Below are positions 1 to 64,000 of a DNA stretch of 64,000 nt, one piece after another. Both the position numbers and the translations under genes were made by a program. This DNA is from Deuterostichococcus epilithicus (Eukaryota; Chlorophyta; Trebouxiophyceae; Prasiolales; Stichococcaceae): assembly GCA_033439295.1 (NCBI GenBank), contig JAVTLE010000014.1, positions 3,782,001-3,846,000 of the forward strand. The letters run 5' to 3'. The notes beneath the pieces are model-generated. The model did not search any database and was not told the origin of the DNA. It saw nothing but the letters and a program-made list of their open reading frames with translations. Positions within the stretch are counted from its first letter, which is position 1; each line of letters begins with the position of its first letter.

Positions 1-623
1 GAACAAACATGTGCAGTTTGTCTCCTGACGGTGTTTTTGCAAGTCGCCGCTTCACAACCTCACCTCAACTCCAGGGCGTTGGCTGCAAAACACTCAGCGC
101 GTGACACCAGATTGCTCCATGCCATCAGTACTCAAGCAAGCATGCGTGCCGCGCAACGCACGCAGTTCCTTGAGATCCGGGAGTACCACAAGCGCACGGT
201 GCCGACGGGCATCCCGCACAACCTGCTGCCGGAGGAGGACGAGGTGCCAGACGGTGAGGACGCCGACGAGGACGCCACCACCATCGAGCAGGAGGAGGGC
301 AGCGACGGGCTGTCCGATGAGAGTGAGTTTTTGCTCGTATCTGTGTCCTACTGGACTCGCTGCATTCCCAGCTCCAAGCCCTACAAAGGATCCCATGAAG
401 ACAGGAATGGGCCGCTGGCGACTGGAAGGAAGTGGCAGACACCGTGGCAACCTGGCAGGAGCAATTGGCCAAGGTCGGATGCTGATTAGTAGCGCGAGTG
501 CTTATGCTTTGCGAAACCCTGCAGTGGGTGACGCATGTTGATGTGCCATGCTGCAACGTTGCAGTGATCGACGCCAACGACAGCGAGGGTAGCGGCGACG
601 GCGAAGACTGGCCCAGCGAGTAG
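1..623 (+). CDS. C-terminal end of an unrecognised acidic protein (partial)
   Basis: Only the 3' end of this gene lies in the window. An exon running to 321 reads ...QFLEIREYHKRTVPTGIP... and then becomes very acidic (Glu/Asp runs around 223-315). A GTGAGT donor follows at 322. The acceptor is the CAG ending at 564, and the last exon (565-623) encodes M-I-D-A-N-D-S-E-G-S-G-D-G-E-D-W-P-S-E and a TAG stop. The donor leaves one base (a) and the next exon supplies 'tg', so the splice keeps frame. The 5' limit of the first exon is uncertain, probably near 130-150. I do not recognise the family. An acidic tail like this is common in nuclear and RNA-binding proteins but shows no function. The SNM1 gene starts 15 bp after the stop, so the intergenic space is extremely short. 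Confidence 0.5.
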
Positions 624-638
624 CAGAAACCTGGCAGC

Positions 639-3600
639 ATGGCGGCGCAAGTGGAGAGCATCAAGTGGATCGTCGGAACCCACTTCATGGTCGACGGTCG
701 GCAATACATATGCCAGCTTTTGCATACCCCTACGGATTCCTGCACCAGCTGCAGAGTGCTGCAGCAACTGTTGTTCTGTGAAGTGTCTGCCCTGTCGACC
801 CATGCACTTCAAACTCAGCAGATCGCTGGTGACTGCAGGCTTCAAGTTCCAGAACCCGCGCTGCAAGCACTACTTTCTGACGCATCAGCATTCGGACCAC
901 ACTATCGGTGGGTGCACAGACTGAATACCTGTCTTTTGCTTTGGCATCACGCGGCAAATCGATGGGGTGCCATGCTACACCACTCACGTCATGTTCTGGG
1001 GGCGCAGGTATGAAGTCTGACTTTTCCAGCGGAATCATCTACTGCAGCGATATCACCAGGACGCTAATCCGCAAGAAGATGGGCATCCCTGCTGAAAGGA
1101 TCCATGTGCGTGACCTTACTTGTGTCGCACCAAACACAGTGCTCGTGACTGTTGTCTAGCATCACGGCTTCAAAACCTTGCACAAGCCTTCAGGTCATTC
1201 CTCTTCTTAACAAGTCTAAAGGATTCGTGCCTAATGCAGCCGCTTGCAATGGATGAGCGCCATGTAATCGAGGGAGTCGGCGTGACGCTGATTGACGCCA
1301 ATCACTGCCCCGGGGCAGCCATGATCCTGTTCGAGGTACCCGTGCCCGGCGCCAAAGCTGGCAGCGGCTCCAGCGTCAAGCAGCAGGTGGTGCTTGAGAA
1401 CAGCCTATTTGCGGACTGCTGGCTGTGACATGCACGCCTGACCACCATGGATGACTCAGCACCTGCTGTGAGGCCTGCAAACCGCAGCTTACGAGGCCGA
1501 GTGCAATCTGTCCTGCCCTGGCCAAATGGGGCACCGCCTGCCGCGCAGGCTTTCACCCGCATCCTGCACTGCGGGGACATGCGATGGCAGGACAGCATGG
1601 CGGCGCACCCGGCGCTTGCCAGCAAGCCGCTGGATTACCTGTACCTGGACACCACCTACAGCCACCCCCGGCACACCCATCCTCCCCAGGTCTGTGCGGC
1701 TCCGTGGCCGTCCCAGCAATCTTGGCTTGTGCATGTTCACAAGTCGCCATCTGTGTTGCTGCCTTGTGTGCGTTCAGGTTCATGCATGCATTTCTGAAGC
1801 GTCTCTCAAAATTGAGCGTCTCGCATCGACCCCAATATAGAACTGAACAGAGCAAGGGTTCATAGCAGCGTGTGATGTGCCCCTCCAAGTAGGGCGTTGT
1901 GACATCGCCCCCATCTCAGCAACATTTTGGTATGCACTCCAGGCACAGTGCATCGCGCGCATGGTGGACGTCGTACGGGAGGAGCATGCAAAGGAGCCGA
2001 AGACCCTCTTCGTTATTGGCGCCTACTCCATCGGCAAGGTGCATCCAGAGGCTGCCGCCTGCGAGCAGTTCACGGTCTGCATTGGCATGCGTCTGCACAG
2101 CCGGGTGACAGAATTGGCTTTTAGCGCGTAAATACTCTGTTGAGCTTCACCAACCCACCCTTTCTTTCGCAACTTGCACGCAGGAGCGTGCGTTTCTTGG
2201 CACCGCCAAGGCGCTCGGCTGGAAGATTTGGTGCGAGCCCGACAAAGTGCGGGTGCGGGTTTTGGTTCTCACACCTCACCTCACGCGTTCAAACCTCGCT
2301 TTCGTTCAAACGTTAAATTTCACTGGTCTTTCATTGCAGTGCAACGCACCTGCGTGGCCTGCATTGTGCCATGGTAGCCGTGCCTGAGGGGCAGCCATGC
2401 CACTGCATTGCCGCAGGCGCTGAAGCAGGCAGCTTAGGGGCCCTCGAGTGCGACTTCCAGAGTCTAACCTGCCATGCCCCAACCACTTCCGCTCTTCGGC
2501 ATAATCAGACGCACCCCCTTTGCCGCGCAGACGATGGAGATGCTGCAGCTGCCGCCGGAGGACATGGCGTTGCTGACGCGTGACAAGGGCGCGGCACGCA
2601 TCCACGTCACCTTCATGGGCGCCGCGCTGCAGCCAGAGAAGCTGGCCGAGCGGGCACGGGCCGCTGGCGCGCCGCGCATCGTCGGCTTCCGGCCCACAGG
2701 TCAGCCGCCAGTGAAAGCCTCCTGTACCGTCAGTTGTCAGATGTCCAGGCCCATAGCGCTGCAGCTGCTGCCGGATGCAGCACTGGCTTTGCCGAGCCGG
2801 CCTGAGGGGCGTACCAGCTGCTTGTCATGGCTACCGAGTAGCTGGACCGTTGTACCACACAGGCACGATGTTGCACAGTGCCGTGTCCTGACATTCAGCG
2901 GCGAGAGGTTGTATCTGGCGCGCTGCAGGCTGGACGTACAAGCGCAATGGGAAGCTCGAGGTCCGGAAGGAGGGCACTGTCACGTGTTACGGGGTGCGCG
3001 CTGCTTCGCGATGTTGCCAGTTGGGTATCACGGGTGAATTGCCTGAGTTTGCCTTGCAAGGATGCTGCCTTGTGTCCCTGACCTCTCCCTGACCATGCAA
3101 CGGCCCGCCGGCACCCTCCCCCGTATGGGCTCCCAGACAAGCTCTACTTTCACCGAGATCTCCTGATGATTGCTTGGCAATTGAGCGTGCCGACGGCGGC
3201 GCAGGTGCCATACTCAGAGCACTCTGCGTTCAACGAGCTGCGGGACTGCGTGCGGCTGCTGCGCCCCAAGCGTATCGTGCCCACCGTCAACATCACGGAG
3301 GACCCCGCCACGTGCATCCCTGTCACCGCTGCTGACTTCGCTGTACCGCACAAAGCCTGAGCAGCTATGGTGACCTGCCGAGCATCTCGCAGAGGCGAAG
3401 GACCGGGGGGGCGGGGGGTTGAGCTATCCTGCACAGCAATGCGTCCTGCACGGCGATTGAAGGCTGCCGAAGCCATGCAGGGCTGCACTTGACGCAGATT
3501 ATATCTCTGCCCGCAGGACGCGCGCCATCGTGGACCGTTTTGCGGACTGCATGGACCTGTCCAGCGACAGGTCTCGGCTGGATGCGTACTTTGGCGGCGC

Positions 3601-4648
3601 TGCCAAGCGTCCAAAGCGCGCCCCGGCAGCGGCGGCGGCGGCGGCCGCTGGCGCAGGGATGACCGGCTGCTCGATTTTGGATCTGACAGCAGGCGCGGAC
3701 GCTGGCGGTGTGGCGGTGTCCGCTTGGGGTGCGTCAGATGCAGTTCTCTGCGGTGATGCAGGCGCGGCCCGGCCAGGCAGCCTAGCGAGCTCGGAGGCAG
3801 CACAGCAGAGCGGTGGCGCATTGCAGCCCGCCAACTTGCCGGACAGGGCTGCCTCCTGCGGGCTGGATGCCCATCCGTCAGACGACGGCGCCCAGTCGGA
3901 GGGCAGCCCTCCGCCTGAGGATGCCATTGGCGGTGACGAGTGGCATTCTACCGGCGGTAGACCGGCTGCGCCCTCTGGCGCGGTCAAGGCAGCGGGCAGC
4001 TGTCCCGCAGGGTTGCCCTGGGACGCTGGCATCAGGGGGGAGCGCGGCAGCGCGGCGTCAGGGGTGGACGCGGCAGAGGACGGTGAGCCGGCCACAGGCA
4101 GCAGCCGGCAGCTGCTGCTGCGCCACAGCCCTGGCCGGGCAGGACAATCAAGGGGAGGCGGCAACCACATGGCGTATCCAGACGAGCGCGGGCAGCAACA
4201 GCCGCAGCACCACAGCCACCCCGATCTGCCGCTAGTATCAAGTTGCGCCGCAGTGCCCCGGTCCGCCAGTGCGCCTGCTGGCGCTGGCGCTGGCGCCGCG
4301 CCGGCGGCAGCTGCGGCGCCAGGGGAGCCTGCTGTCGCCGCTGCAGACAGCGACGCCTTTGTGCTCGACAGCGTGAACCGGCGGGAGCAAGAGGCCATTC
4401 TGGCGATGATCCAGGCGCGCATTGTCGGCAGGACCCCCGCAGGCAGGAGCGCCAGCAGTGGCAGTGGCAGCGGCGGAGACGGCAGTGGGGCCGCAGCCGG
4501 CGGCAGGGCAGCGTCTGCGCCCGTGCCGCGCATGGCAGACAGAGAGGCCACCAAGGCGCCTGCCACGGAGGCCAGTCCGCCGGGACAGAAACGGCAGCGC
4601 ACGCTGAAGGGTTTCTTTTCGCCGCGTGCCCAGGCATGCAAGTCCTGA
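639..4648 (+). CDS. SNM1: SNM1/DCLRE1-family DNA cross-link repair nuclease (metallo-beta-lactamase + beta-CASP) with long PIP-box-bearing tail
   Basis: Spliced gene for an SNM1 (PSO2/DCLRE1A-type) 5'-3' exonuclease, which acts in the nucleus on interstrand cross-links. The ATG at 639 starts a short exon (639-696, ...GTHFMVDG). It joins in frame to 839-907, which carries the zinc-binding THQHSDH motif, then to 1008 (IIYCSDIT). Further family blocks follow in order: DANHCPGA near 1300-1322, ILHCGDM near 1560-1580, DTTYSHP near 1647, FVIGAYSIGK near 2010-2037, TYKRNGKLEVRKEG near 2936-2975, and VPYSEHSAFNEL with PTVN near 3207-3290 (the DRMBL/beta-CASP end). The last exon (from about 3518) adds roughly 370 residues of Ala/Gly/Ser-rich tail absent from the minimal family. 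The tail holds RSRLDAYF followed by basic residues near its start and QRTLKGFF near its end; both resemble PCNA-interacting boxes. Active-site motifs look intact. Some intermediate exon borders are approximate. Confidence 0.92.
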
Positions 4649-4827
4649 CCTGTGTGGTTGGAACCAGGGACGAATGAGTGGTGATGAGCGCGATGTGATT
4701 GTGGTGGCAGATGGCACATGCTGCTTGTAGAGTTTGTACATGCACCTCATTGTCGGGGGCGTGTCCGTCTGAAAACAGCAATCGTATTAAGTTGCTGATG
4801 TTCAAGTGGGCTTGAAACGTACGTCAG

Positions 4828-7913
<3,086 letters not shown>

Positions 7914-8478
7914 GCCGCCGCTCCCGATCGCGCTTGCAGTCGCTCTGAGGTGTGGGAATCGCGGCCTCGCAAAACTTTTGTAGATCGGCGCGGCGTATCT
8001 CGGATGGTGTTGTCCTGTATATTGTGATCGCGATGCTGGCAGCTCCCCAAGCATGCACCAAAGCTGACCGCTGCTGAAGAACTAATGAACTGATGCGACC
8101 AGGCAGACGGCGGTGCGTCGAACCAAGCGGTCAGATCGACTGATCGCCTAGACGAGCGGGAAATTTTGACAATTTGACTGAAGCAAAGGTGCATTGGCAT
8201 CTTCCGCGGAGCGAGGATGCAGTACAAGTTGTGGTACAGGGCTACTTTGCATTGCAGCCGAACATTCATCGGGTGCGCCTGACTGTTTCGCAGAGTGCAG
8301 CTGGTGGATGCCCCTTCAAACTCAATCTGCATTGTTGTCCGACCCTTGAAGCAGTCGATGCCACTGGGGCGGCAACTGTCGCTCGAGCCCATCTTCTGCA
8401 CAAGACACCTTGTGATGTCACGAACTGGCAGCGATCTGCACAAAGAAATGCATCAGACAGATCAATACGACATCTAAG
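7914..8478. promoter_or_regulatory. Divergent intergenic region between UAP1 and the zinc-ribbon gene
   Basis: The start codons of UAP1 (minus, 7913) and the zinc-ribbon gene (plus, 8479) face apart across 565 bp, so this stretch should contain both 5' UTRs and promoters. I see no TATA box I would defend and no RNA gene. Open frames here (for example 8174-8470) have no recognisable protein character. Confidence 0.5.
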
Positions 8479-9547
8479 ATGTCCAACGACCTTTTCAAAT
8501 GCAGCAAATGTCACGAGATGTTGCCGGCGGAACGGTTTGTCAAGAGTGCAAGCCGGTCCCGCGGCCTGCAGGACTTCTGCAAGGCATGCCGATCGGCAAT
8601 GGACAGAGCCAGGTTCCAGTACAACACGACGCCACTCGTCACGGAAAAGAAGTGCAACGATTGCCACAAGGTGGCTTCCCACTGCCGAATGCGCGTCACA
8701 TCATGCTGGCGCTCAGCATCACAGGCCGTGGCCCAAATCATATAAATCAGCGCTTTAATCTGTCTGCGATGCTTGTAAACCAGGGTCTTCCGGTCTCAGG
8801 TCAAGCCTGCTGTTGACTTTCCACGCAACAGGCAGACGTCAACAGGCTTGCATAGGTGCGTGCGCATCATGCATTTTTGCATACTTATTCAGGCGGCAAA
8901 AGTCTCTGGCAGCTGCAGGAAATGAGTTGCGTCCTGCAGGTGCTGCAAAGCATGTGTTCGGGTTCGGAAGCAGAAGGTGCGTCCGCATCATGCATTTCGC
9001 ATGCGTAGGTATTCACACAGCGGACTTCGGCAGCTGCAGGGAATGAGTTGTGCCCTGCAGCGCAAGGCCCATGAAGTACGTGTCACGCACCAGACCTGCA
9101 AGAAATGCGGCCACAACAAGCCAGCGGCTCTGTTTGCCATCAGTAAGGCCAACCTGACAGGTCGGTGGCAAAGCAGTCTGATACACTGCATGCCTGCGTG
9201 TGCACACACTCGGCTGTTACTGGAATTCCTCGATCCGATCACTTTGGTCCAATGCAGGCCTGCACTCGACATGTAAGGACTGCGGCCGAGAGGAGTATCA
9301 TGCAAAGCTTGCTGCCGCTGGCATGAGCCTGAAGGTGCTCGCTCTGTCTGCATTCCTGCTTGTGCTCAAGCTGAACCTGCTTCAAAAGTCGACAAGGCAG
9401 AGCCGGCGACTTCAGTCTGAGGACAGGATGTGCCTGCAGCAAAAGGCGCTGTATGCGCCTGGTGTTTATCGGCAGCGCCGCGTCAAGAACATGGTGCTGG
9501 CAACCCAGCCTGCCCCCGTGGCTGCGGCAGGTGCGCCTGAGTCCGCG

Positions 9548-9598
<51 letters not shown>

Positions 9599-10988
9599 TG
9601 TTGGTGGTGGTGCTGCTGCTGCGGCTCATGCTACTGATTTTGGCGCAGGCGCTGGATCTGATGATGCGTACTGGCCCCGGAAGCTGGGCACCGTCGTCTT
9701 GACCATGCTGCTGATCGACCGTGGCTTCGCAGCTCATGCGGTGTCCTAAACGCCCTCCTTGGTTCAGTGGCTCATGCGGCAGGCGTCAGGGCATCAGGTG
9801 ATGCCAAGCTGCTGCTGCCCTGCTTTGAACATCAATAAAACATGTTGCCAGCGTAACGACCCCTTTCTTCTGCAGGTGAACCTGACGAAGGAGCTGGCTG
9901 TTGAGTAGGCGGGAGGAGGCGCCGAGCTAACTGCGCAGGCAGCGGTGGTGTCGCTGCTGCCCATGCAGTGCGAGTCGTGCTCAGTTCGGTTCGTCTGCCG
10001 TCATTCACCATAGCATGATTGGGCACAGGCTCATTTCCTGTGCATCTCAGCGGGGACAGTTGCGGGGACAATGCCTGTGCACCTCAGCAGGTCTGCAGGC
10101 CATCAAACCTAACCAGAAGTCAACTAGGGCAGTCACGTGGCCTAATTACCTATAAGACGCTGTGCATGGACATGCGCATCGCAGCAATTGCATGACAAAC
10201 GAGTACCAGAACATCCGAAAGCATTTGCTAGGCGGAAATACTATCGGCAATCGCCACGGAAAGGTCACCGCTAGCAAGAGATTTCATAGCAAATTCTCTT
10301 GCTGAACACCACAACTGGGTGCACTCGTGCCCCACCACTCGCAGACCATGCCTCCAAGGCCCAGCGCAGCAGATGGTGAGGTGTCGTGCCTGCACGGCAT
10401 CGCTGTCGGTCGCTGAGTAGCGTTGATCAAACCATTGGCCGTGCGGCACTCGGCGACACGGTCACACAGCACACTGCTATTACGAGTTGTGAAGGCGTTC
10501 ATGCTGTTGCTTTATTCATCTGAGGGATCTCATGCAACACATGTCAAAGTGCGGCCGGCATCAGCGTGAGGCAGTGATGTGCACGGCAGAGCGTCAGCAT
10601 GGGGAGGCAGACTAATAATGCTGTCTTCTCGGCACAGAGTTCCAGCCAGAAAACTGGAAGACGAAGAGCGCGAAATTTGGCAAAAGCGCCGGCGCAGCAA
10701 CGCTGACTGGCGCAAAGTCGGCCAAGAACATGACCGTCAGTGGAGCAAAGAGGTGATCATTAACATGCGAAAGTTGCTCATCAGCTAGCCATTATCTTCA
10801 GCTCAAATGCACTGCCACCAATTACATGTGTGCCTCCTTGCAGCCTGAAGGAGAAAGACTGGACCAAGGAGCGAGATGCAGCAGCACGAGGGGGGACAGC
10901 AGTGAAGACTGGTAGCATATCGGCCTTCGGCGCTATGAAGCGCGGCATTGGCAACCTTGTTGCCAAGACGAAGGGCGGTGCAAAATGA
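8479..10988 (+). CDS. Protein with three tandem Cys4 zinc-ribbon units and a low-complexity, basic C-terminus
   Basis: Exons 8479-8670, 8800-8855, 8940-8976, 9061-9160 and 9258-9334 join with consistent phases. They encode three copies of the pattern C-x2-C-x5-P-A-x2-F-x8-G-L-x3-C-x2-C: FKCSKCHEMLPAERF...GLQDFCKAC; KKCNDCHKVKPAVDFPRN...GLHRCCKAC; QTCKKCGHNKPAALF...GLHSTCKDC. This resembles small zinc ribbons of the endonuclease-VII-like type seen in many algal proteins, but no nuclease residues are evident. Downstream exons are less certain. They include a CTG-repeat segment (9551-9593), a basic block EFQPENWKTKSAKFGKSAG (near 10637-10692), and a last exon ending KRGIGNLVAKTKGGAK and TGA at 10986-10988. 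Nucleic-acid binding is a reasonable inference; the function is unknown. Introns 2 and 3 are nearly the same sequence (separate entries). Confidence 0.75.
8856..8939 (+). repeat. Twin intron copy 1 (84 nt)
   Basis: Intron 2 of the zinc-ribbon gene, from GTGCGTGCGC to CCTGCAG. Its first 20 bases and last 32 bases match intron 3 (8977-9060) with only a few differences, and both introns are exactly 84 nt long. They interrupt the protein at different places: inside the second ribbon (phase 2) here, between ribbons two and three (phase 0) there. Confidence 0.8.
8977..9060 (+). repeat. Twin intron copy 2 (84 nt)
   Basis: Intron 3 of the zinc-ribbon gene. The 5' 20 bases differ from intron 2 at one position. 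The 3' 32 bases (starting GGCAGCTGCAGG) differ at about three. The middle is diverged. It is separated from its twin only by the 37-nt exon 8940-8976. Confidence 0.8.
9551..9593 (+). repeat. CTG trinucleotide repeat, about 14 units
   Basis: Uninterrupted (CTG)n, followed by degenerate TTG/GTG/CTG units to about 9625. It lies within the span of the zinc-ribbon gene and is open as poly-Ala, poly-Cys or poly-Leu on the plus strand. Which frame is translated, if any, depends on unresolved exon borders. Confidence 0.9.
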
Positions 10989-11300
10989 TGAAGTGTGCAA
11001 TCGTGGCAGATTCTGCCGCTTTGGAGAGCGGAGTGGGGAGAGCGCAGTGGGGAGAGTGAACAGTTACCGATGTCAGTTTCAGTGTATGTTTCTGTTTTCA
11101 AGTCGACCAGTTCAAGGTAGAAGACTGCGTATGGTTATCAGAGATCGTGTTCAGAGAGCAGGTTCCTAGCCTGGCCTGACCTGATTGACAGAAAGCGAGT
11201 CTGAAACAGTGAGTGTCGTCCACAAAGGAATACGACATGCCCAGACACTTGCGCGACACTCCCGCCCGCCAGGCCCCACATGAGCCCGCCACAAGCGCTT
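10989..11300. other. Convergent intergenic region (3' UTRs)
   Basis: About 310 bp between the stops of the zinc-ribbon gene (plus) and the SOUL/DUF2358 gene (minus). A short GGGGAGAG direct repeat occurs near 11034-11057. No gene is visible. Confidence 0.5.
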
Positions 11301-13826
11301 TCACCAAAGCTCAAAGGATTCAAGCTCCACCAACACATCGTTGCGCCTGAAGATGGGCTTGGTGCCCGGGTCGTTGTAGCGTGCAACGATGTAGTCGTCT
11401 TCGGATTTGGGTCGCAAGTCGTGCGCCGCAACTGCCTCCCGCAGCCGCCGCAGCTCCGCCTGCACCTGCACGCAGGTGTGGGCAGCAAGTTTTCGTCACT
11501 CATGGGCACTCCGCTTTGCAGGCTGCACGTCTGTGTTCACCTCTCCTGCCGTGTTCACCAGTCCTGCCGTGTTCACCAGTCCTGCCGTGTGCACAACATC
11601 TGGATGCAAGACATTGCCGAGGACAGCTGCAGCAGCAATTTGGAAACTAAAACTCCGTGCCTGCTGCTCATCGGCCCTTCCACTGAAACTGACTGCCGCG
11701 TAATGACCGCCCTGTTGCCGGCTGAGCTGCACGCTGGCCTCCGTCGGCGACGGCAGGTCTGACATCGCCTGCAGGAAGCGAGGCAGCATCCACAGGTCAG
11801 TTGCGCCGAGCCCAAACGTTATCTGATGAGATTTACCTGCTGCGCGGAGGAACAGAATGCACCATTTTGCAGCAGTGCACACTCAAGTTTCAGCAGGTCG
11901 TAGCGAGACACGCAAACAGGAGTGCAGTTTACCTTGTTTGCCTTGCCAACAACGAACTGCATGCGACCGCCGCTGCTAGTAAATACGGGCGTCGTCATCT
12001 TCATGCTCTCCTTCCTTCATTGAGGAAACAGGGAAAGTGTCTTTTTGAATTCACAAGTTGGTAGGGCTGCGGTGTCTGCCAGGAGCGGGAGCGGGTCATA
12101 CCTGTCATTGCCGCCGAACAGGTAGCCGGCCAGCGTGCGGAACGCACTGCGGCCATCCCTAACCGGGCTGCCGCCGCTTCCATTGCCGCCGCTGCTGGCT
12201 GTCGCATCCGCCATGTCGATCTCTGCTACCAGGAACGGGTCATACCTGCAGTAGCAAAGCTCGGCTGGTGAAGCAGAAGGGCAAGTAACACCGCAGACTA
12301 GTATGGTGAGGCAAAGCGCTGAGCGCCTGCCTCCTGAAACAGCTTACGTGGCACCCAAGCCTGCTGGGTGTTCCAAGTCACCTGCGCACTTCGCAGTCCT
12401 TGAAGCGGCGTAGCACTAGGTAGTCGGGAGTGTCCAACCCCTTTGGCGCCTGCAGACGTCATAGCAGTGGCAGCTGACATCAGCATCCTTCTAGTCTCGG
12501 ATGGGCAGGGCAGAGTTAGCAAGAGAATGCAGGAGAGCGAGGGGACCCACACCTGAGAAAACGTTGTCAGCTGGCTGATGAGGTGCTTCACCGCCTCCCA
12601 GCTCAGGAACTTATTGTTCTCCACGGCGTCCCAAAGGTCTATATGCGACCGGAAGCGCCAGAGGAAAGATAAAAGGAGACAAGTAATCAGGAGCGGAGTC
12701 TCTTGCTGATCTTTCAATCAAACTATGTCATGTGCATATCAGCCACATTGCCAGATACACTGCCAGATCCACGCTGGACACAAATTACCCTGTTTCCGGG
12801 TTGATGCTCATGATGGACACCCCGGTGAACAGCAACTGCGGGTCCCACCACTTCCGCAGCGGGCTGTACTTGTTCGGCTGCAGTAAACGATGCCTCTGTC
12901 AGTTTGTCCCTTGTTGTGAGCAGGTGAGCGTGTCACGTGGCTCAGCAAACATCCATGTTGCCGGCCGGTAAACATGCCTGCCGCAGCATGTCAACAGTCA
13001 GAACATTGCGCGGGACAACAGAACCTCATGCGACTCTCACCTGCAAAGACATCTCCATCGTCCACCTGCTGGTGATTTCCCACTCCCCGGTCCTCCGCAG
13101 GTCGTGCAGGATGAAATTGGGGCCAAAGATGAAGCGCAGGAATTGTATGTTGAACAAGTAGCCTGCGGACAACCGGCCAAGTTCCTTGAAATGGGCTGCC
13201 CTTGCGAGCGCCTCAGTCATTGACAGCGTCACGCAGAGAACAGCAGCGGCGCTGCACCTGTGAGTGTGTTGTAGTTCGTGATCGGGTCCTGCAGAGGACG
13301 GTAGTCATATGAGCTCGACGATCAGGCACAGCCGCCTCAGAATCCTTGATGTGCAAGTCGCCTTGCGCGTTCAGTGTGCACCTGGAAATCGACCTTCTCC
13401 TCATAGGCGCTCTTGTCGATGCCTTTTCCATCGAACAGATGCACCAGGTCGCTCCGCAAAAATTCCATGCGCTCCTGTGTTGTGGCGAGCAGGTGCGTAT
13501 TGGAGTGGCGCCGCAGCACATGACGAAGCTCGGCGCATCACGCCAGGGGAGTCCCAACATCAGAGTGTGGTACTGTAATGAGGTACGTTTTGTGTGTTGG
13601 GCAATCGCAATGCCACCTGCATGAATATGTCCGGCTGCAGGGGCTTTGCATCGAGCTTCTCCGTCGTTGCTGCGGAGCGGCACTGCTGCGGCTGCCTCTG
13701 CGGCTGCTGCATGACCCTGCGCTGCGCAGCCTGGCGCTGTCGGGTGCTCATGAGATGCGACGGCATTCTGAAGCTGGGCCTGCTGCTGGCTGCCAAGCGG
13801 CTTGTCATAAGGGGAGTCGCATGCAT
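11301..13826 (-). CDS. DUF2358 + SOUL heme-binding-family protein, probably plastid-targeted
   Basis: The ATG at 13826 opens an Arg/Ser/Gln-rich, acid-poor leader (MHATPLMTSRLAASSRPSF...) that looks like a plastid transit peptide. A DUF2358 domain follows: FLRSDLVHLFDGKGID (near 13440-13400), GYLFNIQFLRFIFGPNF and ITSRWTMEMSL (near 13170-13045), and LWDAVENNKFLSWEAVKHL (near 12640-12580). The SOUL domain comes next: FRTLAGYLFGGND (near 12140-12100), TTPVFTSSGGRMQFVVG (near 11997-11950), AAVSFSGRADEQQA (near 11700-11660), and the end block IVARYNDPGTKPIFRRNDV-L (near 11390-11320), with stop at 11301-11303. The same two-domain order occurs in land-plant chloroplast proteins. SOUL proteins bind haem/tetrapyrroles; DUF2358 has an NTF2-like fold with unknown ligand. 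The exact start is inferred. Confidence 0.88.
11534..11587 (+). repeat. Three-unit 18-bp minisatellite
   Basis: Three tandem 18-bp units of the form TGTTCACC(AG/TC)TCCTGCCG. Units two and three are identical; unit one has two changes. It lies within the SOUL gene, apparently in an intron, although the minus strand stays open as repeated V-N-T-A-G-L. Confidence 0.85.
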
Positions 13827-14325
13827 GCCACACACCATGGAGTGCGTGAAAGAGCAACAGGTGACACGGCTTCGATCTTGCAGAGCCTCGAGAAAACAAC
13901 GCAAGCTTGATGCGCGTGAAGCAGTGCGAAAGGTTCGTAGGCGCACAACCAGCAGCGAGCCTGGAAATGTTGACGCAAGGAGCCAAGGACACTTGCTCGT
14001 ACGCCACGTCTGTAGCACGTGCCGCACGTTTGCGCGCTGGCGGGAGAATGAAGTCGAATGCAGACGAAAAAGCTCCAGCGGGTCCTACCTGCGTGCCCCG
14101 ATGGTCTCAAGCACCCATATTGAGAACCTGCTAGCCGGGAAGGAAAGCCAACGGCTCTGTCGTATAGGGAGGCTGGGCCGCATCCGCTAGGAAACTAGAG
14201 CTACTGATCTCGCGCGCGCATCTCTAGAAGTTTCGGGAGCATTGCGGCGAGGTCCTGCGATTGTTGCTCTGAGTGATGTGAACTTTCAATTGCTCTTCCT
14301 GCCTGCTGGGTGTCGCATTGGATTC
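13827..14325. promoter_or_regulatory. Divergent intergenic region, SOUL/DUF2358 and papain-fold gene
   Basis: About 500 bp between two outward-facing start codons. Both 5' UTRs and promoters must lie here. Long open frames extend through it on both strands, so either gene could have a longer N-terminus than given. Confidence 0.45.
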
Positions 14326-16804
14326 ATGATGGCGGAGTCACGAATGGCTGACGGCGCTGCTGCACAGAGCGAGCAGCTTCAGCGACAGGCCACGCCAAGG
14401 GCCAGCAGCAGCGATGATGCTGCCTATGTATCCAGCCTGCAGCAGAGGCTGCCGTCGCTTAAAGCCGGCGAGTCAATGTGCGATCCGACCTCACTGTGCA
14501 TTTCAATTGGCAAGTCGACTATGTCTGGCAAATTGGCTGCTGACCATCGGTTCATGGTCCCCCTCTGCACCTTGGGATACAGCAAGCAAACAGCTGATCC
14601 AATCTTCACTGAGGGTCGCATCACGATCGCTGAACGAATCTGCAACAAGCAAGCTCGACCAACAATGGTGCTACGGCGCAGGAATGCTTATTCAGCTCGC
14701 GTCAGCAGGGCCCTGCACCTGCGGCAATGCCGCGTGGTGCACAGCATCGACGCAGAGGGGCTATACCTCTACAAGCGGCCCGTGCGGGGGAATGCAGGGA
14801 ACCTTTTGCGCGCCGCCGGCTCGGTGTTCCACCACATCATCCTGTACGTCAAGAGCGCTGACGAGGTATGCAAAATCTCGAGTGCATTAGCATGGTCTCA
14901 CAAGGCTTCCTGACGGCAGGGTCACCGGAGCTTTTCAGTTCACCCTATGACGAAAAATGGCGAGTCGTGATTATGCCTTAGGCGGCGAACACAAGGCCAG
15001 CCGGTCACTGTCGGGTTATACCACATCCAAGGCAGATGAAACAGAGAGCAGAACCAAGCCACCACGGCACAAATGCACCAGACGACTGCACCCCTCTGCA
15101 CTGCTGTTCAGATCTTGGACACATCCGCTTGTGAAGGGACAAGCGTCATCGCAGATGCTCAAGCTAGACCAGGCCCTTCGCATGGCTGACCCGTCACCGC
15201 CCATGTGCAGGGACTGGTGGCTCTGGAGATGGGGCCGCAGGGCGAGAATGACGTCGCCGACAACATCTTCGAGGCAGTGGAGGCTGGCCCCGTCCTCTGC
15301 CATGCCGCCAAGCCGCCCAATGATGGCACCCCCATACTGCACATCGACGCGCCGCACCATGCGCTGACTCACACGTCCATCCAGCAGGTGGGTTGCGCAA
15401 TATGGAGCAATGGGAAAGTGGCATTGTGCTGAGCTCGATGTTGATCATCTGACACTACGCAGTAGACCCTCAAAGGCCCAATCACGAAGGGCAACTCCCA
15501 CTGCACGCAGGCCATCGGATTTGCACAGACGCAGCAGTACCACACAGTACACAGCAACTGGTGAGTACCACCCCTCTCTTTCTTTCGAACCCAGCAGCTA
15601 CTCCTGCAGTCATCAATAGTGTTTGACATCGCCTTTGTCGCCAGGCGGGCAGGGTCACAGCCCATCAAGCTCCTGATGCAGCGCATGTGTCCTGCAAACC
15701 TGGCGCAATCATCTCCCACTGCGGCGAAGTCATGCGGCTGGTGCAGAGTCGGTGCCCTGTAAATCCTGGCGCACTCGCTCCTTGCCTTGAAACCCTTGAG
15801 GTAACCGTTGGTCGCTCCCGTGCCACGCAGCATCCAGTTCGCCAACTACATGGTGCGGCTGCTGACGGGCGGCGCAGTGTTTGGTGTGTCGCTGGCGTAC
15901 GACGCGCTGTGCGGCGCTGTGCCGCCGGTCGACAGCCCGCTGCTGGGCTTCCTGTCCATGATGCAGCTCACCTGGTGCGTAGCGTTGGGCACTACTCGTA
16001 GGGCTTTAGGGTTTTAGGGTTACACCAACAATCCTTGGAATCAGGCAGTCTGCGCTCGTGAGCCTGGCGCCATCTCGAGTGCATGCTGAGGGGCTGCAGC
16101 TGGCTCGAAGTGCTGTTGCTCCTTGCCCTGCTGTCAAGACGATTCGCACTAGTTGCGTGCGCATGGCATGTTGCTGAGGCGACGGGCCCGGCGCACCTGT
16201 GTGCAGGCTGGATGTGTGCGATGGCAGCAGGCTCATGGCGCAGTTCCTCGCACAGCACCAGCCGCCGCCGGCGCTGGTGCCGCCGCAGCTGCTGTCGCTG
16301 CCCCCGGCGGAGCCCACTGCTGCTGCAACCTCCAAACAGCCTGCGCTCCCGCCGCGTGCGACTGCCGCTGCAGACATGAGCAGCACGGGCAACGGCCTGC
16401 CAGACCTACTGGCGGCTGTGCTGTCTGCCGCTAGCAGCTCTGGCGGGGCGCAGCCGCCAGCGACCGCAGCTTCTGGCGGCGGCGCAGCAGGTACCGCCGC
16501 CGGCGGGTCTGGATTCAGCAACGGCGCACCGGCCGGTGGCCTGCCAGACCTGCTTGGGCCCCTGCTGGCGGCGACGCACGGCAAGCAGCAGGGTGGCGGC
16601 ACGGCGGGCTCGGCAGGCAGCATGCAGCAGGTTGAGAACGCAGCTGGCGGCAGCCGCGGCGGCGCCGGCGCCAATGGAATGGCTGATCTGCTGTCAGCCG
16701 CGCTCGCCGGCGGGATGCAGGAAGTGCTGGCCAATGGTGGCGCCGGCAGTGCTGCCGGCAGTAGCACTGGCATCAGAGGCGTTGCTCGCCAGAAAGACCA
16801 GTGA
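14326..16804 (+). CDS. 517-aa protein with a permuted papain-fold (PPPDE/DeSI/LRAT-like) core and G-(L/M)-x-DLL repeats
   Basis: Five exons fit together with matching phases: 14326-14865, 15211-15387, 15466-15560, 15831-15974 and 16207-16804 (1554 nt). After about 135 unremarkable residues comes YLYKRPVRGN and then FHHIILYVKSADE (residues 168-180), joined across intron 1 to GLVALEMGPQ. After intron 3 the protein reads YHTVHSNC-IQFANYMVRLLTGG (residues 264-285). A His in a strand before an E-x-G block, then YHxxHxNC and a hydrophobic helix, is the His-then-Cys order of PPPDE peptidases (DeSI) and LRAT-type acyltransferases. H169 or H170 and C271 would be the catalytic pair. The Ala/Gly-rich tail repeats GLPDLL, GLPDLL and GMADLL (16394, 16538, 16676). 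The fold is inferred from motifs only; substrate (SUMO/ubiquitin isopeptidase or acyl transfer) is unknown. An unseen intron in exon 1 is possible. Confidence 0.6.
15999..16021 (+). repeat. Interstitial TTTAGGG telomere-like motif
   Basis: TAGGGCTTTAGGGTTTTAGGGTT, about three units of the plant/Chlorella telomere repeat, in the last intron (15975-16206) of the papain-fold gene. Confidence 0.8.
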
Positions 16805-17431
16805 ATCGACAAGCCGCAAGACTCAGCGTGCAGCCCAGAAACGGAGACTCAGAAGCCATAGCGAGGACATTCGGTCAGCAACGACTGTTTCGATGGGAGT
16901 GTGGAAGGGCTGCCCCTGTGTGCAACCTGCGGCAACGACCAGGGATGGGTTGGATCACGGTTTGCGTTGGGCTCACACTTTGGTCGGTCAATTACAGGCT
17001 GGACGCAAGCGTTCTGCTGTGAGCCTCGGGCGGGATAGGTAAGCTCACGTTAGTGGGTCAGTGTTGGTGTTTTCGTCGCCTCAGATGCTCTTGCTGGACA
17101 GGTTTGATGTGTCGCATAGATTGGATTCTTCCTTGGTGCGGTGCTGTCGTAATAGAGATCGTTCCGTCTTCCGTCTTACATTGCTTGGCTATCGTGAAGC
17201 ACCCCACACTGGCGTCCCCTGCCGCCTGTCAAAATTGTGCGTGGGATGTCAAGTCGGCTAGAGCCACCTGCTGCGCTGCCGCCTGACCTGTCGCCCAAGA
17301 ATGGCGAAGACAATCAAGGCGGGCTGCACGCTGCCTCCGATGCCCGCCCCGCACGCCGCCGTCCTCTCACCACAGCCCGCGCTCGTCCTTGCCACCTCCC
17401 TGCCCAACCCGCGCAGGGCGCGACAACGAAA
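16805..17431. other. Convergent intergenic region (3' UTRs)
   Basis: About 625 bp between the stops of the papain-fold gene (plus) and NUP155 (minus). It should contain two 3' UTRs. I see no convincing gene. Confidence 0.5.
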
Positions 17432-20400
17432 CTAGTAGCCGCGCGAGTGGCCCGCCAGCCGTCGGCGCAGCGACTCCAGCGCCCCCGCCAGTGCGTCAGC
17501 CTCGGGGGAGGGCGGCAGCCGCCGCGTCTCGGTGGCGTACGCCTCCGCCGCCTCGTCCAGTGCGCGCGCCCGTCGGCCCGCGTCGGCGCGGCCGCCGCCG
17601 AAGGGGCCGTACGCCGGCATCTGCTGCTCCAGCTGGCCCTGCAGCACGCATGCCGCGGCGTTTTGCAGTGGTGGCCGCCCGCACTCGCACCGCACAGTGC
17701 GCACATGTCCAGGACCTTCCTTGCAGCATCGTGAAGTGCACTGTGAGGCCATCAAATGCGGTCACAACTGCTGCACAGGTGCAGCAAAGCCTCGACTGGC
17801 CGAACTTCTCAGGCCCTGCTAGACGATGTGCATAAGTTGCAGAAGTTTTCTCTGCATGAGCTCTTGAGCCTAGCACAGCCAGACCCGGAGCTCGTGGTGC
17901 TGCGAACATGCGTCTTCCAAAAGAGTTATTTGGTGATAGCGCAGCGCACCGCGGCGTCGTTCAGCACGGCCAGCGCCGAGCGCAGCAGGCGCAGGCGCAG
18001 CAGCGGCGCGTGTGCCTCCTCGCCGCCGGGCGCCCCGCCCCGCACCGCCAGCACCTCGTCATACACCTTGCGCGCCTCGCACGCGTCCCGCGTCGCCTGC
18101 AGGCACAACGATCCGCACACACAGTGGGGCGCCTGCTGATGTGAGCGCTCGAGGCTGCACACATGGGGAGACCAGCCCGCGGCTGCAGCCGCACAGGCAG
18201 GGGCGGCCCTGGCCTGCATCGCTCAATCTGGACAAGGCAAGCTGTGGGGCGGGGGGGCTCGGGAGGCGCGTGGGCAGCAGGTATGGGGCGAGGAAATGCA
18301 CCTTCACGACAGCCCGGGCCGCACGGTCGCCGCTGGAGGCGGGCCCGCGGCTCGGCCACTGCCCCGCGGCCACCTGCTCCAGCCGCAGCACCACATGCGC
18401 CGCCGGGAAGCTGCGCACATGACCGTGGCAGAGAGTCAGGGTCCACCGTTGTGAGGCGATGCTGTAGACTGCGGGGCCGCTAGCCGCAGTCCAACTGCTT
18501 TGACCAGCCGGTGGTCTCTGCAGTGGTCTCCGTCCAGCGTCTGGTGGTCTCTGTCACTCCTCCCAAACATGGATGAACGACGAAGACCACCGGACACACT
18601 GTCGTTCCTCAAAACACGGAGGAGCGACAACACTACTGGACACACTGCATGCCTGGGACGGCAGCTAGCGATCGTGCTGCCATACTGCAGCTGAGCACGG
18701 CCTGTAGCGCCACAATGCAACCCGCTGCTGTGCAGCAACGGAGCAGCCACGGAGAGCGCATGTCAGGAGGCAGGCCACACCTGGCTGCGCTGGGGTAGAA
18801 GAGCTCGCCGAGGCGCTCCACCTCTGCCGCCGCTGCCTCCAGGCCCGGCGTCGTGTCCGTCTCCTCTTCCCCTCCTTCCTGCTGCCGCCCTCCCGTAGCC
18901 GCGGCGGCGTCGACTGCCGCCTTGAGGTGCACGTCCCACAGCTGCCGCACGTAGGATGGGTCCGAGTACCCCGCCACGTCCACCATCTCCAGGCACAGCC
19001 CCCACAGCTGCAGGCGGCATGACATCCGCTCCTCAGTTGTTCTTGGAGCAGAGCCTTGGGAGGCGTTCAGTGTTCCTGCCACAGCTGTGCAGGCTGATGC
19101 CGGGACAGGATCGACCTGCACAGCGCAGGTCCCACCATCTTCAGGCATAGACCGAGCGAGCAGCTGCAGGAGGCCTGAGTGACTGCTGTGGGTGTGGGGA
19201 GTTTTGGAGACTGGGAGAAGCTGCTATGACCGCTGAAGAGATATTCCTGGGTGTGGCCGTTAAATCCGGTGCACGCTGATGCATTCACACCGTTGCAGCA
19301 TGGGTCTATAGGCTGTGACTGCAGCATGTCGCTGCTGTGGACACTTTGACGAAGATGTGATGCTGGCATCTAGACATCAGCATTGTGGTCAGTCACTAGT
19401 CGATGCAACTAGTAACTCACGTAAACTCGAGTGTCAAGAGCAGCAGGCTGGTGATCAGCCGGAGCGGCACCTGGAACTTTGCGGCGTACTGTACTGTACA
19501 GGTCCACTCACTGGAGAGCAAGTAGGACTCCAACATATTGAATCCCTGGAAGTGCACGGCGCAGTCGTCGTACAGGTCGGCCACTTCTTGGCGCCTCCCG
19601 ACAGCCGCACACAGAACATGTGAGGAAATGCAAAGCAATGAATCCAAGGATGTCACCTGGAAGTGCGCGGCGTAGTCGTTGTACAGGTCCGCCAGCTCTT
19701 TTGGTGCCTCCCTTAGCTCCGCTGCCGCCTCGCCCGCCTCGCCGCCGCGCCCGCCGCCGGCGCCCCGTCGCCGGCGGCCTCCGCCGCGTCCGCCAGCGCC
19801 TCCGCGGTGCGCTGCTGCAGCTCCATCACTCGCAGGCGGCCCTCCAGGCGCTCCGTCAGGCCGGCATGCCCGTGGCTGCGCGCCTGTGGTTTGCTGACGA
19901 AGCCGTTGAGAGAGGGGCGCACAAGCTGCTGTGTGGAACCAGCCTGCTGCCGAGATGCCAGCACCGGCAAGGGAAGTGTGGTGGTGCCCAGACTCAATGA
20001 TGCGGCCAGGCTTTGCGGGGCATTGAGAACTGTTGAAGTCCCAGAGCCGGTGAATTCGTCTGCCGAGCAGCGCACCTGCAGCACCGCGTCGTGCAGTGCG
20101 TCCACGCGCTGCTGCAGCGGCACCTCCTCCCCGGCTCCCGACCCCGACCGCCGCAGCGCGAGCGCCTCGTGCACGCCCGCGGCTCGGTCGTAGGCGCCGC
20201 GCTGCACGTGCAGCTGCGCCAGCAGCCCTGCCGCGCGCACCTGCGGGGGACGCACCAAAGAAATGGCCGTCACTTGACTCTGACGCTGGCAAGACGATCA
20301 AGGGCCTTGTGGTCAGCTGCAAAGCGTCTGTGCCTGCAGCCACGGTCAGAGGCCCCTCGCCGCACAGGCAGCTGCGCCAGCAGCCCCACCGCGGGGGCTT

Positions 20401-23400
20401 GCGTGAGGCGGAACAGGATCCAGAGCTCGTCAGCTGGGTTGGCACCGAGCCTGGAGACCATGAGTGGCTTGATGGTCTACTCAGTGGCGCCTGCGCCTGA
20501 AGCCAGTGCCGTGGCCAGCTGGTCCAGCCTGCCACCCATGCAGAACATCTCGTCTTCACCATGCGACAGACAGAGGGTCTCGAGGAGGCTAAGCCCATCT
20601 TGGGACTTAGTATCCCCTGGCGAGCGCAAGCGCCTGTAGCAGCAGTGACGGCCTGATGACCAGACGAGCGGTGCTGTGCAAAGGGAGACACTGACCAGCG
20701 CATCTGATCCCCTTCTGATGCGCAAGTCCGCACGCAAGGCGCCAATTGCAAGCCGAAGGCCCCACAGTCTAGTCAACAGTCTGGTCTACAGTACAGTCTG
20801 CAGCACCTGCTCGGGCGCCAGCGGGCCGAGGGGGCCGCCAGGCTGTGCGTCTGCAAGGCCGGCGGCGCGCCGCAGGAAGGGCTCCAGCTGCGCTGAGCGC
20901 GAGTCCAGTGCCAGCAGCTGCCGCGTCGCGCCGACGTCCACGAGCGCTGAGTACAGCACCTCGTGGAAGAAGGGGTCGCCCGCCGTTGCCGCCGCCTGGA
21001 GCCAGGCGAAGGGCGTGGGGTCAATGACAGCCCGAGCAGAGGAGTGCCACATGTTGGGGGCATCAGATGGGGGCATCAGAACTTTGTGTGGTCTGCCTCC
21101 GCTGCATGTGCATGGCACAGGGTACACCGGCAGGCAGGTCGTCCAGACACCGATGCCTAGCTGCTGCAGGGTGGGCGGCGCGCCTGCAGGAGGACCTGCA
21201 GGCTCTGCGCCCGCTGCTCAGCCGACAGCCCCGGGTCCCGGTGCACCACCGCCAGCGCCGCCTCGTCTCCAGGGTTCACCTGGCGCCGCCGTTGCAGGTC
21301 GAGTCACGGGCAGGGGGAGGCACGCAAGCAGACACAACGCTGCACGAGGCAATGACTGCGAAGCCCCTGATTCGCGTCCTTTAACCAGACTGTGCACCAA
21401 ACACCGCCTCAAGCACCGCCAGCAATAGGCCTGTAGCAAGCACCCACCGAATGCACTCGTCGCAGCTGCACAACCCAGTAAGTTTACATGGTACATTGCA
21501 ACTTGCGCATCAAAGTTTCAAGATCCTAAGTGCCCCACCAGGAATCGCACGATGGCGGCGACGGGGGCATAGCAGGTCGCCAGGCGCGCCTCCCGCGCCT
21601 CCCGGCCCTCCTCCCCAGGCACGCTGGCCTGGTTGTCCGGGTCCACTGCTGCCGCTTTCTGCGCAATCACGAGGCGTGCACCGCGGCTCGCACAAAGCGG
21701 CTTGTACAGAAGGCCTGGGAATGAGCGGCAGCCAGCCACTGTACAACGTTGACAGCTGTTCTGAAGACATGGTCCATGGGCCTGCCAGGGGGGAACAACG
21801 CGCATGCGGCAAGCTCCCAAGCGCACACACTGTCCCGCAGGTCCTCAGGCTCCGCCCTGTCACTCGGGCCGAGGCTGCTGCTCCTCACAATCCGCCATGC
21901 GTGCGCCACCGCACAGGTGCCGCATCCAGCAATCAGGGGCCGCACGGTCCTGGTCACGATCTGGAACCGTGACATGCTCTTATCCTCTGACCTGCAGCAA
22001 ACTCGATTGCAATCCGCACCTGCAGCGGCAGGCTCACAACGCCGTCCCAGGCCTGCAGCAGCGCCAGTTGGGGGACCACCACCGCCAGGTCCACAGCAGC
22101 GGGGACGCGCGCCATGAGCTGCAGCGCCTGCGCCGCCAGCGAGGCGCGCTCGGCGCCGTTCGCGGCGCCCTCCGCCCGCCGCAGCAGCCCCGCCGCCTTG
22201 TAGAACGTCCGATCGTCCGCCTGAAGTTCCACGGTACATGATTGGCCATCGTGACTGCGCCGTTCGAGCAAGGGCTGCCAGTGTCCCGACTGACTGACAG
22301 GATGGCAGGCGTCGCGGCGTTCCATGAGCAAGGGGAGCGGGAAAAGGTTGAAAGAAGACTTTGTCGTGTCCCTTGCATGAGGCTGCTGCTGGCAGCGGCA
22401 GCCCCCGCTCCGCAGCGTCTCACACCTTCAGCAGGCAGGCGCATGTAAACCCAGCTGACACCGATCTGGAGAGGCCCGCGAGGTCGCTGCAGACAGTTCC
22501 TCACACAGGCCCATTGCCCTGCGGCCTGATTTCGAGGCAGTATGCTTGCAGAAGCAGGGAGGTGGTTGGGCGCACCTTGAAGAAAGCGGGCGCGCCGCCC
22601 TGCAGCTGGGCCGCCAGGTCGTCGCTGGCGGCGGCGGGCGCCGACAGGTGCTCCGTGACCAGCACGGATATGAGCTGCGCGGCCAGCTGCTCGCCCTCCG
22701 GTGCCGCCGCAAGGTCGCGCAGGCTCAGCCGCCGCAGCGTCGCGTGGCCCTCGGGCGGCAGCCGTGCCGCCAGGCGGCCCAGGTGGTGGGAGCACAGCAG
22801 GCGCAGCAGGAAGGCTGCCTCGGCGGCGCGCTGCGCCAGCGCCGCAATCTCCTCGGTCCTGCGAGGACGGTAGAAAAGCTCGGTTCGCCTGAAATGAGCC
22901 TCTCCAGCACCTCACTCGGCTGCATCGGTGCCACCATATGCAGAGCTAACACGCCACGGTGGGCTTCCGCATGCGGGTTGACCGCCCATGCAGGGGGTGC
23001 GACTCAAAGCAGCCAGCAAGTTTCTCCCACCCAAACACCAGTGTGCACAGTCTGTAACCCAGACGCACCGAGCGAGCTCCTGCTTGGCTGCCTCCTCCAC
23101 ACGCGGACGCTTCGCCGCCGGCTGCCCGCCGGCTCCGCGACCGCCACCGGCACAGCCGTCGAATAGACCGCTCCAGCCGCGGCCGGCGTCAGCCCGCGAC
23201 CGTGCGCTCGCCAGCACGTCCCCCAGAAACGCCGACAGCAGCCGCAGCCGGTCCTCCACCTCCTGTTTGTGCGCAATGAAGCCGTCATATCGGCTGCAAG
23301 CACATTTGACTCCTGCACCCTCCTGTGAGGTCAAATGGGTGCATTGCCGTTTTGTGGCATACCTCTGTTGAGGCCAAAGGCGACTCGAACCAGTGCTGGG

Positions 23401-26400
23401 TAGGCTACACAGCGGGGGAGTTTGGCCCCTCCCACCCCTCCGGCTGGAGAGCCAGCGGCGCACCTGCAGCGCGGGTGCAGGCAGGGTGGGGCCGAGCATG
23501 CCGTCCGGGCGCTGTGGGTTGACCGGCGCTGCCACCGGCCGGTCGCCCAGCGGCGCGAGCAGGCGCCCCAGGAACAGGGCGAGGCCCTGGTGCGCACCGC
23601 TCCACTGCGGCTCCGCCACCGGGACCGCCGCCCCCATGTCGAAGCCGCCTGGCGCGGGACACAGACGGTCATGTCTGACACAAGTTGAAAACTTCTCTGC
23701 CGACACTCTCACAAAGGAGATGAGGTTGAGAAGCCTTTCACAGTCTCCTCGGTGGGCACTGCACCCTCGAGTGGGCTCGTGCACAGGTCCGAGCCACACC
23801 TGGGCGCGGCTCCGGCTCTGCGGCGGCGGGCTGGTCGCCGCTCTGGGACTCTGGCATGCCCGCCAGGCTGGAGTCCTGGAGTGCGGCGCGCGCCGCCTGC
23901 TGCACCGCCTGCAGCCCGCACAGGTAGGCTTGAGAAGGCTAGCTGCGGCAGCGCGATAGACGCTGTGCCGGTTTTATTTGGCTGATGGCGTCCCATCTCG
24001 TGACGCCCAAGCATGCGCTGAATCGGGGGGCGCTGTCGCATGTGTGCACCCCTGACGAAAGCGATGTCTGATGCCCGATTTGGTGCACGCCAGGGCCTCG
24101 ATGCATGGCCCGAGCAGGCCCGAGTCAGCGGGGCTCACCGCGGGCACCGCGGCCAGCGGCGCGGCGGCCAGCTGGTAGCACATGCAGGCGGCCTCCGCGG
24201 CGCCAAAGGCCCGGAAGAAGGCGTCCAGCTTCTGCGGGCTGCGCTCCTCCAGGATGGCCCACAGGACATCCACAGGCCGCCGGCGCTCCAGCTGCAGCGT
24301 GCCCGATGTGCTGACCTGCGGTCACGGGGCCGCTGTGCCTCGACGGGACCGAGCGCTCGAGACAGCAGATGGGATGCGCGCACAAAATTTCACAGCCTGA
24401 GTGAGCAGCGGTGCAATTGCCCAGGCACCTCCCACGATGTGAGCCAGGGCCGACGTTCACGGTTGAAACCACGAGTGCAGCGTACCAGCACGTAGCGCGG
24501 CGCCGGCAGGAACAGCTGCGAATGGAGCTCGTCCTGCATGGCGAAGTCGGCGGCGCCGGCTAGCGGCGGCAGACCCTCCAGCGGCTGGATCGCACACGCC
24601 TCGCCTGCGCGCACGACCCGTTGCTTGTTCGCAAGGCATCGCAGACCGATCATGTTTGCGGTGCAGAATTGGGGTCAGAAGGTGTTGTGGCTTCATGCCA
24701 TGGCCTGTGCGCAGACGGGTCATGAGGGCCGGCAGTGCAGGTGCTGCACATGCGACTCCCAAGCCTCGGCCAGATCACGCGCACCTGGGATGGCCATGCC
24801 CAGCTCGGTGACAGTCTCCCGCAGCGCGGCGGCCGCGGTGAGCGCGCCGGTGGCAGTGGCGGTGGGCGGCGCTGCATGGTCCCGCGCAGTCGCGAGCAAT
24901 GCTGTGCGGCCGTCCTGGCCGCCCGCCTCCGCCACCAGCAGGCCTACCCTGTGGTAGCACGCCGCCGCCACCTCCAAGCCCCTGTTCGTGCAGTATAGGT
25001 GGGAAGACCTCGGGTCGTATGCTGTTAAGTGGGGCGGCAGCTCGAAAAGCTGCTGTGTGTGTGATGCTCTCCGGTGCATGAGGTGGCTGGTGCAGCCGGC
25101 ATTGGCTTCAGCAGATTGCAACTGACGGCAGGTTTTGCAGTGGACACCATTGCGGCAGCATGCGAGACAGAGGTGCAAGGCGCGACAGGAGGCGCCTTGC
25201 ACCTGGACGGCGGCTGCGGGGCGTGGCCGACGCGGCCCTGCGGCGCCGCGCTCAGCTGCGGCGGCGGCCCCCGGCAGATCTCCACCTGCGCGCATGCGGG
25301 GCAGCGCTTCAGCATGGTGCCTTCACAGACGTGTACCGGTCTCGGGCGATTCCTGTCCCACGTACGTCGCTCGCATCTGCCCTACTGGCCGTCAAGCATG
25401 TGACACCAGCAGCTGCACAGATCCCAGACCGAGTGGAAGTCTCAGACAGACCTGCAGCTGCTGCGGGCGCGGCGGCGCGCCGACAGCGCCCGGCAGCGGC
25501 GGCGTGTGGATCGAGAAGTACACCCGTCGCGCATCAGCCGTCACCACCAGCAGGTGCAGCCTGCGCCGGTGCACGTCCGTTTCGATCCGTGTCGCTGCAG
25601 TGCTGCCGATGTGCAGCTGCTGTCAGCGCATGCATGGGTTGGGCGGCACTCGGCCCAGGTGGTACAAAGCCCGGCTGCCTGGAAGGAAGTGGGGAGTATG
25701 CAGCCGACTCATGCTTGCTGACTTCAGAGGAGACGACAGCAGACCTTCTTGACTCCTTTGGCGGAATCACGGCCATGTGCGAGATGGCCGCGCCCTTTTT
25801 GTCGTTTGCCGTGCGCCCGCCAAAGATGTCCCGGCCTGCACATGGCAGCATGACCGCTGACGAGCTGGCTCGACAGCCAGCAGCACCATCGCGTGTTGGT
25901 GTGTTGCCACCCGGTACCGAGAGCATTGCATTGCATTGCATTGCAGCCGCAGCTCATTCGCCGACGCACCGCCTGGAGCATTCACGGCCTTGGCTGTGAG
26001 GTCAGCAAACTCAGCCCGTCGCACGGGCCCCTCGTTGCCCGATGCCCCGAGGTCGAACAGCACGACCTGCAGTATTGACCACGTGCCGAGCCTCGTCCTC
26101 GACCACCAACAGCACTGCCAGCTCAACACGGCCTGCCGCAGACCACCTGGCTGCACGGAGGGGCAGGCATGGTGGGCGGCAGCCCCGTGGAAGCACCATG
26201 AGACAAGACGGCTCCAAGACAAGCAGCTCGCTCACAGCACACTGTCCCACCTCGCTGTTGGCGGTGCGTGCGTAGAGCGCGCCCCGCATGTCGTCCACGA
26301 CCAGCTCCACGATGGGGCTGGAGGCGCGCTGCAGGAAGGACGGCAGGTAGTCCCACAGGCCGCCGGTGTGGCACACCTGCGACGTATGCCATACGCGGTG

Positions 26401-28297
26401 TGGCACGAGGCACAGTGCGCAGGCGGTCACCGGGGGGCGGGCTCCATCCGTTCAGGAGGAGACACACTCTTGCCGCCACGCCATCCTCCAGCGCTGGTCG
26501 CCGAGGTGGCAGAGCCGCCATGGCGCACCTTTTTGCAGCCGCCATTGCGCCCCGCAGAGTACTTCAGCTCGTACAGCCGCCCGTCCGCGCCGCCCAGGAA
26601 GATGCGCCCCATCCTGTGCATCAGTCGTCTCCTTTGTGACTCCGACCCAGCGGCACGCCCATAAACTGTTGAGACAGTCCAGTGCTGACAGCGGCTGAGC
26701 AACCTCAGCAGGAGCGGCCGTCAGCGGCGACCGGCCAAGACAGCGGCGCCTGCTGAGAGCTCGCGTCGCCGCTGGTAGGTGCGGCAGCAGCAATTGAGCA
26801 CTGGCATCATCTGGCCGGTTTTGGGCTTACACCCACGACGGCGCATGGCAGCAGGGCACCAGGCGCAAGGCAACCCGGCAGGTAGCTTGTCACCAGAAGG
26901 GCTCGGAGCTTCAGCAGCAGCCAAGCAGCAATGCACACCTGGTGCCAACAGCGCAGGTTATGATGACGTTGTCGGAGGGCGTGGCGAAGGCGGGCAGCGG
27001 CTGCAGCGACAGCTCCTGGTGCGCGTCGCCCTGCCCCGACGGCCCCGGCCCGCATGCCACCCCCAGCAGCACAACCTGTGACGGGCATACAGCAGGGTCG
27101 CATCGCAAACGAGCAGGGTCACTGCGATACGCACTACTGCACCTTACAGCACAACACTCGCACCAGAAGAGATCGCCGCGTTTTTGGTCCAACATCTGGC
27201 ACTGCAACCCTGGCCTCAAGGTGCCATGTTTCGTTCCTCCACCATCGCCGCAGTAGGTCTCGGGGTAGACATGAGTAGGCATTGTTGTGCCGCGGCCCGC
27301 ACCTCGGTGGTAGTACACACCACCAACAGGTGCTGGATGGCCTCTGCAAAGACGCCAGGCCGCGGCCGCACCAGCTGCACCGTGCAGATGGCCTGCTGCT
27401 CCTCCGCGTAGCTGACCGGCACATCGTTCCTGCAGGGGACCAGCAGGCACAGGCGGTGACGCCAGCCCAAACTCCATGCGCTGCCCCATGTAGGCGGGCC
27501 AGCTGCCCCCTCGTGTCAGGTCCATCGCATTGCAGGCAGGTAGTTGCAAGGACATGCCTGAAAATTTGGGAGTGACCCGCTGCATCATTGATAGCCCGTC
27601 ATCAATGCCACGCAGACCGGCAGGCGCCTACCATCGGTCCAAGCGCCAGAGAAACAGTGCGTTGTCAACAGACGCCCAGGCACGGCGGATCTCCGGGAAC
27701 ACGCCGCAGAAGGCGACCGTCTGCACCGCGTTGTAGCGCTCCAGCACCCGCTCGGGCAGCTCTGCCAGCTGCGTAAGTGGCCGCAGCAGCGGCGGCCACT
27801 GCAGAGCACAGCGGCAGCGGGCATCAGGCAGGCACAAGAGTGCAAGAACAGCCTGCTGTATGTCAGCGGCAGATAATGTTCCCTTCTGTTCTGCAGGCAC
27901 GCCAAAGTCCGTCCAACGAAGCTGGCAACAATTGCAGGTGAGTCTGCCGCCAAGTGAGGGCGGTGTGGACTAATTACAATAGGACCGGCGAGACGGGCAT
28001 TGCCGTTCGGCTGCTGATAGTTCAGATGCTCATTCATGACTGTCAGCGCCGCACCCCTGGCGGCTGGAAAGAGTACTGCGACTCTCGTGCCGAGCTGTGC
28101 AGCAGATCGAAGAGGTCCGTCTGCTTGTTGTCAGCGCCGGCGACGCGGCTGACGTGCTTCCAGGCTGCCCCTGCAGTGTCCAAATCCGCGGGCCGGGCAT
28201 TCCTTCGCTGCAGCGCCCGGGGGCTGCTGAAGAGTGGTGCCTTTGATGCAGATGCTCCGTTTGTTCCCTGCCATTGCGTGGGAGGCGGGCCCGCCAT
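17432..28297 (-). CDS. NUP155: Nucleoporin NUP155 (inner-ring scaffold of the nuclear pore)
   Basis: A very fragmented gene of nearly 11 kb. The start is the ATG at 28297 (MAGPPPTQWQG...). The N-terminal beta-propeller shows GVFPEIRRAW and VDNALFLWRLDRW (near 27700-27628), AICTVQLVRPRPGVFAEAIQ (near 27400-27340), and GRIFLGGADGRLYELKYSAG (near 26615-26555), all typical of NUP155/Nup170. The alpha-solenoid half follows in many small exons, including a YSALVDVGATRQLLALDSR block (near 20965-20910), LANPADELWILF-like LGANPADELWILFRLTQ (near 20450-20395), GLLAQLHVQRGAYDRAAGV (near 20228-20170) and KELADLYNDYAAHFQ (near 19705-19657). The last exon ends ...RRRLAGHSRGY with stop at 17432. NUP155 links membrane, inner ring and central channel of the pore. 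Two introns look like degraded duplicates of their flanking exons (separate entries). Not every exon was resolved. Confidence 0.9.
18500..18650. repeat. Small cluster of imperfect direct and inverted repeats in a NUP155 intron
   Basis: CCGGTGGTCT near 18510 is inverted as AGACCACCGG near 18585. GTCACTCCTCC near 18563 is inverted as GGAGGAGCGAC near 18620. GGTGGTCTCTG is directly repeated. (C/T)GGACACACTG occurs twice (near 18593 and 18638). No transposase and no clear target-site duplication were seen. Confidence 0.45.
19546..19656 (-). repeat. NUP155 intron (111 nt) whose 3' end is a copy of the preceding exon
   Basis: The exon ending at 19657 finishes ...DLYNDYAAHFQ with CACTTCCAG|GTGACA. 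The next exon begins at 19545 (GFNMLESYLLSS, donor GTGAGT). The last ~55 nt of the intron (19546-19600) match the last ~55 nt of the upstream exon (19657-19711) at about 46 of 53 aligned positions, including the shared CACTTCCAG, which is an exon end in one copy and a 3' splice site in the other. Copy spacing equals intron length (111 nt). Confidence 0.65.
20241..20389 (-). repeat. NUP155 intron (149 nt) whose 5' end is a copy of the following exon
   Basis: The donor is CCCCCGCG|GTGGGG at 20390/20389 and the acceptor is CCCCCGCAG|GTGCGC at 20241/20240. The first ~60 nt of the intron (GGGCTGCTGGCGCAGCTGCC...) repeat the start of the following exon (GGGCTGCTGGCGCAGCTGCA..., encoding GLLAQLHVQRGAYDRA) with about 80% identity. 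The copies lie about 158 nt apart, close to the intron length. Confidence 0.65.
25923..25944 (+). repeat. GCATT pentanucleotide microsatellite, four units
   Basis: Four perfect GCATT units inside NUP155, probably in an intron. Confidence 0.85.
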
Positions 28298-28922
28298 TGC
28301 CGCGCGGCAGGCCTTTAAAAGACGCCGGAAAAAAGCACAATACAGATGATCAAGCTGGATCGCTCCTGTGCAGCATTTGGACACAGCACCTACTCAACTA
28401 CACTTTAGTCAGAGCTTCACTAGGTCGCCTGACCGCCAGACAAAACTCAAACTCCAGCGGCGGCCAGCACAACCACCAACCCTCCCCAACCAGCCTGAAT
28501 GCCACACAACACCCAAACGAATGAATACAATACCAGTCAACTACCTTGGAACGTTGCACTCAGTCACCAGACTGCTGCTGCCGCAACACATTGCCGCAGA
28601 GAATACCTCGCGCGGCCACGCATGAAGTCGCGGCCGCAGCCAAGATCAGACAGGGAATAAACGGAACAAGCCATCCATACGCTGGACCCAAGACGGATAC
28701 TTCGTTCAGCTGCGATCACGCTCTGCAAACTGATAGCTAGTTGGTGATTATCAACACGTTCGCCAGGCCGTCGTAGAGATGCTGATCTGCTGAAGCGTGA
28801 AGCATGCCGGAACCCGCGCCAAACTCTTTGCCTTCCTGGGCAACCTGTCAATTGCCCTCGTGCACTGCCGTGCTATTGCTACCCTCGTCTGCCCTTGTCA
28901 CCTCAATCAGAGCCCGGCGTGC
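28298..28922. promoter_or_regulatory. Intergenic region: NUP155 promoter side and expansin-like 3' UTR
   Basis: The two minus-strand genes are head to tail here. The 625 bp must hold the NUP155 5' flank and the 3' flank of the expansin-like gene. Only short frames without protein character are open. Confidence 0.45.
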
Positions 28923-31433
28923 TCATCCTTCAACCAGGTTGATGGGAATGTAGCCGGTGACGCGTGCCTGCGCCACGGCGCAGTGTTGTTGTGGTTCTGG
29001 ATGTTGCAACTCTGACGAGTGTATCAAGAGCATCGACTGCGCACAAACATGTCGGATCAGTGAGGGCAGCATCGCGACCCCGAACGAGACTCACTCCTGT
29101 GACGTTGGCGGGTGGTCTGAGGCCGCGGCCGGGGCCGAGGGGGTCCGGCCACTGCCGCTGCTTGGTCACCTGCCGCAGGTGCTGGAGTCAGTGATTGCTA
29201 AGGCTGAGCAGAGTCAGTTCTGCTAAGCAGGAGGTGAGTCCGGGGCGTCAGGTAAGCCCAGAGATACAGGAGATGGCAGCGCTATCAGTGATGTCGAGGA
29301 GGCAAACAACTAACCCAGCCAGCGACATGCGCCGTCCAGTTCCACCCGCGGTGCTGGTTTTTACTCCACGACGGGATTGCGTTGGGCGCGTGGTACAGCT
29401 TGGGCCTGACAGCCGGGTTCTTCGGCTGATACCAGCATGGGACGATGCGGTGACGGAGGGCGATGACGCCCAGCCCGGGCTCTGCCAACTGTTTCACGCC
29501 ATGAAATGAACAACCGATCACATGAATATCACTTGAGATGTCACCCAGTCAGTTCAGCAGCTCACTTGAACACTCTGCAAGGCACTCACGTCTGAACGTG
29601 ACAGGTTAGCGCAGCAATCGCACCTTCTCGAAAGCCTGCACGCTGAGATCAAAGTGAGCCACTTTCCCGCCGCCGTCGCCGCAGCACCTGGATGTGTGCA
29701 AACCGGGAGTCACGCATGCAACATACGACCTGACAGCGGCCTCGACGGCTCAAACCTCCATGGCAAGAACGCAGTCATGGCATGACCCGAGCAAGGGACC
29801 CACCAGCGCTTGTTCGAGAACGCGTTGTTGGGGTAGGAGCAGGGACATGTGTCAGTGATGCGCACGACGAGCGTCTGGCTCGGGTTCCGGCAAGCCTTGT
29901 TGCGGTAGATCAGATTCTGGTTCCCGTCCGTGAAGACAGCCGGCTGGCAGCCAATCTCGTAGCACCGCCTGCGTGGCAATGGCAGCCTGTAACACCGCCT
30001 TGACTGCCATGCGGTGATTGGTCACAGCCCCACGAGTCCCTACACGTGTGGCTTTGCTGCGCGCACGAGATTTTTCTGGCGCGCAGTGAAGGCACTAGTA
30101 CAGGTTCCACCAGGATGGGTTTGGGTTTGGTATTTTCAAATGCGCTATACTGCTGTGTCTCATAGAGCAGTTCACCCGCAGCTCCTCGGGTACTCCTTGT
30201 TGGCGTCGGACAGCGCCGCAGTGTCCAGGCAGTTGTTGCCGCACGCCTCGCCCTTGTTGATGTAGCTGTAGCCGCAGGAACCGACGTCAATGGAGTCCCC
30301 ATTTTTCGGGTCCAGGCCGTAGTACCTGCAGACCCAGCAGCATCAGGGTCAAGACAGACTTCTTGTGCGAGCGAATGTCCCAGTGAGCAGCTGGACGTGC
30401 CAGTCAGAGGAAGGCAAGTGCAAGGCAAGACTGAGCGTACGTGGCGCGGGCCTTCCTGAAGGAGTGGGGCTTGTACTTCTTCTGTAGGCTGTCGAACTTG
30501 TGGACCTGGCTGCCCTTCGGGATGTAAAGCTTCGGGAGCGACTGTGGGATCATGGACAGCGAACGGGTCAGAAAGAACAACAGCTGCGGAGCCATGCGGT
30601 AGGCGCGGTGGATGCTGTCGGTGCAGCCGCCCTGCCTGCATGCGGTGCTGCGAAACAAGTGACACGAGTAGACAGACCCTGTCAGAAAGAGATTGGGGGC
30701 CTAGTGCCCATCGCACTGCCTGCTGGACGCCGGGCTCGAGGGTGTATTTCGCGTCTGCCGGGTACAAGGCTGGCCGATTGAGCGGCAGCGGCGACTTCCA
30801 ATAGAAGAACGGCTTCTTGGCGAGCAGTTCCCGGGCGCCGCCGGAGGACGACGCGCCGCTGCACCTGCTGCACCCCGCAGACACAGAAGGTCACTACGGG
30901 CCCAGATAGACCAAAATGCACTGCCCGCAGCGCGGCGATTGCTGAGCGTTCGCGTGACGCCTCGCAACACTAAAGTCAGAGATCGAATGGGATCGGCTCT
31001 GGCAGAACACTCGGCCATGGTGTCAACGCAAGGCGCGTCGTATGCGCTGGGAGTTTTCGCGCATGTTGCGACAACGCCGATGTCGTCCGATGTCGGGCCG
31101 TACAGCGCGCCTGGCAACCAGCAGCTTGCCACCAGAGTCTGCAGTCGCTGTGTATAGGTGACCAACTGCATTCCTTGGCGAAGACGTGCCGCAGGGGGCA
31201 CCACAGACCCCCCCACACACCTCGCAGACAGACAGCACGCGGAGGGCGTCGCCGGAATCAGTAGACACGGCTCACCTTCCACTTGGTCCAGAAACTGCTG
31301 AGGCGCCGACCTTGCTGGTTGCTCCACGCAGAGCTCGCTGCCCTTTCCTCGCGCCTGCACCTTGGTCAGTCGCGTGTGCAGCGGCACAGTTACACAGGAG
31401 CAGCAGCAACGCAAAGGCGTGGCTGCGACGCAT
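28923..31433 (-). CDS. Secreted expansin-like (double-psi beta-barrel) cell-wall protein
   Basis: The ATG at 31433 begins a clear signal peptide: basic MRRSHAF, then a Leu-rich core LLLLLCNCAAAHA. Later exons carry LLAKKPFFYWKSPLPLNRP (near 30820-30765), a Cys-rich exon YYGLDPKNGDSIDVGSCGY continuing to NNCLDTAALSDANKEYP (near 30325-30190), CYEIGCQPAVFTDGNQN and VVRITDTCPCSYPNNAFSN (near 29965-29815), a HFDLSVQAFEKVRLL block (near 29665-29620), and GVIALRHRIVPCWYQPKNP (near 29495-29435). These are the six-Cys DPBB motifs of expansins, including HFDLS and the R-x-V-P-C strand. The gene then ends quickly (PPANVTG spliced to ARVTGYIPINLVEG and stop at 28923-28925) instead of entering a normal second (CBM63) domain. 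Expansins loosen polysaccharide walls without hydrolysis; the algal wall substrate is unknown. Confidence 0.82.
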
Positions 31434-31802
31434 GCTGTATTGTGCCGCAGGATTTGAACAGGCGAAGTTGCATGTATTGCCGAGCATCGCAGCTGCATGC
31501 CAGCCAACCCCTGCTTGCAACCCCTTCCAGCTGTGAGCTGTTCATGACGTGACAGAGAGATCCCAAGATCTCGACTCGTCCTCCGAGTTCATGAGTCACA
31601 GGGGCGGGAGCGTTGTACGCAGGAACCCCTGCGGGAAGGCAGTGCTTCAAGCCGGTCCGTGGCTCGCGTGTTCCACTACAATGGGTGCTGCAAGCGGGGT
31701 TGGCTAAAAGATCGCCACCCGGACGGGGCGAGCTGCACTCGGGCGGGGCTCGGTCCAACGTTCACAAAATACACCGCTGCCCACCACGTTGTGTGTGTAT
31801 GG
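31434..31802. other. Intergenic region between expansin-like and MYND genes
   Basis: About 370 bp between two minus-strand genes. A plus-strand frame across 31613-31828 has no family features. I see no gene. Confidence 0.45.
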
Positions 31803-33645
31803 TCAGACGCGCTGGACGACAAACATGAAGCCGTTACTGAATGACGGCAGCGCGTTGTCCTGCCCCTGGCTGCTGGCGGGCCGCCGGAAGGGGTTGGCGC
31901 ACACCGCCATGCTGGTGGGCTGGTTCAGAATGGCCTCAGCCATCGCTGCCGCGCGCAGCGCCGCTTCCTCGCAGTAGTCTGTGACCACGCACGGCGTCCC
32001 CCGCGGCAGGCCACGCAGCGTGGGTTCCCACGACGCATATGCTACCAGCCCTGCGGCGGGCATGAAATCATTGATTGTAGACTGTCTTGTGTGTCGTTTA
32101 GGCATTGCATGATGAAAATGTTTGAGGCACACGTGACAGAGTGCACAGCCTCAACAGCCACAAGATCATGCACAGACTAGCTGGCAGTCCAATGCAAGTC
32201 CTGCCTGCATTTGGTGCAAAAATCAGGTCTGGCCGCGGCAAACTGCCAGCCTCATGGTACAGGCCCCGGCAAAATTCCAGTCTCATCCGGCCGCTCCCTG
32301 CATAAAAAGCCATCCGATTGTCACCTCTGGAAACCATCATCGCATGATGAGGCTCAGCACGACAAATCGGCACGACGCCACGTCCTGCCTGGTCTGTGAA
32401 GCTCAGGGATTGAAGTTCACCGAGCGACATCTCCTGTGCATCCAGGGCCTGCGCCACGTCCGGGCCCACTAGCAGCACGTGAATGCTGCAGCCGGGAAGC
32501 AGGCTGGCCAGCTCTCCGAGCACGGGCCACTGGTCCATCTCCTTCTGCGGCCCTGTGACGCAGCCGCATCAGCGCGGTCAGTGGCATGTCCAGCCGGAAC
32601 TATGGAATTCGGTGCTGATCGGCACAGTGCACGTCAAAGCAGCAGCACGCCATCATGTGCAGCATTTTCACCGCTCACCAAGGAGGTGGATGGTGAACTG
32701 TGACGGCAGAGCGCTGCCGCCAAATGCGCACATGATGGCATGGTACAGCGTCAGTGGCGCCTCCAGCAGCAGAGCTGCGCAACCACAGCAGGTCCGGCTG
32801 TCAGGTTGGACCGAATTTGAGGAGCATCATACAGCTCCATTCACACGTCGTCAACAAGGTGGACTACTGACCTGCTGGCGAGCTGCGCGGCAGCCCCCGG
32901 CAAGCATAGTAGTCGCCCCACGAGCTCAGCACTGATGCATCCTCCCCAGCCTGAACGCATCAAGTGAGATGAGCACCAAACCACCATACTGGCCAGAGTC
33001 GAGGTATGCCAACTCTGCGGAAGATGCGAAGCATGGACATGCAGAGCCTGCAGCGCCTCACCGCAGAGTTCGTCCCAATCAGGCGCTTTGGCTTATCTGC
33101 CGACGCGAGTCCGAGCAGATCGAGAACGTCAGCATCATGTGGGCATCCTGGCAGCGGCTGCAGGCTGCCCCAGGGCACATCGCAGCTGCAGGCGCACTCC
33201 CGCCGCCACAGCCCCTGGTTATGGACCCCGCACCGCCGCAGGAAGGCGCACATGGACGCGACGCCGCTGTCGATGCCGACCGTCAACTCCTCCGCAAAGT
33301 CGAAGGGCAGCTGCTGCAGCTCCTGCAGCGGCCGCGCAATCATGCTCGCATCAGCATCCTGCCTCTGGTTCAGGACCTAGCTTGATATGTAAATATGCCT
33401 GCCGGCACGCACCATACAGCAGCATGGCAATTTGGACGCAACCATGCAGCGAGGGTCGAACTGATGCACTGTGGCTGTAGGACCTCTCGGCGGAGCAGCT
33501 GCTGCGCCATGCGTGCGCACTCCTCCGCGTCGTGACCCAGCCGTGCGTGCCGCCGCATGTGCTTGCCGCTGCAGTAGTACATCGCGCTGCATCCTGGGCA
33601 GCTCAGGGGGGCTGCTTGACCACACATCTGGCACTCGTGGTCCAT
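31803..33645 (-). CDS. MYND zinc-finger protein of the MSS51/ZMYND15 type
   Basis: The start chosen is the ATG at 33645 (MDHECQMCGQAA). A longer open frame upstream has no ATG. The first exon is a MYND finger: C-x2-C, C-x2-C-x4-YYC, then H-x3-H-x3-H and a final C (near 33640-33520). Further exons read LPFDFAEELTVGIDSGVASM (near 33310-33255), PLTLYHAIMCAFGG (near 32755-32710), LASLLPGCSIHVLLVGPDV (near 32510-32450), LPRPDLIFAPNAG (near 32245-32205), and finally AYASWEPTLRGL, TPCVVTDYCEEAALRA and FSNGFMFVVQRV. The PDLIFAPNAG and TDYCEEA blocks are characteristic of the MSS51 C-terminal domain. Yeast MSS51 controls cytochrome-oxidase mRNA translation, but the role in algae is not established. 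It is divergent from the CHI-fold gene. Confidence 0.82.
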
Positions 33646-34087
33646 CACCGGCAAGCGGCATGTCAGCTGCACGCCGTCAACTTCCAAGGTGGAGGTGGCA
33701 GCAGGGGTAGCGACGTATTAGCCACAAGCTGATGCGCCAGAGGCTAGCACGTTCATCGAGACGACGTGACCGCGGGTACAGCTTACGAGACCTGCATCCA
33801 AAGTGTGCACGCGCCCACAATTGGGTTTTGTAACAAGCGTAAGCCAAAAGACCGCGGCAGTGGACAACGATGGCTTTTCATGTCCAGCTTTGACACGTTG
33901 CCTCGCAAACATCGGAAATGGCAAGTTGCCTGCCTGCACCTCCATGTGATCCTGAGATCTCCAGCATGACATCAGCTCGCCACGGTTCACAAGGCCATTC
34001 GTGCTGGTTTGCACGACCACAGTCTTTCGGTTAGTCCAAATCTCTCCGGACCGCCTCCGCCTCGCGGTCCCAGCTCAAAGTTGAAAG
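33646..34087. promoter_or_regulatory. Divergent intergenic region, MYND and CHI-fold genes
   Basis: About 440 bp between outward-facing starts. Presumed shared promoter region; no specific element recognised. Confidence 0.45.
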
Positions 34088-36094
34088 ATGAACAGCACGA
34101 TCTGTAGCAAGACTGCAGCGCAGCTGCCCGCGCGCTGCTTGCAGGCCTCACCCTGCCAGCGCCCGCAGGTGAGTTTCAGCCGTGATCACGATGCTCCGCA
34201 AGTACATCAGCGTGTTGCAAACTATGACGGACTTGTCTGCGGTGCAGGCGGCCGTGGCGGCATGGCAGTGTGGTTGCAGGGCGAGCACCTTCCTGAGTAC
34301 GTCGCGTCAGCTCTCGCACAGTGCCGCGCACAGACAGCGTTTCGCTGCAGGTAAGCCTGTTGAGGCCAGCAAGGCCCCACTGGGCAGCAGCCAGACTGCA
34401 ACCCGCTTGTTTCAGCCCTGAGCGCCCCTCCTGTGGCCCAGCAGTGGCGGTGAGAGCGTCTGGAGGGCTTATGGTGAAAGAGCCCTCATCCGGCGTCGAG
34501 TTTCCGCTGGTGCGGACATTCTGGGTTGGCGACGCACAGCGCGCGCTTGGCGCCGCCGTCCGGTCGAAGAAATTCGCATTTGTCGGCGTCAAGGTAAACC
34601 TCTGAAAATTCATGCAGTCAATACACGGGTTACGCTCTGATTCGTGGTCAGGCTGAGCTCATCGAGGAAAGGCGAAGCCTTGCGCAGGTGTATGCGGTGG
34701 CGCTGTTTGTGGAGGCGGACCGGGCGGCCAAGGAGCTAGGCGTGCGGGAACGCGGTGGGTGTTGGGCAGCATGCGCATGATGCTGTCGCCAGGCCAGTGT
34801 TGCTTCTTACTTATTCTGTGCGTGGCGTGCCACAACGGACTGCGCACGAACATGGCGTACATGAGTGAACATGTGAAGGTGTTGTGATACCAGTGTTGGC
34901 CCGCAGGTGGCTTCTTCACTGACGCCCCCGACTCGGACTATGCGCTGGCCATCATCGACGGCGCCTTCACGAAGTCGCTGGTCATCAAACTCGTCCGAAA
35001 GGTGCATACCTGTTGATGTGGCTTGACCCACCGCATTCTCGTAGGTCTCTTGACAGCTGTGACCTGGTCCAGTTTGACAGGTGCTACTCATGTGCATTCC
35101 ATGGTTCAAAGAGGTGAGCAAGGTCATGCACTGCCCGCAGGTGGAGAGCGAGCAGTTTGTCGGCGCCATCGCAGAGGCGCTCGAGCCGCGTCTGCGCCTG
35201 TCGGGGGAGATGAGCACACTGGAGAAGTTTAAGGTATTTTCCGCATTGCTTCCCGCAAGACAGCAGAGCAGAGTAGAGCACCGCAGCAGGACAGGGCAGA
35301 GCAGAGCAGAGCAGAGCAGAGCAGAGCGGCCAGCAGTCCAGTCGACTGCTCACAGGCTGGGTGGGTTCAGCTTTGGCTTGCGCCCACATCCTGCTTATCT
35401 TGCAGTCCTCGAGCCACCTGTCGAGCCGCAAATCCCTGTGCGGCCCCGCCCCGCAGACCTTCTTTCAGGCCAAGCAGTCGCTGGAGAAGGGGACGATCAT
35501 CACGATGCTGTGGCGGCCGGAGGGCGTCCTGGAGCTGTTGCTGCGCGAGTCTGACGAGGGCGTCGATTACACGCGGGTGAGGCGGTTTTTCCGTTGGCTT
35601 CCAGCTGCACCTCTGCTCCTTCCTGTAATTTGGATGTCTCACTCGGGGAGGTCGTTGCATGCCGGTCTGTCTGGGGAGGCGCGCATCTTTTGGCGTTTTG
35701 AGTGGTGGTGTTCCAAGACGGTGGCGGTGATAGTGGCGCTCACCGATACGATGTGCGCCGAGAGGAGCTTCCCTGCGTCAATTGCCGATGCCCTGTGCAG
35801 CGCCGTGCGGCTTGGATTTGGTGTTAGAATTGGTGTTGATGCCGCCGCCACCTTTTTGTCCAACCGCCACAGCGGCAGGGTTGCGACATGGCTGACACCT
35901 AATGTGCCGGTGTATGGTCCGCGCAGACGCAGCCTGATGAGCGTATCGAGTCCCCGTCGCTGTGCCGTGCACTGTTCGAGATCTACCTGGGAGGCAGCCC
36001 TGTCATTCCGGAGGCCATCGGCACCTGGGCGGCGGGCACCAAGAAGCTGCTAGAGAGTGAGAACGAGAAGCGCAACACGCGGCGCAATGGCTGA
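34088..36094 (+). CDS. Chalcone-isomerase-fold protein (fatty-acid-binding FAP type), probably plastid
   Basis: The ATG at 34088 (MNSTICSKTAAQLPARC...) gives an acid-free leader suited to plastid import. The fold appears in order: SSGVEFPLVRTFWVGDAQ and VRSKKFAFVGVK (near 34493-34590), VYAVALFVEADRAAKELG (34690-34745), GGFFTDAPDSDYALAIIDGA (near 34910-34970) and LVIKLVRK, then EQFVGAIAEALEPRL (35150-35195), QSLEKGTIITMLWRPEG (near 35475-35525), and the end block RIESPSLCRALFEIYLGGSPV (near 35945-36005), stopping at 36092-36094. Length and motifs match the CHI-like fatty-acid-binding family of plant plastids more than true chalcone isomerase, whose catalytic set I cannot confirm. The second exon's left border is unresolved. 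Confidence 0.82.
35296..35327 (+). repeat. GCAGA/AGAGC pentanucleotide microsatellite
   Basis: Six to seven tandem GCAGA units in an intron of the CHI-fold gene, with imperfect related units just upstream (35262-35280). Confidence 0.85.
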
Positions 36095-36640
36095 AGTTGC
36101 GGCGGGCTGCAATGTCGTACGTTGCAAGCCACACCGAACTCGCAGCAGCTTTCGTTGCCGGCCTGTCTCGGGATGTCGTTGCAAACATTACCTGCCTCTA
36201 CAGTCTTGAACTCGACCAAGATGGTGCCATTCAATGCATTCATACAGTTTGGATTCCACGTCAGCAGGGTGCAGCGAACTCGCGCAAGGGCCTTGCGAGA
36301 TCGCGCGCGCAAGGGAAGCGCGTAAGCCGGCTAGATCTAATCACGCTTTTGCGGCAGCTTCGTGCGCGTCCTAAAGCCAGCGCTCCCACACTTTTACAAT
36401 GTTCAACCTTCGTTTGCGGTGCAATCCTCTCGGGAGTACTTGCAGAACCCGCTTGCGCTGTCCGTGCAGTCGCATTCTGCCGGTTCCGCCTCGAACCAGA
36501 GGGATACCTATCCAGCTGCAGTGCTGCCAGACTACACGTTTCCGGCAGAAGTTTTGGAATCGCTGGACGCATATTCGTGGGATGCGACAGCACAGCACCG
36601 GAAATCACAGCTAGATCACTACGCGATCTATTAAGAGGCT
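36095..36640. other. Intergenic region downstream of the CHI-fold gene
   Basis: About 545 bp. A 181-codon plus-strand frame (36097-36642) is open but has no recognisable family character and begins immediately at the CHI stop; I treat it as 3' UTR or flank. The next gene may begin within this stretch. Confidence 0.4.
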
Positions 36641-38880
36641 GAAAGGGCGTCTGTGCACGACACGACCTGTCTGGAGCGGCAGAACCGCGTGCTGGCTGTT
36701 GAGGCGCCGCAGTGGCAGTGGGAGCTGGAGCCAAACTGCCTGGCGGTGGATGGCTCCATTGGCAGACGTACTCCAGATGCGGCGTGAGTACACGCGAGAT
36801 ATTTTCCACAGCTGAGTTCTGCTCCATCATCAGTTGATTCGTCGAACGCTTTATTGCTGTCGCTGCAGGCTGGTGCGGCAGCCCGCCTCCGCAGCCCAGT
36901 ACAGCAAAACCCATGGTGGCTGCAACCTTTTGCGAGCTGAAGACGCCATCAGTGCTGCTCCCTGGCTCCGACCTTCCGGCGCTGTACCACGCCGGACATG
37001 TCGCGGTGATGTCTTGCAACCATGCGCGCCAATATCCAGCATGACATCACCTTACTGCCCGTTTGCCCCTCTCTTACAATATTTGCATAGTGTGCAGGCG
37101 ATGAACAGCGTCTCGCAGGTCACGAGGTACATCGTGAGGCAGGGGTGCTAAGTCATCAGCAGCGTATATGACACCTGGTTTGTGAAGTCCGAGCAGGTGA
37201 GTGCGGCTCCTTGCCGCTAAACCTTAGCTTGATCAGGTTCTCATGTCAGTTGCGCTCCATGCTATGTGCGGTTTGGAAGGTCTGCATCGTGGGATTGATG
37301 ACGCAGGACCTGCCGTCAAAGACGCTCATGCTGCATATCACCGCACCCATGCAGTATGACGCGTCAGCGCCGTCTGTGAACGAGGCGTTCTTTGCGCTGG
37401 CGGTACGTATTCAACATGCAAAAGCCTCTCTGTGGACGATGTGTTGTTTTGTGAAAGGTGTGTCACGGGCCGTCACGAACAGAGCACGTGCGCCAATGAC
37501 TTGGGGCACTTGTTGCCTCAGATGAAAGCGCTGCAGGACGAGGGCGATGCTGGCTTCCCGCTGGGGCTGCGCAACGTCAAGACCCTTCCCTTTTCTAAGA
37601 GCCCGGCGGGTTGCGGCGGCGGCGAAGCCCGCTACCAGCTGCGCAGCACATCGAACGACGGCAGCAGCGGCGGCAGCGGCAGCAGCGGCGGCGGCGGCAG
37701 CGGCGGCGGCGGCGGCGGCGGCAGCGTGCATGACAGCGGCGCTAGCGCAGCCTTTGGCAAGTACCAGATGTACTCTGCTGCGGAGCTGACCCTTGGTGCG
37801 CACTGCTCCTCCATGGTTGTGGGTGGCGCTCGTGCCAGGTTGTGCGTCAATTGAACAGGGACCGCATACACTCGTTCAGGCTGCAGCAAGGACTACTGCT
37901 TTGAGGTGTGCAGGCCCCATACTGGGAGGGGGCCGCGCCGGCGTGGTCCACGAGGGCCGCTTCGCGGACGAGGCCACGGCCATCAAGCTGGTGATAGCGG
38001 ACCGCGACGACGAGGCAGAGGCACTGGCGGGGCTGCACGACGAGATCTCCATGTACTATGTGCTCAAGCCACTGCAGGGTGTGTTGCAAAGTCAAGTGTT
38101 GACCCCGCATCAAGAAGCTCATGTTTTCAAGCATTCGAAAGTTATGCACTGTGTCGCTCAGTGAGTCATGCACAGCGCCCATCACGCACATTGAGTGTGC
38201 CATGACAATTCTATGACGCTGGCCTCTCTGGAAACGGCGTACGCAGGGTCAGCGGTGCCACGGCTGCTCGGCGTCGGCAGGGCAACGGACCCGTGGGGGC
38301 CGCCGTGCGCCTTCATTGCACTGGAACGGTGCGTTCCGTCCAAGTCAGGTGGCGAAAATCGCTCAGTTCAGAGTTGTCAGCTCTGTTTTCGCATGTTTAG
38401 AGTCTAGAAGGATGCTTTGAGGCATCATCTCAAACCGTGCAGAGTGGAGGGCGTCCCGCTGTCGGAGGTGGACGCTCCAATGGCAGCAGACGGCAAGGCG
38501 GCGCAGGAGGTGCTGCGGCAGATCCATGACCTTCACATCTGCCACGGCGACCTGGCGCCCTGGAATATCCTGCTCACGCGGGATGCCGAGGGCGCGGCCG
38601 CGGTCAAATTGCTGGACTTTGGCCGCAGCACCTCGGACGTGCCGGCAGCCGACCTGCGAGCCGAGGAGCGGCAGCTGGCTGGCATCTTTGCGGAGAAGGT
38701 GAGTGACCTGAGTTGATGGCACACAGCAAGCAAATCATTCGTACCCGCTACTTGCCACAGGTCTCCAAAGCAAGGCTGTCCTGCGCAGGGCGTCATCCTG
38801 GGCTTGCCAACAGCCCCGCAGCGGCAGAAGTTTGCCGCGGACCATACTCTGGGAATGATGTGGCAAAGGGGATGTCTTAA
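36641..38880 (+). CDS. Protein-kinase-like (PKL) gene with intact kinase core but doubtful 5' half; possible pseudogene
   Basis: The kinase core is clear. GPILGGGRAGVVHEGRF with ATAIKLV (near 37918-37995) gives the Gly-rich loop and Lys. Next are LHDEISMYYVLKPL and a hinge exon AVPRLLGVGRATDPWGPPC (38252-38310). Then ICHGDLAPWNILL (catalytic Asp/Asn, 38536-38575) and VKLLDFGRS (DFG, 38605-38632). The style (HGDLAPxN) is that of small atypical kinases and fungal/protist PKLs. Upstream exons suggest an N-terminal domain found with such kinases: IGRRTPDAA (near 36748), VAATFCELKTPSVLLPGSDL (36917-36976), YIVRQGC...VISSVYDTWFVKSE (37129-37193) and a Gly/Ser run (37660-37730). These lie in shifting frames, and a TAA (37149-37151) interrupts YIVRQGC/VISSVYD. 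Either the 5' half is decayed or my exon borders are wrong. Both ends are approximate. Confidence 0.55.
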
Positions 38881-39476
38881 TTCGCCCTCTCTGAGCGCAA
38901 GGATCGCAGCGGACGCCGCTTTAGAAAGGCACTCTGAGCAATGCAACCGGCTGTGTCATGCATTTGGCACGACTCTGTTGGCGAACGGACCTACAGCACG
39001 AGGTTCTGTGTGGGTTATGTTTCTTGCTGAAACAGATTTTGATGAGTTCGCTGCTGTAAAGCCATCGCTGAGATCTAGACTTGCAGCAGTAAAATTCATC
39101 ATCTCCGCAGTTTCACTGGGCAATTCGCAAGTCGCAAGTCAGGACTGAGAAAGGCAGGCAGCGAGTGCAGCGAGGTCACTTGTGACAGAAGAGAATGTCT
39201 CTTGTGCTGAGGACTTGACACAGCATTTAAAACGCAGCATTGCTGGTTCAGCACCGACAGTGAGATTGGCTCTGCGATCGGCTCCCTGAAGTCGCTCCTT
39301 TGCATTGCAAGGAGCTGATCGACGCCACGGCGATGCAACGTCTGTACCTTAGCCATGTATAGCCATCCTCGGCCGGCTAACCTCCTGCGCTGGGCAGCAA
39401 TATTGCGATGAAGGTGATCCAGGCCGCGGCGGTGGCACTTCGCAAGCGGCACTGAGTGTGCAACGAATGTCCAGCG
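38881..39476. other. Intergenic region upstream of the nucleotide-sugar transporter
   Basis: About 600 bp between two plus-strand genes. Frames here lack family features. It presumably contains the kinase-like 3' flank and the transporter promoter. Confidence 0.45.
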
Positions 39477-42473
39477 ATGTTCTGTGGGCTTACCGGAGCT
39501 TCTCACACTTCGCAGGCTGGTCCTTACACGACTGACCTGCCTCCGCGATTCGCACCGGTCTCTGCCAGCAGCGTTTCGCAGAATGGTCTCAGCGGAACCA
39601 GCAGCCCCTTCAAGGTGAGCAGGCAATCATGCAACCGTGCACGTGCGAACACATGCAAAGCATCTGCTGCATGTCTTCGTCAGCCGCGCTGTAGTCAGTT
39701 CGCACGATTGCAGATGGTCTCAGGGCGGTGCACGACTCTGTCATGATGCTTGCTCACAGGGCGTGCCTACAGGGCCTGCCTTCAAGGCATATGCACAGCC
39801 CGGCGCAGGGCCGCCGCCAGCCTTTCAGGGGCGTGCGTGGAAGGTGAGCAGACAGCACGACTCTGCTCTAATTGCAGCAAGCATGTGCTTTGCCCCGGAT
39901 TGCGGGGGCTCAGCCCTGCATCCTGCATATGGAAAGCTCCCGGCTGCCTGAAGCCACCTGACTCTGCCAGCTGGGGCAGAAGTATGATCGCGGGTCACTT
40001 GTGGCCATACTTATTGGCCGACATACCCTGGACAAGGTGTGGCTGGTCGCGGCAGACTGCTTCTTTATTGGCCTGGCGCCGGTGCTGGTGCACATGGCAA
40101 AGAATGCGGACGGGAAGTACAACTTCCACCCTGTGGCGATCAACCTCATGATCGAGTGCGCCAAGCTGATCTTTGCGACGGCAACGCTCATTGTCAACGT
40201 GAGTCCTTCCAACGCTTCCAGCATCAAGCCTCGAGCCAGTCCCTCGAGAGCTTAGTAAGCTTTAGAGAGGGACCCTATCCTTGACACACACTCAGACGCC
40301 TGCTTGGAGCGCTTGCACATAGCAGGACGGTCTTGAACAGGGGCCGGACGGCCCGAGCCCTTTGCAGATATGGCCATGCAGAATCAGACATCGTTTTCCG
40401 GGGCTCCTACTGAGCGTTGAGCTGTCCTGCTGCAGGGCACCGGCCGGCCGGGGAAGCCGATGTACCGGTCGATGCGGTCGTTCGTGCGGGACGCGCGGCA
40501 CAACAAGCTGCTGGCGGTGCCGGCGGGGCTGTACGCGATAAACAACTACCTGAAGTTCGCCATGCAGCTGTACTTCAAGCCCACCACAGCCAAGATGCTG
40601 GGCAACCTGAAGGTGGGAGCCGCCAGCTCTTTCGATTGCACTAGACTTTGCAGCGAACATGGCAAGGGCGTCTTTGGCCCATAACCAATGCGGACGCTCA
40701 GGGTCGTAACGCCGCGTGCAGCCTGCCGTATGCAGCCTTTGCTCTGCCAAGCCAAGTGCAGCCAACCAGCATGAGCGTGTGGACGAGCGGATACGGACCC
40801 TCCTGACGGACCCGCAACTTTTCTGGTGCCCCCGACAGATCTTGGTGATCGCGGTGCTGATGAAGGGCATCCTGCACCGCTCGTTCAGCATCTTCCAGTG
40901 GGAGGCCCTGGTGCTGCTGGTAGCCGGCATCACCGTGAACCAGCTCAACTACTGCACCAAGGACGGTGGAGGTGCTTGAGAATATGCATTCCAACGCAGG
41001 GCATGCTCGAGCAGAGATGCACAGTGGCCAACAGACGGCCACGATTCTTCTCCTCGACTGCATTTGAAGCACCAGAACCTTTGGCACTTGGCATCTGAAC
41101 TCGACAGCGCGACCTCTTGGTTAGAGGAATCTGACTGGAATCAACTCCTCAAGCGGCCAGTTCGTCTGTCCCGCAGGGGACATGATGGTGATGGCGGCGG
41201 CGATGTACACGTTAGGCAGCGTCACCATCCCCAGCCTGGCGTCCGTCTACAACGAGCTGGCCCTGAAAAAGCATATGGAGACCAGCATCGACCTGCAGAA
41301 CTGGTTTTTGTACTTTTTTGGAGCGTCCTTCAACCTGTTGGGCCTGGTGCTCGTCGCGAGCATCGGCCGGCAGCCGCTCGGCACCATGTTCTCGGGGCTG
41401 TCCACGGTGATTGCCTTTCTGATCCTCCCTGTTCTTCGCTTCTCCGCCTGCTCTTCCCGCGGACATCCGACTGGCCTGCCAGAGGAGATGAATAAAGCAA
41501 GTGCTGCTTTGGGGTGCCTCCTGGGTGGCTGATCGATTTGCTGTTCTCGATACTGTAGTCGAAATTCACATCTTGTGAGGTACTCCATGTTGTTGCATTG
41601 TAGGTGACCTTCCTCTTGGTCGCGAACAATGCGCTGCAGGGCGTACTGTCCAGCTTCTTCTTCAAGTATGCAGACACCATCCTGAAGAAGTGCGTCCCCT
41701 TTCAAGGTCCTCTGCTCTTCCGCACCACACTGTGGTGCACTCTTCAGAAACACAGCTGATGCACAATAGTGAAGGTGATGACCACGTGATTCCTTCGGGC
41801 GTGATACCAGCCAACGCATCCATTTCTCTGGTCCTCATCGGCAGGTACTCGTCGACGATAGCGACGCTGTTCACAGCAGTGCTGTCTGCGGCTTTGTTTG
41901 GCCACAAGCTGACGCTCAACTTCTGCATCGGTGTGTCCATCGTGGGCATCTCCATGCACCAGTTCTTCTCGCAAGGTGGGACAGCAAGTGCGGCAAGCAA
42001 GTGCAGCCACTGAATGAATTCTTTTGACCCATGCTTCATTCATGTCGGCCCACCTGTTGCATGGCAGCCCCCGCTCGTCCAATCGAAGATCTGGGTCTGA
42101 AGCACTTGGCAAGTTGCATGGTGCTATACGCATACAGGCGGGCTCAAGGCCGCATCAAGTAAGGCTGCGGAGAAGGGATCGCTCTCAGCAAAGCCGCTCC
42201 AGGTGCGCTCAAGCTTCCAAATGCTGCAAGGCCAGGGCGACTACTGTCTCTGATCAGAGGTGGCCTGACGAGAGAAAGCGTCTGCCCCCGTCAGCCAGTG
42301 CTATCTCTGACTGTAAAAGGGTTCCCCATGAACAGGTGTCACCGTCAATGGAGCACCTGAAGCTGAGCGCCTCAGGCAGCATGGACAGCCTCCAGTCCAT
42401 TGACTCCGTCATGGGCGACCCAGACAATCAGCATCTGCACACCGCACGGCGCAGCAACCTGCTACCGCGATAG
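39477..42473 (+). CDS. CMP-sialic-acid-transporter-like nucleotide-sugar transporter (Golgi)
   Basis: The ATG at 39477 starts a soluble leader ([17 protein letters not shown]...; second exon [20 protein letters not shown]). After [20 protein letters not shown], the multi-span core follows the plant CMP-sialate/UDP-galactose transporter family: [17 protein letters not shown] (40130-40180), [20 protein letters not shown] and [11 protein letters not shown] (40510-40612), [19 protein letters not shown] (near 40855-40910), [20 protein letters not shown] (41220-41280), [20 protein letters not shown] (41627-41685) and [20 protein letters not shown] with [15 protein letters not shown] (41846-41975). 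The tail is hydrophilic, ending SNLLPR at 42473. It exchanges cytosolic nucleotide sugars for Golgi CMP/UMP. Green algae make little or no sialic acid (CMP-Kdo or UDP-sugars are likelier), so the substrate is open. The N-terminal extension is longer than in Arabidopsis members. Confidence 0.92.
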
Positions 42474-42767
42474 CGTGCATGGCTTGCCTTGCGAAAGGCA
42501 TGAGTGCACCGAACTGTTTCACGTAGAACTAAACAAGATCAGTTCAGCAGCGAACGGTTTCACATAGATCATGAGGTGTCTCAGCAGACTCGGAAGACGG
42601 AGGGTTTGGAAAGCCGGGTGTGACAAGGTAGTGGCGGGTTTTTTGGCGCACCTCCTCCATCATTCTTGCATCCCCGCACTTAGTATCATGCAATTCATGC
42701 ACAAAGGTGACTTGCCAAGCTCCCTTCTGCTCTCGCCCGGCTCTTTGCCTGGCTCGCCCATCGCGCG

Positions 42768-45700
42768 ATGGAGACTGTTGTGAGCAAGCTGCAGCAAGCA
42801 GAAGAGGCGCTAGGTCAGGCAGGGCACGCCCAGCTGGCTGCGAAGGTGGGACTTGCGGTGAGGCTGTCGACCGGACATTTGCAGCCAGTAGTGGTCCTGC
42901 AGGTGAGCACTGAGCTGAGTGATTGCATACCCGGAGCGACAGCTTCGTCCTGCTGAACGGGCTCGCAGCATGCAGAGTGTACTGACGTATGCATACTGCA
43001 CTGTCAAAGCCCCGGCAGGCCTCTTGGAGTCACATCAAGATTGCGCTTGAGTTTTCCTTGCTGCAAGCACAGGCCATCGTCGGACTGCTTCACTGTGACT
43101 CCGCCGCCATCCGGAAGCTGGCGCTGCAGACAGCGGCCTGCGACGCCATGCTGTGCGACCAAGCAGCATGCGCGCATACGATGCTCGCTGCAGGCATGCA
43201 TGCCGCTGGTCAAGTCGTTCACCTTCCCAGACTTACAGACACCGCTGCACACAAGGCTGATGACGGCCTTGCAAGGCCCTTCCGAATGCTCTGCCGCATG
43301 CGGCCAGGGTCTCATGCAATGAGACCTGCATCGTCGGCATTAGTTACAAGTGAGTCGGAGACGGAGGCGGGGGCCGGCCGGCAACTGCAGCTTGATCCTT
43401 GCCACAGGTGTGGAAGACAGGGATGCGAATGTGCGCTGCGAGGCGCTGCGCCTCGCTGCCGCATCCGCGCCGCAGCTGTGGCACCACGCGGACTCGACAC
43501 CAGCACCTGACAGCACCACGGTCAGCCGGCTGTTCGAGAGGATCTGCATGAGGTGCGCTCGTGGCTTCGGAAACCGTGCTGCACTCGTTCAAGTTGCCCG
43601 TCCGCAGTCTGCGGTGTCGCTGCACAAGCCCTAGCAGCGCTGGTGACCGCCATCCACCCTGCGCTGCCTCGCGTCTGCTGTCTGCAGGCTGCTAGACAGG
43701 ACGCAGACCGTGCGCGCCAGGGCCGCCGCCTGTCTGACCAGCGTTTTGAAAGCTGCACCCCACTGCGGCGGCGGCGGCGATGGGGGCGGCGGCAATGAGG
43801 GCGGCGGCGGCGCACGTGACGCAGACTCGGGGGTACCCGCAGACCCCGCCGCCCGAAAGGCCTTAGGCCGAGCGCTCATGCAGCACACAGAGCGAGCGCT
43901 GCGCGTCCACGACCATCTGCAGAGCCTGGTGGGGCGAGCAGCCGCCCGCGCCAATGCCCGATGCGCATCTCAGCGTGTCAGGAGTGCTCAGCTGCGCGGC
44001 ATCTGCGGCCTGGCTGCATCGTCGACTGGGGTTCAAGACGGTCGCCACTCCCGATGTGGTTGCATTGGTCGGCTGCCTGCATGCTTGCACAACGCTCAAC
44101 ATCAGCATTCAGAACGCTTCGCAGTGTCTCGCAAGACCCTGTCCTTGTCCACAGCACATGCACTGCAGACTGGATGCCCTTAATGCTGGTGCGCAGGCCG
44201 TGTTTGAGCTGCTGCTCGCCGGCTCGCACCTGCTGTCCGCTGGCAGCGCAGAGCAGGCCCAGACCCTGGTGCGGCTCCTGACCACTCTGCAGGGGCCAGC
44301 CCTGCCGGGACTGGTGCGCTGGCTGCTGCCCCAGCGGCAGGCGGCGGCAGCGCACAGCTACCAGCTGTGGGCGGCCGTTGCCGGCCTGTGCCGCCCCGAA
44401 CAGGTGCCTCCTGCCCCTGCATTCCTCGCATAATTTACTACACACATCGTCAGGAGGTCATGCGCCCGTGATGGCAGGCTTGCCTGGCGACCTGAGAACG
44501 GCTGCCGATGCCGCACGTGCAGCTGGTAGACATAAGACTCAGGGTCGTTGCGGCATGTGACGACGCTGCCGCTGCGGGCGGCGCGCGAATCGTGGAGCAG
44601 CAGGGCTTTGCTGCGCTGCTCAGAGCGCTGGCGGGCCTGTTTCGGGGTCGCAGCACGATGGCAGAGGCGGCCGTGCACCCAGCTGGTAGCAGTGGCCTCT
44701 CATTGACGCTGCTGGAGGCCAGCGCATGCCTGAAAGGTGATTTCGCAACCCCTCCATAGCAGCCGGATCATCGCGTTCTGAAAGCCTGTAATTGACCTGT
44801 GGCTGGAATTCGCCATTGACTGCAAGCGGCATGCATTGCTTCGCACGAAGGCGGGCCTCAGTCATGACTGCAGATGCGCATTGATGAGACCTCCTTTCCA
44901 TGCAGTTTTGTCCATCTTCTGCGGGCTGCGGCCGGGCAGCAGCGAGGATTTTCAGGGCGAGGCTTTCCTCGTCATGGATGTGGCAGACGTGCTGCTGCAG
45001 CAGTTGCAGCTCCAGGCCAACGTCCGGCAGGGCGGCGGCCCGCCGCACGAGCAAGCTGCAGCGGCACAGCCGCCCACTGGGCAATCGGAGTTGCGCTGCT
45101 GCCTTGTGCTCTGCCTGAAGGCAAGCCTTCTCTGCCGCACGCAAACCACCTGCGATGTCGTCGGGAGCTTCGTTTCTGGTAGAAGCACCCTGCGGTCGTG
45201 TGCCGATTGCCTGTGGAACCAGCAGTCTGCGCACAGGACGCACACAAGCCTGCACTCCGCCTTGGTGCTGCCAGGTGCTGCGCGCGGGGACCATTGCCGT
45301 AGGGCCCGGCGGCTCAGCCAAGCGCTGCCTGACCGGCTTCATACGGGAGCGCATGTCGTGCTTCAGGGCCCTGGAAAGCATTGCCGTTCAGGATGCCGCG
45401 CTGCAGGCAAGTATGCTCCCATGCGATAAGTCGTGCAACAATCGTCAGGTCTGGCCTGTCCCTTTTTGACACTGCCTCAAACATTATTGCTGATTGTGAA
45501 AGGATTCAGGATAATATATCTGATCCATGGCAGTGTGCAGGTGCTAGCGGCATGCTGCCGCCGCAGCCAGCAGCTGCAAGAGTCTTATTTGCAAGCCGAG
45601 GCGGCCGCTCTGGCGCCGGCGGCGGCTGCCGCTCTGCCCGGCGACATGGCCCGAAGCGCCGGCGCAGACGCGGCGCTGCTCGTCAGCCACGCCGGCAGCG

Positions 45701-48435
45701 CAGCAGAGGCGTTCGTCATGGCGAAGCACACGTTCCTGCAGCGGCTGAAGCAGTCTAAGACGGCAGCTGCGCTGGAGGGCGGCAGCGGGGTCAGCCTGTC
45801 GGACGCGCATGCCACCGGCGCCGTGGTGGCTGACGAGCTCATCGACGCGGCAGGTGCGTGAGCTGGTGCAGATGAATGAGGCTTGCGTGCAACGATCTTG
45901 GGCATTGCTTGGGCGCGCCTGCACCTACGACAGCACTCCTGCAGCATCGCCCTTGCCTTCGAGTGAGGTTCGGACACAAGCACCTTGCGAGGTCACCCAG
46001 CACGCAAGCGGGATTTCTCTCTTTCCTTTCCCGTCTGCACAGCTGCTGAGCCGTCAAACGAGCGACTGGCACCCAGCGAGCTCACGGCAGCAGATGTGGC
46101 AGCGGCCGACGTGTTCGTCAATGGGCTGGCCCGCGCTGAGCCGCCGGGCATGCGTCTGCCACTGCTGAGGGAGCTCCTGCAGTCGACCGACACGCCGCCC
46201 GCCCTCCAGGTGGGCCGCAAACACGACCTATTTTCCTCAAGACACTAGGATAGAACTCAGCCGTGGACAAGTCCATCAGAGGTTCCGACCAAGTCACCCG
46301 ATCGGAATGGACCTCCGCGCCAGCAAGGAGGGCGGCGCAACCACGTCACTGCACAGCATGTATTGACTGACAGCTTGACTTAGGCAGTCAGTTGGACTCG
46401 TTCTTCTCAAGTGATCACCGCGCGCCGCAGGTCGTGTGTCTCCGCAGCCTAGGCCGCATCATTGGCGTCACAGAGTCGCTGAGCTGCGAGCACAGCAGAA
46501 TAATTGCCGCAGCGCTAGGCAGCGGCCGTGAGGTAGCTTTTCTAATGGACTCCTACTGCACAGCTGATTGGAAGGTGGTGCCTTCCGGCTGCCCACGTCA
46601 TCACCAACCCCATCTGCTTCTGTTGCTGTGCTGTATCAGATCCTTGCTTGCCCCCCGAGGATGAGCATGGCAGCATGGCGCAATTGGCACGCCCGTGCTT
46701 GCAAACCCTCTCATTCGTTCTGCACTTCCTGTTCAGGAGCTTCAGCTGGAGGCGGTCAGCATCGCGCAGGCGCTCATCGAAGCCTATCCCAACGCGCACT
46801 CGGCTCTGCTGCAGCGGCTGAGCTCGCTGCCACTGGAGCCTGCGGCCGCCGACGCCGCCAGGCAGGCGGCTGCGCTCGCATTTGCACGCCTCGCGCTGCT
46901 CAACAAGCACAAGGTCTCGGACATGGTCGCGGCGCTCTGCCGCTGGCTGCTGGTCGACCAGGCCGAGGTGCGCCACCTGTCCAGCCGTTTCTCAGAGATT
47001 TCTTCTAGAGATCCTTTTGAGGTCAATTAGAGGAGAATGTGGTAGACTGCATCAATGTGACAGGCACGCACAGGCAGTCAACAGGAGTGCAGATGCGAAT
47101 GCATCTGGAGGCTTTTGTCGCCGACCCAGCCAATGCTCCGGCAGTTTGTGCCTGCAGCGAGCAATTCTCCTGCCGCACCTCACACACTGCTCAGCCACTG
47201 AGCACTGGCACCAGCTGCATTGTCAGCAGTGCTGCCATCGCTAGTCAGGCGGGGCACAATATCTCAGCAGAAGGCGCCGACCTGCAGGTGGCACGCCTGG
47301 GGCAGCTGGCATTGCGGCAGCTACTCCAGGACAACAGCAAAGACCGTGCGGCGATGCTGTTCGGCATCCTCGACGCCGCGCCGCCCGGCTCCGAGGCTGC
47401 CATTGCCCAGGCGCATGCCTCCAATCGCTGCAATTTGCCGAGACCTCTCCTGTGTTTCAGCGTGCACTCCTACCGAGGAGCACTGCGGAATTGCGGGGCG
47501 GCTGGGCTAATTCCATCGCTTCCAATCAAATGAGCCCTATGCATGCAAGGATGCAGGCTCCGTGTCGAAACAGCTGCGTTCTTGTTGCGCCAGCAGCTCC
47601 GCCCTCAGCTGCGCAGGTGATATGCGACGAGTTCTTGGCCGAGGGCGACCGCAGGTCCGAGGTGCTGTTCGCTCAGTGCCTGCAAAAGGCTATGCACGCA
47701 ACAAGTGAGGCGCAGGCCCACGCTGCGGCAGTGGTGCTGCGGCACCTGGCGCCGCCTGTGCAGGCGCTTAAGCCGTTGCAGCTGAGCCTTCAGGTGCGGT
47801 GTGCCTGCGCGCAAGTGTGGTGTGTCTGCGCAAGTGTTGTGGCAGAGAGTGAGTGCATGTCCTCGCGCGATCTCCATCGTGCCAAATAATGCAGCACCCT
47901 GATATCGTCGACCTTTGGTGGTCGATAAGAGACTGTTGCCGCCATGTGGCAGCGCTTCAGGTGTTATCCCCGTCCACGACCTGGCTCAAGAACAATAGAG
48001 ACAACACATCAATACGACAGGGGACAGATCCCGACTTCTTTCAGCGGGACCCGGCGGTGTGCGGCGCCCTGCGCCACTGCGTGGCGGCTGCAAGCCCGGC
48101 TGCCGGGGCGCGTTCCCAGGCGGATGCGAACCTGAAAGCCGCGCTGTTGATGCGGCTGCAGCGAACTGGCCATGCTGCAAAGGTCAGTGTTCAAGCCCAA
48201 GGTGTTTGCATCATGCCTCGCTTGGACATGCTGCATTCGCGATTTGCATCCAGGCCGATGGTCTCTGTTGCTGAACGCTCGCTGCAGCACAGCCCATTGC
48301 CATTTGAAGCTCGATTTGCTGCAGGTGTGCAAGCAGCAGGTCACAGAGGCTGCGGAGGACGTGAACGAGGATGCTTTGGAAGAGGAGATGCACATGCGGC
48401 AGCAGGCTCTAGCCGCGCTTCGGGGCAATGCATGA
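42768..48435 (+). CDS. Large HEAT/ARM-repeat protein resembling a condensin D subunit (CAP-D2/D3-like)
   Basis: The ATG at 42768 (METVVSKLQQAEEALGQAG...) is followed by many small exons of Ala/Leu-rich helices. Examples are LLHCDSAAIRKLALQTAA, GVEDRDANVRCEALRLAAAS (near 43408-43470), FELLLAGSHLLSAGSAEQAQ, FVMAKHTFLQRLKQSK and MRLPLLRELLQSTDTPPALQ. The best family signal is VVCLRSLGRIIGVTESLS (near 46431-46485) continuing to EELQLEAVSIAQALIEAYPN, FARLALLNKHKVSDMVAALC and VDQAEVRHLSSRF (46737-46990). This parallels the conserved condensin D stretch (alternating 'LGKLM', 'LILNDMVKVKGQ' and 'RI..LA..FF' helices). It ends ALEEEMHMRQQALAALRGNA at 48435. Condensin D subunits bind DNA and SMC2/4 in mitotic chromosomes. 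Similarity is weak and another HEAT protein cannot be excluded. Confidence 0.45.
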
Positions 48436-48560
48436 CCAGGATTGCCTTTGGCAGGTTCATGATATCTGGTCCCTTGCTTTTCACGTTCGCTAATGCCGTA
48501 AAATAAACAATGCTCACACTCTGGATGTGTCCTCGAGCTGTGTTTGCAGCCACTTGACGC

Positions 48561-49658
48561 CTACTTCATTATGTCTGATTGCAGCCAGCCGTATAGCCCA
48601 GAAAGCAGCTGCGCAACACAGACACGAAGGAGTGAGACAAGCGAAACACGCAGTCTTAGAACCTGGAGGCACGATGTCGTCATCAGCACAGTACTGGTCA
48701 CAGGCGGCTTCGTCACACATACTCACCGCGCCAGCCATCAGGATTCCAATTGCAGGTTGGAAGATTGTTGGCCAGGCGGCTAGCCAGATGTCCAGTATGA
48801 GCTGTGCTTGCGCAAATGAATGAGCTCGCGTCCAAAATGCCAGATGCGATACTTTTCAGCACTGCGGTGCAATGCACACATGCGAATCCGATAGCTGCAA
48901 GGCTCACCGTGGAGGAAAATGCGACTTTGGCGCCCACAGCAACCACTAAGCCCAGGAGGGAAAGGCACACGAAGAAGAAGTCTGCAATGAGAACCTGCAG
49001 CAAGCATCGGAGCAGCTTGAGTCTCTGCGCGTCTGCCACACATGGGACGAACCGGAGCTGCAATGGCGGCAGTTGGGCCAAGACACGGACATGGACACGT
49101 CTCGATGTTGCACGGCGCCCAGAAGCCACCTCATAAAACATTCCGGATCTGTGATGTGCGCCCTGAAGGCCAGGAGTTCCTCACCTTGTCCACCCCCTCC
49201 TTGATTTGATCGCCAAAGCCGGCGGGCCGCGCCGCCTCGTTGATGGACTGCGGCTTGAAGCTGAGGCCCTCCCGCCAGGACAGCCGCTCCTGCTCCTGCC
49301 GCCGCTTGCGCGCCTCCCAGTCGTCGGCGCTGCCGCCGCGGAAGTCGCGCGTCAGGTCCTCAAGGAACTCTGCGGCCGAAAGAGCAGGAGCATCATACGA
49401 TTGGATATGCACAACCGTAGTCGCCCGATCCACCACCAGCCGCACGTGTGCATCTGGCGAGAGGCTCGTTTGGCAAGCAATGCGACGGGAGTTTGAGCGG
49501 GGGAGTACGGTCGCGCAGCAATGCCGCTCACCAGGCGGTCCCATATCATCTGTGGAGTTGTCTGTCGCGCCAGCGGGCATGAGGCGTCTGAGCGCCGCCA
49601 GCGGCCGCTGGCGCCTGCACAGTTGTGCACGTGACGTCAACGCGAGAAGGGCAACCAT
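48561..49658 (-). CDS. Small organelle-targeted protein with two C-terminal membrane helices, family unknown
   Basis: Five exons fit in phase. The ATG at 49658 gives MVALLALTSRAQLCRRQRPL, an Arg-rich, acid-free leader of mitochondrial or plastid type. Exon 2 (near 49376-49195) reads EFLEDLTRDFRGGSADDWEA, a charged helix, then GLSFKPQSINEAARPAGFGD and IKEGVDK. Exon 3 is VLIADFFFVCLSLLGLVVAV..., one membrane helix. Exon 4 reads LILDIWLAAWPTIFQPAIGI then LMAGA, a second helix. Exon 5 is LLSGLYGWLQSDIMK with TAG at 48561-48563. The result is about 170 residues: leader, acidic/basic soluble segment, helical hairpin. I do not recognise a named family. It is tail-to-tail with the condensin-like gene (126 bp) and head-to-head with the plastid E2. 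Confidence 0.65.
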
Positions 49659-50178
49659 GATGGTTGGGCGCTTGCACGGTCAAGCACATGCGGATGAGTG
49701 CTGTGGCAGGATGTCACGGTGAAACACCCAGCGCCGTGTGAGCCGTGAAGTTGCACTCATCACCCCTGCAGCACCTGAACGGTGATACAGAGGCCGCTGC
49801 AAGCGAGCTGCTGGTTGAAGCTGGTGTCGCCATCGGACACAAGCCGGCTGCGGATGCTGCCGTCATCTGGGGAGTTGCAGAGGGAGTGTGCGCTGTGGCT
49901 TGCGTGGAGCAGCCTGCTGCGGTCTGCGCGATTGGCCAGCAAGGTCAAAAGAGGTGTATGCTTGCTGCTCTGGAAGTTGAGGAGCTCTGGCGCGCTGCGT
50001 GAGTCGCTGCACAGCTAGAGATCCGCGCAACACCTAGGCACGTGGGGCGATTTCGGCAGGCTGAGAGTCCCAATAGCAGGATGCTAGCTGTGTCGAGAGA
50101 GCCGCTGATTGCCGCTGGCGTTTGCCTGCCACCAGAGTGCTCAGCGTGCGCACTGTCACAGCATTTGCAGCGGGCACC
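49659..50178. promoter_or_regulatory. Divergent intergenic region, small membrane protein and plastid E2
   Basis: About 520 bp between outward-facing start codons. A frame open upstream of 50179 has no ATG. Presumed bidirectional promoter; no element recognised. Confidence 0.45.
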
Positions 50179-53100
50179 ATGGCGCACATGCAGAGCGGAT
50201 GCCTGGCTCCATGCGGATGCAACCAGGTGGCGGGCCTGCGCCCGGGTCTCGTCAGCAGGACGCAGATCGCTAGGCTGCAAGCACGGCCATGCGCAGGTGC
50301 CCGATCCAGCAGGCGAACAGCCGTGGCGCCGCTCGCCGCCATCAAAGAAATCTTCATGCCGGCGCTCAGCTCCACGATGACAGAGGGGAAGGTCGTGACC
50401 TGGCTGAAGGGCCCGGGCGACAAGATCACCAAGGGCGAGAGTGTGGTGGTCGTCGAGTCCGACAAGGCTGACATGGACGTGGAGTCCTTCACCGAGGGCT
50501 TCCTGGGCGGCATCGTGATTCAGGAGGGCGGCGTCGCCAATGTTGGTGAGGCTCTGCCATTATTTGACTGCTCAGATCGTTCAGTGTGTTCGCCCGGCTC
50601 CAAAGCCGAAACCGACGACGATCGCCCCTGCTGGCGTGCGATCAACCAGGCTGAGAAGTGCAAGCAGCTGAGCGCGGGTGCGATCTATCCGCCTTGGCCC
50701 CTGTGCCTACGAATGGGCTTTCGCATCGCGACATGCTTGCAATGCGCATTTGTGCAGGCGAGCCTATTGCATACGTCGCGGAGACGGAGGGCGAGCTGGA
50801 CGAGGCCAAGGCGAAGGCCAGTGGCGGATCCAGCGGCAATGGCGCCGCGGCGGCCGCCCCGCCGCCGCCGCCGCCACCGCCACCGCCACCAGCAGCCGAG
50901 CAGGCCCCCGCCCCAGCACAGGCATGCCTCTGGATGATCCGCTGCAGACCTGACTTTCAACTGAGTACCATAATCTTTGCAGCATCAGCACATGGGATGT
51001 CGTCACAACGCAGAGGCACACCGCTGGCTAGCGTTCGTATCGTATCTCGATTCATTCATGTTTGGGTCCGCATTGATCACCCGGATGCATGGTGGCTCTT
51101 GGTGTGGTGCCTCTTATCCGTCCATCCCCTGTGCGAACACGCTTCCAGGGCCGCGTCACTCACACTACTGCCCTGTTCATCCTCTGCAGCCCGTGGCAGC
51201 AGCAGCGAGTGCAGCCGCGCCGCCGCCGCCGCCGCCGCCGCCGGCCGCCGCCGCGCCGCCATTGCAGAAGCGTGCGGACGGCCGCGTGGTGGCGACGCCG
51301 TACGCCAAGAAGCTGGCCAAGGAGCTGGGCGTGGACCTGGCGGCCATTGGCGGCAGTGGCCCCGCGGGCCGCATCACCGCAGCGGACGTGGAGGCCGCCA
51401 AGAACGGCTCTGGCGCCGCCGCACCCTCAGGTCTGCGTTGGCAAGCCCGCCGTGTCCAGCTCTTGGTACGGCTATCGGATCTTGCGAGGCTGCCTCCAGA
51501 AAGAGCTCCGCTTGTGCACCGAGCCTCGTCTGTTGCTGTCCTGGCACATGTGGGTCGAGGCCCATGCACTTTAGGCATCCTCGAGTGCAGCGGGTGCCTG
51601 TGGATCACCGTGACACGTTGCGCCGCCAACTAGCAGTCCTCTGTGCCAGCCCTGAGGCGTGCACATGCGTCGCATGCCCTCGTGGCATGCACATGTGTCC
51701 CCACCCCCTCACCTCTTTCTATGTGTCTCGCTGCCGCAGCCCCTGCGCCATTGGCGCCGTCAGCGCCCTCAGCCCCCGCACCCGCAGCCGCCCAGCCGCC
51801 AGCGCCCAAGCTGGCGCCCGCCGCCGCGGAGGCGACCAAGGTGTCGGAGCTGCGTGGCACCACGGTGCCCTTCACAGCCATGCAGAACGCAGTCAGCAAG
51901 AACATGGTCAACAGCCTGGCGGTGAGGCCACTGAGGATCATAGGCCGTTTCCCTGTTGGAGGTAGACATTCGTGAGGCAGCCTCGCGCGCACAGCTGCAC
52001 ACAGGCTGTGGTGAAAATGGTTATCGGTGACGGGCCCACCGGCCTGCCCTCTAGCAACCGACATGAAGGCTTCCATGCCCCGTCCTCATGATGTTCCGGC
52101 CACAGCTGGCGCCTGCCTTTGCACCCGTGACACCGTCCAGGACGCGAAACATGTCCCGCAAAACAGGTGCCGGAGTTCCGGGTGGCCTACACCATCACGA
52201 CCGACAAATTCGACGCGCTGGCCAAGCGCCTGAAGCCGAAGGGTGTCACCATGACGGCGCTGCTGGCCAAGGCCGCCGGCGTCGCGCTGGCCCAGCACCC
52301 GCTGCTGTTTGCAGGTGCGCATTTGTGATTGCTGTGCCGCATCTTGTGCGTTCCCACCGACAGGACATCCTGTGCTCACACGACACCATTTGTAAGCTAC
52401 CAGCGCTGGCATGCATTGCTTGTCTTTGGCATTTCCGATGCTGTGATTGCCTTGAGCAGCATGCTCAACAGACACCGTCCCTGCAGCGTGCACGCCGGAC
52501 GCGAGCGGCATCACATACAACGAGGCCATCAACGTGTCGCTGGCGGTGTCGATGCCGGACGGTGGCCTCATCACGCCCGTCCTGAAGAACGCGGACAGCA
52601 CAGACATCTACCAGCTGTCCCGCAACTGGGCGGTGCGCCCCCCGTTCAGCTGCCTTCGCAAGTTCTCAGGGCCGCTTCGTGTCTGGCTGTCCACAAGGGA
52701 GCAGCCACACTGCGCATCACTCGGCTGCTTGGATGCGCAGCTCACCCGCCTGCCTTCCTTCAAGTCTTCCTGCCAACAGATCCGACCAGAGCCCGGAGAT
52801 CATCCGGGCAGGGCCCATGCCATCGATTCTGCATCAGGCTGGGCGGCAGCTCGCAAGAGCCTTTGCTGAAGTTTTATGCCATCCTAACCATAGGACCTGG
52901 TCAAGCGGGCCCGCGGCAAGCAGCTGTCGCCGGACGAGTACAGCAGCGGCAACTTCACCATTTCCAACATGGGCATGTATGGCGCTGACACCTTTGATGC
53001 CATCCTGCCGCCAGGTCCGCACGCCCCAATATGCGATATCAAATCCTCAATAGCCACCCTTGCGATGCATAGCGTCTTGCATCCCTGCCGTCTGCTTGAA

Positions 53101-53487
53101 CTCCCCCACGGGCGTGCATGGGGAGGGCACCGCCTGACCAGCGTGGCGAGCTCCGTACCAGCAAAGCGCAAGCGCCAGCAGAGGTCTTGACTCTAGACAG
53201 CACCGCACAGACGTTTGCTCAAGCCTCCGACACAAGGGCAAACCCAAAGATCCGGCCTCGAAACGAAGCCGAGCATTCCCTGCCGCGCCGCAGGCACGGC
53301 GGCCATCCTGGCGGTGGCGGCCAGCAAGCCGGTGGTCACGGCGGACGCAACCGGCCGCATTGGCGTGGAGCGCCAGATGAGGGTCAACCTCACATGCGAC
53401 CACCGCATCGTGTACGGCACCGACGCCGCCGAGTTCATGCTGACCCTCAAGAAGGTCATCGAGGACCCCGACCAGCTGGCCTTCTGA
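50179..53487 (+). CDS. DLA2: Dihydrolipoamide acetyltransferase (E2) of the chloroplast pyruvate dehydrogenase complex
   Basis: The ATG at 50179 opens a plastid-type transit peptide ([11 protein letters not shown]...[14 protein letters not shown]). The lipoyl domain follows: [28 protein letters not shown] (lipoyl Lys codon 50464-50466), GEPIAYVAE. Two Pro/Ala-rich linkers follow (50850-50920 and 51190-51260). The E1/E3-binding domain is [20 protein letters not shown] and [16 protein letters not shown] (51286-51400). The catalytic domain comprises [75 protein letters not shown] and [17 protein letters not shown], ending EDPDQLAF and TGA at 53485-53487. It transfers acetyl groups to CoA, feeding plastid fatty-acid synthesis. 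The active site reads H-R-I-V-Y-G rather than H-x3-D-G, as in land-plant chloroplast E2, supporting plastid rather than mitochondrial location. Confidence 0.95.
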
Positions 53488-54433
53488 GGGAAGACCCTAT
53501 GAGACAGCCCGTCAAAGGCGGCACGTGCACAGAGCCCACGCCGCAGCCGTGCCAGCCGCTCCAGCCGCAGGCCGTATCAGACGCCGCAAGTGGCGTGCCT
53601 GCCTGCAGAGGAGCAAAACACGCTGGCGAATAGGCGGGTGATGCGGCTGCTGCCCCGCTGACTTCAGCATGAAAGGAGCCAGGATGCTGGTCGCGCAGTC
53701 GGCCTGCGACTCTCAGCATGGAAAGCGGCAGTGCCAAGTTGCTTTACTTTCATGCGGCACTGCCACATTTTCGTTGCTGCTATGCCTGAGCAAAGGATGA
53801 AGGGGGGTCCGGTAGCTTGGCACTGAGATATGCTGCATGCGTGGGGAAGTAATGTGCGGAACAAGCCTGCTCTTGAGGTGCTGACCGTAGAATGAGCGAC
53901 AGAGGAGTGCTGTCTGTAGAACGAGTACAGTTTGATTGTCAGAGGCAACGTCGATCTTGAGGTGCACTGTGCAAAACACAGACCTGCTGTGCAATCGGAT
54001 GCGGGTGCAGCTCCCTGCTGACATGTGTACATCGACCGCACGATTGTCTCACGCATGCACACGGGCTGAAACAAGTATTCTATCTGCAACCTCAGCACAC
54101 GAGGATGCAATCGGCAACAATGGAACAGATGAGGTGCCGCTGTCGGCAGAATCAGCGGTGCATCACGTGGGTGCTGACCAATTGCAGAATTTCAAACGAC
54201 GGTGATGCACACTCGCGTATGAAGCCGTGTTATCCATTTCGAAGCCGCAAGAACGCTCGTGCAGAGCTCTACGCACAATCCGTTGCAACTGCACTGCCGA
54301 CTCGCCAACCCGCCAGGTAAAATCCCATCATCGACAGGACGACAGCTGCAAATGCTACAAATTTGATCTAGGTGTCTGTTACGCACAATGGTGAAGCAAC
54401 GCTGGCGTTGGGTGCAGGATTGGCACTCCTCCG
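53488..54433. other. Intergenic region after the plastid E2
   Basis: About 945 bp. Frames are short and featureless; this is probably 3' UTR and flank. No RNA gene or repeat noted. Confidence 0.45.
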
Positions 54434-54802
54434 ATGTTCTACATGGCCGGAGCGCCCATATGGTGGCCGGTCCCCTGCCAAATTCGCAGCGCAGACCAGC
54501 AGCACCGTCCGCGGCCAAACGAGCGCCACCAATTTACAGTGGGCAGAGACGCCCACACCGCGCTGGCACAACTAGCAATCCTTCGCCCGGTCGAGGCCCG
54601 CCCCAGGCCGTCGCTGCTGGCCAGGGCGCGGTGCTGGCGCGCTGCAGCGGCAGGGCGGATCCGGGGCGCCAGGGCCGCTCGGGTGCGACCGCGGCTGGAC
54701 CAGGAGACTGCACAAGTGGCGGACTGCTCCTTCAAGCTGCCTGATGACGACGGGGGCGCGTGGAACCGCAGGAGGTGCAGGCTGCAGCTCGTGGCGTGCT
54801 GA
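54434..54802 (+). CDS. Possible single-exon ORF of 122 codons, no known family
   Basis: Starts MFYMAGAPIWWPVPCQI and ends LPDDDGGAWNRRRCRLQLVAC with TGA at 54800-54802. It is Arg/Ala-rich with mixed charge. Two overlapping plus frames (from 54372 and 54388) and a minus frame are also open, which is expected in GC-rich DNA. Only its position in an otherwise empty 1.6-kb gap supports it. Confidence 0.2.
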   Translation: MFYMAGAPIWWPVPCQIRSADQQHRPRPNERHQFTVGRDAHTALAQLAILRPVEARPRPSLLARARCWRAAAAGRIRGARAARVRPRLDQETAQVADCSFKLPDDDGGAWNRRRCRLQLVAC

Positions 54803-55078
54803 GAGTGTAGGAAATCAGGTCATGCAGCCTCGCAAACCGACGTCCTGTCTGATGCATGCCGTCCTTTGGGATCCAAAGCTGCATATGTAGATGCCCAGTT
54901 CCTATTGTGCGACATATGTCAGCACGCTCTGAAATAAGTAGGCAAAGGCTCAAACCTTCACAGATGTCCGAGAAGAACCGCCAAGGTTTGGATCATTGCG
55001 GACACTTGCAAACCACAGTGACCGGCATTGTCGGTCGTGCGCCATCCCCATGACCCTCCGCTTAGGAATGCTACAGCC

Positions 55079-56911
55079 TCACGACCCCTCTGGATCCACC
55101 GCCATGGCTGTGGCACCCTGCCGCTGCTCGTACGCTGCCATCAGCTGGGCGGCTTGTCGCAGTGAATCTAGGTTGATGGCGCCGCCGCTGCCGCCTCCGA
55201 GCATGCGCCGCCGCCGCCGCAGCTCCTGATCTGCGGCTGCCACTGCGAATTTCCAGCGCAGGTATCAGCAGACAACACCAGAAGCTGCAGTGGGGAAGCA
55301 CGCGTCCACAGACAGTACGGCAGGACATCTTAGGCAAGTCAGGCGGTAGCCTGTCTGCCTGCGCCTGGGCCGCCGCCGCACAGTGCCACCGCTGGGCTGC
55401 AAGGTTGTGTCGTATAGATGGGGGCGGCGTCCCTCTGGAGACGCCATCGAGATGCCGCACACCTGAGTCGACGACCTGGGGCTGCATGCGCGCTGCCTGC
55501 GCCACCTGCAGCCGCTGCGCCTTAGCCAGCAGCGGGCGCAGCCGCGCCGCGTCGGCCGCGATGGCCCGCGCATCTTCTGTCACGTTCTCCTTGCCCGCCG
55601 CCGGCGCAGCCACCGCCTCCAACTCCAGACTGTCACCTGCAGTAACGCACGCCGGACGGCGTCGAATCAGCAGAGAGCCCTGCAGCTCATGCTGGAACTA
55701 ACCCGCCAGAGGCCAGCGGTGGTGAGGCGCCAGAGAACGGGTGGCACACGAATAGGGACTGGCAGCCAGTGTAACTGCGCGATTGCTCTGCTGGGGGCCT
55801 GCGGCACGAGACAGGCCTACGCAGCGCTGGCGTCATCATGTCACCAGGACGCAGTTGAAACTCCAACAATAAAATTTAATGCTATTCCCACCGTGCAGCG
55901 CCAGGTCCCGGTCCATCGCCGCGAGCTGCGTCCGCATCTGCCGCACGTCCGACCGTGCGCCCTGGATGGCCGCCCGCAGCACCGCCAGCTCGTCTTTGAG
56001 CCGTGCTTCGCCTGCCGCGTTCGCCGGTACGGCATAGCCCACGCCGGACGGCGGCGACTGCGCGGCATCAGTTTGCTCATATCAGAACCACAGCGTGCCG
56101 CAGCATCCGGGCGCGACCGAGAAGCCCCAACCGGGACGGAAGTGCTCCTCGACAGACTGCAGCGGCAATGGCGATGCGGGTCCCGCCATACACGGCTGAT
56201 GGGCGAGATCTCTCAGCGTGCCGCCCACACGATCACAGGGCGGCATGACACGCACGCTGTCATTTGTGACTCATACCTGTCCCATGTCCAGGCCTGGTGG
56301 AATCTGCAGGCAGCTCTGCAGCGCGTGGCCCTCGAACAGGTCCATCTGCTGCTCCAGGCGGGCGCTGACACGCTGATAGAGCGCCTCCGCGCCCTGCGCA
56401 CATTGCACGATGCTGGCGACTGCAGTACGTGGAGCTCACAACAGTGGGCTGCAGCATGTTGACCTGGCCGCCCTCATCGGCCGGACGCGTGCAAGCAGCC
56501 ATGCAAGCATTGTTTCGAGCCATTGCGGGCGCAGCGAAGGGCTGCGCCCTGGGTGGGTAGGAAGCGAGAACAGTACCTGTTGCAGCTCCTGCCGCTGCCC
56601 CTCGCTCGCAGGCAGGTCACTCAAGAGACACCGTTCCAGCGCGTCAAAGCCGTCCGCGCAGTACTCTGCCACCTGCATGAAGTGAGGACATCACCAAGTC
56701 GCCTTGACAGTCCGCCGTGGCAGTCTCTCCACCCACCCTGACAACCCAGACCAGGCAGCCTCACCGAGCTCCGGATGTCGTCGATGAGCACGTCGCCGTC
56801 GATGCCAAATGGGTCGCGGCTTGCAGCCTCGTTGTTTGGCTGCTGGTGCAGCGCTGACGCTGTGTCAGCAAGCGGTTCCTGCCCGCTTGCCGCATTGTCG
56901 CCTGCTGTCAT
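55079..56911 (-). CDS. MIS12: MIS12-like kinetochore protein
   Basis: The ATG at 56911 (MTAGDNAASGQEPL...) leads to FGIDGDVLIDDIRSS and, across an intron, VAEYCADGFDALERCLLSDL (near 56678-56620). Next is ALYQRVSARLEQQMDLFEGH then ALQSCLQIPPGLDMGQ (near 56400-56275). Then comes a long charged coil, ARLKDELAVLRAAIQGARSD (near 56010-55950) onward. The last exons read TEDARAIAADAARLRPLLAK and INLDSLRQAAQLMAAYEQRQ, stopping at 55079-55081. The order - an N-terminal helix pair, a short 'L-F/W-E-x-Y/H-x4-C-x-x-x-P-x-G' segment and a coiled coil - and the length of about 300 residues match MIS12, a subunit of the complex linking centromeric chromatin to microtubule-binding NDC80. Sequence identity is low, as usual for this family, so the call rests on pattern. 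Confidence 0.6.
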
Positions 56912-57348
56912 AGTTGCAGCAGAAGATATGCAGCCGACACTGAGAAATGCAAGCTCCGTACACTTGGATACACTCACAACAGCCCCGCTGCTCTCAGCTG
57001 GTGTTGGACGGATGTGTCGAGGATTTCACCAGCGACGAAATCGACGGACCGCGGGCGTCTGGCGGATTGCAGAGTGACAGAAACAGCTAGATCGACCGTC
57101 AGTGGACTCGCTTGCATCTGGCCGTGGGCAGCGTGCTCAACAACGACCTACAATGTTTCAAATTCGAGCAAAACCCTTGTTTGTCATCACGTGAATACCC
57201 ACGTGATCGGAGGCTTCAAAATACAAATTTTACTCGGCTCAGCATGCAATGTTCAAAACACGCAGCACCCCCATGCATCCGACGCGCATCTAATTCGCCA
57301 TCAGATCCTGTCGTGGGCATATCTTCCTGCCCACGCCGCCACGGTAGG
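56912..57348. promoter_or_regulatory. Divergent intergenic region, MIS12-like and oxygenase-fusion genes
   Basis: About 435 bp between outward-facing ATGs (56911 minus, 57349 plus). It contains an ACGTGA...CACGTGAT-type palindromic core (two CACGTGA copies near 57188-57206). Presumed bidirectional promoter. Confidence 0.45.
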
Positions 57349-59845
57349 ATGAGCTTCCGCGATTGCACGACGACTGTGCCAAGGATCGCTGCAAATGCAA
57401 TAGGCAGCCCCCGAGCCGAGACGGAGGCCACCAGCTCCAGCTTCCAGATAGGCGTCGAGAGCGTGTCACTGGCACTCATACGGCACGGCGTGGTGGTGCT
57501 GAAGCTCAGGCAGGAGGACGCGGCCTTCCTGAGGCAGCTGCAGGATGCTGCATCGTCACACTTTGCGGGACAGCAGACGCCTCTCACGCCCGCCTGCAAC
57601 GGCGGCCACGTGGTGCTGGCAGGCTGCCACTCGATGGAGTACCGCCCTGGCAGCCTGAGCTGCGCAGCGCTGCCGCAAGAAGTTCGTTCTGCGGCGCACC
57701 AGGTGCGCTCGAATTCTCAGCCATCGGTTGCTGCAGGCGAATTTTGACATGCTTGAACAAATGTGGTCAAACCACTCAAACGGACGTGCGGAGACCCCCA
57801 AAAGTGGCCCAGCCTGCCCGAGACACTTTTGAAAATGGCGACGTTTAAATATTGATGACAGGCCAGCCATTGCCTGCAGCAGGCTGCCGTGCTTTCCATC
57901 CGTGTGTCTGCTTCTCACACCAACGGCCTGACGATCTTTCTCTTCACGCTGCTGTGCAGGCTTTCACGCTGCTGGACTCCATCGCGCGGATGGTGCTGCA
58001 CGCAGTGTGCCGCTCGTGCCATGTGCGGCTGCACCAGGCGACTCTGGACACGCTGCTCGATGAGCACCCACTTACGGACGGCGTGACGTCTTCGTCCGTC
58101 CTCCAGGCATGCTATTACACCCAACTCTTCTGATCTTGTTAGGAGTTGTCGTGAAGTGAACGAATCCCGTGCCTGAGGTATTGTCAATGCAGCTGCAGTC
58201 GAGACAGGCCATCATCTCTGCAGCAGGCTGTGTGAACCACCTCGTGCTTGCCAGCTCGGCAGCGGGCACCTCACCGGAAGGAAGCTCCCAGTGCTGATGT
58301 GCGGTTGTGGTGCGCAGGTGCAAAAGTCCATGCAGGCCAGCCTGGCAGCGGGCATCGAGCAGGAGGCAATGCATACAGATGAGGTCCTGCCGCACGGCCT
58401 GGTCAGCGTCATCACCGCGCAGAACGCCTTCGCCTGGGAGCAGGCTGCGGACGGCGGCGAGCCGCAGCGAGTCTGCACCTCCATGCTGCAGGTGCGCTGC
58501 CGAGCTTCAGCCTTGATAGTGGACTTTGGCGCGGCCATCCTGACGCGTAGGATGCGTTTACCGCTTCCCAAGAGCTGGGCATGCAGTGCACAGCTCTGGC
58601 TGTCACCCAGGGGCGTCTGCCCATCACTGTCCCACCCGCCCATCGAGGCACCGCTCCGCCCTTTCTCCACACTTCTCACCCCCAGCGCCTTTGAAAGCTA
58701 TGTCGTGGTCGGCAGGTGAAGGATATGGAGGGCAAGTGGGCCAACGTGGACCTGGCCTCGCCAGACGAGGTGGCTGTCATCCTGGGGGCGACGGCGCACC
58801 ACTGCACCGCCGGCCTGCTGCGCCCCTCCGTGTACCGAGTGGTGAGCCCTTGTTCCAACCGACTGCTGTGCTCCTGCGGCCCCCGTCCCGATGCAGCGTC
58901 TCGGCAGGCTGAGTCTGCAGGAGGCGGGTGTTGAAGCGCACGACGTGACTTGAGGAAAGCTTGACGAACGAGGTAGCTGCGGCGGCGCCTGCAAGATATG
59001 GTGCTGCCCCTGGCATGTCGCTGGACTGGCGCTGCCTTGAGGCGGTGTGTACTCTGAGCCAACGGTCGCGGCCCCTCACGCGTGCCAGCAGCTTTCGCTG
59101 CTACGTTGCGTTGTGGCAAGACTCAATCTTCGCACCGGCAGGTGGGCGATGTGCACGCTGGCAGCGGCCGCAGCTCAGCGGTGTTCGAGCTCATGGCGCA
59201 CCCGGACGCCAGCATCGACTTTGCGGGCGCCATGCAGGACGCCGGCCACTTCGTGCACGACAGGCGCGCCCTGTTCACGACCGTCGCTGTGCTATCGGCG
59301 CTGTACTCCATGCCTTACGCCGCCAGCCCAGCACTTTGACGCCTTTTCGTGTCTGAGTGACAACATCCCCGTTCAACCGATGGCGAGATGTTAGTTCACG
59401 CCAGCTTTCACAAACCTTCGGCAGCTGCAGAGACCTGAGTGGCAGTCTGCCGACCTGGCAGCAGGTTCGTGGAGCCGACAACAGCGCGGCAGTTGTCGAA
59501 GCGGCTGGAGACGGCTCGCAAGGCGCAGTCCAGTGCCCGCTCCTCGGCGACCTGCGTCCTGCGCTCCCGCAGCAGCAGCCTGGGGCAGCCCGGCGGCCTG
59601 GGGCAGCCCACGCCCGGCAGCGCAGCCTCCAGCGGGGACATCCAGCCGGCCGCCCGCAAGCCGGCGGCTCGCAGGTGTGCCTTCATGCACACGCACGCAC
59701 AGATCTGCACGGGGCGGCTCTGGTCATCATGTGGTCGCTGGCGCCATCCCCCTGCTTGCTTGCTTGCTTGCTTGAATTGACAGCAGGAACACAGTCACTG
59801 CAGGGGCCGCAAACGGGCGGCGCCAGACGAAGGCGCGGAGCCCGC

Positions 59846-59878
<33 letters not shown>

Positions 59879-61057
59879 GCTGGGCTCGCCGATCGCGACG
59901 CGTGCCAGGCGCGCGCTCAAAAGCCGCCAGCAGCAGGCGCCAGCCGCCGCCCAGTCGGCAGGGGCGCAGCCGGCCGCCAAGGTCGGCCGCCACTCGCGCA
60001 GCAGCACCTCTGCCGCTCGACAGTCCTCCGGCTCGCTGCCGCCGGCAGGAGCCGAGGCTGCCGCCGCCGCGGGTGCCGCGACGCCAGCAACTGCGGCACA
60101 GCCGGCAGTCCCCAGCGAGGCCAGGTGCGACTCCAGTCTGAGGAAGCGATGTCCACAGGACCAATGACATGCCCATGGACGGATGGTGCTCCCCGGGCGC
60201 ATGCCGTGTTTTGTGCTCATGATGCTGGCCCTGCAGTCCTCTAAGTGCGTCGGCTCATGTCGCCGCTGCCGCCTCCACCTCATGTCGCCTCTGGTCCCAA
60301 TCTGCAGGGAAGCCTATGTGAGCATCCCGGGCGTCGAGGAGGCGAAGGTGAAGGAGCAGCTGGAACTGATAATCCAGAATCAGTTTGGCGAGACGGTGCG
60401 AGCCCCTTTACATTTGGATATACATGCTCCTGACCCCGCTGTGGCAGCGGCGTTGCGGAGTGGCACACAGGACCACGCTGCTTGTGCACACCAGCACCAC
60501 CATGACTGCCAAGGCTCAATAGGCTGCGCCACCCTCTGCCGCTGATGTATTGCTGGCCGCAATTGCCGCAGGTGTGGTTCAAAACGCTCAAATCGCTGGT
60601 GCTGGGGACAGTCTTCGAGATATTCTGCGAGCGAATGGGCGCCGACCTTGGGGCCGTGAGGTTCTTGTACAAGGTATGGTCTGGACCTGTGGTTTGCTAC
60701 TGCCGCAGAACTATTCCGCAAATCGTTTCCTTTCTGAGTCTTGCCAATGCTCGCTGCCTCACCCACTGTTGGCATGCTGTGATGTTGCAGGGCAACCGCA
60801 TCTTCGGCTATGACAGGTGATGCCTTCATACCCAATTGTGGTGCATGTTGCAATGTAAGATGGCCGCATTGAGGATGGACTCGGTGCCTGCATCCGACTG
60901 CCTTCACTCTGACCCTGCCTGATTGCCTCGCACCTGTCATCGCACCGCGTCGAGCTGACAGGATTTGCCTCTTTGCAGCCCGACCACGCTGAAGCTGGCA
61001 CCCCAGGACGTGATCACAGTGGAGCCGAACGTGCGGCCGCCAATCGCAGAGACGTGA
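57349..61057 (+). CDS. 2-oxoglutarate/Fe(II) oxygenase fused through a poly-Q, basic linker to a SUMO-like domain (582 aa)
   Basis: Eleven exons agree in phase (57349-57702, 57960-58106, 58318-58491, 58716-58841, 59142-59263, 59465-59674, 59804-60124, 60308-60395, 60572-60673, 60791-60816, 60979-61057; 1749 nt). The N-terminal part matches isopenicillin-N-synthase-like plant proteins: VSLALIRHGVVVLKL, LLDEHPLTDGVTSSSVLQ, an AMHTDEVLPHGLVSVI block with the H-x-D metal pair (H186, D188), and ATAHHCTAGLLRPSVYRV with distal His (H253/H254) and Arg266 for 2OG. After DAGHFVHDR comes FVEPTTARQLSKRLETARKA, then a low-complexity linker with GRKRAAPDEG and ten CAG-encoded Gln. The C-terminus is SIPGVEEAKVKEQLELII then VWFKTLKSLVLGTVFEIFCE, VRFLYKGNRIFGYDSPTTL and KLAPQDVITVEPN: a Rad60/NIP45-type SUMO-like fold without terminal Gly-Gly. 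Introns after 58106 and 59263 start with GC. Confidence 0.7.
58107..58317 (+). other. GC-AG intron in the oxygenase domain
   Basis: The exon end CTCCAG is followed by GCATGC; the acceptor is TGCGCAG before GTGCAA. No GT donor near 58106 keeps the conserved SSSVL segment of the oxygenase intact. Confidence 0.6.
59264..59464 (+). other. Putative GC-AG intron joining the oxygenase to the SUMO-like part
   Basis: Donor GACAG|GCGCGC, acceptor GGCAGCAG|GTTCG. Phase 2 on both sides; gives GHFVHDR-FVEPTTARQ. If it is not spliced, the oxygenase frame ends at a TGA at 59337-59339. Confidence 0.5.
59847..59876 (+). repeat. CAG trinucleotide repeat (ten units), poly-Gln coding
   Basis: Ten perfect CAG codons in exon 7 of the oxygenase-fusion gene. 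The phase fixed by the flanking exons makes them glutamine, although the poly-Ala and poly-Ser frames are also open. Confidence 0.8.
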
Positions 61058-61619
61058 AACAGTATTGCGCAGGGGGTTACACCCAACCCTCTTCCTGTAG
61101 GATTTGGATTGCGTAGCCGGTGGCCCGACCCAGCGCAAGGGCCGCAGCACAGCATTGAGACTTCAGAATGTGTCTCTTCTTCCTGGGCAGAAAGTTGGGT
61201 GCTATGGCGAGGGTCTGCAGCAGATATACGGTGCATTAACCATAGATAAACATGCTGAAGCACCGACTTCGTCAGTCCAGAACATGCCGCAACGGCGACT
61301 AGGTACCGCATCCTCCTCAAATTGACCACAAACTGTGTGACCATCAAGCCCTCCACAACTCCTGCTGGCGTGGCTTCATGCCCCTGCAGCATGCACACAA
61401 TTTCAAGATCATGACAGCACTTTGCACATGTTCCATGTACCGCAGAAACCACAAGCAGGGGGCAGGCGCCGGGAGTAGTAACATGCCTGTGGCGGCAGCT
61501 GACGAGTGGGCCGCTGGCCGGGTGGCCCTGCGGTTTCGCCGTCGGAGTTGACAGTGCACCTGCCAGGTGCTGCATGGCTAGGCAGCACGCCGCCTGGCGC
61601 GGCGCGAGCCGATCCTCCG
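61058..61619. other. Convergent intergenic region (3' UTRs)
   Basis: About 560 bp between the stops of the oxygenase-fusion gene (plus) and glutaminyl cyclase (minus). No gene seen. Confidence 0.5.
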
Positions 61620-63847
61620 TCATCCCCTCAGGTTTGGGATGCAGGCCTGCCGGGCCTGCTCCACGCTGAGCGCGACGCTGCGCGCCAACTTGACCTGGTA
61701 CAGCTTGTGCCACCACTTGCCGGTGACAAACAGCCGCTTGCCCTTGTCGTCCCATGCGATGCCTGCGCAGCAGGGCGAGCACACTCCTCGGCCGCCAGCA
61801 GCTCACTACACTCACAGCAATGTGACAAGCTGCAGTGACTTCACAGCCCCCCACCCTGTCCCCTCTCCCACGAGGGGTGTGCGCAGTCCGGGTGGCGGAC
61901 GCAGCAGCACAATGTCCAATGTCCCCCTGTTCACTGCCATGGTGCTGCGTCATCAGTGCGTCACCAGTGCGTCATCAGTGCAGCGTCGTGCCCGGCATCC
62001 TGAAGTCGCAGAGGCGCGCCTGCCGCGCTGCGCTAGCCACTGTGCGATTCCATTCACCGCCTCCCTGTCAACACCTCCAGCAAAGGACGCCCCTGCCCCC
62101 TCACCGTTGAGCACGTCCATGTGGTGCCCTGGGTGCGCATCCCGCTCGCGGGCGCCTATGCCGGCCAGCACCGCCCAGCCGAGCACTGCGCCGCTCGCGG
62201 GGTCAATGCGCGCGATGCACTCCGTCTGCCACACGTTGCCCCAGATCTCGCCCTCGACCCACTCCATCTGCACGACCGTCGATGGGCATCAGGCTTGTCG
62301 GACTGAGTCCCCCGTCAGCAGACCTGGCGGCGGCAACGAAGTCCCTTCCAGTGCCTGCAGACGTCGCCCCGCCGGCAGCAGGTCACAGCGAGCAGAGGTC
62401 TGGTGAGAGGAGTTTTCGCCGCTGCAGACATCATCTGCGCCTGTTTGCGCATGCCGCAGTCAGGTGCGAGATGGTGTTTGAGCCTCCTGCGACGCGCCTC
62501 ATTGACCCAAGGGACCAGCTGCTCGCCGTCGTGCACGTCGACGGAACGCTGCCGCTCCATCGTGTGCGGGTCCAGCCAGGTGATCGTGGGGCTGCTGTCC
62601 GACACGATGAGCGACTGGCCGTCAGTGCAGATGCCCCAGCCGTCCGTCAGCGGAGACCGCAGCTCCTGGACCTGCGTCGGGTGTGGTTCGGCACAGGGGT
62701 CAGCACCAAGTTTCACGACAGCGACAGCGTTGACCCTGATGCAGCTGGTTGTCGATCGGCGCCCGGAAGTGCACTCGCTGGCCGAGCACATCGTGCTGCG
62801 CCGTGACCGGCAGTCTGGCGGCAGTACTGGATCGTGCTGGAAGAAAGGCGCTAAAGGAGGCAGGCTCAACTCGCACCTCGTCAAAGTTGTCCGCCTTGTA
62901 CGAAAACATCTTTGGGCTCTGCCAAGTCAGCTGAAACAGCCTGCAGGCACCAATGGCATGTCAAACGGGCCATGCCCTGCGAGTCTTGCACGCAGCAGTA
63001 TCTGCTGCGGTGGGCCGGTGAACACAGAATGTGACAGAATGGACAAGGATGAACGCATGAACACGCACTTGTCGCCGAACTTGGTGACGCCCTCTGCAAA
63101 ATCGCTGTGCTCCAGCATCTTTTTCCGCCGCACCTCGCCCGTTTCCAGGCTGACCTCTCGTATCGACGACTGGCCGTTCATACCTGCACCGGCGAAAAGC
63201 ATGTCCAACGTCGATGCTGCTGTGCTGCCGCTGCTGCACCGCCGCTGCATTGCGTCAGTGTGATGGTTGTGCCATCCCAACGCAGCTCGCGCCCAGAAAT
63301 CGAGCTGAACTTGAGCAACATTGCGTCGGCAGCACGGTCGCCGCTGTGGATTGCTGATCACACCCTCACCGGTGGACTCCCACAGCACGTCCTCGCACGT
63401 CTGCTTGCCGCGGGCGGCGTTGCGGCAGCTGCGATCAAATTCCAGACCCTGCGTGAAGGCCTCTGGGCTGTGGTCCAGCTCCCTCTCGATCGTGTACTGA
63501 TACACGAGCGGCTCCTGCTGCGTGCCGCTGGGTGCCGTGCCTGGCGCTGCCATGGCCTGCCGGTGCGCTGCCGCTGGCTCTGAAACTGTGGGAGGGCCGG
63601 CGGTGTTGTGTCGCCATACCATGCCGACCACCACGACTGTCTGCACATCATTAAACCCATTGTAAATCGCGAGGATAGTGAGGACTAGCCTTGATCCTGA
63701 GAAGAGCGCTTCTTCTGCTTGCACACGGCATGAACGCACCAGCAGCACTGCCGCAGCGGTGATGGCCTTGGAAGCGACATCTTGCGCTGGGTTGCCTCCG
63801 TGTCCAGCGTCGGCAGGACCGAGGTTTCGCCGTCGTTTCTTGCCCAT
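61620..63847 (-). CDS. QCT: Glutaminyl-peptide cyclotransferase (plant-type beta-propeller glutamine cyclase)
   Basis: The ATG at 63847 (MGKKRRRNLGPADAGHGG...) gives a basic N-terminus, and RLVLTILAIYNGFNDVQTVV (near 63690-63635) could serve as a signal anchor for the secretory pathway. The core follows the plant/bacterial glutamine cyclotransferase family: YTIERELDHSPEAFTQGLEF (63500-63443), LWESTG, IREVSLETGEVRRKKML and DFAEGVTKFGDKCVFM (near 63165-63060), KADNFDEVRV (62900-62870), LTDGWGICTDGQSLIVSDSS (near 62655-62597), LVPWVNE, EWVEGEIWGNVWQTECIARI (near 62270-62205) and the end GIAWDDKGKRLFVTGKWWHK, with stop at 61620-61622. It converts N-terminal Gln to pyroglutamate on secreted peptides. 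A second open frame from 63960-63990 lies upstream; the start used is the first ATG giving a coherent N-terminus. Confidence 0.93.
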
Positions 63848-64000
63848 GCCTTGCAGCCAGCTGAGCATTCGGGGAGAGCGAGCGGTCCCAAGCCGTGTTG
63901 ATCAGGAAGGAGGATCTGCGACACAGGAACCTGCGCTCTTGTAGAATCTCGACCGTGCAAGCGTCTCTTGGGTCGAGCTTTTCCATCAATGATCAGTGTC
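63848..64000. promoter_or_regulatory. 5' flank of the glutaminyl cyclase gene (window edge)
   Basis: Upstream region of the minus-strand cyclotransferase, cut by the window edge. Short open frames only. Confidence 0.35.

Follow-up and report, generated by a model that had tools for sequence, protein, structure and literature searches.

A candidate fusion gene in the green alga Deuterostichococcus epilithicus pairs an altered 2-oxoglutarate oxygenase fold with a SUMO-like domain

PHF2 and Epe1 are JmjC proteins that carry a natural His-to-Tyr substitution at the iron site (PMC11790891 for PHF2 and PMC7192584 for Epe1; these and the papers below are cited from sections of their text). PHF2 is reported to demethylate despite this substitution (PMC11790891), and the section on Epe1 describes a protein without demethylase activity in vitro (PMC7192584). 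The RENi family is composed of Rad60, Esc2, and NIP45, and its members possess, as a rule, two C-terminal SUMO-like domains (PMC2946365). The SUMO-like domains of this family bind Ubc9 (PMC12687455, PMC2946365), and the residue that makes this contact is acidic: E380 of Rad60, D430 of Esc2 (PMC7891725). Among SUMO-like domains that stay unconjugated, that of UAF1 binds a SIM-like loop, and those of NIP45 and Esc2 bind the back of the SUMO E2 (PMC12687455).

The locus described here lies in a 64-kb window, the whole stretch of D. epilithicus DNA that was analysed. Like PHF2 and Epe1, its product is assigned to the 2-oxoglutarate oxygenase superfamily and has a tyrosine in place of an iron-binding histidine; unlike these JmjC-domain proteins, it is of the DOXC type. 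PHF2 and Epe1 are the nearest analogues of an oxygenase fold with this tyrosine, Y265, and we know of no SUMO-like domain in either. Like the RENi proteins, the product has a SUMO-like domain at the C-terminal end of a longer protein. Unlike them, it has one such domain instead of two, with an oxygenase fold in front, and the genome holds a separate NIP45-like frame (L037, named by eye). The leading reading, a tentative one, is that a single nuclear gene encodes a protein of two domains, in which an altered oxygenase fold and a non-conjugatable SUMO-like domain would most likely serve as a non-covalent adaptor.

The eleven exons join in phase at all junctions and give 582 codons and a stop, as the sequence-only reading of this DNA had proposed (Table 1). 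Two of the ten introns, those after 58106 and after 59263, begin with GC instead of GT. Methionines are found at residues 1, 96, 129, 172, 185, 223, 229, 285, 298, and 536, and exons 6 to 8 contain none in the reading frame. The two halves are separated by a basic linker of ~156 residues (20 Lys/Arg vs 6 Asp/Glu) that is probably disordered. It contains RGRKR at residues 378-382, the first codon of which is split over an exon junction, and a CAG-encoded glutamine run that starts at 59847 in exon 7. The linker may serve to keep the protein nuclear and close to nucleic acid.

Table 1. Positions of the gene model and its parts in the window
Feature	Position	Strand	Basis
Whole gene, 11 exons, 582 codons	57349..61057	+	in-phase joins; one gene from the finder, window excluded from training
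Exon 1: start codon, N-terminal part of the oxygenase half	57349..57702	+	codon score 8.1 in frame vs -32.3 and -35.5 in the other two sense frames
Exon 2: weak GC donor CAG|GCATGC (3.06)	57960..58106	+	phase, splice-site and codon scores
Exon 3: HxD; H186 = 58372-58374, D188 = 58378-58380	58318..58491	+	alignment
Exon 4: LQV/GKW segment; Tyr265 (58833-58835) at the distal iron-binding His position	58716..58841	+	alignment, PDB search, profile
Exon 5: R277-x-S279 (2-oxoglutarate-binding motif); GC donor CAG|GCGCGC	59142..59263	+	alignment, splice-site scores
Exon 6: final oxygenase segment FVEPTTARQLSKR, then the basic linker begins	59465..59674	+	codon score 15.0 in frame
Exon 7: basic Ala/Ser/Pro/Gln-rich linker	59804..60124	+	codon score 20.5 in frame vs -2.6 and -11.0 in the others
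Intron 7 part, open in the exon 8 frame, five in-frame ATGs (rival starts)	60183..60307	+	frame scan
Exon 8: SUMO-like domain begins	60308..60395	+	phase, PDB search
Exon 9: VWFKTLKS...RFLYK, SUMO-like; Lys548 (60671-60673) for SUMO's Asp	60572..60673	+	PDB search, alignment
Exon 10: GNRIFGYD, SUMO-like domain	60791..60816	+	phase, PDB search
Exon 11: SUMO-like domain end, without Gly-Gly; stop codon	60979..61057	+	phase, PDB search, alignment

By sequence comparison, the upstream half is a predicted remote, plant-type (DOXC-like) 2-oxoglutarate oxygenase. A profile composed of three oxygenases from the same genome and the tail of HIS1, with the window sequence left out, matched the window at 24.4 bits (E 4.8e-6 among 5001 sequences), and the best of 5000 shuffles reached 11.4 bits. 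The match covers residues 221-309, with the HxD motif outside it. DOXC-type oxygenases made up 10 of the 11 PDB matches at E up to 10, and 6 of 8 when the whole oxygenase half was the query. Pfam 2OG-FeII_Oxy gave no oxygenase match for the locus at E up to 10, two paralogues from the same genome pass its cut-off easily, and Pfam JmjC had no match in the locus protein. The locus shares with DOXC oxygenases (HIS1, PDB 8y4u; deacetoxycephalosporin C synthase) the HxD motif and the segment order LQV, GxW, xRV, RxS. Unlike them, it has the tyrosine for the distal histidine and insertions around HxD, escapes Pfam detection, and adds the basic linker and the SUMO-like domain.

In a multiple alignment, H186 and D188 align with the HTD, HSD, and HCD of three paralogues from the same genome, and R277 and S279 of the RxS motif fall in invariant columns. 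The HxD...H...R signature named earlier therefore stands for HxD and RxS and fails at the distal iron-binding histidine (HRV), which is replaced by Y265 and is His in four of four comparators. In all four of the PDB oxygenase alignments shown, the locus has Tyr and the match has His at this position. H253 and H254 were ruled out as the distal ligand: L041, an own-genome paralogue, has LHHYTGG there and a normal His further on. The GD past the central strand is lost (ILGATA vs NVGDML, NLGDML, NIGGDML, and NLGDTM). A working hydroxylase, as had been assumed from the sequence, is not supported, and the term is doubtful because tyrosine has replaced one of the two histidines that bind iron.

Under the adaptor reading, the first ~320 residues would form a divergent DOXC-like fold that keeps HxD and RxS and has Tyr for the distal iron-binding His. 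This fold would bind a ligand or a partner, and its catalysis may be weak, altered, or lost, by analogy with Epe1 and PHF2. Among the alternatives, the one that survives best, though still unlikely, is one gene for an active enzyme in which Tyr265, or some other residue, supplies the third iron ligand and the SUMO-like domain directs the hydroxylase to targets in the SUMO pathway or on chromatin. The retained HxD and RxS motifs favour it. Tyrosine is a possible iron ligand, and because PHF2 is also reported to demethylate, catalysis may persist. The histidine of all four comparators, the additional loss of GD, and the lack of in vitro demethylase activity described for Epe1 in the section cited (PMC7192584) argue against it.

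The downstream half has the SUMO-like fold that was expected of it. PDB chains named SUMO-1 matched residues 5-87 of 98 at E 3.5e-7 and weaker. PDB 5gjl, labelled 'Uncharacterized protein' and which we take to be Plasmodium SUMO, matched residues 17-86 at E 4.8e-10, and PDB 4bkg, a tandem chain named SUMO-2, reached E 1.3e-15 across two repeats, with 29.8 bits for the best repeat. The locus stays under the curated cut-off of Pfam Rad60-SLD (23.8 bits), at 18.9 for the domain alone and 14.4 for the whole protein; the ordinary SUMO of this genome, encoded by a separate gene (L020), scores 85.4. Of the earlier label, Rad60/NIP45/SUMO-like, the SUMO part is retained and the Rad60/NIP45 part is not: no Rad60 or NIP45 name occurs among the best 60 of 162 PDB matches, and the domain shares 30 to 36% of its residues with three SUMO sequences, against 22% with L037. 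Like SUMO, the domain aligns over its full length, and it is the only SUMO-like domain in the 582 residues. Unlike SUMO, it lies within a larger protein, has LAPQD for the acidic loop (MEDQD, MEDED, and IEDGD in SUMO sequences), and carries Lys548 in place of the Asp found in the F(D)G turn of four comparators. The C-terminal Gly-Gly is absent, the protein ending in EPNVRPPIAET, and the domain is predicted to be one that cannot be conjugated to other proteins.

A tie to SUMO-pathway partners is at most possible, given the missing Gly-Gly tail and Lys548 at the Asp position. In the adaptor reading, the SUMO-like domain would dock on partners that bear SUMO-interacting motifs; this docking is a guess, since the partner-binding surface residues are partly changed. 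A more specific form, in which a non-JmjC 2-oxoglutarate oxygenase fold with an independent His-to-Tyr change is fused to a non-conjugatable SUMO-like domain and acts as a nuclear 2-oxoglutarate- (or ligand-) sensing SUMO-pathway adaptor and not as an ordinary hydroxylase, is speculative and, taken as a whole, unlikely. If the transcript is confirmed, the locus would extend the iron-site tyrosine seen in PHF2 and Epe1 to a non-JmjC 2-oxoglutarate oxygenase fold. It would also open the question of whether altered oxygenases are metabolite-responsive adaptors aimed by SUMO-like domains.

Improbable is a single gene with a SUMO-like domain that recruits Ubc9, as in Rad60, Esc2, and NIP45, and sets the sumoylation of targets of the oxygenase fold. 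The RENi SUMO-like domains bind Ubc9 in the sections cited (PMC12687455, PMC2946365), but that family is reported to use an acidic contact residue (Rad60 E380, Esc2 D430; PMC7891725). The single SUMO-like domain instead of two and the presence of L037, the other NIP45-like frame, further weaken this reading. Lys548, at a position occupied by Asp in the four comparators, may also count against it; its place in the turn is presumably that of Rad60 E380.

Searches of the same genome with the oxygenase half returned eight matches, six of them within the fusion gene and the others at E 0.175 and 0.372. The SUMO-like half returned four, three of them in the fusion gene and the fourth, at E 0.003, in the ordinary SUMO gene. 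Judged by these searches, each half is single-copy. The oxygenase half had no pattern match in viral contigs, and none of its 33 pattern matches in genome contigs was confirmed by tblastn; these collections are viral, bacterial, and archaeal, and the result is uninformative for other algae. The pairing of an oxygenase with a SUMO-like domain was not found in the open-licence papers searched, among which no paper with 'SUMO-like domain' together with 'dioxygenase' was found either; such a pairing, should the transcript bear it out, would be unusual. The fusion is known as a gene model from one genome.

The question of one gene or two was addressed with a gene finder trained on other regions of the same genome, with the 64-kb window left out. 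The finder recovered the exons of the model as a single gene, plus one spurious 3-nt exon (58921-58923) that was worth 0.36 nats and was dropped. With GC donors practically disabled, it still fused the halves, by way of a weak GT donor after 59302 and a shortened exon 2. The best two-gene parses fell at least 11.4 nats below the single gene. In a control with artificial abutted gene pairs, 0 of 450 gained 11.4 nats by a false join, and the maximum was 8.51. The finder does have a tendency to merge, having joined 160 of the 450 unrelated abutted pairs as well as separate-looking genes at 17432-33415, and it errs the other way too, with wrong splits possible. Splice sites, phase, codon usage, and the window-excluded finder with its control support the claimed fusion of both halves, which a single mRNA would join.

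The main rival here is a split into two genes: an oxygenase-like one closing with the basic tail, and a short free SUMO-like one (~105 residues) whose start codon would be an intron 7 ATG, at 60219 or 60282. The sequence-only reading had argued against an independent downstream gene for want of an in-frame ATG before the SUMO-like domain. This holds for exons 6 to 8 and not for intron 7, where five in-frame ATGs (60183, 60201, 60219, 60222, and 60282) are open into exon 8, so that a separate short SUMO-like product has to be considered. The best two-gene parses are of this type, one with a stop at 60165-60167, and the downstream product would be SUMO-sized. The split is nonetheless improbable: it is 11.4 nats below one gene in the window-excluded finder, it leaves unused a good, phase-matched donor CAG|GTGCGA (6.98) and acceptor TCTGCAG|G (6.82), and a free SUMO without Gly-Gly would be odd. 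The ~50 to 115 bases from stop to start are weak evidence against it, since 3 of 12 same-strand predicted neighbours are 15, 62, and 72 bases apart, although these are perhaps mis-split genes.

TGTAA was considered as a mark of gene ends (poly(A) signal). The plus strand of the window has 19 occurrences vs ~26 expected. Within 1000 bases past the stop, it was found at none of the five plus-strand genes checked, the fusion gene included, and once or twice at each of the four minus-strand genes checked; the strand results are mixed, and nothing was concluded from them.

A boundary between two genes at 59340-59465, the case named beforehand as refuting the fusion, is very improbable: read-through of exon 5 does meet a stop at 59337-59339, but this parse is 13.1 nats worse in the window-excluded finder, and the read-through tail is unlike the ends of four comparators, two of which the spliced tail resembles. 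Against L041, L043, L044, and HIS1, the score of the spliced oxygenase tail was reached by 79, 60, 1426, and 1157 of 2000 shuffles. The read-through tail stood out against no comparator (448, 1962, 1244, and 650 of 2000). This comparison of sequences, in which the exon 6 segment FVEPTTARQLSKR resembles RFPPTTAGAWLMKR of the paralogue L041, lends modest support to the spliced form.

The predicted fusion gene consists of eleven phase-matched exons on the forward strand (57349-61057) that join into 582 codons, as the sequence-only reading of this stretch had found. That reading also held that an oxygenase-like and a SUMO-like half are fused, and it is likely that both halves are joined in one gene. 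The gene finder scores codon usage and splice sites, and homology is not used. Trained on 198 kb of the 4.8-Mb contig that carries the window, but without the window itself, this leave-out finder returned a single gene composed of exactly the eleven exons and one 3-nt exon (58921-58923), the latter considered spurious. Splits were then imposed at every third position between 59343 and 60558. In each interval, the highest-scoring parse with two genes fell below one gene by 13.1 nats for boundaries at 59343-59465, 23.2 nats at 59465-60124, 11.4 nats at 60124-60310, and 13.5 nats at 60310-60560. When the training data included the window, one gene led the best split by 12.3 nats.

The finder is prone to merging genes. 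When unrelated complete genes were abutted, it joined 56/150 pairs at a gap of 60 bases, 62/150 at 150, and 42/150 at 300. The score gain from a false join reached a maximum of 8.51, and none of the 450 artificial pairs, which were drawn from 22 genes and hence are not independent, reached 11.4. One false join lies in the window itself, where at least two unrelated-looking genes, presumably expansin-like and nucleoporin-like, are merged at 17432-33415 (minus strand). At the probable gene borders, 28315-29540 and 31040-31790, splitting them costs just 1.6 to 2.0 nats. A cut that the leave-out model makes at 20465-20765, within the nucleoporin-like part, is probably an error. Among eight predicted proteins sent to Pfam, known families were found in four of five from the window (five of its nine listed genes) and in all three from other loci. 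The finder's exons are sound as a rule and its gene ends less so; therefore, the score margin, not the mere join, counts as evidence for the fusion.

The main rival is a separate SUMO-sized product begun inside intron 7. The earlier claim that no in-frame ATG precedes the SUMO-like part stands for exons 6 to 8, which contain zero in-frame methionines, but not for intron 7, where five in-frame ATGs (60183, 60201, 60219, 60222, and 60282) run open into exon 8. These could start the shorter product; however, the split it calls for, at 60124-60310, is the one that scores 11.4 nats worse. The open frames of exons 6 and 7 are weak evidence because all three sense frames are stop-free there. Their frame is picked by codon score, which is 15.0 in frame versus -16.3 and -1.2 for exon 6, and 20.5 versus -2.6 and -11.0 for exon 7.

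In the window and loci L021-L040, the self-trained finder gives a donor consensus of CAG/GTGCG, with C favored at the fourth intron base, and an acceptor of TGCAG/G. GC donors occur in 23/333 of the finder's own predicted introns in the leave-out set and in 34/433 with the window (~7% GC-AG). The exon 5 GC donor, CAG/GCGCGC, scores 5.15, inside the GT-donor range (rank 0.46 among 399); exon 2 has a weak one (3.06, rank 0.08). With GC donors practically disabled, the finder still fused the halves, via a poor GT donor after 59302.

Pfam recognizes no family in the oxygenase half with E values up to 10 allowed; ordinary family members in the same genome score 93.4 bits (L043) and 84.4 bits (L041) against 2OG-FeII_Oxy. 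With the C-terminal part of this half as the query, a PDB search to an E limit of 10 matched 11 sequences. Ten of them belong to 2-oxoglutarate oxygenases (HIS1 type, tri-ketone dioxygenase, and deacetoxycephalosporin C synthase; best E 0.05); the remaining one belongs to an antibody heavy chain. The whole half gives six oxygenases in eight matches (best E 0.17). A profile of three own-genome oxygenases and the tail of HIS1, a plant-type DOXC oxygenase, was built with the window sequence excluded. The window protein matches it over residues 221-309 at 24.4 bits, which among 5001 sequences corresponds to E 4.8e-6; the best of 5000 shuffles reached 11.4 bits. The protein is thus a remote family member by descent. 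The spliced oxygenase end at the exon 5-6 junction, RFVEPTTARQLSKR, resembles that of L041, RFPPTTAGAWLMKR, and that of L043, FPPTTSGQHLLDK; 79/2000 and 60/2000 shuffles, respectively, equaled this likeness. The spliced tail gave no signal against L044 or HIS1, and the exon 5 read-through tail gave none against L041, L043, L044, or HIS1. This lends modest support to exon 6 belonging to the oxygenase.

In a multiple alignment, H186 and D188 align with the HxD of three paralogues, and R277 and S279 with RxS. The HxD...H...R signature proposed earlier is thus retained in HxD and R277 but lacks the distal iron-binding His, present in the three paralogues and HIS1; its column is occupied by Y265 (TAC, 58833-58835, within exon 4). 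The G-D following the central strand is likewise lost. From these changes, catalysis is expected to be weak, altered, or absent. Some activity may remain, but the hydroxylase proposed earlier is unlikely to be an ordinary one.

Among the best 60 of 162 PDB matches, residues 485-582 match the tandem SUMO-2 chain 4bkg (1.3e-15 across two repeats), 5gjl (4.8e-10; labelled 'Uncharacterized protein', presumably Plasmodium SUMO), and SUMO-1-named chains (E 3.5e-7 and weaker). The domain has no Gly-Gly, its acidic loop is reduced to LAPQD, and in its F(D)G turn Lys548 replaces an Asp shared by the own-genome SUMO, SUMO-2, 5gjl, and the own-genome NIP45-like frame. The genome encodes its own SUMO at L020 (Pfam 85.4 bits; Gly-Gly tail by eye) and, at L037, a separate frame that resembles, by eye, NIP45/Rad60-type proteins. 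The domain is thus not the cell's own SUMO and probably not its Rad60/NIP45. Of the Rad60/NIP45/SUMO-like fold named earlier, the SUMO likeness is borne out, but Pfam Rad60-SLD reaches 18.9 bits, below the cut-off of 23.8.

According to PMC12687455, UAF1, NIP45, and the like make non-covalent contacts through SUMO-like domains, and by analogy such contacts would be the likeliest mode here. The linker of ~156 residues (20 Lys/Arg, 6 Asp/Glu; RGRKR at residues 378-382; a CAG-encoded glutamine run from 59847) may, from its composition, direct nuclear targeting. An adaptor role for the fusion protein is a reasoned guess. The pairing of these two domains was not found in searches of open-licence papers and is known here from the DNA of one genome.

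The genome is 46.8 Mb in 21 contigs with intron-rich genes, and the window (G000:C12:3782001-3846000) has a G+C content of 61.6%. The predicted starts of the fusion gene and its Mis12-like neighbor are ~440 bases apart.

Predicted genes around the proposed fusion gene and the NIP45-like frame
Feature	Coordinates	Strand	Basis
SNM1-nuclease-like protein	639-6350	+	presumed; named by eye
DUF2358 then SOUL heme-binding domain	11301-13712	minus	Pfam
419-residue protein	14344-16804	+	zero Pfam matches at E up to 0.001
Condensin-subunit-like protein	42768-48435	+	presumed; named by eye
Dihydrolipoamide acyltransferase (E2)-like; lipoyl, E3-binding, and catalytic domains	50356-53487	+	Pfam
Mis12-like kinetochore protein, divergent neighbor	55079-56911	minus	Pfam Mis12, E 2.3e-17
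Glutamine cyclotransferase, convergent neighbor	61376-63553	minus	Pfam Glu_cyclase_2, E 2.7e-78
310-residue open frame ending in SUMO-like domain (L037)	G000:C12:3287938-3288156	minus	Rad60-SLD, 33.2 bits
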